Below, one piece after another: positions 1-64,000 of a stretch of DNA of 64,000 nucleotides. Source of the stretch: Paramyrothecium sp. XJ0827 (taxonomy: Eukaryota; Ascomycota; Sordariomycetes; Hypocreales; Stachybotryaceae); NCBI GenBank assembly GCA_020881915.1, contig JAJFPB010000011.1, positions 434,001-498,000 on the forward strand, written 5' to 3'. Each line of letters starts with the position of its first letter. The stretch's first letter is position 1. A model generated the notes under the pieces. The model searched no databases. It was given only the letters and a program-made list of their open reading frames with translations, and had not been told where the DNA came from. Position numbers and translations under genes: made by a program.

Positions 1-93
1 TTACGCCTTTGAACTGTCTAGGAGATAAATAGCTATGTAACTGATTATGACGATGCTTTTACAACAGACAATAACGCTGCCACAACTAGCTAT

Positions 94-2046
94 TTGATGA
101 TGGAAGAAAACAACGAGGCTGCAGCAGCCACCGTGCCCGCCGACGAACGAATTCCTGTCTCAACAGACCATAGTAACAAGGAGCAAGACGCAGATAACAC
201 ATGCAGACCTGACTATGAGCCAACGACACATACGGGGACGCGTTTTCAACCACTCGAGGTTCCATATCGTCCCCTCAAGGTCCGGGACCTTCCAGAGACG
301 CCCCTGAAGCTATTCCAGCTTTTCCTACCCGAATCCCTCGTTGAACAATGGGTCAGCTATACGAATAGCTCGGTCGATGACCCAACGCTCGAGCCGGACG
401 ATGGAAGCCGTCAAAGTCATTGGAAACCGACCTCTGTTGCTGAGATCTATATCTGGATAGGAATCATGATATCGATGATGCTCAATAAGGGGCCCCGTAT
501 CCAAGACTATTGGAGGGTGCCAACAGGGGGTAATTCTGTTCCCTTCTTTCCGTTTATTCAATATATGTCTTTTGATCGGTTTTTCCTACTAAAGAGACGG
601 CTTCGAATTGACGATCCGGATACAATTGAACATGGGGTCCCGAGCCCGTACAACAAGGTCAACGAATGGGCCCAGCACATCATGAAGGCTGCTATTAACG
701 CTGTTGAAGTTGGCAGCAATATTGGTGTGGACGAGGGCATCGTCGGCTTCCAAGGACGCTCAAAACAGAAGGTGACGATCCCGAACAAGCCCACGCCCAC
801 TGGGCTCAAGATCTGGATCCTAGCTATCCAGGGATATGTGTTATATTGGATATGGCACACACCGGGCTCTAAATACGGTCCTGTCGGCATTGAACGTCAG
901 CAACAGAAAAAGCCCTCGAAAAAACAGCCCTCGAACAAGCCGTCAGATAAGCAGTTAGACGAAGATAACTATATCAACCCGACTCAAGCTGTCGTTCTTT
1001 ACCTTACAAAACAGCTGCCACCTAATACATATCATATCTATGTAGATAATCTCTTTTCGTCTCCACAGCTCTTCAAGCAGCTCAGACAGCTAGGCATTGG
1101 GGCCACAGGCACGGCCCGTACGAATAGCGGTATATATGACCGTCTTGTTCAAGCCAAGCAAAATGATACTAAGGGACAAGGTCTGTGGCCTTGGGGGCGT
1201 CTTCAATGTTATCCAACAGCAGATAGCCAGGTCAGTCTGCCCGTCAGGGAGCCGGGACGAATTTCCCTACTAATAGATATATATATAGGTCAACCAAGTC
1301 GGGTGGAAAGACAATGCCCTAGTGTTGTTTTTAACTACAGTTTACACAGGCCTCGAAGCTGTGGATTGCATCCGCCGGCGCCCAACAACAACGCAGCCAC
1401 GAGCCCGCTCGATCAAAAAGCTATTTGGTGATAAGGCCGTCTTGAAGCTGAATATCCCGTCTGTCGCAGCCGATTATAATAATCTGATGAACGCTGTGGA
1501 TATCGGTGATCATCTTCGAGCATACAATATCCAACCACCGTCAGAGACGAGGTCCGGCCCGGGTCCTGACTTGGTCCTTCCTGCTAGTTGTGGCTCTGTC
1601 TAATGGCTTCATTTTACAACGAGAGGGTCAGACGAGCTGGTCATCATATGCCTCGCAAAGCCCGGTTCCAACAGGCCTTAGTTGATGAGATATTTGAGAC
1701 ATACGGCAAGGCAGGCTCAACAAGACAGAGATATCGAGCTGGGGACACAAACACACCTATAGAGCAACACAAGCATGTCCGTACAGAGAAGTCAGCCCCT
1801 TGTCTTGGCTGTAAGGGCGTCCAAATTGGCCCACGGTCACAGAGCTCACAGCACCTTCGAAATCGCCGTCGAAATCGGCCCCCTATGGTCACATTAGATG
1901 CGAATAGCATTAACAGCCGGGTGTTAGGTGGGACACGGGGCTCTACTAAGAAGAGGGCTACACAGACGAGGCTACGTTGTGACGTATGCAATGTAGCTAT
2001 TTGTAAAAGTGGGAAATGCTGGGACTTCTATCATAAGCAAATTTAG
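94..2046 (+). pseudogene. piggyBac-like transposase, copy 1 (broken)
   Basis: This is a DDE transposase of the piggyBac superfamily, a cut-and-paste enzyme acting at TTAA sites. The first exon (94-1230) carries the core with Asp in GVDEG (residue about 213) and Asp in YVDNLFSS (about 318). A 58-nt intron (1231-1288, GT..AG, TACTAAT-like branch site) restores frame to the segment with the third Asp region (DIGDHLRAYN, about 1499-1515). The reading then changes frame twice, near 1550 and near 1660, each explained by a small indel. It ends in a cysteine-rich tail (C-x2-C and further Cys, about 1975-2030) typical of the family. The intron looks genuine and the later shifts look like decay. A diverged second copy lies at 35282. 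Family assignment is strong, and loss of function is inferred from the frame breaks. Confidence 0.85.
1231..1288 (+). other. intron in piggyBac transposase
   Basis: The segment starts GTCAGT, has CTACTAATAG near its 3' end and stops at AG. Removing its 58 nt joins frame 1 to frame 2 exactly where piggyBac homology continues, so it is better explained as an intron than as a frameshift. Confidence 0.7.
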
Positions 2047-2139
2047 GTGGGAATAGATGTTACTCGATTTTTCCCGGTTTTAATTGGATCAGATCCATGT
2101 CCGTTACACCCCTGCTGCCTTCGCACATCCAAGGGGATG

Positions 2140-2516
2140 GGCACCTAACCTGGAGGCGGTGCGAGCGGCAGTCAAGTTTGCGATGGCGACGGGAAGACTG
2201 AGTTGAGAAAGGGAAAACAGAACATGTTAAAACATTAACATCACAGTTGACTACTAACATCGAACAGCCTCAAGTTGACAGACCATGCTTCAGCTGCTGA
2301 AGATAGGATGCTGAACACTTGGAGAAGTCGGCCTTCAAGCAGGCCTGTCAAGCAGAGTCAAGCGAGGCTTGAATGGAAAAGACTTAAGAAGAGAAGTGGG
2401 GCTTTCCTTTGTGTAGACCGGATCAATGCGGAGGAATCGTAAATAGCTTAGCGTACCTACTGGCCCTATGAGATTCGTTCTCCCGGGCGTAATAAACTCT
2501 ATCTATCTATCTATGG
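2140..2516 (+). mobile_element. 5'-truncated LINE 3' end with (CTAT)n tail
   Basis: This stretch is nearly identical, in inverted orientation, to the 3' end of the LINE at 14727-15105. It contains the last codons of ORF2 (ending ..FAMATGRLS), the 3' UTR and a terminal CTAT microsatellite at about 2500-2516. Homology begins abruptly at about 2140, as expected for a dead-on-arrival LINE insertion. GGGAT occurs at both borders but is too short to be called a target duplication with confidence. Confidence 0.85.
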
Positions 2517-3739
2517 GATCCCGGTCGGGTCGTAACAGCTAGAATAGGGGGGAGGCCGGAAAGTAGGTATATTACATTATGACCTACGTTTCAAGAAAGG
2601 CTGTGTTCCCAAACGTTGGCACTGACGCGTTAAATTCCACTACCTGGCTGAATACAAGTTTAGGGTAGGCCAGAGCTGCAAAGCGTCGCTACCTTCACTT
2701 GAGATGGAGGGTTCAGGTAAGGTCTCCTGCCATCTCCATTGATCCCTGTGAAAGAGGCTGGCGGAGTTGGTCGGGTCATTAACTTAGAACCGCTGCCATT
2801 AAAAGGAGTATTTGCAAGCGATGGATAAGTAGCGTGCCAGTCAGACCACCAAAATCAAGGCCATAGTCGTCGCGCGGAGATGCCATTTTTTTAATATGTT
2901 GAATCGTGTAATCACATTGAGAGGCCCTACCTGTCTTTTCTCTGCGCCCATGATAAGCTACATGGTACTGCGAATACCGCACAATCGTTGTTCTCGACTG
3001 CGATAGTGGGCGATATTGCTGGAGTTCTCGTCGTTGTTGCTGGTTCAAACAAGCACCCTCAAAATTGACCATTATATCACAGTATCACAGTATCACAATC
3101 TCTGTACAGAGTACTTATTACAAGAGTCCTAACCTAGTTCTCGGTTATTTCAACATGCTTTCTCCCAGAATAAACTAAAAGTTAACAAGTATGGGCGAGC
3201 ATACGTAATTGCCGTCTTACGTGAGCCCTAACCGCATACAGCTAGCTCTGATAGAAGGTGGGAGTAAATTCTAACTTGTTTTGGCTTGTTGGTCTCCAGG
3301 CTATGGATCGAAATGTGAGCGAGAACAAACAAGCCCAGTATTAAGGCCCGAGGATACCACATCTATTGGATTCAAAGTTCTGATCTAAGAGGCTTTCGGC
3401 GATACAGAAGACAGATTATTCGAGGAATTTCATATACTAAGGCCTGGTCATTTCCTGGCAGTAAACACAATTCGGTCGCACTGACCATGGCTCAAGTGCT
3501 CATGCCAACCAACCGACCAGGTTTTGTTATCTCAAGCCATGCCAAGGATCAGGGGGGAAGCAATCGTAATCCGTGCCTAACCAACAAGTCTCTAACCTAA
3601 CCAGGATCCTGCTGACATCCCTTAAGAAGCCAGGATAAAATCTTAATTCTCTTGACTTGAAAATGTCAAGCCGGCTACATTGACAATCTGCCACACAGTA
3701 GAACTTTGATTGTGTGAAGAATCAGACCAGCCTCACGAA
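2517..3739. other. intergenic, no recognised gene
   Basis: No supported gene. A 97-codon minus-strand frame (2779-3072) has no family I recognise. The last 150 bases are the likely promoter of the following glycosyltransferase. Confidence 0.5.
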
Positions 3740-5363
3740 ATGGCTCCTTCTCGAAAGAAGATCATGTTTCTCACGAACCCGGAGTTCGGCCAGTTGAACA
3801 TCCAGCTTTCGACGGCATACGCGCTACTCCATCTTGCCCCCGATGTGGACGTGCATTTCGTTTCGCATAAGAGCGTCGAGAACGAGGTCAAGAAGACATC
3901 CGAATTAGCCTTGAGAACATGCGTCCAGGGCAGGTCACCAATCCGCTTTCATGCAGTCGGTCCTTCCTACATGGAATGTCTGGCAGACTCGGGGAAGACA
4001 CCCTTTTTGTCCAGCCCGGTTTCTGGGAGATGTGGCCTCGCACTGCTCACATGATGAAGTACGCATGCCCTTGGAACCAAGAACAGTATTTGGAGCTTTA
4101 CGAAAGCACGCTGAAAGTGCTCGACGATGTGAAACCTGATCTCGCAGCCGTGGATTCTATCTGTGCTCCTTCTCTCACGGCCGTTCGCGCACGGAAGATA
4201 AAGTTCCATATTCTCATGCCGAACAGTCTCAAAGAAGCCTACTACGGGGCAGATGCGATGTGGAAATATCCTGGGTTGGTCAAACTCGAAGCTCTATATC
4301 CATCATGTGCTTTCGCTTACGAGTTTGTAGCATGGCGACTGGATACGATTTTCCTTTACCGTGGTACCTCGTGCCAGCCAATGTCCTCTATCAACTTCGC
4401 CTTGCCATCGCATCAGTCACTCAAGCACGCTGGAAGGCAACGAAGAAGCTCATGATGGAAAAGCATTCCGTCAACGCAATTACCCTCACACCCATTGATC
4501 TGATGTCGGACCCCGAGCCGAACCTGAAATACATCGTCGCTGCAGCACCAGAGCTAGACTTCCCCTTTCCAAACCTGGGAAATAACGTTATCACCTGCGG
4601 ACCTATCATGAAACCATTCACTAGTTTATCGGCCTCCGATCCCGGGTTATCTGCATGGCTCAAGAAAGGGCCCACCATTTTCATCAATTTAGGAAGCCAT
4701 CGCGCCGTCAACGAAGACCTCGCCATTGAAATGGCAAAAGCTCTGAGATTTGTACTGGCTTCGGCGGAAGATGTCGCTGGACGCGAAAGGAAGCCGGAAA
4801 TGGCTAATCTTCAAGTGCTTTGGAAGCTGAAGCAGACTGGAACGAACTGGTTCAAAGACTACAAGACCTACCCTACAAACGAGCCAGGGACAAAGATCCA
4901 CAGCATTCTCGGAAAAGAAATCGACAGTGACCAGATTCGTATAGTACCCTGGATCGCTGCAGAACCCATCTCTGTATTGGACTCGGGTGATATAGCATGC
5001 TCAATTCATCACGGTGGTGCTAATTCAGCTCTTGAAGGTTGCTAGTGAGTTATCCTTTGCCGCATTGCTAAACATTTCCTTACTCACTCGGACAGCGCTG
5101 GCGTGCGGCACGTGGTTTTACCGGGCTGGGCCGACTGCTACGACTGGGCTACTCGGCTTGAGTATTTGGGCGTTGGTCTTTGGGGATCTCGGGCGGCATG
5201 CCCCCACTGGAAAGCAGAAGAACTAGGCGAGACAATCGTTAAAGTTCTTTGGGGTCCAAAAGCCAAAAGAATGCGTGAAAGAGCAGAGTCGCTTTCACTG
5301 ATCACTAAGAGAAAAGAGAGTGGTAGAGATATTGCGGCAAAGGCTTTAATCTCCGAACTTTAA
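3740..5363 (+). pseudogene. UDP-glycosyltransferase (GT1-like), paralogue A, frameshifted
   Basis: GT-B fold glycosyltransferases of this family move a sugar from UDP-sugar to a small molecule or lipid acceptor. The ATG at 3740 starts a Rossmann-type N-terminus (KIMFLTNPEFGQLN). The C-terminal donor-binding part has the HHGG signature (SIHHGGANSALEG, about 5005-5043) and ends VRHVVLPGWADCYDW..GRDIAAKALISEL. Introns at 4275-4330 (56 nt, phase 2) and 5045-5095 (51 nt, phase 2) keep frame. The same two positions are split in paralogue B at 12247. Between about 3985 and 4000 the frame slips by one base: both sides are homologous to paralogue B, so a 53-nt intron at 3934-3986 that would also fix the frame is less likely, because it would remove conserved residues. 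There is no N-terminal hydrophobic segment, unlike B. Substrate is unknown. Confidence 0.8.
4275..4330 (+). other. intron in glycosyltransferase A
   Basis: GTTGGT donor, GTAG acceptor, 56 nt, phase 2. It lies directly after WKYPG, the same place where paralogue B is split after WKYPA (12896-12961). Confidence 0.7.
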
Positions 5364-5417
5364 CTTAATACGCTACTTAAGTAATCATAAGAATGTACTG
5401 AGTTTTTTTTTTTTTAA

Positions 5418-5760
5418 TTAGTATAATGACCAAGTAATAAGATGCGACTGAGAACTCTGGTTGAGTTCTGGCACAAGGACACCATCAATCTGCGAACATA
5501 CAGTGCCGATTTCCAGGACGAGAGCCTTATCCTTCTCTTGCAACTTCCCGAAACTTTTGAATTCTCTGCACATTGGCTTCACGAACCTGTTCATACTGAC
5601 TAAAGTACTCCAAATGGCCGGCAGCAACTTCTGCAGCCACCCCTTCGAAAAGTTTTCTTGTCCAAGCAGCAGGCTGAGGAACATGTTCATCTATGGCCTG
5701 AATGTACCGCAAAGTCGCATCAATGAATAGCACCCGCCCCCGGCGATCCGCTCAAAACTT
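5418..5760 (-). pseudogene. unrecognised coding-like fragment, one frame change
   Basis: Two overlapping minus-strand frames read as one protein-like segment: DRRGRVLFIDATLRYIQAID through REANVQRIQKFREVARE, then KDKALVLEIGTVCSQIDGVLVPEL. They are joined by a one-base shift near 5530. Composition and length suggest a piece of a real gene, but I do not recognise the family. It faces the tail of the glycosyltransferase and has no credible start or stop of its own, so it is probably a relic like its neighbours. Confidence 0.35.
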
Positions 5761-5763
5761 CCA

Positions 5764-6411
5764 TATGTAAGTTAGCAAATTGTGATTTGAAAACCAAATC
5801 AAAGAAATCGTCTGCATTGTGTATGGACATATTATTTTCTACCATTTACGGAAAAGAGTGGGGAGCTCCCTCTCTTGACGCCTGAGGCAACTATCGTCAT
5901 CGTGACATGGTTTACAACTAGATATAGCACAACAACATGGATATGGAGTTTAGCAACCCTTGTACATCATTTCGTTCGAATCCTGCAAGTTCGTGACTAG
6001 TAGAAAATTTTCGTAATCCATACTATAGTAGGCAAAGTCGAGTGCGTATCCTTGCCTGACCATTCGCGCCAATGTTAAAAGTCGTCACAAGGCGCATCCT
6101 TTTAATCTAGCGATTATTTCGCGTGCTTATCTGTTCCGTTTGAATTATATATTTGGCAATCAGCTGATGAGATTCACTAGGCTCTCAAGCATACTGAATT
6201 GCTACGAGGTATTTCTTATCCTACTTGCGTGATTAGATTAGCTCCCTGCCAGTCCGGACTTCTTGGCACGCTGCTGTTAAGAAAGTGGCAGTGATCCACA
6301 TACATTCGCCTAACAGCCAATCAGCGAGACGCCAAGGTGACAGCCACCCCTGTCTCAGACACCCTCGTCACCAATCAACAGGATTCCAGTTGCCGCAGCC
6401 GCGGAAGGAGG
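5764..6411. other. intergenic, no recognised feature
   Basis: AT-rich in its second half. I see no open frame with recognisable similarity and no clear repeat. Confidence 0.4.
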
Positions 6412-6515
6412 CATGAGTCCTGCTTTTCCAATGTCGGCGCTACTTGAACAAGAAGGGCACGTCAAACACTACATCGACCTACTCGTTAGTCAGCTGAAGA
6501 AGCAGGCACAAACGG
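6412..6515 (+). pseudogene. cytochrome P450 fragment
   Basis: About 34 codons starting at the ATG near 6414 read PAFPMSALLEQEGHVKHYID followed by LLVSQLKKQAQ. This resembles the C-helix to D-helix segment of fungal microsomal P450s, where a sequence like HAFS..AL.EQE..V..YVDLL is conserved. There is no heme-binding cysteine region anywhere near. The similarity stops at about 6513, exactly where the opposite-strand racemase-like fragment begins, so this is a breakpoint rather than an intron. Assignment rests on this short motif only. Confidence 0.5.
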
Positions 6516-6516
6516 T

Positions 6517-6984
6517 TGAGACAATGCGTAGACTTTGATCTTATTTCGTACTTTTCCACCGAGGAGTTGGTAAATGGGGACCCCAAGTTTGCGGGCTATT
6601 TAACCATCAGTATTGATTGGAAATGGCATTTCAATGGTGTGTGCACCTTTAAGATTCCAGAGTGCAATATCAATTCCTGACAGAGCACTCATGAATACCG
6701 GACCTCCACGATAAAAGCTTGTGCGCCATGACATTTGCCATATATTCTCGATATCACTAGCAATTGATTAGCATTCTGCACCGCTTTGGAGCGATATTAG
6801 TCTCTCACTCAGCTTCAAGTCCACGATACCTCGCAAACCATCCTTCCAAACAACCCTCTACGGCATTGGTGTGACCTTCCAAAGAAGCCTCTCCCCACCC
6901 AGTATTGCCATCCTCGTCAGTTATCTTGACGAGCAGGCAGCGAGGTGGCACTCGGAAATAGTCCATTGTCGCAATTTTCCCCAT
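6517..6984 (-). pseudogene. mandelate racemase / sugar-acid dehydratase-like gene, 3'-truncated
   Basis: Enolase-superfamily proteins of this group abstract a proton alpha to a carboxylate, often dehydrating galactonate- or gluconate-type acids. The ATG at 6984 starts MGKIATMDYFRVPPRCLLVK. The capping-domain features follow: DEDGNTGWGEASLEGHT, then [20 protein letters not shown], then RKLGVPIYQLLGGKVRNKIK. Two short introns fit perfectly, 6757-6808 (52 nt) and 6596-6646 (51 nt). Homology stops at about 6517, before the catalytic barrel with its Lys, Asp, Glu and His residues, so the product could not be active. The exons themselves carry no frame breaks, which suggests the truncation is fairly recent. 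The lost part is replaced by the P450 fragment in opposite orientation. Confidence 0.72.
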
Positions 6985-7374
6985 CTTAAATTGATATGAA
7001 TGTTTGCCTTTTTTGGGTGCAAACGTCGTGTCGACCGATTTTTGAGACTGACGGAATGGGCTAGGTAAGTAGTCAATCCAATGCGTCCTGTCGAGTGACC
7101 AATAACAGGCTAGAGCAGTCCCGGCTGGATCAGAACATGGGAGAACAGCGGGATACGAAGAAAACAGCTAGATGCATGAGCCCAAGTCTCCAATGCATCT
7201 CTTGAAATAAGTCTTCTGCAACGCTTCGTACTCAACGCCGTAAGTCCGACCGAGACTACGGCACATTGATACACCGTCGCTGCCATGTAAGGAGGCATCT
7301 TCCCGTCACAGGTGACCAAGGACGGAAAACGGAAAAGCAGGGGTGTGGACGGAGATAACTTCTATCAGCTTGGG
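6985..7374. other. spacer between gene fragments
   Basis: Upstream flank of the racemase-like fragment, running into the 5'-truncated glucanase. No coding frame here is supported. Confidence 0.4.
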
Positions 7375-7385
7375 ATTGACCAGCC

Positions 7386-8436
7386 ATGGCTAGGCCTCAC
7401 AACGGGTGGCTTGACCTATCCAAACCCTTCATCGCAGCATATAAGAATAAAGACACCTCGGTCAACAAGTATATCAGCAGCGACCAGATCATTTACTGGT
7501 ACCGGCGAACCTTGAGGACCCTCAACTGCGATGCCACCGACACTACAGCAGGCCGGCCGGCGAACAATGCAAGCGGGAACTACTTCATGGGTCGGCCCGA
7601 TGGCTGGGAAACATTAGAAGATGAAGTATACGTCGTTACGCTCCTGACGCAACCCGGCACCATTACTGTCACCTCGGGCGGCCAAGCTGTTGAGCAGCAA
7701 GTGCCCCTTGGCGCCCACATCTTCACATTTCCAGCAGGGGTCGGCAAGCAGCATTTCAGTCTGTCACGGGGCGGACAAGTGGTTCTCCAGGCCACGTCAC
7801 TGATGGATATTTCCAACGTTTGTCCTTGCCGACTGTACGACTTCAATCCATATGTCGGCACAGTTCCTGCTGGCTTTGACGATCCCCTCGGGCGCGACGG
7901 CCTCGCATCTCTCACGATCGGCCTCCATGTCAGCACATGCTCACCCACGCCGTCACTCGGCACGAACCCTCCATTACCCTCAGGCTCGGTGACCAGGACC
8001 ACCATCTCTACCACAAGAGGGCAGACCACCACTACTACCAAGCCGACCACACCCCCCACCACGACATCGCGACCGACTTCTTCAACCAGTACTGCAGGGT
8101 CAGGCCGTAAGTTTCACATCCACTCCTCCCCGGTACCGCTCTTGCGTGAATATGAAATGTCTCTAACTTCAGCAATTGCTATAATTAAAATCATGCAATG
8201 GCGGAACAAACGCCGACGGCGAGAGTGGTAACAGCCTTTGCAGCTTCAGCTGTAGTTTCGGTTACTGCTCTCCAGGCCCATGCAAGTGCACTTCTTATGG
8301 TACTCCTGGCAACCCGCCGCCCACTAATGGCCGCAATGCATGTCCCCAGCTTGGCTTGGGTGATGGCTATAAGGATTTATGCAGCTTCGCTTGCAACCAT
8401 AGCTATTGTCCTGATACGGCTTGCCGATACTGTTAG
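7386..8436 (+). pseudogene. GH71 alpha-1,3-glucanase, 5'-truncated
   Basis: GH71 enzymes (mutanases) hydrolyse alpha-1,3-glucan of fungal walls and are secreted. The segment RPHNGWLDLSKPFIAAY..QIIYWYRRTL..YFMGRPDGWETLEDEVYV corresponds to the end of the catalytic module and the following beta domain. A Thr/Ser/Pro-rich linker follows (about 7990-8100), and then a cysteine-rich module in another frame (CSFSCSFGYC..GPCKCTSYG, about 8194-8436) like the C-terminal module of fungal GH71 proteins. The first roughly 250 residues, including the signal peptide and most of the barrel, are absent. A GTAAGT donor at 8107 has an obvious acceptor at 8172, but using it does not reach the cysteine-rich frame, and a TAA lies between. 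The 3' splice or frame is therefore damaged too. Confidence 0.72.
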
Positions 8437-8900
8437 AGTGCATGGGCGGCACGCAGGTGATCCAAGAGGCTCAGCCTACAGCTTGTAGGCGGCCATGTGA
8501 TTGGTGGTTGGCGGTTGGCGGTTGGCGATTGGGGGTAGGTGGGTAGTAGGTTTATAGGAAGTATGTGCACGAACACGACATGGTCAATGTATGGTTGATA
8601 CGAGTTTTTGTGCTAAAACACAGCGTCATTCCATTCGTTGTTCTTGATCACGGAGCATAATTTCTAGAATAAGAAGAAACTCGAGCCTTTCGTAACTCCA
8701 GTGCCATGTTATCAAAGAGAGAAGTGGTGTCTTGATGCATCTTTCAGGCGGCTTGGCACGTGATGGTGGAAGGCCTCCTGCAGGACATGCTGTTTATAGC
8801 CAACAATGGTATTGCTTCAGGATTCCCGTCTTCAGCAAACATCGCGTTTCTTGAACACTTGAAAAAGAGTTGAATTTCTTGCCTGTTCTGTTGAACCACC
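8437..8900. other. intergenic with G/T-rich short repeats
   Basis: Contains a small run of TTGGCGG-type repeats at about 8501-8535. No gene recognised. The end is the promoter side of the methyltransferase stub. Confidence 0.4.
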
Positions 8901-9130
8901 ATGGCCACCCTCGATTGCCTCAAGAAGGTCCTTAGGCAGGAAGCAACCCCGTCGATATCGTCTATCAAGCAGGCGTTGGCTGAGGCACGGTATAGCGCTG
9001 GCTTCAAAACACTAGTGCGAGGTTCGGAACAGCTGATCTACCAGGCATTCAATATACGAGAGCTTCGTCGACTACTGGCACCTCTTATCGACTCACGCGG
9101 CCCCATTTCCGTGCTGGAGGTGGGACCTGG
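8901..9130 (+). pseudogene. SAM-dependent methyltransferase-like N-terminal stub
   Basis: The ATG at 8901 begins MATLDCLKKVLRQEATPSIS and reaches PISVLEVGPG at about 9105-9130. VLEVGPG fits motif I (the glycine-rich SAM loop) of class I methyltransferases. Immediately after it the reading turns to unrelated sequence and stops at 9185, close to the 3' end of the convergent dehydrogenase relic. Motifs II-IV are missing, so only the first quarter of the protein remains. The N-terminal helical part resembles uncharacterised fungal methyltransferase-like proteins. The specific substrate cannot be told. Confidence 0.5.
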
Positions 9131-9241
9131 CCTAGACAGGCACGGCCAACACAAACATGATCACAAATTAAGAAAACACGTTTAAAAGATCTAATCCACA
9201 AGAAATCACTAATTCAAAACGGAGAGAGCAGTTAAACCATC

Positions 9242-10378
9242 CTACTCTTTCACTGCGACCCCGGTTAGCTCTGAGCTCAGCTCCCACAGCCGGTTCTCCC
9301 CCCTCCTCGTCATAAGCATGCGGCGCATAGCCAGGGTCGAGCATTGACCCTACGTCTTCCCCTTTGGCAGGCGAACCCACGCCGCACAGAGCTAGGTACC
9401 TTCCCCCTTTACCTTCGAGGGAGCTTGCGATCGCGGCCCAGACGGTTGTCGCAGTTCCTTGCTCTGCGCTTTGAAAGATATCCATCAGACTAGTATTGCT
9501 CCTCTACTGCTCCTGCTCCCCAGGGGAAAGGTGATTTACTAGCATAGGTGTCCAAATAAGGCCCAGGAATACCGAGTGTGCATGTACACCCTGAGAGCCA
9601 TACACACGGTCAATATAACTGGCCATCCCAATATTTGCAGTTTTTGACTGCCCGTAAGCAACCCACGGATTATACTTGTTCTCGAGGTTAATGTCGTCCC
9701 AATTGATGGAGGAGTAGCGATGGGACGTGGAAGCTACGGCCACGACACGGGACTTGAAAGCAGTTGTGCTAGAGCGGATCATAGTGGGAAGAAGGAGAGC
9801 TGTAAGAGTGAAATGTGCGAGGTGATTGACTGCGAACGGCAGGTTGAAACCATCAGCACTTTTCTCATTCCCTGACTGGCCCTTCCCCATGGTGCCTAAT
9901 AGCATTTTTAGTTGGCTTATTCTCATGGTTGTCTACTTTTGATGGTGGAAAAGCGCGGAATATAAGCGTGAATGATGGGCGAGGCTTCTGTACCTGCGTT
10001 ATTCACAAGGATGTTCAGCACATGCGACTTGGCCAAGAAGGTCTTTGCACCTTTCTTGCCAGACTCTAGGGAAGAGTTATCCATCTCGAAAACCTCAATC
10101 TTGCCCTTGCCTTTAGAAGACTCGAGGATGCCGTCTACTGCAACTTTGGCCGAATTGACCTCAAGGGCGGCGATGTAAATATCGGCACCAGTAGCGTGAA
10201 GGGCACGTGCTGTTTCGAGTCCAATGCCTGAGCTAGCCCCTGTAATAAGTATAACCTTGCCGACTAAAGTGTTGGCAGCTTTCTGGTCGGAAATGATTTG
10301 TAGCGCTGTGGGACGGGCGTCACCAGGCCCGTGAGGGTCGGCGTATAGCTCTTCGTAGGGGTTCTCAATATCGATCAT
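9242..10378 (-). pseudogene. short-chain dehydrogenase/reductase, copy 1 (stop and frameshift)
   Basis: Classical-type NAD(P)-dependent SDR of about 330 residues. From the ATG at 10378 the order is MIDIENPYEELYADPHGPGD, the cofactor loop LITGASSGIG, NILVNNAG, then after an intron (9896-9993, 98 nt) ADGFNLPFAVNHLAHF, the active-site serine region VVAVASTSHRYS and YGQSKTAN with the catalytic Tyr and Lys. The C-terminal part SAEQGTATTVWAAI..LDPGYAPHAYDEE is in the same frame but follows a TAG at 9504-9506 where the family has Trp (TGG). A one-base excess in a G run near 9301 then shifts the last codons; the original stop was probably at 9242-9244. Two independent lesions make it a pseudogene. 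Confidence 0.8.
9896..9993 (-). other. intron in SDR copy 1
   Basis: GTACAG donor after NNAG and TTAG acceptor before the ADGFNLPF exon, phase 1, 98 nt, with an AACTAA branch-like site. It is longer than the other introns in the window. Confidence 0.65.
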
Positions 10379-10704
10379 GGTAAGGACAGAGGATTTGATG
10401 ATGCGAAAGATTAAATGCGTGATTCTCGTTCGATTTATGTGTTCAGTACATTTGCTTTTTAGCTTGTCGTTGATATGGTCGAGCAATGGCTTCATATATC
10501 ATCACGATGTCGTTTCAGTTACCACGAACAGTTTACCGATGGAAACAGCGGTGAACGATGGCGTCTGAAGGATGCCTAGTGTTACATGCATCATCAGATG
10601 TACTGATGTGGCTATAGACTTCACCTCATGCACGGGCGGGCTGGATTTTCCGCAATTGTCCGCACTTTCCCCAACTTTGAAGTCTCGAGTCGAAGGATTT
10701 CTTG

Positions 10705-10781
10705 AGATTTTGGTTTAGCGGGATACTTTAGATTTTGGTTTAGGCGGGATACTTTAGATTTTGGTTTAGGCGGGATACTTT
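10705..10781 (+). repeat. three tandem 25-26-bp units
   Basis: The unit AGATTTTGGTTTAGGCGGGATACTTT occurs three times head to tail; the first copy lacks one G. No similarity to the transposon ends in the window was noticed. It lies in the otherwise featureless stretch 10379-11223 between two dehydrogenase relics. Confidence 0.8.
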
Positions 10782-11223
10782 ATGAGCGATACATGTCGTG
10801 AGTCGACTAAATCAGATGACTTGCTCATGCGGGCTAGACATGACCTTCTCCGACAGACAAGCACGAGTGATTTGTACAGGTACGGCAGGTGGGACTTGAG
10901 ACGAATAGCCCAATCCTTCGGCTACTAAACGTAACAGGCAATCGCCGGTTTTTAACTATTCATCCGAGTCGCGCTTGAACCTGCATCGTGTGCCGGCAAC
11001 TCAGTTATCACCAGAATAGATAGAGAGGGGTTACAAACCACCCGTTACGTATTGCGGGAATGGGGCTTATTCTACCACCAACTACAAGATGATGATGAGG
11101 CCGAATATCGCTGGATACCCGGCCCGGACACAATAACATCCAAATCCACACACAGACAACTCCTTTACAAAGAGCACTCCCACCTTCGGAGCAAAGTAAT
11201 CTTTCTACGCAAGCATTTATCAC

Positions 11224-11620
11224 AATATTTAACGCTCTCAAACACTGCGATCACTGCAACGCCCAAGGGAGCTGACGATGCCAGATCTACAGCCCTGAAA
11301 ATTGTCCGGGACGCTGATCTGACCGGCAAACAGGTCACCGAAGGCACCTTCATCACTGATGGCGTTCAATCTACGGTGTTGGGCTGGCCAAGGCCCTCTT
11401 CACTATTGGCGCCGGCATTCACGTCACTGGTCCAGAAGGACGAAAATCGCAGCAACTCATCGACTAGATCAGAAACATGCCTAAAAGCCAGGGCGAGATC
11501 GACTTCGTCGCAATGGCTATGTGCTCGCTCGTGGCAGTCATGAGCGCTAAGAAAGACTTTCTCGACAGGTCAGCCGACGAAGGGGCCAATTTGCCAGGTG
11601 ATTGTCTAGTCACATATGAC
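11224..11620 (+). pseudogene. short-chain dehydrogenase relic, copy 2
   Basis: The N-terminal third of a second SDR is recognisable. TPKGADDARSTALKIVRDAD is followed by a cofactor-loop region (FITDGVQ, where TGG.Q is expected), then in a second frame AKALFTIGAGIHVTGPEGRK and RNMPKSQGEIDFVAM..KKDFLDRSADEG. There is a one-base frame change near 11380 and an in-frame TAG at about 11466 where Gln (CAG) is likely. The catalytic Ser-Tyr-Lys half is missing. It is not a duplicate of the SDR at 9242, since the sequences differ too much. It lies on the opposite strand from that copy. Confidence 0.6.
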
Positions 11621-12246
11621 AAGAGCAGTCTGGGCTAGTTTCTCTGCACATGGCGTTTCCAGTTGGAGATGTTGGTCGATGAATTGTCATTTCGGTTTGG
11701 AACTCTTTTCTTAATGTGCTCTTAAACCTCACTTCCTTAGGATTCTAGGAAGTATTGAACGCAGAGATGCGTCACACACCCTCCAACACCCGGAAAAGTG
11801 GCAAGCGTAAGAATGGCACACGTCGACAAATAATCCTGGGAAGTGTGAAGGTAGAGCGCATGAAATGTACTGCTTAAGTATTGAAATTGATTCCATGTCA
11901 CGGTCCTACCATGCTCCATTAATGGCGTTATCACTGAGCAGGAGAGCACTTATCGTACCAGGACGTTTGCGCCTTGTTCACCTAGGCCATGGCTCAGAAG
12001 CAACCCCGATCCTGGATCCCTCTCGGCGTGGGCCAATTTTAGAGTAGGTTAGCTGAGATTGAGTCTAAATGAACCAATAAGGTTCCGAGGTCGCCGGGTT
12101 TCCTCGTCAACTCCCCATGCTAGTTGGTCAAGCCATGTGGGGATAAGCGAATTGGAACCAACCACCATAACTTGACCAGGGTGAAACAACAAAAACTAAA
12201 CACCCAAGCCATGCCGTGCGCTCATTGAATCTTCCTCCTTAGCATC
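11621..12246. other. intergenic, promoter side of glycosyltransferase B
   Basis: No supported gene. The last 100 bases precede the ATG at 12247 without an intervening open frame. Confidence 0.4.
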
Positions 12247-14028
12247 ATGTTTCAACGAATCACCATCGCTAGCGTGGTGGCGCTTGCAGTGCTCGCGTTC
12301 CTCCTCTCTGGCGACACTGCGCCGGAGCCACGCGAGCCATACATTCAGGGGCGAAATGGCACCGTCCTCTTCATCGCCAACAACCTGTCCGGCCTAGCTA
12401 ATGTGCACATTGCGGCAGCCTCTGCGCTGCTCGAGGGCTACCCACATGTCGAGGTGCACTATGCCTCCTTTCCTGGGCCAGCTGCGAAGCTGAGTCAAGT
12501 CTCTCATATGCGCGCGCCAAGAACCCCGCTGTGAAGGATATCGTCTTTCATCAGATCAAAGGCCAGTCGTTCCAGGAAGCCGTCGAGTCGGGAGGGTACA
12601 ACATGTTGGACAGGATCTTGCCGCCTGGGGTGGCTGGTCTTGGGCCGCTCACAGCTGACATGCAGCGCTTTCTTTCGCCGTGGAGTGTCGAGGACCATCT
12701 TGAAGTGTATCACGAACTGGGCGCTTTAATTGACGAGGTTGATCCTGCCGTCGTCGTCCTGGATATCTTCGTCGCACCGGGTATCGAAGCCGCAAGGGAC
12801 AAGAATCGCCAGCATGCGCTATTATCCCCGAACACTGTGCTTGACCATTTCATGGACCTGCAGCCGCACGGGAGCATGCTCTGGAAATATCCTGCGTGAG
12901 TGGCCACCAAATGTCGAGACACCAGTACTGCTCAATCAAGCGTTGACACGTCGTACCTTAGCTTCTCTTCTGGTTTTCCTTACCCACTCCCTTGGAGTAA
13001 AATTCCAGAGAACATCTACATAAGCCTGCGCCTTGGCTATGCCGTCTTGAGAACGCCGCATCTAACGGCCAAGAAAGCGCTTCTTCGGGCAAAGGGCATC
13101 AAGAACCTAATCAACATTTTCAACATGCACCGCAATGACGTACCTTGGATCACAATGACGACAGAAAATGCAATCATTCCCATTCCAGTCATTCCTCCCA
13201 ACGTCAGTTGCGCGGGACCAATGGTTCTCTCCACCGCGCCCGCCGCAGAACAGGATGCCGAGCTCGCTGCTTGGCTGAAGAAAGCCCCAACAGTCATGAT
13301 TAACCTAGGCAGCGGTCTTTGGGTACGTGCCTGAGCCAATATACGTAGCCGAAATCTTTCTGACTACTCTATTAGTATACCGAGGATCGGGCCGGTGCCA
13401 TGGCCGGAGCCATAGTTGAGGTTTTGAGCAAATCCGGCGTTCAGCTAATTTGGAAATTTGACAAGTGGGGAAACTACTCAGACAACTTTTTGCACCCTCT
13501 GCAACCGTATCTGGACAGTGGCCGCATACGAATGTCTAAATGGATTACCGTCGATCCCATGTCATTGCTTGAAACCGGAGATATCATCGTCTTGGTCCAC
13601 CATGGCGGCTCAAATCTCTACCACGAAGCCATTGGGTGAGTTGGCCATCTATTATAATGTGTTCATATTAGTTTTCTGATGTGTATAGATCCGGAGTCTC
13701 CCAGGTTGTGCTGCCGTTATGGATCGACCTTTACAACTTTGCCGCACTCGCCGAGACACTCGGGGTGGGTATTTGGGGCTGCAAGGCTACCAGCCCTTCC
13801 TGGACGTCAGAGTGTCTAGCTAGTGCATTTCTCCAAGCTGTGAGCGAGGAGGATGAAGGCAATGCAAGGCGCGAGAAAGCCAAGGAAATTGGCGCCAAGG
13901 TCAAAGCTCGACCCCAGGGTCGTGACATTGCTGCGCGGGACATTGCCAAATTGGCGTGCGTTGGCTGTGACAATGTCTGGGTTGAGGACGAGTCTTGCAG
14001 GAGAATTACGCAGACCAAAGCACTGTGA
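12247..14028 (+). pseudogene. UDP-glycosyltransferase (GT1-like), paralogue B, frameshifted
   Basis: Second glycosyltransferase of the same family as 3740-5363. The ATG at 12247 gives an N-terminal hydrophobic segment (FQRITIASVVALAVLAFLL) that could be a signal anchor, followed by the GT-B start (TVLFIANNLSGLAN). A one-base slip near 12495 separates AAKLS from AKNPAVKDIVFHQIKGQ. Introns at 12896-12961 (66 nt), 13323-13375 (53 nt) and 13636-13688 (53 nt) restore frame exactly. The donor-sugar half has VHHGGSNLYHEAIG, and the protein ends after GRDIAARDIAKLA at 14028. Apart from the one slip the gene looks complete. Its intron after WKYPA matches the intron after WKYPG in paralogue A, so the two derive from one ancestor. 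Acceptor unknown. Confidence 0.8.
12896..12961 (+). other. intron in glycosyltransferase B
   Basis: GTGAGT donor and CTTAG acceptor, 66 nt, phase 2. It joins WKYPA to FSSGFPYPLPW in frame. Confidence 0.75.
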
Positions 14029-14429
14029 GAGCCAGCTCTATAATCTAGGATGGACATGCATAGAATCGGTTAGACCTCGAAAGCGCTTCCCACTCGCCGA
14101 AACATATAAGCACAATAAGTTCCCAAGCCCAGCGCGACTTCAGTCCAGAAATAGATCATACATCAAGCTGGCACTGACAACTAAGGTCTCTCTTGTTCCT
14201 CCGAAATTTTGGCCAATTGTTTGTCGATCAGAGTACGCTCGGCTACCTCCCGTCTAAATACATTCCTTGCCAGTGACTATAGAGTCCGGATCAATAGACG
14301 TGCTACGAGACCACAATCATCGTTCGTTGACACGACAACCAAGTCTGTAACTAGACGTATCTAATAAGTAACAAGAGGATCTGCTAGATATGCCTAACCG
14401 AATCTTGGGTAATGATGCAGACGAAAGCT
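14029..14429. other. intergenic, no recognised feature
   Basis: Open frames run past the glycosyltransferase stop but have no recognisable similarity. Confidence 0.4.
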
Positions 14430-14672
14430 ACGGCGAGCTGCACGACGAAGCTCGGGGCTTATCATCCCGATACGCTCACCAGCATGGCCAACCTAGCGTC
14501 GATGTACTGGAGCCAAGATCGATGTACAGAAGCTGTAAACCTGATGAGCCGATGCATCAAGGGACAGGTGGTTAAGCTCGGTGTAGCGCATCCAGCATAT
14601 TGCAATAATGCTATAATATTGGCTCGGTGGAAATCAGAGCTAAGTGTTTCCAATGCTGGTGTATCCTCTTAG
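14430..14672 (+). pseudogene. TPR (kinesin-light-chain type) relic
   Basis: About 80 codons contain the hallmark HPDTLTSMANLASMYWSQDR, then a last degenerate unit ending in LMSRCIKGQVV..LGVAHPAY. In fungi this arrangement is typical of the C-terminal end of NLR-like proteins, with NB-ARC or NACHT plus TPR repeats. No nucleotide-binding domain or start codon is present nearby, and the LINE 3' end begins 55 bp downstream. It is therefore a leftover tail of a larger gene, perhaps cut by the LINE insertion. Confidence 0.6.
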
Positions 14673-15039
14673 AAGAGTTAGCTAGAAATAGCGAGAGGAC
14701 TAGTATACTCCAAGTGGTAGGTGATAGATAGATAGATAGATAGATAGAGTTTATTACGCCCGGGAGAACGAATCTCATAGGGCCAGTAGGTACGCTAAGC
14801 TATTTACGATTCCTCCGCATTGATCCGGTCTACACAAAGGAAAGCCCCACTTCTCTTCTTAAGTCTTTTCCATTCAAGCCTCGCTTGACTCTGCTTGACA
14901 GGCCTGCTTGAAGGCCGACTTCTCCAAGTGTTCAGCATCCTATCTTCAGCAGCTGAAGCATGGTCTGTCAACTTGAGGCTGTTCGATGTTAGTAGTCAAC
15001 TGTGATGTTAATGTTTTAACATGTTCTGTTTTCCCTTTC

Positions 15040-18000
15040 TCAACTCAGTCTTCCCGTCGCCATCGCAAACTTGACTGCCGCTCGCACCGCCTCCAGGTTA
15101 GGTGCCCATTTGGGTCCATCTGACGCCGGCTTTCCACCCAGGAAGAAGGAAAGGTTTCCCATCATGCTTTGTCCAGCTTGTCGCATGTTTCCGCGTTCCG
15201 TATCCCACCTTGTGTGTCGGAACAGGAAATGCTCCATCGTCTCTGGTGCGCGTCCGCACTCACACATGTCCGACCCTGCGGCCCCTATCTTGCTCAGGTA
15301 ACTGTTGATCCTCGCCATTCCCGTACGAAGCTGCGACAGCACGTCGGCTTCTCGCCTCTTCAAGCTATCGTACAGCGCTTTCGTGTGCTTGCCCGGCAGG
15401 GCTCGGTCGATCCGCTTGGAGTAGCCGCCCACTTTGTCGGGTAGTCTCCGTTGCTGGCGTAGCCGCGCTGCCACTAGCCTGGTCCGGGTAGAGCGAGCCT
15501 GGAATGGCAGCACTTGCAGTGTGCATTCTGCTCTGGTTGCTCTCTGGGCTTGTGTCTTTTTGCTTCGCGGCCCATGGTGAGGCTGTCGTCTTGGGACGGC
15601 ACCCAGACCATCTTGACTCTGTTGTTTCCCTTTCCCAGTCGTTCAATGTGCTCATAGATCTGTCGGATGGTGATCTGACCTGATTGTTGCCGGGGTCGCG
15701 CGATCGCCTTGAGTAACGACTGGCTGCTTGACAATACTGTAATTTCTCGACGTTGCAGACCATCGGGCATGCATCGCAGTGCCATCGCTATCGCCTCCAG
15801 CTCTGCCGTGTATGGGTTCTGGTCGTCTCGTGACCCGAGAGTGACCGAGTACCTGGCAACCACGGTGTCTGTCTGACCAGACGATCTGTGGGCTACGATG
15901 CCGCCCATGCCCACAAACCCTCCTCTGTCGGAAGCGCTGGTCGCGATGACAATATCGCTGACATTCTCGGCTGCCGCTCTCGCCGCTTCACGGTCGGCTT
16001 CGCATACCGTCGACACACGGTTGTGCCACGGTGGTACCGCATAAGCCTGAATCGTTTCCATCCGTTCAATACCGCTCCCTTCGTGAGCAAGTGCCAGTTT
16101 CTTCAACGGTGACATGTATCTTCGGCTAGTTGACACCTTGAGGGTTGCGAGCGGATGTGTCTTTGGCAGGGTCTGGATGTTGATGTACGATCTCATGCCA
16201 GCTTGAGCATGCCTCTCGCCTACCGTCTGGAGGCTGGCCTCCGCTTCGGCCACTGCCGTCGACACTGTCCGAAAAGCGCCCGTGATGGCCCGCGCCCCCA
16301 TCTTCTGAGCCCTGTTGAACCAGGTCAGTTCACTTTCACCTCGTGCGTGCGACCACACGACAGAGGCATAGTCCATGGCCGGCGCCACGGTTGCCACGAA
16401 GAGCTGCCTGGCTGTTTGTGGGGATAGCATCTTGAGTCTCCTCAGACACATGGCTGCCGTGAGACCTCTGGTGGCCGCCTCGGCCATGTGCTTCTTGAAC
16501 CTGAGCTTCGCGTCCATGACCACTCCCAAGATCTTGGCCTTCTGCTTCGGTTTGATCACTTCTCCCTTGATCATGAACGGGATGCGGCTGGTACGATCAA
16601 TGACGCGCGTAAAGTGGACGATGGTCGTCTTGTCGCACTCAAATGTCGCCCCGCTGCACCTCTCCCACGCCAGTGCGCGGTCGATGATGGCCTGTATGCC
16701 GTCCCTGTTCTCTTCCGCCGTCGCACCTGTGACCCAGGCTGAGTAGTCGTCGACAAAGGCGATCGAGCCTCCCTTTGAGTCTATCCTGCTCTGCACCAGG
16801 TCTGCGTTGAAGAAGAGGAAGAGGATCGGCGACAGCGGCGACCCTTGCGGAAGGCCAGCCTGCGGCAGCTCCCGTAGCGCAGACGTGTAGCCGTTCACCG
16901 TGATGGTAGCCGTGCGGTTCGAGCAGAAAGCATCAATCCACCTGACCAGCTTCTTTGGTATACCCCGCGCTTCCAGCCTTTGCAGCAGCCTGTCCTTGAA
17001 CACACCGTTGTAGGCACCCTTGACATCAAAGCTAACCAGGCTGACCACTTTGCGGTTCCGCCATGCTTTGTAGACCTGTTCCTGGAAGAGCAGCAACGCC
17101 TGCTCTGCCGACCGCCGCTTTCTCGCCCCAAAGTGGTTGGCAGGCAAGAGTCCGTACGTCTCGACGGCGTATGAGATGCGATCCGCCACTACTGCTTCCA
17201 GGATCTTGCCCAGCGTCGACAGCAGCGAGATCGGCCTCCAGGCCTTTGCCTTCTTGTAGTCATCTTTACCCGGCTTCTTGAGAGGGATGATCTTGGCGGC
17301 CCTCCACTGGTCTGGCAGTCGTCCTTCGCTCAATGATGTACGGAACAGGCGCAACACCCGCTCCTTCACCACCGACCACAGCTGCTTCCACACCATGGCC
17401 GGCAGCCCGTCTTGCCCGGGCGCCTTCCATGCCTTGGCTTCCATCACCTTCTCCTCCGCCTCCTCCATCGTCAGGTTCGGCATGGCCACTTCTCTGCGCC
17501 GCGGTCGTGGCACTTCATCCTCTAAGTCTGCCGGTAACGGCGGGAAGAAGGTCCTAAAGCAGTTCCTCCGCCTGTTCGAATTTATCTTGCGTCGTCGTCC
17601 CGTCTGCTCGTTTCAACGGAGGCACTTTATCACCCTTCGTCTCGTCTCCGGGTTCGAGGTACTTGGCGGCTTGCCAGATGTTGGTCCCGTCAGCGAGAAA
17701 GTCATCCCAATGTGCCTTCTTCTGCTTTCTGATGGCGTCATGATACTCTTTTGCTGCTTCTTTGGCTCGATCTTCTAGGCTGTCGATCCGTTGACCAGCT
17801 CGACGCCGGGCCCTCGCCAGATTCCTCCAGAACGTGTACGTTCTACGGAGCTTCGTGAGATCTGCAGTCCACCATCTCTTCGCGTATGGTGACGGCTTTG
17901 CTCTTGGTACCAGTTCATGGATCGCGTCGAGAACCACTTCCATCAACCTGTCCGTCTGTGTCTGGACGTCACCATCCCACGGGAGTAGTGTGAGCTTATC

Positions 18001-18797
18001 TTTCACCCTCTCCTGATTGCATTCCACGGTGCATTCTTGAACAGTAGCCTTGAGTCTGCCGTTCTCTCAGGCGTCGTGAGATCAAACTCCGTCTGGATGG
18101 CCCTGTGGTCTGACCCGTGTTCAGTCGGGTGTATACCGCAATGGACCATCTCTTCTGCTAGCTCAGCTGACGCGAGCGTCAGGTCGATGGTGCTCTCGCC
18201 ACCCGGTCCCTCCCAAGTCTTCGTCCCTCGTGGGAGAAGACTGAGCAGACCATGTTCGTCCATGAGATCGATGATAGGCCCCGCCTCACCTTGCCTCCTG
18301 CCTGTTACCTCGTCGCCTCCCCAGAGCTGGTCGTGACGGTTGAAGTCGCCGACCAGGACGATGTCCGTTCTCTTCCCCGTGCTGCTTCGAAAGCTCGCGA
18401 CGGTCGTGTGTAGCTGTCTTATGGCCGTGCGCAAAGCATCCTCATCTTTACCCGCCACATATACTGACACCACCAAGACCTCCCGGTCGGGCCACCGAAG
18501 GATGGCACCCGTGAGATCGGCCGACGGTATCGGCACCTGTTCCGCCTCCAGGTCGCTGCGGATCCAGAGCATGCTCCGGATCGGCCACTGCATCTCGTGT
18601 CTCTTTGTCGGTATATACTTGATCCAGTTTCTGTGACTGTCTGGTGTCGTCACCACCGATCCCTCAATGTTCAGCGCGTACGGTTCGGCGACCGCCAGCA
18701 CTGCATAGTCCTGCAAGTCCCTATCGTTCATCATGCTTAGCTGCGTTACATCTCTCTTGTGTACGTTGAGTTGGAAGATTCGTAGGTTAGTGCCCAT
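15040..18797 (-). pseudogene. LINE ORF2: endonuclease, reverse transcriptase, RNase H-like
   Basis: From the ATG at 18797 (MGTNLRIFQLNVHK) come an APE-type endonuclease (VGDFNRHDQLWGG, GSDHRAI), a linker, then reverse transcriptase with motif A (SFDVKGAYNGV) and the active-site FVDD (about 16744-16762). An RNase H-like region follows (YTAELEAIAMAL), and a C-terminal zinc-binding segment CECGRAPETMEHFLF. Frames slip near 18015, near 17550 and near 15560; the last lies in a run of A. In the RNase H region one expected acidic position reads as Ser (VLSSSQSLLKA), as in some Tad-like elements or by mutation. The product would prime reverse transcription at nicked DNA; this copy is interrupted. Confidence 0.85.
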
Positions 18798-20355
18798 CAG
18801 TGATGTGTAATTGTCGCACCCGACAGTTTCGACTGAGCGACTCATGCGGTCCTCCACACAGCACGCACTTTGGTTCGACCGCTTGGCAATCTCGATGGCG
18901 GTGACCCGTGTCCGCGCACTTGCCGCATCGTTGTGTCTTGCTGCAAGCAAAAGCTTTGTGGCCAGTCTCCCAGCAGTTGTAGCACTGAGCAGGGCCTTGG
19001 CGCCGCTCGAAGACGTTGGTGCTGGCCGACTCACCAGCCAGGTGGAAGTACCTCTCTTCAAGCAGCCGTCGCGCATCGCTGGCTTTGGTCACATAGATCA
19101 CCATCGATCCGTACGTCTTGCCGTTCTCCTTGTCGCTGAGCCAGTGCATCTTGGCAATCGTCACCTCATTCTCTCTTCCTAGTGCCTCTTCCGCACCTGG
19201 CAGGACGTTGCCGGATGATCCCAGAACCACCGTCCTGTTTGCACCGTCGACCTTAACCGGATATAGCTGATCTCGGAGGACTCGCGCACCCTTGACTACA
19301 GTTTTCTCTGCCACGTCCTTGACAAGCTGCATCTCTCCTTCGTCTCGGCATATTACCTTGATGCGGTCCGGGTTTCTCGCATCTTTCACCACGGCTGCGC
19401 ACCTCCAGCTTTCTCGGCCGTCCCTTGCCCGTACCTTCTCTTCGATTGCTTGACGCACTTCTCCGACTTGCACCTTGCCTCTGTCCTCTTGAATGACTCG
19501 CGACGTGTCGATGGTGCAGAACAGAGTATCCGTGAATGAGGATGGTGTCGTGCGCATGGATGAGAGCGTACGGACGTTGCTCGGCTGGCTTGTGGGTGGG
19601 GAACGGGCTACATCTGCATACGATGGCTGTGGGCTTGTCTGAGCGCTGCTGGCGATAGTATCGGCCATCACGTGCAGCTGCTCCTTCACCTGTTGCATTT
19701 CCTCCTTCACTTGTTTAATCTCCTCTGCTGTCTGGGCTTGAACCTTTGTAAGTTCCTTCATCACTTCCTCTCGCAATTGCTCCATGTCTCTCGCAGTCTG
19801 TTCTCGCATGGTTCTAATTTGTTCGCTCATCTGCTCTCGCATTACTCTCAGCTGCCTGGTAGACTGTTCATGCAGGCGTCTAAGCTCGTCTGATTTCTTC
19901 AGCTCTTCGGCTGCCTGCGTCTTGACCGCCTGGATTTCCTGCTGGAGCTGTCGGATCATCTCCAGCTGTTCGCCCATCATCTGCGTCGCCGTTCGCCGAT
20001 TGCCCATCAACGCGTCCCAGAGTCTCTCAAGCATTTTCTTCTGCTCACCCATCAGATGGGCCGACGTCTCCTGGAGCATCGCTCGGAGCATGACCTGCAT
20101 CAACGACGCGTCGGTGCCCGTCGCGCCTTCCATCCTCTGTGGTCCTCCAGCCCTATCAGTCAGCGGAATCTCACCAGCATTCTCACTGACTTCCGACTGA
20201 TCCGGGCCGATCTTGTTTGCTGGGCCGGTTTTCTTTGTCGCTGTCTGCAGCGTTTCCTGCAATTTCGCCGTCGGCTTCGCAGGCCTCGAGGACCGACGCG
20301 CCGCCGCGACAGAATCCCCGCCTTGGACCAGGATCTCCCCAGCAGTCGCGTCCAT
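18787..20355 (-). CDS. LINE ORF1: coiled-coil, zinc-knuckle RNA-binding protein
   Basis: ORF1 proteins of Tad-like LINEs bind the element's RNA. I take the ATG at 20355 (MDATAGEILVQGGDS) as the start, because the longer frame upstream only translates the 9-bp repeat into LYN triplets. A long heptad-like region of Gln/Glu/Met (about residues 90-250) predicts a coiled coil. Near the C-terminus there are three zinc-knuckle-like units beginning CYNCWETGHKAFAC and CGKCADTGHRHRDC, then CVLCGGPHESLSRNC. The frame is intact over about 520 codons. Its stop TAA overlaps the ORF2 start: the sequence ATGGGCACTAA contains both the ORF2 ATG and the ORF1 stop. Confidence 0.8.
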   Translation of the reverse strand: MDATAGEILVQGGDSVAAARRSSRPAKPTAKLQETLQTATKKTGPANKIGPDQSEVSENAGEIPLTDRAGGPQRMEGATGTDASLMQVMLRAMLQETSAHLMGEQKKMLERLWDALMGNRRTATQMMGEQLEMIRQLQQEIQAVKTQAAEELKKSDELRRLHEQSTRQLRVMREQMSEQIRTMREQTARDMEQLREEVMKELTKVQAQTAEEIKQVKEEMQQVKEQLHVMADTIASSAQTSPQPSYADVARSPPTSQPSNVRTLSSMRTTPSSFTDTLFCTIDTSRVIQEDRGKVQVGEVRQAIEEKVRARDGRESWRCAAVVKDARNPDRIKVICRDEGEMQLVKDVAEKTVVKGARVLRDQLYPVKVDGANRTVVLGSSGNVLPGAEEALGRENEVTIAKMHWLSDKENGKTYGSMVIYVTKASDARRLLEERYFHLAGESASTNVFERRQGPAQCYNCWETGHKAFACSKTQRCGKCADTGHRHRDCQAVEPKCVLCGGPHESLSRNCRVRQLHITDGH

Positions 20356-20402
20356 TTCGCGGCAAAAACGCTCACGGCCTTGCCGGCTTCTACGCTCCCC
20401 CA

Positions 20403-20501
20403 AAAGATTATAAAGATTGTAAAGATTGTAAAGATTGTAAAGATTGTAAAGATTGTAAAGATTGTAAAGATTGTAAAGATTGTAAAGATTGTAAAGATTC
20501 A
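20403..20501 (+). repeat. 9-bp tandem repeat (AAGATTGTA)n at LINE 5' end
   Basis: Nine perfect units of AAAGATTGT (20412-20492) are flanked by one imperfect unit on each side. It lies directly upstream of LINE ORF1 and could be part of its 5' UTR or an expansion at the insertion site. Confidence 0.85.
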
Positions 20502-20760
20502 ACAACCAAGTTACTTGACTTGGTTGGTTGAGGTTGCTTGATTATGTAACAAGCAACCACGAGTAAGGACTCCTCCGACCAACCAAAAGCAAGCCTTTTT
20601 GGCGTACTCGAGTCAACTTCAAGTTACTCGACCAAATTACCGAATCGGGTAAGCTGCCAAGGGTGTCTAACCTTAAGAGGGCAAGCTATAAACAGCGGCG
20701 CACCCTGATTGGCCCATTCTTTGATTGAAATGAGGGCACCCTGGTGATGCTACCATCTTA

Positions 20761-21067
20761 AATGATGGCTCTATTAGAGTCAGAGATTAAGGATCTTCGA
20801 GAGGCAAATGCAATACTAAGCCGGCGCCGGAAGGAAAAAAAGAAACGCCTACGTAATGGAGGGACGATGACTATAGACGAAGGTCAGGCATCAATTGATC
20901 AAATTGAGGTAGATAGTCAGATAGTGGCCGAATCGTCGAGAAGAGGTGGTCAAGGGAGGTCATTGCAATCGAGGCCAAGGCGCTGTGGCATTTGCGGCAA
21001 GACAGGGCATAATGCACGAACATGCAAGGCAGAGATAGAGGTCTCTAGACAAGAGTATAGCGATTAG
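20761..21067 (+). pseudogene. pogo transposase C-terminal remnant (P1)
   Basis: About 100 codons match the C-terminal tail shared by the pogo copies P2-P5: LREANAILSRRRKEKKKRLR, then a CCHC zinc knuckle CGICGKTGHNARTC and the ending YSD. The DNA-binding and catalytic parts are missing. The break lies close to 20760, a few hundred bases from the 5' end of the LINE. The element's right end survives (21131-21326), so this is a 5'-deleted copy rather than a non-autonomous derivative with both ends. Confidence 0.75.
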
Positions 21068-21130
21068 TTTCAATTGATCAAATGGTTCGTTGTGTTTTTA
21101 TTGAGGTTTCTGTTGTAAGGGTTGAGATTT

Positions 21131-21326
21131 TTGGAGCGTTCGCTTATCGATGGTGCCCGCAATTGCGTCGTAATCCGCTTAGACCACGTGACCACTTATC
21201 GCCCGCAAAACGCGGCCCGTGAAATCCGTGAAATCGTGTGCGCGACGCCTGATAAGTTCTGCTTATCTGGAGCGTTCGCTTATCTGGAGCGTTCGCTTAT
21301 CTGGAGCGTTCGCTTATCATGCACGT
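21131..21326 (+). repeat. right end of pogo P1 with four 17-bp iterons
   Basis: One iteron (TTGGAGCGTTCGCTTAT, from 21131) is followed by spacer and then three perfect tandem copies of TGGAGCGTTCGCTTATC (21268-21284, 21285-21301, 21302-21318). The terminal ATGCACGT ends at 21326 before a TA. The other pogo ends in the window have two iterons, so this one is expanded. Confidence 0.8.
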
Positions 21327-21328
21327 TA

Positions 21329-23160
21329 TACTCGGATTTATAAGCAGATCGGAACACGACACCACGGGACGCGACGCGACGCGCCAAAGATCTAAGCATA
21401 AATTACAATCTTACATGGGGAAGCCGACAATTAATGGCACCCGGCAATTAATAATAGAAGAGTAGGATCAGGTCGTGATACGCGGACAATAAGGGGGAAT
21501 GTGATAAAGGGTAGGATCGCGTCAAGAATTCACGATTCGCGTAGGGACCGCGTATCAGGACCTGATTTCAGATGGAACCTGTACTAACGTTACCTTAACT
21601 TAACTTATTGCAATGAAGATTAATGAACCACGTTTGTCCGCCTCGGCATTTGGGACTGACTCTTTTGTTTGATGGAGGGTAGGATACAACGCGTTCCATG
21701 CATATCAAAAGTATTCGCCTGTTGTCAGCTGCCAGAATGCCCTGAAAGCCTACTAGCCATGATCTTGATGTTGGCGTGAATTCAGACCTGTGCACGACCC
21801 TTTCTCCACGCCCTTGAATTGAAAGTGGAGTGGGGGTCACAATCGTCTCCTCTTTAAGATCATGACTAACACAAGTATGCGATATGACTGAGATGTGTGC
21901 TTAAAATTTCTGATAATAAAGGATGAAGAGAAAAAGGGTAAAACGTGGCTCGCTCGAGTCATTGCCAAAGACGGCATTACAGGATGAGTGATGTGGTCGG
22001 ATAAGGGTCACCCCGTGCGATTAACCTTCCCAATCTCAAGGCTTGGTATGGATCTTCCGCTGCTGTTACCTCCTTCTGGCTTGAGTGACTCTTTCGAGAC
22101 AAGAGTAACGATCGTCGTTTCGAATAACGCGATGCGCCACTAGCACCGGAACGCTGTTACATTCCACCCTTTTCCGAAGCTGTCCCGTCTGGGATACCGA
22201 CCGCCCGGTATTTTGTAGGTCCATGTCTGCCGTCTACCGGCCCCACCTCGCCCTGCTCGACACCTAGATTAGAACTCCTCCAAGGCGATTTGAGATACTC
22301 CCGGCTGTAGCATAGCCTGTTCTGTATTGTTTTTCTTGACTTATTTTTAATGGCAAACCGCATACTTCTTATGGTGCTGTGCGCTTGAGATTGCACATGC
22401 CGAAATGCCAGGAAATCAAGCTCCACGTTGGTGGTCACAAACAACTACTGCCGGGTCATCCACACACCTATTTTCTATAGTATGCTCCCAGGTACAAAAA
22501 TCAACCTTGCGTTGAACTTTACCAGGGTCTAGGGAGAAGGATCGACAGGCGGTTTGCAAACACAGTGGTTTTCGGCTTCTGTGCCACACCTGCTCCTGTG
22601 GCCCACTTGACTGGCAGTCGTCGTGGTCTTGGTGCAAGACATGTTTCACGCATCCTAGCCTGCCACGATATCTCTTTCATTTTTGGCGCCGTCTTTCGGT
22701 CAATAGGACATCTCACTAATGATGCTATTGTTAAATGTCTGTCTGGATCGGCGTACATCATTGACATTGGGTCCATGTCCCTCATTGCATAGTGTGCTGG
22801 GATGGCTATCTGTGAACCACCATTCTTGTGCAGGACGCGCCATGACAATGGACACGGTTACCCCCTGCCTCCAGACTGGCATGTATTATGCCGGGATATG
22901 TCGCGTTCCAAGGCCCACCAATCAGATTTACCAATTTGACGATACTCTTCCACTTCCCTTGCCTAATTCCAAGTCTTTAAATGAAGGGACAGTTCCCTTT
23001 TGTGCAGCTCTAGTTTTGTCATATATCCCACATTTGTGCCAAAGCTGTTTGTGTATAACTTATCCGATTCTTGTTTTTCGTTGGGTGAAGATCTCCTTGC
23101 ATCAAATTGCTTCTCCAGCCTAGCAGTGTGTCCGGGCCGCTCGATGCGCCTACAGACAGT
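21329..23160. other. intergenic upstream of the synthetase gene
   Basis: No gene I can support. A minus-strand frame at about 22519-22848 contains a P450-like phrase (SQIAIPAHYAMRDMDP) but no other P450 motif. The final 250 bases are C/T-rich and are the likely promoter and leader of the gene at 23161. Confidence 0.35.
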
Positions 23161-26100
23161 ATGGACCAACAATCGCTCTCTCAAGAGCAAATGAACTGTC
23201 TCCGAAAACTTTACGACGCGCCCTTGTCGGATGGTAAAGATAGTCAGGAACTCCAACTGCTCAGATCAAGCTGTATCAACAAAGAGCTATTACTGTCCTC
23301 GATTCCGATCCCAAGAGGACCCTCCCATCGACCCCTACAACTACTTTACCACCTTCTGCAGGGGATTCCCGGTCCATGGCCCTCCATCGCACTCCTCCGA
23401 TGTCACGTTCGTCTATGCAGACTTCTACCGGAGGGCGACGAGTCCAACAAAAGTGATTGGACTAGGCTCCTAGAGGCGACAACGAGTCTTGTGAAGTGCT
23501 CTTATTCTTCCCTGGGTAACTTTATTGGCCACGGACAACAACCAGCTCTTCGCACCACCAAGGCAGACAATTACATTACTCACGACGGACTGCGTAGAGT
23601 GGTGGAAGAGTTTCATCTACCACTGAACAAGAACAATGTGAAGCCGGTTGTCGCTATTGCACTTCCTAACGGACCAGCGATGGCAGCAATGTGCGTGGCT
23701 GTAATGACATATTACACGGCAGCTCCAATCAACCCAGCAGCCGGTCCCGAGCAATTCCGAGCCGATGTTATGCAGGCAGGGGCTAGGCTTATTTTGACAT
23801 CAGGCGAGGACTACGAAAGACTACGATTGAAGGAGCAATGGGTAGCCGACAACCATATTCAAGTAGTCCTCCTAGACTGGTTGGGAGGCGACCAGCTGAA
23901 GCTTCGCATGGCTGATGGTCGCCTCTTACCACAGTCAGATGGAACAGAAATTGCTAACGGCGGGGACCATATCGGGTTGATTCTCTTTACCAGTGGGACG
24001 TCCGGGACCAAGAAAGTGGTACCGTTGACTATCCATTCGATCGTTACCGGAACTGTCTTCGTCATGGACTCTTGGGGGCTGACTTCGACGGACATATGTC
24101 TGAATATGATGCCATTATACCATGTGTAAGTTGGTTGCCTGCAAAAATTCGTTGTTCTAATAACCTTTGGTGGTAGCGGTGGTCTTATTCGAAACATCTT
24201 TGCGCCTGTCTTCTCCGGGGGTTCAACTGTATGTTGCCCGGTGTTCGACCCGACACTCTTCTGGGATGTTGTCCAAGAAATTCAACCCACTTGGTACTAT
24301 GCATCGCCATCGATGCACTCCGTCATCCTCGCAGAAGCCGAGACGCGACCAGAGGCTTTGCAAAAAAGCCGACTTCGACTTGTATGTAATGCAGCTGGAG
24401 GACTTCTTCCCTCTCTGGCATATCAGTTGCGCGATACATTCAATTGTGTTGTTTTACCCAGCTATGGTATGACAGAGTAAGTACACCTAATCCTTGTTGG
24501 ATGCATAGTCACTCACGATCCACGGGTGCATGCCTATCTCAACACCACCTTTAGATTATAAGCTGGATCGCGAAGGCACCTCTGGCTTAAGCACTGGCCC
24601 AGAACTCACGATTCTTGATTGGTCAGAAAACAACGTCCCATCACATACAGTCGGCAGAGTTTGCGTTCGAGGCGAGCCAGTTTTCCCTGGCTATCTGCTA
24701 CCCGACGGATCATTCGATAGATCTCCTTTCAACACCAATGGGTGGTTTGATACAGGAGATCTCGGCTATATGGACGATGATGGTTACCTCTATATAACAG
24801 GGAGAAGCAAGGAGGTGATCAATCGCGGTGGCGAGCTCATCTCTCCTTTTGAGGTTGAAAACGCCATAGTCTCGGCAGCGATGTCACCAAACTCGCCTAT
24901 CAGTGGACGCGTTACTCAAGCTCTAGCGTTCTCGGTGACGCACAACGTCCTTCAAGAGGTCGTTGCCGTTGTTCTCGTCACGCCGCGGAACGCTCCTCGC
25001 GTTGATCTGAGATCTTTGCATAATGCCTTGAGACTCTCCCTGCAACAGGTTAAGTGGCCGGTTCTGATCACATATATGAATGACTTGCCAAAGAAGAACG
25101 GGAAAGTTCTCCGTATTAGACTCGGCAATAGGTTGGGCTTGCCAGAACTCACTGACGATACACCTTACCTCCAAAGACACTGGCAAGCAATTTGTCCATC
25201 GCCAGATACTGATATCGCCGTCCGCATCAACGCTTCGCCTTGCGCCGTGGATTGTAGCGCAGTCTCTGCGTGCATCGATGCTGTTACTCCACCGAGTATG
25301 GAGAATCACTGTTGGCGGAGTCCAGCGGATGGCAAGGTTGAGGCATTCTTGGCACCGTCGAAACGGCATTCAAGTTCTACGAAGTTACCCACTACCGACC
25401 AAGTAAAGGAGCATCTGGCCGCTTCCATACATAATTACATGGTGCCCGAGGTGCTTCATCTAATGCCCAAGCCGTTACCACGAAATGAGAAGCAAGGAGT
25501 GGATGAGTGCAAGCTGCAAGAATGTCTTGATGCGCTTATAGGAGCTTCCTTGAGAGAGCTGACAGCTACAACTGAGGGCCAGGTCACCAAGGCTTTTGCA
25601 GAGATCCTGTCACGAGCACCGGCAGACATACCCTCAAATATTGATTTCTTCAGTCTCGGAGGTGATTCTCTCAGAGCGGGCCGATTGGTATCAGCCTTAC
25701 GGTCGTTATTCAATGTTCATCTTCCAATCAGTCTCGTCTTCAATGATGGGACAGTCGCCAGCATCGCTGCTCATATTGACAAAGTTGGCCACGAGGCGGG
25801 AGACGTTGAAGGTGACAACGAGCTCGTGGGCTGTACAGAAACCCGGAGCTCGACGAATCCTTTTCTGATGGCTATGCAGCTAATACCTCTTCTGGTGGTG
25901 TACCCGGCCCGGCGTGGCTTCCAATGGACGGTTTTTATGATGAGCCTCGCCTACACGCAGGCATGGCCGACTAACACCTCCGTCATTGGGAGGCTTCTGA
26001 ATCTTACATTGTCAATCTTATTCGCCCGTATAGTCACTCGGTGCATAGCGCCATTTGCCGGTATTATAGCCAAATGGCTCATTGTTGGGCGTTATCGCGA

Positions 26101-28339
26101 AGGACTCTATCCAATGTGGGGGCAATACCATTCACGGTGGTGGATGGTTGAGAAGATCGTGAGTATCTGTGGATTAGGCTTCTTCAGCCTCAACGACACT
26201 ACCAAGAGTATCTATTATCGCATGATGGGGGCTAAGATTGGGAAAAATGTCAAGTTCTCTGGGGCGACTCTCGGGGAATGGGATCTTCTCGACATCCGGG
26301 ACGGGGTTCAGCTTGAGAAATGCACTTGCCGTCCCTTTGGGGGTGAGCGAAACACCTCCATGTATCTGGGAGGTATCCGCGTGGGGAAGAATGCATCTGT
26401 GGGCACAGCATCAATCATTGCCCCAGGCTCCGACATCCCTCCCAATACTTGCATTGGCATCAACTCATCCAGCTGGGAATTGCAGGATGCCGAAGAGGCT
26501 AACCGTGATCTGGGTGCCAGCAGAAAACCACAGCCCCACTGGATTCTCACCTGCCTATTGACCGGGCCCATCGCATTAATTGCGTGGTTTCTATCAATAA
26601 CACCTTGGCTTGCAGGTCTGATCGGCATGGTCATACAGCAACCACCTGACAAGCGATCTCCCCTTCGCGACATACTGGACTGGTTCACAGCCCCCGAGCG
26701 GGTCGGATTTCATTACCTTGCACTAGTGTTGCGCTCTTCCCTATCGCCTTTCATATTATTCGCATTCACCATCCTCATCAAGAAGACTCTGGATGTTCTG
26801 TTCGGCAATATGGAGCAAGGCACAGCGAAAGGGCGTGGAACAATTGCTACCTGGAGAGCTGCGCTTCTGAAGACTCTCATGCCAGTATCCAAGCTTCATG
26901 ATGTGACCGGTATGTTTGGGCAACACTATGAAGCAACCTCCATTGCCCTTCGTATGCTAGGTGCGAAGGTTGGCAGACGTATTTACTGGCCCGGGACTGG
27001 CCCGAGCATTGAGGACTATCACTTACTGGATATCGGGGACGACGTTGTGTTTGGGAGTCGCGCTCACCTGATCACCTCCGATGGCATTGGTTCGGAAAAG
27101 ATCACTGTAAAGAATCGAGCCATGATCGCCGATAGGGTATGCCTTCTTCCGGGTATCACCATTGGTGAGAGAACTACAATGGGATCCGGAGCTGTGACTC
27201 GGAGACGCAAGGATTATTCCTCTGACGGGATCTATGTCGGCTCCAAAGGAGGCGACGCAGTGTGTTTGTCCACTGGCCGGCATCATCTGGATGCTACAGC
27301 CAGAAGCCGTCATCGCATCCGTCATATGAGTAGTGAGGACACCTTGACAGGTGAACGCGGGAACTCCAAAAGGACCCCATCTCGCTCGCCAATGCAACAT
27401 ATGAACAGTGATGATACACTGGCCGAGACTCGCAGGTTGAGGAAAAAGGCTCGGATCCAAGTCGTGGTGAACCCCATAATATCCTCTGACAGTGACACAG
27501 ACGACAGCACAAAGAAATCATCAAATGATACTTCGCCTTTCGGACGAGCTTTCTACCTCGGGCTAGCACCTTACTACGTGCTTGGGCCCTTTGCCATTTT
27601 CTGTTACTCTGCTTTCCTGACAGTTTTCACCACATTCTACTGGAACATTCCAAGTATCGCCTCTATCCAACTTGTCAATTTGACCATGGCCCAGTTCTTA
27701 CCTCCTGACGCAGGTCGTGCGAAAGAATTCATGTGGCTACTGTTGTTATCTTGGGTGATCATTGCAATCATCACAACTATACAGGCTATACTAGCACTTA
27801 TAGTCATTATCGGTGCCAAATGGATCCTGTTGGGCCGAAGACTACCAGGCAACTACAGTTGGGATCAATCTTCTTATTGTCAACGTTGGCAGATATTCCT
27901 GGCCATCGAAAAGCTTCGCCGAAATTGCTATCGTGGCCATGGAATCTTGGGTATGCTCACTTGTACCAGCTGGATTGTGTACTACTTTCGAGCTCTTGGT
28001 GCCAATATCGGGAAAGACTGTGCCCTTTTCGTCAACGGTCAGCCTAGCCTCATGTTCACAGAGCCGGACTTGATCAACATGGGGGATCGAGTCGTGGTGG
28101 ACGATGCCAGTGTTGTTGGGCACGTTAACACCCGCGGCAAGTTTGACCTAAACAGGCTGGAGATAGGTCACAGGTGTGTGCTACGCACGGGGAGCAGACT
28201 ACTTAGTGGGGCCACGATGAAAGATGATAGTTGCCTCTTGGAACATACACTTATTATGAGTGGAGATGTGGTTAACGCCAAGGAGACGATGCAAGGCTGG
28301 CCGGCCGGAAGATTCCAAGGTAGTCGGCTGCCAAAGTAG
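23161..28339 (+). CDS. NRPS-like poly-amino-acid synthetase (A-T-TM/beta-helix x3), Pls/VibA-like
   Basis: The order is an adenylation domain (TSGTSGTKK at about 23990, YGMTE at 24463-24477, GWFDTGDLG near 24745, GRSKEVINRGGE near 24800, core lysine in NGKV near 25100), a carrier domain (FFSLGGDSLRAG, phosphopantetheine Ser codon 25667), then about 880 residues with several membrane spans. Within these, three left-handed beta-helix modules begin MGAKIGKNVKFSG (about 26225), MLGAKVGRRIYWPG (about 26956) and ALGANIGKDCALF (about 27994). This layout is known from epsilon-poly-L-lysine synthetase (Pls) of Streptomyces and VibA of Epichloe, membrane enzymes that condense one amino acid into a polymer. 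The substrate here is not readable. Start taken at the ATG 23161. The first intron is 24126-24176. The last exon is open for over 1,260 codons. Caveats: the N-terminal frame changes twice (about 23275, about 23455), and the second intron lacks AG at the expected acceptor (24524-24525). Confidence 0.72.
24126..24176 (+). other. intron 1 of the synthetase gene
   Basis: GTAAGT donor, CTAATAAC branch site and GTAG acceptor, 51 nt, phase 2. It joins MMPLYHV to GGLIRNIFAP in frame. Confidence 0.85.
24477..24525 (+). other. intron 2 of the synthetase gene, acceptor appears mutated
   Basis: GTAAGT donor directly after YGMTE. Homology resumes at CMPISTPPLDYK (TGC at 24527), and the frame needs an acceptor ending at 24525. 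The sequence there reads CACGG, not CACAG. The nearest true AG sites give a 32-nt intron or a stop. Confidence 0.5.
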
Positions 28340-28354
28340 AGACTCCTTAATATA

Positions 28355-28397
28355 ACGTACATGCATAACGAGTTGGCCAGCATAACGAGTTGGCCAC
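28355..28397 (+). repeat. left inverted end of P2 with two iterons
   Basis: ACGTACATG followed by iterons at 28364-28380 and 28381-28397 (CATAACGAGTTGGCCAN). It is the inverse of 30171-30213. Confidence 0.9.
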
Positions 28398-28460
28398 TAA
28401 TCTCAACCCTCAAGATAGAAACTTCAATAAAAACACAACAGACCATTTGACCAATTAAAA

Positions 28461-30115
28461 CTAGTCGATATACTCTTGCTCAGATACCTCTACCTCAATC
28501 TTGCAAGTTCGTGCATTATGTCCGGGCTTACCGCACACACCACAGCGCCTTTGGGTCGGTTGTGCCGACCTTCCTTGACCACCTCTCCTCGATGATTCGG
28601 CCACTATCTGCGTGTTCACATCCATTTGATCAATTGATCCTTGACCTTCCTCTACAGTCATTGTCCCTCCATTACGTAGGCGTTTCTTTTTTTCCCTCCG
28701 GCGCCGGCTTAGTATCTCATTTGCCTCTCGAAGATCCCTGACCTCAGCCCTCAGTAATGTCATTTCATGCAATACTGCCTTAGTTCCCTTAGTCATTGAC
28801 TTCAAGGCCTCAATAATTGATGCTGGGGAGCTGCTGTGATGCCTTTCAATTCGTCTTCTTAGATACTCGGACTGAGATTCGGTTTCCCGGATGGTCTTTG
28901 GTGTCTTTGAAGTCCAAGGGTCAGGAAGCTCTGACTCACCTGTAGGAGGTGTTGGAGTTCGTAATTGGATATCAAGCTTCGAGATCACATGCTTTACATC
29001 AAGAGGAACAAGTCCAGCCCCTCTGAAACCTCCCTGGATATTTTTCTTCGTCATAGTGGCTTGGTGTGCGGCGTGGAAGGCAGGAAAGAACTCGGTCTTC
29101 GAAATGTGTGTTATAGAGCATTTGATCAAATGCTCTATTTCTCGACCGTAAGCTTTCTTAAGCGGCCCAAAGCAGGCCACATCAAGAGGCTGAAGTAGAT
29201 GAGACGAATGAGGTGGCATACAGAGTGTAATGATCTTGTTCTCCTTGCAGAAATCCTCAAAGGCGACTGAATGGTGGCTTTCATGCCCGTCAAGGACCAG
29301 AAGACGATAGGCACCATTTGATCTATTGATTGTATGCCGATTGAAGTGCTTTAGCCACTCAAGGCCTGTTTCGTTATCGGTCCAGCCATTTTTGGTGGTT
29401 GCGATAGCCCAATCGCCCGGGAGGTTGCTTTCTTGGTACCAACTCGAGAGATGATATTGGCCTGCAACGATGATGAACGGCGGTAGCACCCACCCTTCAG
29501 CATTGATCGATTGGATCGCTGTAACCCATTCCCGGTTTCCAGGCTGGACTTTTTAGGGTTCTGACGCTTTTCTGTACCCGTAACAACCATTCCGCTTGCA
29601 ATAACGCCCATCATAAAGCCAGTCTCATCGAAGTTATACAGATCATTTGATCCTATACCGTACTTCGCGATTGTGTTCTGTACAAGCGAGAACCACGCGT
29701 TTATTGCGACTGGATCTTCGCATTTGGCTCTCTCGTAGTCATATCTGCGAAAGAAACGCGTCTTGAGCTCTGGTTGCCGCTTAATAAAATTCGAAGCCCA
29801 GCGTGGTCCAACAGAAGGCATATTGCGATCAGCAAGCAGTCGATTGGCCATTTCTTCAACACCACAAAGCCGGGGTGAAAATCCTCGTGAATCTAGATCA
29901 AGAACATACTGAACTATCGTCTGCTCCTCAAGATCAGAAAGTTTACGTAAATTGGCCATAGTATCGCGTCTAGACTGTTTTCCACACTGCCGGTTACGCA
30001 ATGTCTGCCGAGGGATGTTGTAGATCCGTGCAGCACGTCGCAGACTTAATTTTGGGTCTTTTCGAAGGGCTTGAAGTGCAAGATTGATATCGCCCTCATT
30101 AATTGAGCTTGACAT
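28461..30115 (-). pseudogene. pogo-type transposase P2 (one frameshift)
   Basis: From the ATG at 30115: a psq-type helix-turn-helix (LSLRRAARIYNIPRQTLRNR), a CENP-B-like second DNA-binding domain (LADRNMPSVGPRWASNFIKR), and a DDE_1 nuclease with Asp in YNFDETGFMMG, Asp in [11 protein letters not shown] and Asp in LLQPLDVACFG. A basic coiled-coil tail and a C-terminal CCHC knuckle CGVCGKPGHNARTC follow. The frame breaks near 29550, where P2 has TTTTT and P5 has CCTTTT: a one-base loss just before the conserved PGNREWV stretch. Everything else is open, so the lesion is young. Pogo transposases cut and paste DNA at TA. Confidence 0.85.
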
Positions 30116-30170
30116 GGCTAGTTGTGGTGAATCATTTGATCAATTGATTGAGATGTAGGATGAGGGATTT

Positions 30171-30213
30171 TTGGCCAACTCGTTATGTTGGCCAACTCGT
30201 TATGCATGTACGT
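30171..30213 (+). repeat. right inverted end of P2 with two iterons
   Basis: TTGGCCAACTCGTTATG twice (30171-30187, 30188-30204), then CATGTACGT and a TA target. Confidence 0.9.
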
Positions 30214-30579
30214 TATTATTAGGAAATAATAAATATAAAAATACTTAGAGTAGTAGTAGAGTAGGAGTAGTAGGCCGCTTCTCCGCATGGGGTCGTGGGC
30301 ACACTCCATACAATTCGTCCTCACACAACATGCACCACCTCCAATCCGACCGCACATCTAAGTATTGGCTCATGACTGCCGGCAGCAGTACTCTTGGGTT
30401 AAGTATAGCTGCAGAAACTCCTCAACTGCGTCTTCGGGATACTGACCACCACCATATGGCTGCCAGTTGCGCTAAGTAGTATGATTGTATCCTAGGACTA
30501 GCTGTGTCCCAGGAGTGCCAGCCTCGAGCAGGTGGAATCTCTACGTCCAGCGTCAGACCTTCTGAACCTCTCTACCGTG
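30214..30579. other. spacer, no recognised feature
   Basis: Contains an A/T and TAG-rich stretch at 30216-30275. Nothing coding is supported. Confidence 0.4.
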
Positions 30580-32242
30580 CTAGCTAACTCTGTATTTCTG
30601 AGCAAATATTGCTTCTAGCTCCCCAACTTCATTGGAAAACCCGTGCCCACCCATGGTCATCTTTTTTACCTGTTTCCCCTGTCTACCCTTCCCCGCCCAT
30701 GCCCGCTTGTTTGGTATGATGGGCGCTAGTGGTTGGTGCTGCAGATCGAGCATCTCCGCCCGCTCAAAGTCAATTATCATGACACCAGTCTCCTCATTGA
30801 ACAGCATGTTCGCATCTCGCACATCTTTGTGGCGAACCCGTTGTCGATGGATAGCTTGCAGTGACTGAACGGCCAGTTCGCGTAGCTTGGCATTCAGGAT
30901 TCCAGCCGCCTGTGCTTCCGAGATGCTGCGTCCTCCCCATGATAGTATCGTCAGGTATACCACATACACCCGGTGATCGTAGTAGTATATTTTCTGCATC
31001 TGGCGAAGATCGATCGCCCCTAGAAATACTGGCACGTTTCTGCCTTGGACTGGGAGAAGACGCTTGTACACATCCGCCTCGTGCTCAAGATCGGGGATAA
31101 AAGCTTGCACCGTGCCTTTACTGACGAAAGTGTAGCCGTATACAAGCAACGTCACCTTGAACAGGACCCCGCGTGCGCCGCCGTGCGCCAGCGGCGTGAT
31201 GCCGTCATCAAGTGATTGTTGGAGCTGCTGATGAAGCAAACTGAGCCACTGCGTGTGATCCACAGGATGGTAATCACCATCCCTTCGGTGAAGACTCACA
31301 TTTGGGCATGTTGGGTCCAGCTTTTGTCCCTTGACTAGGCCAAGCAGACATTTTTGCGTACAGTAGGGGTTCTCTCGTTGAGACATCGCAGACGTCGACA
31401 TCGCAGACATTGTATCGGTTTCTGCCTCGGGCCCGGCCTCAGCATCATCCGCCCCTTTGCCTCCCCTTTGGCTTCCGCCCCTTCGCGGCCGTCGCGCGAG
31501 GATCCGCTTGCTCCTTCGAGGTCCAGCATTCCCTGTACTTGGGGTCGGTGTTTCTGGTGGCTTTAAAGACGATTCATCATCATCTGACGACTCTGGGTGA
31601 TTGTCTACCTTGGATAAGCTGTCACCACACTGGTCTTGAGTGAAAATGCGCCTCCTGAGGCGTTTGCAGATGGGTGACCGGTCGACGTTTTGATACGTTG
31701 TAGGCTCAGGAATAAATGATGCGTCCGATGACGCAGTTCGTTCACTGTCGGGTATAGGACCGCACTGTCGTTTCAAAGTCTTCCGCCCAGGTATGCAGAG
31801 TCTGTGTTGCTCTCTGTCGTTCTTCTTGCCCATGCTCATGCCGTGTCTCTAGGACCAGGAGAGTGAAAGTCAAGTATTGACCCACGGCCGTGCAGAGATG
31901 CAACTGATCTGAGTGCGCCGCGGCCGCCTCGGGGCCAGGCTCGGCCAGGTGGTAGTAGAGCGTGCCAGGATCATCCCAATTGATTGTGAGAAATACAATC
32001 GTCTCACCTGTCGTTAGAAGACTGTACTCAAGACCGCCCTCGATCATGTAGTGATATGTTTGTGTGATGGCAGACGCTGTCAACCTTTCTGCGAAGTATT
32101 GAAATCGAGCGGCTGGATCGACCGACGTTGGGATTGTCTTCCGGTTGACAACCTCCTTGTAAATATCCATGGGACGGAGACCGAGACGAAGATGAGAAGC
32201 CATTAACTTGTGAGGCGGCTTGTACTCGGAAATATAGAGCAT
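30580..32242 (-). pseudogene. kinase-like fungal protein, N-terminally incomplete, one frameshift
   Basis: The C-terminal half has protein-kinase landmarks: a glycine-rich segment (GGARGVLFKVTLLVYG), a candidate lysine in FVSKGT, the catalytic loop HKDVRDANMLFN (near 30810-30835) and a metal-binding DFE in VMIIDFERAE instead of DFG. Upstream are a Cys-containing segment (YCTQKCLLGLVKG), a basic/acidic low-complexity region, and a conserved module (SEYKPPHKLMASHLRLGLRP to WAEDFETTVRS) in a different frame. The two frames meet near 31758 and a single extra base explains the break. It resembles a multi-copy family of uncharacterised fungal proteins ending in a kinase-like domain; such members usually have a longer N-terminus. 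A further frame at 32203-32499 may belong to it or not. The DFE and HKD variants leave catalysis uncertain. Confidence 0.6.
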
Positions 32243-32552
32243 GGTGCGTCTTGCTGATTGTGTATCTTCGGATCGGTAGATGCAGATTTGATCGGCGCGT
32301 AGCTGATGGGGGTCGTGCCGCTGGTTGGGCGTTTGTGGGGGTGTTGACGGCGGTTCCCTATTAGGCCAGCTAGATGTGTTGTATACTTTGCTGGCCGGCA
32401 GAACTCGCTACCTTTGGGGCCCGAGAGTCCACATATCGCTGCAAAGTATACTATCATGGTCGAAGCCGCCTGACCATCATCGAAGTCCTCTGTTGCCATG
32501 AAAAAGCAGAACCGCAGAACGACATCGAGTTGAGGGTCTTGTGGGATGAGCC

Positions 32553-34184
32553 CTATTTATAGTTAATGATACGTATATCCCTCATCAGAATGGATGGGCT
32601 AAAACTGAAACCCTTACCAGAAACTTCCGCAATACTATCGTTTTCGTCTTCTAGGCTTGTATGATGAATAGGTTGGGTGTTGTAGTCGATATTCTCTTCG
32701 TCGCTAGCGTAGCACTCAGAACCCAATTCGCTTAGTGTACTATCAGAATCTTCATCACCTCCGAACTCTTGGTTCCCTTCTTCATAACTCTTCAACCCAG
32801 CCCTGGCTTCCCTGAAGATCCTATTTCGGACTTCAGCTGGTCTGCTGTCAGGTGCCCGGGCTTCAGGGTTATCGCTATTACGATCTATCCTTACAGGGCC
32901 ACCGCCCTCTCCCGGGACAGCCAGCCAGATAGGATCCCTCCATAGCGTCTCGAGTGCCTCGGTTTGCTCGTGTGTAAGTTTGCGTCCCGTCAACGCTCGA
33001 ACGGTCGATGGAGGAAGCAACCAAAGACGGACCCAGACACAGATGCATCGCTTGAACAACCGATGATATCGGCCCTTTGTCCGAGCATGTGCCACCACTT
33101 CGAACGGCGCCTTGAAAGGGCGATCGATGTATCTACCCCTGATCCAACGTCGGATGGTTGTATCTGTATGTGCCATGGTGTCGGTACAGCGATCAAACAG
33201 TCGATCGAGAGCCCGAATTATACTATACAGCCGAGTTTCATCTCGAGCGCTAGTTCTGAGCCGGACACCTTCCTGCGTAACCATTATATGTGGCTGTCCA
33301 GGCGCTGAGGGTATATCGCTGAGTGTGGTGAGGAACGTTCGATCAGCTCCGTGGAATATTGTCTCCCATTGGGTTCGGCGCATCCAGTTGCTCACAAGAT
33401 TCGGGGATGACTGCGGGCCGGAACCCATAGCAGTGGGTTTGCCGGGGCCGGGAGTAGTAGCATACGATATTCGCTGTAGCTCTGCCATGCAGATTGCGTC
33501 GGCATGCTTCTGCAGAGAGCCTTCTTCAGTGGTCGCACGCACTGCCAGCGGAGCCACTCTGGGCTGTTGGAAGGAGGTGAGCGAGGAGAAGGATCGGCTT
33601 TTGGTAACGCGCCAGGCATGATCAAGGCCACCTTGGACCCAAGTCTGCACCGTCACGATCTCCTGGATATCCTCGCGGATCCAGCGACCACCTGACTTGG
33701 CAGATCCGATTTTAAGCATATGCTCAGCTCTATAATGGCGTGGCACGACCTTGTCACTCGTGGAGTAGAAGCGGCAGTTCAAACATGCAAAGACTTCTTG
33801 CAAAGCTAGGAATGGGTGGGGCTTTTCGCCATCTGATCTCGCCGGTAGTGTCGCGGGGTCCGGTAGCTTGAGTGAGTTGACAAGTTTATTCAACCCTTTC
33901 CTAGCTGGCTTGCTATAGTTATGCTTTTCTCCAAGGTGCCTCGATACCCTATCTCCATCTGTTTTTAGGGCAACCCCGCAAGGTTTACATAGAATCGCAG
34001 CCTCAGGCTGGTTGAAGAATAGATCAAAGGAATCAAGGAACTTGAGCTCGTCAGAGGTTGGCGTTCGGGATGAAGTAGCGAATATGGGATTAGGGTCCAG
34101 CCCATGCATGATACGCTGTTGTCGCTGCTGCTGTTGGTCGCCGCACGCCGAGCCGGCTAGTAAATCTGGAGAGGTGGTGGCCAT
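32553..34184 (-). CDS. DUF3505/OrsD-like zinc-finger protein
   Basis: The ATG at 34184 opens a frame of about 540 codons. The N-terminal third has two Cys/His clusters: CKPCGVALKTDGDRVSRHLG with the following KH, and CLNCRFYSTSDKVVPRHYRAEH (C-x2-C, H-x4-H). This spacing and the text around it resemble the DUF3505 (OrsD) family. The rest is helical and basic, with an acidic tail (about residues 470-510). The function of the family is not established; members are often multi-copy and linked to repeats. A GTAAGG donor near 32617 in the 3' part could open an intron, so the true C-terminus may differ. It runs in the same direction as the kinase-like gene downstream. No frame break is present, in contrast to most neighbours. 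Confidence 0.6.
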   Translation of the reverse strand: MATTSPDLLAGSACGDQQQQRQQRIMHGLDPNPIFATSSRTPTSDELKFLDSFDLFFNQPEAAILCKPCGVALKTDGDRVSRHLGEKHNYSKPARKGLNKLVNSLKLPDPATLPARSDGEKPHPFLALQEVFACLNCRFYSTSDKVVPRHYRAEHMLKIGSAKSGGRWIREDIQEIVTVQTWVQGGLDHAWRVTKSRSFSSLTSFQQPRVAPLAVRATTEEGSLQKHADAICMAELQRISYATTPGPGKPTAMGSGPQSSPNLVSNWMRRTQWETIFHGADRTFLTTLSDIPSAPGQPHIMVTQEGVRLRTSARDETRLYSIIRALDRLFDRCTDTMAHTDTTIRRWIRGRYIDRPFKAPFEVVAHARTKGRYHRLFKRCICVWVRLWLLPPSTVRALTGRKLTHEQTEALETLWRDPIWLAVPGEGGGPVRIDRNSDNPEARAPDSRPAEVRNRIFREARAGLKSYEEGNQEFGGDEDSDSTLSELGSECYASDEENIDYNTQPIHHTSLEDENDSIAEVSGKGFSFSPSILMRDIRIINYK

Positions 34185-35281
34185 GTTACGAAATAGCAAT
34201 TACTCTTTATGCCCTCTTAAAGTAGGATTTGCCTTCGAAATAGGAGATTAGATCGATGATTATGAGTGTAGGAGGGAGGGAAGGGCAGGTGGATTGAATA
34301 GGGATGGATTGATGGGCTTTTCATCTTAACCAATTAAAATTACATTAAGTAAAACGGGGCGCGTTTCCATCGACAGAGCAACGCGTCTAACCAGGGTAAA
34401 AATGGGACTCGTTTACTAAGAAAAGGATAGTAACCGGCAACAGGGATAATAGCGAGATTGCGATTGGCGGAGACACTGAAATGGCTCCCGTTTCTGAAAG
34501 GACTGTCTGAGTAGTAGTTATATGTGATAGGGCCTCCGGGGCCGTTGTGTTGAAGAACTTGCTTTTTGGGAAATAGATGACACCAACCGCTGACCGGAAG
34601 TTCGGACTTCCGACCTGCCAGTCAGCAGTTTTTCTGAACAGCTGAGAGCCCTCCTTCCGGTTTGATCAAATGCATGACCTTTTGGTCCGTTTGATGTGAT
34701 AAAAGCAATGAAAAAAGCTTATTTCACTTATCCTGTTTATTCTGTTATTCCGTTACAACAGATTAGTGTGAGAGCCATAACATGATAACAGAATAACAGA
34801 ATAAAAAAATATTAACATGTTATACAGAACAAGCAACAGAATAACAGAACAAGTTGCCCATGTCTGCCTCTAGATTCTCCACTTGTCTCTTTGTTGGATG
34901 ACGCTGTCGAGTCACTTGCGGGCCGCCCTTGCTAGGCACTATCCCATGGTCGAAAATAAGGGCTGATGATTTCTGATAACTTACAGACGTATCACAATGA
35001 CTATTGCTCTACAAAGGGAGACTCGTGACTCAAAACAAGGATCATGGACGTGACAAAAGTCGATGCTCATTATATCTGCTAAAGGCTGTTCATATTCCTT
35101 GATTTTTGTATTTCTGCAATTGCTTCAAGGTCGATGACTCCATGAAGATCCCCTTGACTGCGCGAAGCCAGGTAGCTTGTAGCTGCCCCACAATAGATTA
35201 GTCAATTTGTCGGTACATAAAGTAACTTCTCAACCCCGCACCACCACAATTACTATGTACGCTGCTTGATACGATACCTCA
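34185..35281. other. intergenic with a small A/T-rich inverted repeat
   Basis: TTATTCTGTTAT (34737-34748) is inverted at 34785-34796 and again at 34793-34804, and AACAGAATAACAGAA-type repeats continue to about 34850. It could be a MITE remnant. No gene is seen. Confidence 0.45.
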
Positions 35282-36251
35282 ATGGCAGACAACGGATCAA
35301 AAAGTCAGCGGCAGGGTCGTCGGGGCCGGGCCGGGCGTGACGATGCCTCTGCTGCTGCTATTGAAGCTATTTTCGACGGTCCAAGACGAAGGCCACCACG
35401 CCGGGCCCGGCAGCAGGCCCGGCGGCAACAGCCTGCCGCCATTGCTGTTGACGACGTTGAAGCTGCTGACGATGTTGAAGCCATTGACGATATTGAGGCT
35501 GCTGACGATGTTGAAGATGCTGACGATGTTGAAGCTGTTGATGAAGGTGTTGAGCTTCCAATTACATTGAATAATAGCCGGCCGGAACAAGCCCATGATA
35601 GCACATGCAGACCAGATATCAAGCCCACGGACGCAATTGGTAGCAAATTTGAACCTTTCAACGTCCCTGAACGCCCCTTTCAAGTCCGTCAGCTCCCTGG
35701 GTCTCCATTGAAGCTGTTCCAGCATTTTCTACCTATTTGGCTCGTTGCAAAATGGGTCAAATATACGAACGACGATTCGGCTGCTGCTGATCCTAAGGAT
35801 CCAACGTTGAAGCCAAATAGTCGTGATAGACATTGGAAACCGACCTCTATTGCAGAGATCTATATATGGATAGCTAGGAATATCTATATGGATAGACATC
35901 CAGAAAAACAGCTCCCTAGCTATTGGAAGCACCCAGAAGGCGGCAGTAATATCTCTCCACATCGAATAGCTCGTTATATGTCTTATGACCGGTTTATCTT
36001 ACTGAAAAAACGGCTTCGAATTTACGATCCAGATAATATAGAAATAGGGATGCCATCACCATACAATAAGGTCAACGAATGGGCCAACGTCATGATGGAA
36101 GCCGCCCTTGATATCGTCATTATTGGCAGCATCATTGGTGTCGATGAGGCTATGCAGGGCTTCCAAGGGAGATCCAAAGAGATTGTAACTATCAAGACGA
36201 AGCCCGCACCCACAGGGCTCAAGATCTGGGTCCTAGCTGTCCAAGGATATA
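35282..36251 (+). pseudogene. piggyBac-like transposase, copy 2 (truncated by hAT-2)
   Basis: Same family as the copy at 94 (shared PGSPLKLFQHFLP, HWKPTSIAEIYIWI, SPYNKVNEWA, IGVDEAMQGFQGRSK). The N-terminus has an additional acidic repeat (DDVEAADDVEAIDDIEAADD, about 35448-35550) built of 15-bp steps, and a basic stretch before it. The similarity ends at VLAVQGY (36251), and the next base starts the hAT-2 terminal repeat. Only the first catalytic Asp (GVDEA) remains; the rest of the nuclease and the cysteine-rich tail are gone. The frame reads on for 66 codons into hAT DNA, which is meaningless coding. Confidence 0.85.
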
Positions 36252-36623
36252 CAGGGTTCAAAGCCACTCCACGAAAACCCACATATGGACTCACATATGG
36301 ATCCATATCAAATACACTCCATTCCATCAGACCCAGTTGTGGATTTACTCCCACTCCACGGGAGCCAGGCCACATGTGGAAATTGTGGAATGCAGTGGAT
36401 ATTTCCTTCATCTTAGCGGAGGTTTACAAATACCACAGAACCCCTAGTTAATAGGTTGAGTTTAAAGTATTTGCGAACTAATATGCCAGGTTTAAGACAA
36501 CGCATACCTGTTCCCTACCGATATCAAGCTACCTGGAATGGCTGTTCAGCTGTTCCTATGATGCTGCTCGCGACCGCAGCTGCCTGGCTGGCAGAATAAA
36601 GATCTGCACGATCCGGTGTATTT

Positions 36624-36631
36624 CCTCATGG
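36624..36631 (+). repeat. hAT-1 target site duplication, left
   Basis: CCTCATGG, identical to 40374-40381. Confidence 0.9.
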
Positions 36632-39600
36632 CAGAGTGCGTAATCAACCAACTACTTCCAATCGTTGGAGCCGTTGGATCCTCCAACTGTGGGTCCAACT
36701 CAACTGAGATCTCGCTCCCCGTGCTTGGCAACCAACCAATTCAGAAGTCCAGTTGATTGGGTTTGGATCCAACCGGTTCCAACTCGTTCCCAGTGTCCGA
36801 GGGTCATGTGAGGCCCGGGCGCCGTAACTTTGACCCCACCTTCAACTTCCCAGTTTGGCTTTTCGTACGGCCCGCTGGCCAATGATCGGCCGCTGAGGGG
36901 CATCATCTTGAGCCAAACGAAACAAACCCTTTCTCGCCTCTCCCACCCGCGCCAGCTTCGCGCTCTTCTCGCGCCAGCCTGGCGTCTGATTATAATTCAT
37001 TCTTGAGCTTATCATTCAGCTTCTCCACGGAAGGCTGAACGGTGGGGCCTTGGAAGTTAAGCCTCCGCGTGAAGGCCTGTGGGGATCTATAAGTCGCTAG
37101 TACATGCGTCCAGTGAAACATTTTGACTTGTGTGTAGGTACAGCGGCCTGTCACCCCACATTCATCAGTCACAGTGGTCGATGTTCACTGTCATGCACAC
37201 GGCATTCTGGACTACGAAACGATACCTTGGAAACATATCTCTAACCATGATAGAATTGATACCAGAAGAAAGCTTTCAGCAAAAGAAATTCAGTGAGTAT
37301 ACTTTAACTGTATGAATGTTAGATAAGAGCTACCGTACAGGCCGCCTATTTATTATGGTGGGGCTGGTATCTCTTAACTCCACAGCTTAGGCTTCGCCGC
37401 TGAGATAACATACTCTTTACTATCTCTCATGTTGCAAGATACATCCGGTACCGTAGATTATATAGTGCCGTGGCTGTGCCTGCTAACATGCCTTAGCACC
37501 ACATCAGAGCTTCGCGATTTGCACACGGCGCGTCGGATCGCGTGGCGGTTTCTCAACGCGTTAATTGTCCCTGCAGACGGCCTGGAAAGGCTGCGCTGTC
37601 GTGCCCGATAAAATGGAGGCAAAGGACGTTGGCCTCTGGTCGTCAAATGTTGCAGTACGTCGCCGCTGAAGGAAGCCATACTATTCCTTCGCTGACAGAC
37701 TCCAGCAGTCTAGCTTCCCAGCCAACACGATGGATATCGATTCCCAGGACATTTTCTTGGGCCAAGTAGGATCTGAAACGTCCTTGACCCTACATTCGTC
37801 TCCCTGCCCGTCGAGGCTCTCTACTCAGTCCTCATTCTTGTCAGGTTCAACGCCGCAGACCCCGCCGAGGAAGATATTTAACCTGGATGAGAATCCTACG
37901 CCTGGCGAGATAGCCACGTTCCCGTTCGAGCTCTTCAACGACGAGCTTCGGGCAGGCACGCCTCCGAGGACTAATGGCGCAAAGGTTGCCTGGTGGTGGG
38001 TGAAAGGGTTCCGTATGAGGCTCAAGGGTAACAGCAAGAAGCTTCGATGGGTATGCCGTCTGTGCGTGAGGAAGAGGTGCCGGACGGTCTCGCACTTCTC
38101 GTACGAATCTAACGGCAGTGCCAATATTATCAAGCACCTGCGAGATATTCATGGGACCAAGGTAAGCAATAAGCAGCTCCTCATTCTTTTACTCCAACTC
38201 AATCTTGCAGGACCCAGGAAGGAAAGACGTGACGCCGCCCAGCCGCACTAAGACTCTGACAGAACACTTTGGAGTGACTGCAGCCCCAGCCGACCAGCGT
38301 ATCTTTTCTACCATTCTTGGGAGGCTCAAACTCGGCGCATTCGAAGAGCTTCTCGTCGACTGGATAACACACGATAATCTTCCTTTCCGACTAATCAAGA
38401 GTGAGCGTCTCCGCCGCCTCATTGAGTTTGTCAACCCCGATGTACAAAGACAAGATATCATCTTCCGCGGTTCTTCGGTCTCGACTGCGATCGATCTACA
38501 ATGGGGCGAAAGGAGCTGTAACGGAACATCTAAAAACTGCTCGTGGCAAGATTCACATCACATTTGATGGCTGGACGTCTCGCAATCAGCTCTCGTTGCT
38601 TGGAGTCAACTGCTTCTTTGTTGACGAACAATGGCGGCACCGGAAACTGCTTCTCGCCCTTCCAGCCGTATCCGGACGCCATACTGGCGATAGCTTAGCC
38701 AACGAAGTGGCTGACGTCTTGGCAGAGTGGGATCTTGGAGGCGACCGGCTTGGGTATATGGTCCTTGATAATGCCAGCAATAACGACACGGCAATGGTGG
38801 CTCTCGGCAACGAATTCGAGTTTGACCCAGACGAACACCGTCTCCGCTGTCTGGGCCACGTCATTAACCTCGCCGTCAAGCAGCTGATATTCGGCAAGGC
38901 GGCGGACGCAATGGAGCATACAGGCAGCAACGAACTGGACTCCGAATACGATTTCGACTCTCTACCGGCCGATAAGCTTATGCAATGGCGGAGGAGGGGC
39001 CCAATTGGTCGACTTCACAATCTCAACGCCGCTGTCTTGAACTCGCCGCAACACTTAGAGTGCCTCTTGAAGTGGCAAGAAGAAGATCTCAAAAGCGGTG
39101 TCCTTGAACTCGTCGATCCTGAGACTAGGAAGAAGCGAGTGCCGCTCAGACCTATCGCTGACAACGAGACCCGCTGGAACTCTCGCCACCGTATGATGGT
39201 CCGCGCTCTGCTTCTCCGTAGATACTTCAATCGGATTGTCGACAAGGCAGAAAGGGCGTGGGGAAGGAGCAAGAGAAAGTCAACGAAGCCTTCTATAATT
39301 GACGACGAGCTGTCAGAAGAGGACTGGGACGTGGTTGAGGTTTTAATTCAAGTCTTGCGGCCGTTTGATGAGATCTCCGTTCGTCTACAAGGCAACCCGA
39401 AGACTAGCGAGGATAACTATGTTACCACCGGCTCCTTTTGGGAGTATTTCCCCTCCTTTGAGTATCTCTTAACGCATTTAGAGGAGCTCAAGCAGAGTCA
39501 TGACCTCCTTGAGGGCTTGGGAAAGGACAGCGCTGATATGGTTGCTACCCATATCAACCTTGCGTGGATGAAGCTTAACGAGTACTACGATAAACTCTGG

Positions 39601-40373
39601 CCTGTTGCGTATATCGGTGCTGTAGTGCTTCACCCTTGCTTTGGGTGGCCGGCGCTGCAATACCACTGGGAAGGACATGCGGATGCGACGCAGTGGGAAG
39701 AAGATTACTCGACAAGACTCAAGAAGATGTGGAAGGAGGAGTATGCTACTCGCGTGGTTCCTGGCTTAGCGATGCTGTCGACAGCGAGCAGCCGAAGGGC
39801 GCTCTCTGGATATGACGCGTTCCTGGCACAGTTGCTCGGCAAACGCAAAAGGGCGCATCCAGATGACAGAGCGGGATATCCTTCGCAACGGCGCCCAGCG
39901 CTTGACGAGTACGAACGTTATATCCAGACTTTTACCCCAGCCGACGACAAATGCCAATTCAGCCCTCTTTCTTGGTGGAAAGAGCACGAAATGGAGTATC
40001 CGAACCTCTCTCGAATGGCCTCTGACTTGCTGTCTATCCCTACAATGTCAGCAGAGACTGAAAGGTCGTTCAGTAGCGGGGGCAAGATGGTATCACCTTT
40101 ACGAACTCGTCTTGATCGACACACTATTGGGATGGCGCAGAGTATGCGGTCATGGAGCAGGGAGGGTATTGTCCTACCCTCATGGCAGTGATGAGTGGGA
40201 TCGGCGTTAAGACGTGAAGATCGGAGATATCCGTTGGTCAAACAACCAACCAACTGCAATCCAACTGAGAGCAGCCTCGTCCAACGTCAATCCAACTGAA
40301 ATATACTTGGCCGGATGTCAATCCAACTGCGAGGAGGTACCAGTTGAGTTGAATTGGTTGATTACGCACTCTG
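36632..40373 (+). mobile_element. hAT-1 element, complete ends and target duplication
   Basis: Terminal inverted repeat CAGAGTGCGTAATCAACCA at 36632 and its inverse ending at 40373. The perfect 8-bp duplication CCTCATGG flanks it (36624-36631, 40374-40381), the hallmark of hAT insertion. GTTGGATT-type subterminal repeats are dense at both ends. It lies inside the 5' part of hAT-2, so it is the younger insertion. Confidence 0.92.
37730..40191 (+). pseudogene. hAT transposase of hAT-1 (one intron, one frameshift)
   Basis: The ATG at 37730 leads to a BED-type zinc finger (WVCRLCVRKRCRTVSH..IIKHLRDIHG). A 49-nt intron (38162-38210, GTAAGC..TGCAG, phase 0) follows. Then come the RNase H-like core with Asp in HITFDGWTSRN (about 38563) and Asp in LDNASNN (about 38768), the large insertion domain (RPIADNETRWNSRHR), and the C-terminal dimerisation domain with the third acidic residue in SAETERSFSSGG (about 40055). 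Near 38500 the frame slips by one base between AIDLQ and NGAKGAVTEHLKT; both sides are family-like, so this is an indel. Otherwise the gene is complete (about 800 residues). It would catalyse cut-and-paste transposition of hAT-1. Confidence 0.88.
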
Positions 40374-40381
40374 CCTCATGG
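40374..40381 (+). repeat. hAT-1 target site duplication, right
   Basis: CCTCATGG, identical to 36624-36631. Confidence 0.9.
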
Positions 40382-40539
40382 GCGACGCGATCCTCAGATA
40401 ATTCTCATCAATTGGCTGATGCTATTAGACCTTCGACTATGTGGATTTTAATTGTCTGACAATGCCAATGCGTCCGACTACCGGTACTTTGGCTCATTCT
40501 GACTGGCAACAAAACTTCAGCTGCAAATATCGTATCACA

Positions 40540-42448
40540 ATGGCCGACTATCAGCCCGATTCTCGACCAGGTACTCTCGAGCCCTCTGCGCAAGGGAAAT
40601 CGACGGCGGCGATCCCCGAACGAACAGAAGAAGACGAACAACGGCTATTTCGCTTGTTCAAGGGCTGGACTTTGTCCGAAAGAGATGGCCACACGCGTCA
40701 ATGGGTCTACCGGTTTGGGTACGACATTCAGAATATAGCAACGAAGGAACGCCGCTGGGTCTGTTGTATGTGTATCAAACGGAAGGATCCGAGGCCGAAG
40801 AATTACCACTATAAGGGCCTGCAGAACGCTGAGAGCCACTTGTTCAAGGATCACAACGGCATAGTCGATCCTTCAGGTAAAAGGCAGGCCCTGAAATCTA
40901 CCGTTGCAACACCCGCCCGTTCAATTGCTACATTACTTCGATTGAATCCAGAGGTCCCCCGCGATCAAGAAATAACGAATCTATTAATCAAGCGGTTTAA
41001 TAAAGCCGCGTTTCAACAGATGATCGTCAACTGGATCGTCAACACGAATCGATCGTTCACCACCGCGAAAGATCCTGACCTGCGAGCGATCTTCGAATAT
41101 CTCAACCCCTCTGTTTCCATTACAGAAGCTCACATATCCGATGTAACGGTGCGCGCAATCGCCGAAAGAGAATTCAACGCGAATAAATCGGCTGTACGGA
41201 AAGACGCTTCGGAAGAGCCCAGGCCAAATCCATATCCAGTTTGATGGATGGCGATCCGGGAACAGGCATGCTCTTTACGGCGTTACTTGTATATTTAGGG
41301 ATCTGGATAACAGGCCCCGGAAGTGCGTTCTCGGCCTCCCGGAGCTACTAGGCCAGCACACAGGCGAGATTATCGCTGAGCAGATACTCGACATCGTCCG
41401 GGAGTTCGAGATTGGGGATAAGCTGGGCTACTTTACGCTGGATAACGCCTCGAATAACAAAACAACGATGGAAGAGCTGGGCCATGAGCTAGGATTCGAC
41501 TGGAAGAAGCGCTGGGTTCGCTGCATTGGCCATGTTGTCAATATAGTGGTGAAACACATGCTATTTGGCCAAGGTCCAAACGCGTTCGAGCAACAGATCT
41601 ACGACGGCCAATTGACGGCCGCGAGGGAACACGAGCAGTGGCGCAAAAGGGGTCCAGTAGGTAAATGGCATAACTTCGCTCATGCGTACGAACATCTTCT
41701 CGAGTCCCTCGAATCCGCCAAAAAGATTGCCGTTGGCCTCCCTGACTCCGAGCATCTCGCCGTTAATATTAATCTAGGCTGGATAAAGCTCGATGAGTAT
41801 TATCAATACCTCAACGACAGTCCTGCGATCTACGGCGCGCCGGCTCTCCATCCTGCTTACCGCTGGGCATTATTCGACGATCTGTGGGGTGATGATGCTA
41901 AACGGCGGACGTGGATTATCAAAGCCAAAGCGATTATTCAGGATCTGTGGGAATGCGAATACAAGGACTTATTTTCTGAAGATCAAGACTCTGATTTACC
42001 TGCAAGTAAACGTCTTAAATCCTCAAGGAACAAGTTTACAGCCTGGCGTAACAGCAAACGAGGGCTAACTCTTCAGAATCAGGCTATTGACGAGTCCGCC
42101 GGGGCATCTCTTTCGTCATTGTACAGAGGGTTGGATCTCGATGAGTACGATCAGTGGCAACGCAATATCGACGATTCTGACGCTCTCGTTACCGACCCAT
42201 ACGAATACTGGCACACCAGGCGTCTCAAGTACCCCAAATTGAGTAGGATGGCCCTGGATTTACTGACTGTGGCCCCTATGTCAGCAGAGTGTGAGAGGTT
42301 GTTTTCAGTGGCCGAGCAGATGGTTACGAGGCTTAGGAATCGGCTAGATGCTTCAACTATCGGCATGTGCCAGACTTTACGCAGTTGGCTACGTGCAGGA
42401 TTGATCGAGCAGCTGGATCAGATACTGACAGAACCTTCGAGGGAATGA
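40540..42448 (+). pseudogene. hAT transposase of hAT-2 (frameshift, internal deletion)
   Basis: The ATG at 40540 opens a frame with a BED-like finger (WVCCMCIKRKDPRPKNYHYK..HLFKDHNG). It ends at a frame slip near 41218, after which the core continues: FDGWRSGNRHALYGV, then LDNASNNKTTMEELG. The C-terminal dimerisation region (SAECERLFSVAEQM, SWLRAGL) is intact. Compared with hAT-1 and hAT-3, the stretch between KWHNFAHAYEHL and LESLESAKKIAVG lacks most of the insertion domain, including the DNETRW-type segment. Two independent defects make this copy inactive. It is only moderately related to hAT-1, so the two are different families. Confidence 0.82.
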
Positions 42449-42641
42449 TGGCGATATGCCAGGGGTTGAGTTATGCAAGGGAGTAAGTCCCTTGCTCGTC
42501 ATGTGGACATCTTTTCCACATTGTGGATTCACATCCATGATGGATCCATATCCATCCATTCCACCGCCGTGATCTTAGTCATCATCCACATCAATTCCAT
42601 ATCCTCGAATGTGTAGTGGAGTGTAGTGGCTTTGAACCCTG

Positions 42642-43675
42642 GCTGGGCGATACAGCCGTTCATTGTGGTTGCAGGCCAATATCACCTCTCCATCTGGTAC
42701 CAAGAAAGCAACCTCCCGGGTGATTGGGCTATCGCTACGACCAAAAATGGCTGGACCGACAATGAGACGGGTTTTGAGTGGCTCAAGCACTTCGATCAAC
42801 ACACAAAGGCCCGATCAAATGGTCGCTATCGCCTTCTGATCCTCGATGGGCACGAAAGCCACCACTCGACCAAGTTTGAGACATATTGTAAGAATAACAA
42901 CATCGTCACGCTCTGTATGCCGCCTCATTCGTCTCATCTACTCCAGCCTCTTTATGTTGGGTGCTTTGGGCCGCTCAAACACGCCTACGGTCGGCAAATA
43001 GAGTATTTGATCAGATGCTCTATAACTCACATTTCAAAGACTGAGTTCTTTCCAGCCTTTTACGCTGCCTTTCAAGCCGCAATGACAAAAAGCAATATCC
43101 AGGGAGGTTTCAGAGGAGCTGGGCTTGTTCCTCTAGATCCAGAAAATGTGCTTTCGAAGCTTGATGTGCAGCTACGGACTCCAACACCTGTCGAAGAGGA
43201 GGCGAGCCTCCCGGGCCCTTGGGTCTCAAAGACTCCAAAGACCGTCCTAGAGGCTAGCTCTCAGTCTGAATTCCTTAAAAGACGAGTTGAGAGACATCAG
43301 AGCAGCTCTCCGACATCTATTTTTGAAGCAATTGAGTCTTTTTCTAAGGGAACGAAGGCAATAATGCATCAGATGGCACTATTGAAGTCTGAGAACCAAA
43401 TTCTTCGACAGGCGAATGAGACCCTTAGCAGGCGGCGCAGAGCAAAAAGGACATACCTACGCAATGGAGGGAAGATGACTCTAGATGAAGGAAGGGAAGC
43501 AATTGATCAGAAGGATGTTAATACGCAGCTAGTGGCCGAATCGTCCAGAAGTCATAGTCAAAGAGGGTCGGCGCGACTGAAGGAAAGGCGTTGTGGAATA
43601 TGCAGCAAGACTGTTCATAATGCAAGAACATGTCAGGTCGTTATAGAGGTGTCTGGAGAGGAGTATAGCGATTAG
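42642..43675 (+). pseudogene. pogo transposase P3, C-terminal half
   Basis: Starts abruptly at the hAT-2 end, within the segment GWAIQPFIVVAGQYHLS, and continues open to the CCHC tail (CGICSKTVHNARTC) and YSD stop. It retains Asp in [11 protein letters not shown] and in the LLQPLYVGCFG region, where the expected third Asp reads Tyr (LYV for LDV). The DNA-binding N-terminus and first Asp are missing. The usual right end does not follow the stop codon; instead a left-type pogo end begins 22 bp later (43698). It is orphaned on both sides. Confidence 0.82.
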
Positions 43676-43946
43676 TTTTAATTGATTAGATGCTTTAACG
43701 TATATGCATAACGAGTGCAACAACATAACGAGTGCAACAGTTCTTATCGCACCTTATAAGCGATTTTTCTAGGATTTTTTAAAAATTGAATTTTATAATA
43801 AAATAGCTAATATTATCTATATGGCTTCTGATAAGGATTTTCTACTTTAAATAAATCTATAGAAAATATAGATTAACCCTAACCCTATTAAACAGAGATC
43901 TTTCCTTATCTAAGACCCACTTTTCTAATATCTCTTTATATATATA

Positions 43947-45805
43947 ACGTACATGATAAGCGAGTGCACCAACCAAGCGAGTGCACCAAAAATTCACACC
44001 ATTAAAATAGAACATTACTTAAAATCACTACAAAACATCTAATCAATTAAAATTAATCACTATCGTCTTCTTCAGATACTAACACAACTATCTGACATGT
44101 TCTTGAATTATGTCCGGTATTTCCACAGGTTCTACAGCGCCTTTCTCTCGCCAGTGCTGACCTCCCTCGACCACCACTTCTCAACAATCCAGCCATTATC
44201 TGCGCATCAACGTCTTTCTGATCAATCTCATCCCTTCCCTCACCTATAGTCATCTTCCCTCCATTCTGTAGCCGGGTTCTTTTTGCCCTACGCCGCTTGC
44301 TAAGAGTCTCATTTGCCTGTCGAAGGATCTGGTTCTCAGACTTTAATAATGCTATTTGATGCATTATCGCCTTCGTTCCCTTAGAAAATGACTTAAGCGC
44401 ATCAACAATAGATGCTGGGAGCTTCCTGGTGCCTTCTGATTCCGTCTTTCAAGGTATTCAGATTGAGAGGTAGCCTCAAGGACCGTCTTTGGCGTCTTGG
44501 GCACGCAAGGGTCGGGGAGGCCGGCCTCCTCCTCAATCGGTGTTGGAGTTCGTACCTGCACATCAAGCTTCGATATGACACTTTCTGGGTCTAAAGGAAC
44601 AAGCCCGGCCCCTCTAAAACCCCCTTTGATATTAATTTCTATTATGGCGGCTTGGTGGGCGGCGTAAAATGCCAGAAAGAACTCAGTCTTAGAAACGTGG
44701 GTTATAGAGCACCTGATCAGATGCTCTATTTCTCGACCGTATGCCTTTTTGAGTGGCCCAAAGCACCCGACATCAAGAGGCTGAAGTAGGTGAGACGAAT
44801 GAGGCGGCATACACAGCGTAATGATATGGTTATCTTCACAATATTTCTCAAAGTCAACCGAGTGGTGACTTCCATGCCCATCGAGGATCAGAAGACGATA
44901 GCGACCGGTTGATCGGGCCTTGGTATGCCGGTCAAAGTGTTTTAGCCACTCAAGGCCGGTCTCATTGTCGGTCCAACCATTTTGAGTTGTCGCAATAGCC
45001 CAGTCGCCCGGAAGGTTGCTTTCCTGGTACCAGCTTGCGAGGTGATATTGGCCCGCGACCACGATGAACGGCGCGATCGCCCAGCCTTCGGCATTAATCG
45101 CCTGAATGACTGTAACCCATTCCCGGTTTCCAGGCTGGACTGATTTCGGGTTTCCACGCCTATCTGCACCTGTGACGACCATTCCGCTTGCAATTATGCC
45201 CATCATAAAGCCGGTCTCATCAAAGTTGTAGATATCGGCTAGGTCGATGCCATATTTCGCGATTGTGTTCTCCACGAGCCGGAACCAATTGCGAATAATG
45301 GTTGGATCTTCGCATTTAGCCCTCTGATAGTCATATTTACGAAAAAAACGCGTCTTGAGCTCTGGTTGTCGCCTGACGAAGTTGGAAGCCCAGCGCTTGC
45401 CGACAGGTGACGCGTCGCGGTCAGCGAGCAGTCGGTTGGCCATTTCTTCAACACCACGCAGTCGCGGGGGAAATCCTCGCGAATCCAGGTCGAGAATGAA
45501 CTGGACAATAATCTGCTCCTCTAGATCGGATAGTCTCCGTGAGTTGGGGATGGTATCGCGCCGAGACTGGATGCCCCTCTGTCGGCGACGAAGGGCATAA
45601 TAATCCACCTGGTATAATCTTGCGGCGGGTCGTAGACCCAGTTTCGGGTCATTTTGAAGGGCCCGAGGAGCGAGAAGCATATTAGCTTCATTATTTGATT
45701 GTGACATATTTGGTGGTTGAGAAATAGTTGATTAGATGTAAAGAGGAGAGATTGAGTAATTTTTGGTGCACTCGCTTGGTTGGTGCACTCGCTTATCATG
45801 TACGT
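43947..45805 (-). mobile_element. pogo element P4
   Basis: 1,859 bp between TA dinucleotides. Left iterons at 43955-43971 and 43972-43988, right iterons at 45764-45780 and 45781-45797, all with the core GGTGCACT. This core differs from P2 but agrees at both ends. Confidence 0.9.
44053..45707 (-). pseudogene. pogo-type transposase P4 (late frameshift only)
   Basis: The ATG at 45707 opens 447 codons: psq helix-turn-helix (LRPAARLYQVDYYALRRR), CENP-B-like domain, and the whole DDE_1 nuclease with Asp in YNFDETGFMMG, ILDGHGSHHS and LLQPLDVGCFG. The frame slips near 44425, after the catalytic domain, cutting off the coiled-coil and CCHC tail (CRTCGNTGHNSRTC, read in another frame at 44053-44364). 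Of the pogo copies here it is the closest to functional: nuclease and DNA-binding parts are unbroken. Whether the tail is needed is unknown. Confidence 0.85.
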
Positions 45806-45932
45806 TATATCTTATATTTAATCTATTTAGATCTAAACCCGATTTTTAATAGAATTTTTAAATCTTTAAATTAAGGTGTAAAATCAAGTGGGCCACTCGC
45901 TTGTCTGGGCCACTCGCTATACATGTACGTTA

Positions 45933-46438
45933 GATCTTTTGGTTCGATGGGTTTACCGAAACTTGGACTGGACGTCGCTTCAGCGTCATACCATACTGAG
46001 ATCGTTTGATCATGGACAAGTTGATCCTGATAACAGCGATCTTCCAATCATGGACCTCCGCTGCAGCGGTGCGAAGCTTGCTGCAATAACTCCTGCCCGT
46101 ACAGGCCCATTGATAGTGTTGGACAATATCTTTTCCCCAATATCGCGCCACAGTCTTCAATGCCGTGACGCACTTGCATTTCCTATCACGTCCGCGCTTG
46201 GCAATATTGAAGAATTTATCCCAATGGATCGTGTCGTTTATGGTATCCGATGTCTTGAACCCGCTTGAGCGGTGGTCTTCGATGACCTGAACGGGCCCAC
46301 TCTGATGAGCCCCCATTGGCCGTGACTCACCACTTCCAGTGGCTTTTCGCTGTAAAAGCACACACATGATGAGGATACAAACTCTACGGAGTTAAAGTCC
46401 GTAAGTCCCGAGAAGTTACGGTTGAAACGTGCACAGAG
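45933..46438. other. unassigned stretch between pogo remnants
   Basis: Open on both strands for over 120 codons (45888-46268 plus, 45930-46367 minus) without a family I recognise. It may be the degenerate 3' flank of the older pogo-B element. Confidence 0.35.
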
Positions 46439-47069
46439 CTAGCGCGGCGACGGGAGCGCAGGCGACGGCCTTATGCCCAGCTTATCTGCGATAACTCGTA
46501 TTATACCGGTAGATTCTGGAGGCCCACTCTCTGGCCTCTCTGCCTTGTCTTCTTGAATTTCTGGATGCTTCAATGCCTTAGCCCGGGAGACTGGCCAATT
46601 CCCAGTTACTCTCCAGCTGGATAATACATTCTTTGTGGTCATCCCGATCTCCCGTGCCTTGGCATAAGCCCGTATAAAATTGACTTTGTCAACGGGTGTG
46701 GAATCCGTGAGAGAAGTCAACTTATCAAGCTCTTTTCGATATGCCGTCTTCATGGCATTAAAATCTCCCGTTATCCAATGGTTGGAGGCCATGAGAACAG
46801 TGGACGGGGAGATAACAACAATAGATGTTATTCAAAAAGCATAAGGTCATCCACTCGTCCTACCACTTCATGCTAACATTGACCTTTGGGAATAGAAGTG
46901 AAGAACGCACCGTTGCATGACTTCCATGGCCGTCCATGATGATAAGTCTGGCATCAGAGGCATCTGCAGGCTTAGTCTGTGGCATATACCTCTTCGAGCC
47001 ACCTAACGGCGATGTGGTTGTCCGTCCACCCGTTGGGTGAGGTTATATAATGCCAATCAGCTAACGTTA

Positions 47070-48922
47070 ACGTACATGCATAACGAACGCTCCAACATAA
47101 CGAGCGCTCCACAAATCTCAATCCTCAAGATAGGAACCTCAATTAAAACACCACAAACTATTCGATCAATAAAAACTAATCGCTATACTCTTGCCCAAAT
47201 ACCTCTACCTCTATCTTACATGTTCGTGCGTTATGGCCGGGCTTACCGCATACACCACAATGCCTTACCCTCGGCTGCCCCGACCTTCTTTGACTACCTT
47301 GCCTCGATGATTCGGCTACTACCTGCGTATCAATATCCATTTGATCAATTGATGCCTGACCTTCCCCTATAGTCATCATCCCTCCATTGCGTAGGCGTTT
47401 CTTTTTTTCCCTCCGGCGCCGGCTTAGTATCTCATTTGCCTCTCGAAGATCCTTAACCTCAGCCTCTAGTAATGCCATCTTATGCTGATTTGCAAGTAAA
47501 CTCTTAGAGAATGAGTTCAGGGCATCAATAATTGATGCTGGAGAGCTACTCTTATGTCTTCTGATTCGTCTTCTTAGGTATTCAGATTGAGATTCGGGTT
47601 CTCTGACCGTCTTTGGGGTCCTTGAGGTCCAAGGGGCAGGAAGCTCCGGCTCATCGATAGCAGGCGTTGGAGTCCGTAGCCGGATATCAAGCTTCGAGAT
47701 CACATGGCTCGCATCTAAAGGAGCAAGTCCGGCGCCTTTGAACCCTCCCCGAATATTGGTATTAGTTATCGTGGCTAGATGTGCGGTATGGAAGGCGGGA
47801 AAGAACTCGGTCTTGGAAATGTGTGTTATAGAGCACTTGATCAAATGCTCTATTTCTCGACCATAAGCCTTCTTAAGCGGCCCAAAGCAGCCCACATCTA
47901 GTGGCTGGAGTAGATGAGATGAATAAGGCGGCATACAGAGCGTGATAATCTTATTCTCCTTGCAGAAATCCTTAAAGGCGACCGAAGGGTGGCTCTCATG
48001 CCCATCAAGGATCAGGAGACGATAGGCACCATTTGATCGCTGAATTGTATGCCGATTGAAGTGTTTTAGCCACTCGAGGCCCGTCTCGTTGTCGGTCCAG
48101 CCATTTTTAGTGGTTGCAATAGCCCAGTAAGGTTGCTTTCGCGATACCAGCTAGAGAGGTGATATTGGCCTGCAACGATGATGAATGGCGGCAGCGCCCA
48201 CCCTCCAGCATTAATCGATTCAATCGCTGTAACCCATTCCCGGTTTCCAGGTTGAACCCTTTTAGGGTTGGCACGCCTTTCTGTGCCTGTAATAACCATG
48301 CCGCTTGCAATAATGCCCATCATAAAGCCAGTCTCATCAAAGTTGTACTGATCATTTAATCCAATGCCGTACTTTGCGATTATCTTCTCCACAAGCGAGA
48401 ACCACGCGTTTATTGCGATTGGATTTTCGCATTTGGCCCTCTGGTAGTCATACCTACGAAAGAAACGCGTTCTGAGCTCTGGTTGCCGCTTAATAAAATT
48501 CGAGGCCCAACGTGGCCCAACAGGAGGCATCTCACGCTCAGCAAGCAGTCGATTAGCCATATCTTCAACACCACAAAGCCGGGGAGAAAACCCTCGCATA
48601 TCCAGATCAAGGATATATTGAACTATCGCCCGCTCCTCAAGATCAGATAGTTTACGTAAATTAGCCTTAGTATCGCGTCGAGAAGCCATTCCTTTTTGGC
48701 GCCGATGTAAGGTATAGTGAGGCACTTGGTAGATAACTGCAGCGCGTCGCAGGCTTAATTTCGGGTCTTTCTGAAGGGCTTGAAGTGCGAGATTAAGATT
48801 AGCCTCTTCAATTGAGTTTGACATGGCTAGTTGTGGTGAATCATTTGATTAATTGATTGAGATGTAGGATGAGGGATTTTTGTAGCACTCGTTATGTTGT
48901 AGCACTCGTTAGGCATGTACGT
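47070..48922 (-). mobile_element. pogo element P5
   Basis: 1,853 bp between TA dinucleotides (47068-47069, 48923-48924). Left iterons 47079-47095 and 47096-47112 (core GCGCTCCA or ACGCTCCA). Right iterons 48880-48896 and 48897-48913 (TTGTAGCACTCGTTANG). Unlike P2 and P4, the two ends differ at several core bases. Confidence 0.88.
47176..48824 (-). pseudogene. pogo-type transposase P5 (7-bp deletion)
   Basis: From the ATG at 48824: psq helix-turn-helix (LSLRRAAVIYQVPHYTLHRR), CENP-B-like domain, first catalytic Asp in YNFDETGFMMG. At about 48128 seven bases (CGCCCGG on the plus strand) present in P4 are missing, shifting the frame within ESNLPGDWAIATT. The second part, with LQPLDVGCFGPLKKAYG and the CCHC tail (CGVCGKPGHNARTC), is open to 47176. 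Outside the recognition helix it is nearly identical to P2 in the first 200 residues. Confidence 0.85.
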
Positions 48923-49057
48923 TAGTGCTGATATGCTGTCTTGTCTTTCTCTTTTCGGTAAGCTTAGCTTAAACGCAGTGACGTAAGGGCTGCACAAGTT
49001 GTAAATCCTTTTGTTGGTCAGCTGGATTTCGTCCTTAAAATGCGAGCCAACCCCCAT

Positions 49058-50798
49058 TACCGCACGGCCGGAACCAGAGCACGGCCGGAACCAGACTGTC
49101 GGGACCCACGCGCCAGATGCTCACAACCAACACAATGACCTACAGAAGCGAATGGAAAGCAAAAGCATGGGACCTTGTTATCTCTTTCCTCAACAAGAGT
49201 GGGGAAAAGTTCAGCCGATCATCTCGATGAATATTACGAACACAACTCGACCGCCTTAGATCGACATCACCGCTTGTACAACCATACGCGATATCCAAAC
49301 TTTGGGATATCCTCCCCAGCTTTGCATCCGGGTACTCGGTTGTAGCCGCTATTTACAAAAGCAGCCATGCCCCGGCTAGCGGGGTTTGGCGGGTAACCGC
49401 GGCGGCGTTGTCCGAAGCCTTTGACAGCAAGTTGGGGCGCCATGTCTATGATGTAAGACGTTGTTTGAAATAGATCCCATAGAAAATTAGCTGTCGGGGC
49501 TTTTTGAGGTCCCTCAATCTACCGACGTTCTTGTGGGGTCCGCGAGAGCAATCATCCTTTGCACATTTAATGAGATGTCACGACATTGAAAGTCGAATCA
49601 TGGCTATAGTCAGCTGGCTTAGCCTGCGCATTAAAGTTGCAAGGAGGCGTCAAAACGCATGGCCTGGATCTCTTGTAAAACCTCAGAGGTTACTCCATCA
49701 ATCCTTCCTAGCGGAATTAGACTTGTGCCACAAATTCGTTTTCGTTTCGGTAACGCAGCCGGCATTAGCACAAAGTTGTATCCAGTACAATCGACGTGGT
49801 GGAAGATGACGCTGAGGGCTTGGATTAGCCGCATCTGTGGGCTGATGCCATGAACTGCTACACTAATGAAGCCTATTTCGTCAAAGTCAAATCGCGCATT
49901 ACAAGCAGCTGGTTCAGCCTCAGCAGTACAATCGTGCAGAGGTGAGAATCTAGAACTTCTTAGAACAAGAGATGTAGTGTTGAATTTAAACGGTGCTAGT
50001 AAGGTTAACGTTAGACATGTTGACTAAGTTTAGTAACGTAAAACATACGAGTGGCGCACACCTACCACGATGAGTATGCAATCTTCAATAAACCACAAAA
50101 TTAAATATCTACCGCAACTGCTGCAGCGTGGGGCTTTCGTAGAAGCCGAGCCTCTCCGACCACTTGCAGACCGCAAGGAATGTGTGCTTAGTCACCAAGC
50201 GGGCTGTGTGTAGGGGAAATTGGGGCCACCTTAGGTCTTGAGGCCACCGCACAGCTCGAGGCCCCACGGGCGTCCCTAGCTAATGACGACGATATTTGCC
50301 ACGCGATGTCGCTGATCATATAAGGATAACGGGATCGCCTCGTGAGCCGAACAGGCCGCTGAGACCACCATCGAGTCACCTAAGGACGGTGATCCGCGTC
50401 CCGAACCCCTTGATATGGTATGGGGGGTAAGGGCCAAGTCAGACAACATCCCCTGGATCGGGAAGCAGTACTATTATTCGAAATTTGCGATGGCAAGGTT
50501 GCTTGGAATACAGTATTAGCTTAAAATATATGAACTTATTCCATTAAAGCCACTAAAGCAAAAATCCACTTACTCTTTCTTTCCACGGCTTAGTCATACT
50601 ATCTCCTATTATGCCTGGGGCAGGAAAAGCTGGCTGTTAGAGGCAGGGGACTTAAGAGACTTCTGGGTGCAAGCCACACAGCCACACAGTGTGCTTGCAC
50701 CACGTGGGACAAAAAATGGACCAGTTTAGAAAGAGTTAAAGTTTAGACGGGCGGACGCTGAAACCTGAATCTCACTGTACAAGTACGTACTGTAGCAT
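49058..50798. other. spacer with possible pogo-B N-terminal remains
   Basis: On the minus strand near 49860-49900 the phrase FDFDEIGFISVAV resembles the first catalytic motif of a pogo transposase, followed by 60 codons without clear similarity. A duplicated GCACGGCCGGAACCAGA motif lies at about 49065-49100. The rest (49950-50798) shows nothing I can name. Confidence 0.3.
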
Positions 50799-51730
50799 AT
50801 GGGCGCTCTGTTATCCAAACTCACGCCCCTCTCCTCTTTCCCTTTTTTTTTTCTTTCCCTCCTCGCCTGCCCAGCCTTATACTTTAGTTACTTTGCCTTA
50901 CATTACCTTGACACTTTTACTGCACATATACAGTCGGCCAGTACCGTGCCTGGCCTTTCTCCTCTCATCTCGTCTCACCTCGTCACTTCTCTTTTCCTTC
51001 ATTTACTTCTTCTTTTGCACCTGACCTTCTCTGGCCTGCAGTGACTGGGTATCCTACCTGGTGAAACTTATCCCTACTAGTCCTACTTAACTCCCGCCCC
51101 TCTCTCATCCTTCATCCCGCGTTCGCGGCGCCCGGCTCTGGCCTTGGGAAACACTGCGAATAACGGCTGCCATACATCGGATGCTTCTGCCATTGCAGGG
51201 TTCCTGGGTTTTCTGGTAACTTTCCGCATGTGGCCGCCAACACCAGTCTTGACGATCAAATGAGGTTGGGCTGCCTTGTCCGAAGGTCCCATCGGCCCCG
51301 CCAGTCCCGACCACTCCCAATCTCAAGCTGGCCGTCACATCCAGCCTTCAACTCGACTTATACATCGAACGCTTTATCCACATACGTACGCCCCTCCGCT
51401 CTTTTTCCCTGACCCCAAATAGCTTCCCGCTTCCACTTCCAATCTTCCTACCTCCCACCCATTATTTTACTTCTCTTTCTTCTTCCTTCTCCCCTTTGTT
51501 GTGTTTTACTTCTTTGTGTCCTGGGTTTTTATCCTCTAGACCAGATCTTTACTCACACTTCCACCCTCACTTCTCACCTCTCTCTTCTCTACTGGTTCCT
51601 GCTCTGAACTCTGATATCACACCAATATCAGTACCCACTTGCTTGGCCAGCGTCAAAATACCACTGCTAGCATAAGAAGCTCCTCGAGTCGTCACACATA
51701 CACCTGCTACGCTAATTTGTACATTCGACG
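50799..51730 (+). promoter_or_regulatory. long pyrimidine-rich leader / promoter of the gene at 51731
   Basis: More than 900 bases dominated by C and T (CTTCTTTTGC, TTCTCTTTCTTCTTCC, CACTTCTCACCTCTCTC) precede the ATG. C/T tracts are common just before transcription starts of strongly expressed fungal genes, so this is probably promoter plus a long 5' UTR. It also contains short upstream frames, such as one at 50799. Confidence 0.4.
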
Positions 51731-53095
51731 ATGCTCACCGTCAAGCAGCCACCAACCTACGATTACAAGTCTGTCCATAATTTGCCGACTCCGCCTTCTA
51801 CCTCTCGACCTTCTCTCCCCTTGACATATCAAGAGACCGGCCTGAAGTCCCATTCAGCTATACCTCGAAACCATGGTCCGTCGTATCTACCCATGTCAGC
51901 TGCTCACTGTGGCCTGCCGTCTCCGGCAGCCATGACTCTTCCTCCCCAGCAACCTCAATTTGCGCCTGTGGCTCCGCCGTCGCATCATAGTCAGCCTCCT
52001 CCCACGAGTAGCATCAGTCAGAACCATTCCCAAGGCCAACATCCGTGGTCGACGCTTCCTGCCCCACCACAACAGTGGCAGGGAGCCGAGGAGGCGATGA
52101 GAAATTGGTTGCAGGCTAGGACTGAGGAGGAGAAGACGAAGCAAGAGGAGGAAAAGACTAGGCAGGAAAGTCTGCGGTTGGAGCAAAGAAAGATCGAGAT
52201 GGATATCCTGGGGGCCTCGCTGGGAGGCGGCATACCGCCTCCCATGCTGTCCCTTTCCTTCGCTGGCATGGGAGTCAGAGGCGTGATTCCTCAGGCGGCA
52301 CTGGAATGGGCGCAGCAGTTTATGCAATCATTGCAGGCACATCATCCTCCGCATCCAGCTATCCAAAGCGCGCAAGCTAGCGAAGCCCAACGAGACGGCC
52401 CAGGACAAGGGCACGGGCAACATCCACCAGCGACTGCAGTGCCAGCATCCGTGCCATCTTCAGCTGGTTTTGCGCCCTACCTGGGTTCGCCTACCAGACC
52501 CAGGGAGCAAACGTTGCCGGGAACGGCAGTTCGTCCAATAACCGGGTTGACCACGTTGCCAAGTCTGGGAAATACCATTGCTCAACCGATACAGGGTACA
52601 GCCACGGCTATTCCCTCGCAACAGCCGCATACTCAAGTGCAGCCTCAGTCATTGCAGCAGGAGTCGAGTCCATCCATCTACTTCCACCACTGGCAGCCTC
52701 CGACAGCGCATGGTGGAAGCGGTTCGAATCGACCTGGAAGCCCCTCTGGGGAATCTCCCAAGAAGCGCAAGGCCTTGGGGTCACATCAGACAGATCAAGT
52801 CCATAACGAGCAGTTTCGATATCGATCACCGCCCTCCACGCACCATGCCGGCTTCGGGAAACCGTCAGCCCAACGAAGAAGCCACAAGCGCCAACGTAGC
52901 GACGTTTCTTGGTACCAAGCCTCAGGTCAGCGACCCACGCAAGGGCTAGAACAATATAAGACTATGTCACCGGGTGCTTCTCAGGACCGAGACCGAGACC
53001 GGACAGGGAGCAGGAAGCTGTCTGTTACATCGCTACTAACCGGAGAGCCCGATGATGCAGGAGTCCGCTCCCAACCCAACCTGCAAGCAAAGTAA
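51731..53095 (+). CDS. disordered, probably nuclear protein (unknown function)
   Basis: Single open frame of 454 codons from the ATG at 51731. Rich in Pro, Gln, Ser and His. A charged helix (EEEKTKQEEEKTRQESLRLE, about residues 131-150, continuing EQRKIEMD) predicts a short coiled coil. A hydrophobic patch follows (PPPMLSLSFAGMGVRGVIPQ, AALEWAQQFMQSL), then long disordered sequence with a basic cluster SPKKRKALG and RRSHKRQRSD that could be nuclear localisation signals. The pattern is like a transcriptional or chromatin co-factor, but no domain is recognised. No frame damage and no transposon similarity, so it is one of the few apparently healthy host genes here. Confidence 0.65.
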   Translation: MLTVKQPPTYDYKSVHNLPTPPSTSRPSLPLTYQETGLKSHSAIPRNHGPSYLPMSAAHCGLPSPAAMTLPPQQPQFAPVAPPSHHSQPPPTSSISQNHSQGQHPWSTLPAPPQQWQGAEEAMRNWLQARTEEEKTKQEEEKTRQESLRLEQRKIEMDILGASLGGGIPPPMLSLSFAGMGVRGVIPQAALEWAQQFMQSLQAHHPPHPAIQSAQASEAQRDGPGQGHGQHPPATAVPASVPSSAGFAPYLGSPTRPREQTLPGTAVRPITGLTTLPSLGNTIAQPIQGTATAIPSQQPHTQVQPQSLQQESSPSIYFHHWQPPTAHGGSGSNRPGSPSGESPKKRKALGSHQTDQVHNEQFRYRSPPSTHHAGFGKPSAQRRSHKRQRSDVSWYQASGQRPTQGLEQYKTMSPGASQDRDRDRTGSRKLSVTSLLTGEPDDAGVRSQPNLQAK

Positions 53096-53883
53096 CAATT
53101 CAAAACGGGGCATTCGCTTGCTGCTCGCTGTAGCAATACACTTATCCGCAGCAAGCCCTGGCGGCGGCCTTGTTCATCGACGACACATACTGCAGAAGTT
53201 TGGTAACATTGCTGGTGGCAATGACGACATATGGCTGTACAGAGCTGTCGACGTGCCGAGCTGAACTTGGCTAAAGGACTTGACTACGAAGCACGAAACT
53301 TTTGTCAAACGTCTTACCTCTTGCTGTTACACATACGACTTGAGGCATTCTTTGCCATGGTCTAGCTGTCTATACCGTGCCGCTCTTCAAACCGCGTATA
53401 CGCGAGATTCGTATTGGATTGCTGACGCAGTGAATCTGCTTCGATTTGAACACAGATACTATTGTTCTAGTCATCAAGCGACTTTGCGGCGATTTGTGAT
53501 GCAATGAAAATGAACAGGTAAGAGTTGATTCGGGCATCCTCGTGCGACTACAGGGCAACCAAAGCGGCGTTTCGCAAGCATTTCAAAGGAGCGATTCATT
53601 GGCTGTCATCCACGGGAGGTTTCTTCAGTCGCCCATTCCAGCTTGAATGGGGACAATGTATTGATATTCTTGTGCCGGTAGATGCTGACGGGTTGCATAA
53701 GGGCAGGCGACTTCTGACTTTTTGTCGTCTTTTTTCCTTTTCATTTTTAACGCATTATGACCTCGGATGGACGGTGGTTTAGGTATCACAAGGAGGTTTC
53801 GGACTTGGAAATGAAACCGTCGCCGTCAACGGAAGAGGGTCAGGACGGCGAAGGCGCTGGAGACAGGGCAGCAAAATGGTGAT
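53096..53883. other. intergenic, no recognised feature
   Basis: Likely 3' UTR of the gene at 51731 followed by unassigned sequence. Short frames only. Confidence 0.4.
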
Positions 53884-54237
53884 ATGGAATGGCAGGAGGA
53901 AGGTGAGACCAGTGAGGGGGCACAAAACCGAGCTCGGAACCAGACTGCCTCCAAGTCATCCGGAGGCGTGGTTGAGGCAATCCAGAGCTTGAAGCAACTC
54001 CTGGAGCAGGACTTCAACAAGAAAATCGAATCGATGAAGGCCCAGTTTCAGCTCGAATTTACCAAGATCAGAGATCATGTGGCTGGGGAAGTCACCAGGG
54101 CCACAGCTTAGATGGCACAAGAACTATCGCACGTCCGAGACCAGCTCACACAGGTTCATAGTGAGCTAGAGCAGACTCGACTGCAGTTAGATTCGCTGAG
54201 CAAAGCCAGGACACCACGACCACCCGGCCAACTGATC
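53884..54237 (+). pseudogene. coiled-coil gag-like (LINE ORF1-type) fragment
   Basis: The frame reads EAIQSLKQLLEQDFNKKIES..QLEFTKIRDHVAGEVTRATA, then TAG (54109-54111) where Gln is likely (CAG), then MAQELSHVRDQLTQVHSELE to a stop at about 54237. The heptad pattern runs through the stop, showing the codon is a lesion. It resembles the coiled-coil part of transposon RNA-binding proteins. It lies 210 bp before the ORF1 of the second LINE but is not continuous with it. Confidence 0.5.
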
Positions 54238-54446
54238 TAGTCGACTTGACTCCATCCTGGCGTTGTTCACGCTAAGACGACCCACTTCACCTCTGTCCAA
54301 TCGTTGGCTAGTCAACTTTTTGGCTTCGTCGGTTTCTATCAAAGCGTTATTTGTAACGGAGCATCGGAGACTGCAATTTTAGTCTCTGGAAGGGTGCGTA
54401 GATAGTTTTTGTCCTATTGTTTCATTGGTTGCGGGGTTGGTTTCAG

Positions 54447-55727
54447 ATGGCGGATCCGACGACCGATTTGGATGCGGGGGAGATCGTGGTGGGACGTGTG
54501 GGCCCCACGACGCCAACGCGTTTGGTGAAGCCGAGCGCGAAGGTGAGGGAGGCAGGTTGGGTCGACGAAATGTCGCCGACCCAGAAGGGGAGGAAGCGAA
54601 CGACACGTGCGACACGAGCTCCGCCAGCCGACACGGACGTTGAGCTTGCGAAAAACGCACAGAAAGGCCATCCTGATGGCGAAACCGGAAAAGCACTTCT
54701 GTTGAGGGTACTTGAGGAGTTGAGGGACCTGAAAGACGCGTCGAAAAAGCAAGAGAAGATCATCGGCGATCTCCACGGACAATTGGGTAATTCACAGCAA
54801 GAGCTTCGAGAGACTAAAGACGAACTTAGAACGGTGCGCGAACAACTGGAAGCACTCACCACGACCATTGCCCTATCCCAGTCAAGCCCGAGGGCCTCAT
54901 ACGCCGAAGTGGCCCGTACGCCGCCCGACAGCAACGCGAGCAATGTCCGGCCTCTGTCGTCATTCAGAACAGGGCCATCCAACTGGACCGACACCCTTTA
55001 CTGTACCATTGATGTCTCCCGAACGGAAAATGCTGAGAGCGAGAGTGCCGCCCCGGGCGCCGTGCGGAATCTGATCGAAACGGAAGTCAGGACCGAGCTG
55101 GGCCAGTCCAACTGGCGATGCCGAGCCGTGACTAGAGACCAAAAGAATGGAAATCGCATCAGGATCGCCTGCCGCAACGAGGAAGAACACTCGTTGGTCA
55201 AGCGAGTGGCAGAGACCAAAATTCCCCGTGGAGCTCGAGTGCTTCGGGACGAGCTGTATCCCATCAAGGTGGATAATGTCAATTGACTGTCAGTCATCGA
55301 TGAGTTTGACGGCATCCGACCCGAGGCGGCTGAAACACTCAGTCGGGAAAACGATATGCAGGTAGCGAAGGTGGCATGGTTGAGCAAACGCGACACGTCC
55401 AAAGCATATGGATCGATGGTTGTCTACCTGAAGAAGGCGTCAGATGCAAAGAAGGCTCTTCAGGAGGGTTTCTTCTACGCAGGAGGTGAATCGGGATATA
55501 TGGGGCCATTTGAGTGCCGAGCCCGACCAGAGCAATGCTACAACTGCCAGGAGCTCGGACACAAAGCATTCCAGTGTCGCAAGCCTCAGAGGTGCGGAAG
55601 ATGTGCCAAGGAAGGACACCACCACAGCACATGCAGCGAACAGATAGTAAAATGTATACCCTGTGGAGGCCCGCATGAGTCGTTCAGCAGGAACTGCCGG
55701 AAGCTCTTCCCCACCCGCCATGACTAA
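54447..55727 (+). pseudogene. second LINE, ORF1 (one nonsense codon)
   Basis: The ATG at 54447 (MADPTTDLDAGEIVVGRVG) opens a protein collinear with ORF1 of the LINE at 14.7-20.5 kb: coiled coil, SYAEVARTPPDSNASNVRPL, TDTLYCTIDVSR, GARVLRDELYPIKVD, and zinc knuckles CYNCQELGHKAFQC, CGRCAKEGHHHSTC, CIPCGGPHESFSRNC. A TGA at 55284-55286 interrupts the same frame; Arg (CGA) is the expected codon. The relation to the first LINE is clear but distant, so they are separate families. The stop TAA overlaps the ORF2 start. Confidence 0.82.
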
Positions 55728-56436
55728 CTCACTCAGAATTGTACAACTCAACGTCAAAAAGCAGGGAACGATACACGACAGTTTAATGAATGATCAGGAG
55801 TTGCAGGATGCCGCGGTGATCATGATTCAAGAACCGCAGGCTAGAAACATAGGTGGACGTCTCATCACAACACCCATGACGCACCATAAGTGGACGAAAA
55901 TGACACCACAGATCTGGAGCGAAGGGAGATAGGCAATCAGAAGCATGCTATGGGTCAACAGAGATCTCGAAGCAGAACAAATACACACCGACTCGCCCGA
56001 TCTGACAGCAGCCGTCATCCGACTAGATCAAAGAATTGTCCTAGCCGCCTCGGTCTACGTGGCAGGGCAAGATGAGGAAGCACTACAAGAGATGTGTGGC
56101 ACCCTACGCAAACTCATCCTCGACTCAAGACGCCAAGCAGATCGACCAGTCGAGGTTGTAATTGCCGGGGATTTCAATCGCCACGACCAATTGTGGGGTG
56201 GCGATGATGTTTCCTTGGCCCGGCAGGGCGAAGCGGACCGCATCATCGACCTTATGAGCGAGTTCGGCCTCAGCAGTCTCCTGCCTCGCGGTACAAAGAC
56301 GTGGCAAGATAAAAACTACGAGACGACGATCGACCTCGTCTTAGCTTCGGAGGAGTTGGCTGAAAACGTGATCAGGTGCGGCACTCACGAAACGGACCAT
56401 GGATCGGACCACCGTACGATTGACACCATCTTTGAC
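55720..56436 (+). pseudogene. second LINE, ORF2 endonuclease fragment (cut by hAT-3)
   Basis: The ATG at 55720 (MTNSLRIVQLNVKKQG) lies inside the sequence ATGACTAA that also contains the ORF1 stop. The endonuclease is recognisable (IAGDFNRHDQLWGGDD, LLPRGTKTWQ, DHGSDHRTIDTIF). A TAG at 55930-55932 replaces a Trp codon (TGG) found in the first LINE at the same place (QWPIRSM there, AIRSML here). At 56437 the hAT-3 terminal repeat begins and the reverse transcriptase is not found on the other side. Confidence 0.8.
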
Positions 56437-59248
56437 CAGAGTGGCGCATCATTCATTAATAATGATTGAAATGAATCGCAATGATTGATAATGATCATTA
56501 TCAATCATTTCATTGACGGCTTACCCCACATAATGATCATTGCATTGTGGGCAAGGCAATGAAATGACGATAATGAAATGATAGGCGGGGCTGGTGAGAG
56601 CTGGCGCGAGCCGAGCATCAGCAAAAGCAAAGATGCGCGGGAAGGACACCTGGCTGCTTCGCGGAGGCCCCTTTATTTACTTTCCCACTCGGATCCCCGG
56701 TATTGCTCGTCAAAATATCCGCAGCATGTTGGGCCAGACGCCACCATTGCCATCCGTCGAGGATGTCCCATCTTCTCCGGCGAACCCCCGGGATCGTGGC
56801 TCTGAATCTAGAACACCATTCACCGTCTCTTCCCCAGTAACTCCGAGCCCCAGCGCCGGCTCAAGTCAATTCACATCAGCACAGGACTGGGACAGCTTTC
56901 CTTGGTCTCCGTTTCCCGACCTCGCAATATCTGAGCGGAAAGGGCGACCCAAGTCCTGGATCTGGCAGCATGGTTATGATCTCCAAGAAATCAAGGATAA
57001 GACTCGACATAGGTGGGTTTGCCGTGAGTGTGTGAAGAAGAAAGACCCAAAGATCACTGCCCATCTTGCGTCGGCGACATTCAACCTTGAGTCTCATCTT
57101 GGGAATCAGCACAACATATATGGCGGCAGATTACAACCGCGCCTAGGGAAAAGGACCATCGACCAGATGTTCTCCTTGGCAAGCACCGAGACGCCAGACG
57201 TGGATTTCCAGTTTCGCAATAAGCTCAAGAAGCAGTTCGACAAGGCGGTGTTCCAGCGCAAACTTGTGAGATGGGTTGTGGAGACAAACCAGTCCTTCCG
57301 AGTATCTGAGAACGAGACTTTTCGCGATCTTCTCGACTACTTGAATCCTATTATCAGTGCGACCAATGCCCACATTTCTCACGATGCAATTCGACGGCGA
57401 GTAGTAGATGAGTATCATTTCTTTCGCCTTCACATCGTCAGAGCTCTGCGACAGAGTCCTAGTGCCGTCCACATTGCGTTCGATGGCTGGACTTCGCGAA
57501 ATCGGCACCCGTTGTTCGGAGTCGTGGCGTTCTTCCTGGACCAGAGCTTCCGGCCGCGTAAGATCGTTCTTGGGCTGCCAAATCTTACGGACCGTCATAC
57601 TGGCGAAAATATCGCCGACAGTGTCCGTGACATCCTCGCGGCCTTCGAGCTCGGCAAAGAGAAGATCGGCTACTTCACACTCGACAATGCCTCTAATAAT
57701 GACAAAGCGATGGATCACCTGGCGCAGCATTTTCAGTGGGCTAACGCCACTCAAGCGGATCCGCTGCTTTGGCCATGTCATTCATTTAGTAGCCAGGGCT
57801 ATGCTTCTAGGGAAAGACGACGCGGACGGCGTGATTGAGGATGATCTTGACACCGATACACTTGCAATGTGGGCGAAGCGCGGCCCAATTGGAAAGCTAC
57901 ACAGCCTCGTGGTGTGGATAAACCGCTCAAACAGAGTGACAGAGATGCTACGGGATGTCCAAAGGCAAGACACAGACAAGAAATGGCCTGGCTCACTAGA
58001 TGTCGTCGTGGACAACAATACCAGGTGGCTTTCTCAATACTATATGATGAGCCGTGCGCTTAAGCTGCGTCCTTATATCGAGGCCATAATCTCGGACATC
58101 CTATATGAAGTTTCCAAGCCGAGGAGGAAGGGAACCCGCCACGATTCGCTGCCCTCATGTCTCGAAGCCGATACCTTGCTTACCGAGGACGACTGGAAGA
58201 CTATCGGATACTACCATAACATATTGCGACAATTCGAAGCCTGCGTCAAGGACCTGGAGGGGATGGGAAGCAACGAATCCGGAAGGGGGAAAGGAAGCTG
58301 CGTACGGGCTGATGCAGGATATCTGCCCTGCGTACGAGTGGCTAATCGGCCATTTGGAAGAGGCGAAGCTTGAGGCAGACCGTACACCAGAGCCTGCCCA
58401 CTTTAAGACAAATATCAACCTTGCGTGGGTCAAACTGAACAAGTACTATAGCACTATTGACCAGTCTCCTGCCTATTACGCGGCAACCGTTCTGCACCCG
58501 GCGATTCGTTGGGACTTCCTCCGCCGAGCGTATCGCGAGAGACCAGAGTGGATTGAGAAAGCACAACAGCTCCTCAGCGACATCTGGCAGGAATACAAAG
58601 AGCTGCCTATTCAGTTCGAACGGAACCCATTCGACGATGTACGGCCAGTAAAACGAGCCAAGGAGGCAGAAGAGGCAGTGGATACCTTTTCTTCGTACTT
58701 GGACAGCTTCAAATCGACAGCGATGGAAATTTCCCCGCATAGCACGGGTGATGAGCTTGATCGGTGGCTCCAACTAGCCGATCCTGTTGAGAAAGATTGC
58801 GATCCATTCTTATATTGGTTCAACAAAAGATTTGACTATCCTCGCCTTACGCGTATGGCCATAGACATACTCTCCGTGCCGCCCATGGCCGCTGAATGCG
58901 AGAGGGTCTTTTCCTCGTGCGGCAATATGGTCTCGGCGAAACGCTGTCGACTTCAAGCCGAAACCATCGCTATCACACAAACCGTACGATCATGGCTACG
59001 AGCAGGAGTATTGGATGATTACGATGGACTGCTGAAGGACCTCGTGGCAGCGGAGTTCAACGAGACGTAATGCGACAGGCACCCATCAGCGGCAGGACCT
59101 GGTCATTGTGGATCTTCAATCATTAAATCATTATCATTTCATTCTCAGTCCTACAATGATCATTATCATTACTGCATCGCTTATTAATCAATCATTTCCT
59201 CTCATTATCTAGGTGATAATGATTGATACTGATTCATGCGCCACTCTG
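56437..59248 (+). mobile_element. hAT-3 element
   Basis: CAGAGTGGCGCAT at 56437 is inverted at the right end (ATGCGCCACTCTG, ending 59248). The subterminal zones (56450-56580, 59110-59235) are packed with AATGATCATT/ATTATCATT-like palindromes. 2,812 bp. No 8-bp duplication is visible: TCTTTGAC on the left, CTGGCAGC on the right. Confidence 0.85.
56594..59070 (+). pseudogene. hAT transposase of hAT-3 (two frameshifts)
   Basis: The frame from 56594 contains a BED-like finger (WVCRECVKKKDPKITAHLAS..HLGNQHN) and the core with Asp in HIAFDGWTSRN (about 57480) and LDNASNN. The frame slips near 57745 (FQWANA to LKRIRCFGHVIHL) and again near 58270 in an A/G-rich run, then continues with AAYGLMQDICPAYEWLI to the dimerisation domain (AAECERVFSSCGNM, SWLRAGVL) and the stop at 59070. 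All three acidic motifs survive, and only the two one-base shifts break the gene. The first ATG at 56594 may be too far upstream; another in-frame ATG lies at 56633. Confidence 0.85.
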
Positions 59249-60167
59249 CTGGCAGCTACAAACACCATCCCCAGCTCTGGTTACAGCATGGCTGAAGGTC
59301 AATATTCTCCAGCCACCCCTTTCAGTTTTATAAACAGGCTCTCGCAAGGCTAACCGATCGGCCTTGCAGTGGGACAAAGAAACTCTTCGATACGACTTCC
59401 CAGTTGCCAAGAGTTCATCCAAGGCGTCAGAGCCCTTGCCTTGGCCGACAGTCTGGATCGCTTCCGCATCTGGATAATGCCAGGACGAAGATGGGAGCTA
59501 GACATGGAAGAGGGCTTATACCTCCGCCCTGGCCATTGCGGCCTGTCAGATTCAGAACAATATTCGCCTTTTGGGAGTTTAGCATAGGACTCTTAGAAAA
59601 GTTATATAGCACTGGATCTTCCATGATCGGATGACATGATCGGAATGTTACAAACACGTATCTAAAGCTCTGTTAAAAATCAACTCTACCGAGTAACCCC
59701 AGCGGCATCGGTCCCTCGTAAGAATGTACCGACTTAAGTGTAACGTAAATATGTCTCTGGAGCAGTGGCTGAAGCCGGACTATTTCCCCAGGTCTCCTGA
59801 GTAGGTTTAAGGGTGCCTTGTGGCCTTCAATGGACCACACACCCTCTCCCTAAAATCGGGCAACACGTATTTGACATACATACCGTTGGACTCCTGAACC
59901 CTTAACTCGACTGCACCCGCATGTCCTTAGAACCGGCGATACTCATCCAAATGTGACAAAATGGATGGTAAAAGTGCAATAGGTTCCACTCAATCGATAT
60001 TTCCCTCCAGAAAGCCTGGGTCCCGATCCGTACGGGTTGGCGAGTGACTAGGCATTTTCACACGAGGCAGAGAATTACTGGACCTGGTTTCTTTAGTGGA
60101 TAGAGGCCTTACTGTATCAACTGAGCGTCTTTCTTAAATTTAACAACTTAGGTAGAATCATCGTTGC
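59249..60167. other. intergenic, no recognised feature
   Basis: No continuation of the second LINE is found here. Short frames only. Confidence 0.4.
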
Positions 60168-61680
60168 CTACTTCGATTTTACGTCGTTTAGGGAAGACCA
60201 CTGTTCGATCACCATCACTTCCGTCATTGTCAACCCCACTGTCTCCTTTTCTCTCTTCGCCATCGTCAGTCCCACTGTGATCATCATCGGTAGCTTCTCT
60301 ATAATCCTTGTCGCCTCTTCCCCATAACTTACGCCATCTGTGTCAGTTCCATCATCAGTACCTTTCTCAGATACATCGGTCATTGGAACTACACTTTCCC
60401 CATTTATATCAGTCTTCCCACAACTACTCCAGTCGTCATCATCCATGCTTTCATCATTCAGATCGAAACCCAGAATAACACTTCCCTCATCTGTATCGCT
60501 ACCTCGATCGCTATTTTCCTCATCCGTACCAGCGATCCCCATGCCATCCTCAACAGCAGGAGTATCTTCCCGGTCTTTCAGCCACTTATAGATCCTTTTG
60601 TGTTTGATCATGTGTAATTTATGGCGCTGATCTGGCTGGAGAAAATGAAGATAATTATCATAATCCAATATGCCAAATTCCTTATCGAGTTGCAGATGGA
60701 AGAGGTCCATTAGTTCGCGGCCCTTGTATTTCTCAGAAGCTCCAGTCAAGCCGAATGAACGTCGAATGACGCTCAGGAACTCAACTATGCTGTCGCCATC
60801 GAGTGGCACCAGATCATCCATATCAAGGTCAGGATTTGATAGTTCAACCAAAAAACGCAGCACATCGCAAACTCCTGGATGCTGAAAATTCTCTTTGTCT
60901 TGAGTGACATGATCGAGGATAGTTTTGTTTTTAAGGATCCTCCATATCTTGATGATGTGTCTGGGACGATCATGCATGACTAAAATGACAATGGAAGAGG
61001 CTAAGATTCTCGCCCAATCCTACAAAGGTGTTAGATATAACTCATAATTGACAGGAACACATACTCCATCTTCATGACCTATATCGGCTATTTGGTTCTG
61101 CAAGTCTTCGTCTACAAAGACTGGAGGAACGCTAAGGAGACGAACGAGAACTTCACGTCTCGATAAAATATCGTCAGGCATCTCGATTTCTCGGCATACT
61201 TGGATCCAGGTAGACTCATCATCCTGTTGAATTTCAAAATCGCGTTCGTTATAAAGTTTGAGAGAGCTGTTTAGGCCCATAGCCTTTAGAAGACGACGGA
61301 GGGTATTGGCATCTCCAGAATCAAAAAAGCGTAGTTGGGGATGATCATAATTGGGACTGGGCTTGGAGGTTTCGAGCCAGGCTCGAAGCTGAGCTAACAA
61401 TGAATATGATAGAGTTCGGTTTGCTTCACGCTCCAGTATACGGTAGACTTTTGCGTTGGAGAGTTGATGAAGTATTCCTGCTTCAGCTTGTGTTGTGATC
61501 CTTGCTATGTCCAGCTTGTAAGCCCATATAAAATTCAGATCAGCCTAGGAGCGTTAGCCAAAAAAGAAGGAAAAAAGGCCCCCGAGGATTGCTGTAGCTT
61601 ACACGGCATTCGAAGAAGAGAGACTCTACGTCTGCATTTCCAAAAGCACCCCTCGTAGTTACTGTTGTCTTCGTCGTCAT
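60168..61680 (-). CDS. three-exon gene of unknown function
   Basis: Exon 1 starts at the ATG 61680 (MTTKTTVTTRGAFGNADVES) and ends at a GTAAGC donor near 61603. Exon 2 begins about 61555 (ADLNFIWAYKLDIARITTQA) and runs to about 61060. Exon 3 (about 60977-60168) starts near MHDRPRHIIKIWRILKNKTI. The second intron's donor is ambiguous, with more than one GT giving an open frame. The protein is helical, with an N-terminal part rich in charged residues and a C-terminal acidic stretch (DDDDWSSCGKTD) and a short internal repeat (VGLTMAKREKE, VGLTMTEV). I recognise no domain. The open exons and regular introns suggest a real, possibly functional host gene. Confidence 0.5.
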
Positions 61681-62484
61681 TTTCCCTGAATACAAAATAA
61701 AGCTAAATGCTGGCCCGTATCGTTCTCAGCCAATCCCATATCAGTATCGGGCATACACGATTGTGGCCAGTGTCATAATTTTCGGCTGCGCTTCCCTTTG
61801 CTACTTATGGGGAGCAAAAGCACGGAACATCAGTGGGGAGAATGCCGATACTAGATTCTGAGCATAAGTAGGAGAATTCGGATGGGTAGACCGACTCAAT
61901 TGCAAAGCATGGGCTAAGCTGGATGCTAGGGAATCCATATTCAGTAGTAGGCAGCCCTGAATGTTTGCAAGTCAAGAAAGTCTTTCCAACAATGCGCAGG
62001 AACGCCGACCTATATGAGATGCAAGGAAGCGTAACGTTTACCTGTAGCTGGAGGCGAAAGGTATGACATAGTAACGTGTTAGGGCACGGTCGTTTTGGCG
62101 CGAGCGGAAATGTGCATTTTCATCCGATGATTTCTCGAGAAACTTTTGGTCATCCAATAGGATGAGAAGGCGGGTGAGACTTGCTTTTGCTGGTTTCCGT
62201 ACGCCTGCAGCTGTCTCGGACTGAGATACTGTATGCACCTGTGATTGGAGAAGATGTGGACAATCTGTCTCGGAGTTACGTATGGTCTGAACACATGATG
62301 TTAGGCTCGAAAAAGTATCCCCGTATACCGGCTGATTGTCAGCGAACTACTCGGGGGTGCTCCACTAGGTCGGGGGACACCGACCGGGAAAAACTCGTCG
62401 ACCGGGGAAAACTAGGTACATGGCTCTTCACATATTTTTATATGGTCGACAATGTACTTCGATTTTCTGGCTAGATGCATAGCT
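61681..62484. other. intergenic between unknown gene and pogo-C
   Basis: No supported coding region and no clear terminal repeat for the neighbouring transposase. Confidence 0.4.
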
Positions 62485-64000
62485 TTACCCACCTTCCACA
62501 AAAATGCAGTTATCAGACTGGCCGTCAACGGCATCATCGTCATCCTCAATAAGGGTGTTTTGGGTATCAAAATAACTAGCTAGGCTGTCTCTTTCATCCT
62601 TTGGGACGTAGAACTCATCTCCCTCGTTTCCCAGTGTGTTTTCCCCTATAATCTCATAGCCTTCTGTTTCAAGCTGCAATAATCGGCGGGAGGCAGCTCG
62701 TTGTTCGATCTCCCCAACAAGAAGCTCGACTGCAGCGTTGATGCCCTTGCGGTCGTATTTTTCGGGCCAAGTGATGACTTTGCTGTGATGGCAGCCTAGG
62801 TCCTGGAGCTCTCGGATAACCTGGTACCGTGAACAAAGCAGTGCTGTATCACTAAGATATTCACGGCGGTGGTTCTTCTGCCAGCGCCCTTGGAAGACCA
62901 CCTGTTCGTGTGTTGTTGATGTGATGCTATTCCGGACTGTATGCCTCACTTGTTGCAGCCAACGGCGAATGTAGGCTGCCTCGGCGCGCGCTGTACGCCT
63001 AAAAAGACGTCTTTCCTCATCTTCTTGTGCAGCTCGGCGGTTATGCTCATCTCTGGCTACACGGAGCCTGGCATCTCCCATAGTAATTGGGCCGTATCGT
63101 CCCACGAGGCCCGTCTCGCCTTGACGTTGTGTTCGATCGAGTATCTTCTGCTTGAGTAGGCGCATCTCGCGTGTAGCTATAATGCCGTTCAAGGCAAGCG
63201 AATAACCGGCTTTCCGCACCTTTGTGAACAAACGGGTCACACTCGGCGTCAACGGCACCTGTGATATCACTGAGCTCTCAAGTCTGCACTCAACGAACGA
63301 GTTATACCGCTGTATATAGCGTAAATTGAATGGAGGCGTGGACGCATTGTGCCAGTCAATGCGTATTGTCTCGGGTGTTCGTACTTCAAAATTTACGCTG
63401 TTGTTGGGGCTCGTTTGATGGGTCGTTCGACTGCGAGAGACTGCCTTCTTCAACGAAGCCGGGAAGATCGCGTTCATCTACCATAACAGTTAGAGAAGAT
63501 AACGGATCCTGAAGCTGGTCAAGAACTACAGAGGGATTGAAGGGAAAAAGGCCGCATTTTCGCCATGCTGAGAGGATTGTTGATTGCTTGAATGTGCGTT
63601 TCCGTATTTCTTGAAGGTGGAAGAGGAAGTCGCTTTTGTTGAAGTCAGAGGCGCCGTCAGCGATCTCCCGATAGAGAACAGCTTGATGCCAGTGCTTGTA
63701 CGGTTGAAAAACCCCAACATCGAGAGGTTGAAGGAGATGTGTGACTTTGGGTGGAAGAGGGAAGACCTCGATGTTGTGTGCGAGGCAGACATGCACTAAT
63801 TCCTCAGTATAATGACTTTCGCAGTTATCCATCAAAAGAGCGCGTTTTTCCACCGGATTTGCTGGTCGAGTGTGAAGTTCGAAGTGTTTGGCCCATTCAA
63901 TCGCGAGGATGTCATTGATATAGCCCTTAGGGCTCGTTGTAAGCACTGTGCCTTCTTCCAGTGCATTTTGAACCCAATGAACGGGAATATTGACTCCTGG
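62485..64000 (-). pseudogene. pogo-C transposase, incomplete at window end, one frameshift
   Basis: A third pogo-type family. The part at 63386-64000 is the end of a DDE_1 nuclease: LLMDNCESHYTEEL with the second catalytic Asp, then THLLQPLDVGVFQPYKHWH with the third. The frame slips near 63420; the next frame carries a long C-terminal extension (SPNNSVNFEVRTPETIRIDW, VPLTPSVTRLFTKVRKAGYS, a basic Arg-rich helix at about 62980-63080, an acidic end at about 62500-62570) typical of many fungal CENP-B-like transposases. The N-terminal DNA-binding part lies beyond 64000. Only the one shift is seen within the window. Confidence 0.75.

Follow-up and report, generated by a model that had tools for sequence, protein, structure and literature searches.

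The window, a 64,000-nucleotide stretch of the Paramyrothecium sp. XJ0827 genome, holds several pogo-like transposons (Table 1) whose 17-bp terminal iterons differ at their centre from copy to copy. Do these iteron cores diverge together with the transposase helix that may read them? P2, P4 and P5 share TA plus ACGTACATG termini, with TA at both outer edges and two 17-bp iterons at each end, in line with the common termini and tandem iterons originally described; the 53-bp ends of P4 are 100% complementary. A DDE_1 domain (E 4.9e-32 in P4 and 2.4e-28 in the C-terminal frame of P2), N-terminal HTH domains and TIRs adjoining TA indicate, at the sequence level, that all three are Fot5-like members of the pogo superfamily. 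HTH_Tnp_Tc5 was above the cut-off in all three and HTH_psq in P2 and P5; HTH_psq was not matched in P4 at E 0.01. The name follows the label of one homologue, P0059 of Fusarium mundagurra (source name Fot5 transposase; 76% identity to P4, among the best 120 of 4898 homologues).

The original prediction assigned each element its own core and recognition helix. We observed TGCACC at all four P4 iterons and confirmed the quoted helices of P2, P4 and P5, as well as the disagreement between the two ends of P5 (TGCTAC at the 5' end, CGCTCC at the 3' end). P2 does carry one core, TTGGCC, at all four iterons, but the quoted 10-mer TTGGCCAACT occurs at only two, both 5'; at the 3' end the sequences are GTGGCCAACT and CTGGCCAACT, with the inward core still TTGGCC. 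The GGAGCGTTCG iterons of P1 exist, but at 21269-21312, outside the region to which they had been assigned. The near-identity of P2 and P5 that had been claimed for the sequence around the helix does not hold: among 194 residues compared, 8 of the 14 at positions 34-47 are different, and so are 36 of the remaining 180. The final six residues, where the P2 open frame ends, account for six of these 36. Segments 43696-43944 and 45808-45932 probably belong to a single non-autonomous unit.

Table 1. Positions of Fot5-like and related features in the window
Feature	Positions	Strand	Remarks
P1 end	21269..21328	-	3 iterons with core CGCTCC; terminus TAACGTGCATG
P2, Fot5-like pogo element	28353..30215	-	TA to TA; core TTGGCC at 4/4 iterons
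P2 3'-end iterons	28364..28397	+	halves 28364-28372, 28381-28389; cores 28373-28378, 28390-28395
P2 transposase C-terminal open frame	28461..29489	-	DDE_1; C-terminal Cys-rich CGVCGKPGHNARTC stretch
P2 transposase N-terminal open frame	29351..30115	-	254 aa; HTH_psq, HTH_Tnp_Tc5
P2 predicted recognition helix	29981..30016	-	residues 34-45, IPRQTLRNRQCG; ATG at 30115
P2 5'-end iterons	30173..30204	-	core 1 30195-30190; core 2 30178-30173
P3, truncated transposase fragment	42626..43692	+	without N-terminus or ends
Probable non-autonomous element	43696..45932	.	~374 bp, split by P4; left core TGCAAC, right core TGGCCC
P4, Fot5-like pogo element	43945..45807	-	core TGCACC at 4/4 iterons
P4 transposase open frame	44364..45707	-	447 aa; DDE_1, HTH_Tnp_Tc5
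P4 predicted recognition helix	45573..45608	-	residues 34-45, VDYYALRRRQRG
P5, chimeric Fot5-like element	47068..48924	-	5' core TGCTAC, 3' core CGCTCC
P5 3'-end iterons	47079..47110	+	core CGCTCC
P5 predicted recognition helix	48690..48725	-	residues 34-45, VPHYTLHRRQKG
P5 5'-end iterons	48882..48913	-	core TGCTAC

The helix-core pattern is real and much larger than the window suggests. The family of P2, P4 and P5 has 150 scored transposase matches in the genome. With one mismatch tolerated, the end pattern matched 282 times (the first 100 of the 282 are listed) and its reversed control not once, so the shared ends are not due to chance. We used 97 copies for counts, drawn from 115 transposase N-termini: seven had no readable helix or 5' iteron, ten divergent ones were treated apart, and L036-1050 was dropped as it has no true 5' end. 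The unfetched copies comprise many near-identical P4-type, some P2-type and several degenerate ones. The 97 copies hold 30 recognition-helix sequences and 22 cores, and the whole genome has at least 26 different cores across 31 helix types; five near-duplicate types were pooled before the statistics. L091, whose 5' iterons differ (CGACAG, CGACAC), was scored as agreeing. For L068 the second-iteron core TCGGTC was used (first iteron CCGGTC, terminus TG instead of TA). The end of the MPQTTLSDRLRG type was taken from L042, a relative of L076, and the IPRKTLGRRQQG flank row is copy L031, which has an insertion and a stop after residue 81.

The 5' core matches the helix type in 96/97 copies, and the 3' core in 55 of 61 readable 3' ends. 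Copies joining a helix to the core of another type are rare (1/97 at the 5' end, 6/61 at the 3' end) but not absent; the 5' exception, L047, has TGGCCC. Core similarity followed helix similarity (partial r 0.21, P = 0.0055, 25 types; partial r 0.36, P = 0.0005, 31 types) and did not follow the flanking protein, which supports the predicted pairing and is consistent with the helix as the reader.

Such pairs could also be lineage labels, core and helix both inherited from the founder of a subfamily with no reading involved. Near-identical copies within subfamilies do inflate the copy counts, and the helix is only ~150 bp away from the 5' iterons. However, the UTR and codons 2-29, which lie between iterons and helix, do not follow the core (r 0.04-0.06) while correlating with the remaining N-terminal coding part (r 0.78-0.84). 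Of the 22 helix types whose 3' end could be read, 18 include at least one copy with a matching core there, 1.6 kb away. Similar helices on different backgrounds have similar cores, such as xxGGCC in five PR[QTA]TL types; three of these five fall outside the main set. The link persisted when cores were shuffled only among types of similar background, which largely refutes inheritance without reading, and we consider it very unlikely. Helix and flank were uncorrelated in the 25-type set (0.007). Against the UTR and flanking codons, correlations in a 19-type set were 0.19-0.26 for helix residues and 0.33-0.44 for helix nucleotides, and among 11 elements of greater divergence the correlation of the helix segment with the coding and 3' segments was 0.65-0.72, so the helix is not fully independent of its background. 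Apart from these residual correlations, helix and iteron core change together, and the remainder of the element is not carried along.

Some copies are chimeras of different specificities. The last ~140 bp of P5 are 98% identical to the 3' ends of four ISRFTL-type elements; P5 is a chimera with a 3' end of another specificity, which accounts for its disagreeing ends. By sequence comparison, three of the mismatched copies (P5, L045 and L044, the last with a mismatched 3' core, CCGCCC) have a 3' part derived from another family. The PHI test detected recombination when mixed-end copies were included (P = 0.001, 16 elements) and was not significant when they were left out (P = 0.22, 11 elements).

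As predicted, helix residues are more variable than their flanks (pN 0.35 vs 0.10, 43 near pairs). A recent arms race, in which selected point changes repeatedly create specificities in young subfamilies, would fit this several-fold excess of amino-acid change, as would P5 and L045, which lie one helix residue and one core base apart. Silent divergence, however, is also ~3-fold higher in the helix codons (0.59 vs 0.19-0.21), a feature that is new here, and at invariant residues silent changes numbered 88/145 in the helix and 140/841 in the flanks. Because amino-acid selection in young copies gives no rise at silent sites, we regard an arms race as very unlikely. The island of silent divergence is sharp-edged, at about codons 34-48, as might be left by a local mutator or diversity-generating process acting on helix codons and ends. 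This seems very unlikely: same-helix copies with flanks 0.17-0.22 apart at silent sites show no extra divergence in the helix (0.20, five pairs).

The silent-site data suggest instead that the helix is an old segment within younger backgrounds. Co-evolution as originally proposed holds in that pairs change together; the P2 and P5 pairs resemble old alleles rather than fresh co-evolution, since silent sites in the helices are much more diverged than in the flanks around them. The likeliest reading is that helix and iterons of an old specificity allele are kept together, and that the backgrounds around such alleles are shared or swapped. Silent divergence is raised at the specificity segment, as expected of balanced alleles. 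None of 70 helices was identical to one of this genome (111 readable among the best 120 of 4898 homologues, nearest P4), and one from the same 120, VDYYALRRRQKG, is one residue away from the P4 helix.

We propose that a CENP-B-like N-terminal domain with two HTH lets the Fot5-like transposase bind the 17-bp iterons of either element end. Its psq recognition helix (residues 36-43, helical in predicted structure models) would contact and read the 6-bp variable core, and position 56, which lies in the stretch leading up to the second HTH, might recognise a single base of the half-site that is otherwise constant. Selection against mismatch would keep helix and core matched, with escape from cross-mobilisation as a possible outcome. 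The sharp island suggests that backgrounds have been shared, converted or exchanged between specificities, with helix and iterons kept together. Taken whole, a core-reading helix, selected matching and old paired alleles in exchanged backgrounds are very probably the right explanation.

The N-terminal model of 125 residues had pLDDT 80.8 and the 249-residue model 58.6. In fold comparison the closest solved structure to the N-terminal domain model was CENP-B (1hlv), a weak match (Foldseek E 0.065, rmsd 8.7-8.9); PDB sequence searches with the single protein and with a profile gave no relative, so CENP-B was named by fold comparison alone. The CENP-B DNA-binding domain has two HTH, and the CENP-B box is 17 bp. 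A CENP-B-box-like site seen by eye across the boundary of two iterons was dropped, its spacing being one base off. CENP-B, described in part of PMC7325037 as a domesticated pogo relative, is a host protein with a single fixed site, whereas the portion of the site attributed here to the first helix exists in 26 versions over 31 types.

In Tc1/mariner elements, Lampe and colleagues reportedly put forward the idea that lost transposase-end interaction lets related elements separate within one genome; the work is said to have compared few elements and no multi-allelic set in one genome. Separation through transposase-end divergence is the common idea. Our search of the literature on transposase-end co-evolution found nothing closer than VANDAL of Arabidopsis and did not find the helix-core pattern in print. 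In the relevant parts of PMC5735166, the element-coded VANC protein and tandem short motifs changed together and gave sibling elements separate targets. Likewise, a transposon-coded, putatively DNA-binding protein and its own repeated motifs change jointly in the Fot5-like set. VANC, however, is an anti-silencing factor rather than a transposase, its motifs lie in non-coding regions rather than in 17-bp iterons at the ends, and those parts give two motif sets (VANC21, VANC6), with no residue-to-base rule or silent-divergence island. The Fot5 passages of PMC3599309 report around 64 intact Fot5 ORFs in Fusarium oxysporum Fol4287 and mFot5, a pogo-like MITE (<500 bp) with similar TIRs; there Fot5 is handled as one family, without end specificities or a helix link.

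Self-incompatibility and MHC are multi-allelic recognition loci. It is possible, though somewhat doubtful, that the Fot5-like elements form a comparable locus, with ancient helix-plus-iteron alleles separated by mismatch selection and an advantage of rare codes (which defective copies would be unable to use), the rest exchanged or homogenised, and the alleles spelling a psq-helix code. The helix-core pattern opens an old question to direct testing, namely how sibling transposons that share a genome turn into separate units. It also lets one ask if alleles of mobile elements can be kept in balance, and could help to predict which transposase moves which MITE, for instance the VPYYTLHRRQKG transposase and TGCAAC-ended units.

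Some 30 natural helix types and 26 cores in one genome provide a panel for decoding psq/CENP-B-type DNA recognition. Palindromic cores, pointed out in the original prediction, are indeed in excess: 5/31 types contain a 6-bp palindrome, where column shuffles would give 1.3 (P = 0.005). A residue-to-base code seems to begin to show: Asp41 occurs with C at core base 2 in 8/8 types (other types, 0/23), and Arg41 with G at that base in 18/18. One clade holds four of the eight Asp41 types. With good support for only 5 of the flank tree's 28 inner branches, the best tree gives four coincident Asp41-C changes and the supported branches one contrast. In the first set, the residue 41 link fails Bonferroni correction for 441 tests. 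Two rules chosen post hoc link His40 to A at core base 5 (4/4 vs 5/27 others) and PR[QTA]TL to GGCC (5/5 vs 0/26 others). The residue 56 link is mostly one clade. Between P5 and L045, the only difference across residues 34-45 is His/Tyr36, and their cores differ by one base.

The three Fot5-like pogo elements of the window, P2, P4 and P5, were each about 1.86 kb long. Inward from the TA came ACGTACATG and then a pair of 17-bp iterons, with a further 57 bp or so before the ATG. Each iteron consisted of a nearly constant 9-bp half (CATAACGAG, ATAAGCGAG and similar), followed by a variable core of 6 bp and two more bases. Domain hits in the transposases were HTH_Tnp_Tc5 (P2, P4 and P5), DDE_1 (P2 and P4) and HTH_psq (P2 and P5). 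The surrounding genome spans 51.8 Mb in 15 contigs and, judging by homologues, is probably that of a Fusarium. A protein-level search of it with a segment of P4 gave 361 candidates, of which 150 were listed with scores, two places being in some cases pieces of one copy. The end pattern matched 282 genome places and the reversed control pattern matched 0.

The original prediction held, from the window elements, that the predicted psq recognition helix of the transposase is paired with the core. We observed that this pairing extends beyond the window, at the loci collected from the genome. A readable helix (residues 34-45) and a true 5′ end were present in 97 copies out of 115 N-termini, and this main set comprised 30 helix sequences and 22 cores. 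The 5′ core was that of the copy's own helix type in 96/97 copies (sole exception, locus L047), and 55 of the 61 readable 3′ ends agreed with the helix type. Six divergent helix types likewise carried two 17-bp iterons, with the core still at bases 21-26 from the terminal TA (TG in L068).

To separate this pairing from shared descent, we compared core, helix and flank distances, the flank being the protein sequence around the helix. With the flank controlled for, core distance correlated with helix distance (r = 0.25, P = 0.0012); with the helix controlled for, it did not correlate with flank distance (r = −0.04, P = 0.64; 26 representatives for both). In sliding windows along the protein, correlation with the core was highest at residues 33-49 in the same representatives. 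With near-duplicate types merged, the helix still predicted the core better than the remaining protein did, as had been proposed (r = 0.21, P = 0.0055, 25 types; r = 0.36, P = 0.0005, 31 types). The nearest type by helix shared 0.70 (0.73) of core bases compared to 0.51 (0.49) by chance, and the nearest by flank shared 0.50 (0.54), not significant, for 25 (31) types. The helix-core result persisted when cores were shuffled only inside clusters of similar background. The strongest argument beyond shared descent is the order along the DNA. The UTR and codons 2-29 separate the iterons from the helix. These intervening segments share a history with codons 50-83 (r = 0.78-0.84) and show no relation to the core (r = 0.04-0.06), whereas helix residues do correlate with it (r = 0.31, P = 0.0013; 19 types throughout). 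The helix is partly tied to its background and not entirely free (r = 0.19-0.26, 19 types; 0.007, 25 types).

Of 441 residue-base tests run on the initial 21 types, the one linking residue 41 to core base 2 ranked highest (permutation P = 0.0007); it was not significant after Bonferroni correction over those tests. Ten types added later were all consistent, with C in five with Asp41 and G in five without it. Overall, core base 2 was C in 8/8 Asp41 types and 0/23 others (main set only, 3/3 and 0/22), and Arg41 went with G in 18/18 types. Four Asp41 types belong to one clade. The flank tree carried four changes each of Asp41 and C, in identical rows, with only one such contrast on well-supported branches. 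Residue 56 went with the half-site (Leu56 with AACGA, Ser56 with AGCGA), also within the two helix types having both residues (ISRFTLSRRQQG and VCRKKLGRRQQG), the split being largely a single clade. In three of six apparent exceptions, either the helix could not be read or there was no true 5′ end (L036-1050, L050, L063); in the other three a stray flanking-DNA match preceded the true half-site (L045, L054, L071).

We observed 70 different helices in the 111 homologues with a readable helix, among 120 listed of 4898, a sample biased toward P4 relatives. None of the 70 was identical to a helix of this genome, and one was a single residue away from that of P4. Helix variation exceeded that of its flanks: mean entropy was 1.64 at residues 34-47, compared to 0.99 at residues 8-33 and 0.61 at residues 48-100. 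Ranking the first hundred positions by variability placed six of the top twelve within 34-47 in these homologues.

Silent change was also raised at the helix. Across 32 pairs of helix types whose flanks were similar, positions where both encode the same amino acid had different codons in 152/257 helix cells, compared to 144/691 and 180/954 in the flanks. At residues invariant across all compared types, the counts were 88/145 and 140/841 (29 pairs). Seven disjoint pairs gave 39/66 and 51/320 (P = 3e-12; helix higher in 7/7), and the divergence peaked sharply around codons 34-48. Helix silent divergence between types was 0.56-0.75 while flank divergence ran from 0.16 to 0.74, and was 0.29 in nine between-type pairs with flank divergence below 0.1. 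In five same-type pairs with flanks 0.17-0.22 apart, it was 0.20. Amino-acid selection alone would not increase divergence at silent sites. The helices look like old alleles in surroundings that were probably shared or exchanged at a later date. A PHI test supported recombination only with mixed-end copies included.

The 3′ end disagreed with the helix in 6/61 copies (P5, L037, L073, L045, L091 and L044), and L047 was mismatched at its 5′ end. Over their last 40%, L045 and L044 showed a 96-100% match to the ISWETL family, whose core is CCGCCC, and the 3′ core of L044 was CCGCCC. The disagreeing ends of P5, a weak point of the original prediction, were confirmed. Its last 140 bp matched ISRFTL-type ends (core CGCTCC) at 98% and its first 320 bp were nearest to L045; the disagreement is thus a product of exchange. 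P4 itself was inserted in an apparent mixed-end MITE (table). For the mFot5-like units elsewhere in the genome, the code predicts that the helper would be the VPYYTLHRRQKG-type transposase (L045).

Fot5 and its MITE are already known (PMC3599309). VANC proteins and VANDAL motifs offer a precedent, since there too a transposon-coded protein changes together with tandem motifs (PMC5735166). As the original prediction had supposed, our searches of openly licensed papers gave no report of a single genome in which transposase helices of many specificities are paired with iteron cores.

Coordinates of elements and associated features (in the window unless a contig, C2 or C12, is named)
Feature	Position	Description
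Three-iteron end	21269-21312	
P2	28353-30215	pogo element
Open reading frame	35282-36451	tandem repeat at 35444-35562, 9-bp period, encoding Asp/Glu-rich units
Element split by P4	43696-45932	apparent non-autonomous element, roughly 374 bp; left core TGCAAC, right core TGGCCC
P4	43945-45807	pogo element
P5	47068-48924	pogo element
mFot5-like unit	C2:1397513-1397938	about 425 bp; core TGCAAC at both ends
mFot5-like unit	C2:1401545-1401969	about 425 bp; core TGCAAC at both ends
P2-type copy	C12:1545018	stop-free 493-aa frame

Some ends carried three iterons rather than two (L019, L047, L079, L151 and one in the window), with an identical core in every iteron of the array, which suggests that cores may spread within arrays by unit duplication. 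About ten P2-type copies were listed in the genome, five with a common 262-aa N-terminal open frame, and this broken class seems to have multiplied. L029 and several places from the P4 search were strongly degraded, with many TAG/TAA codons, and might be what repeat-induced mutation leaves.
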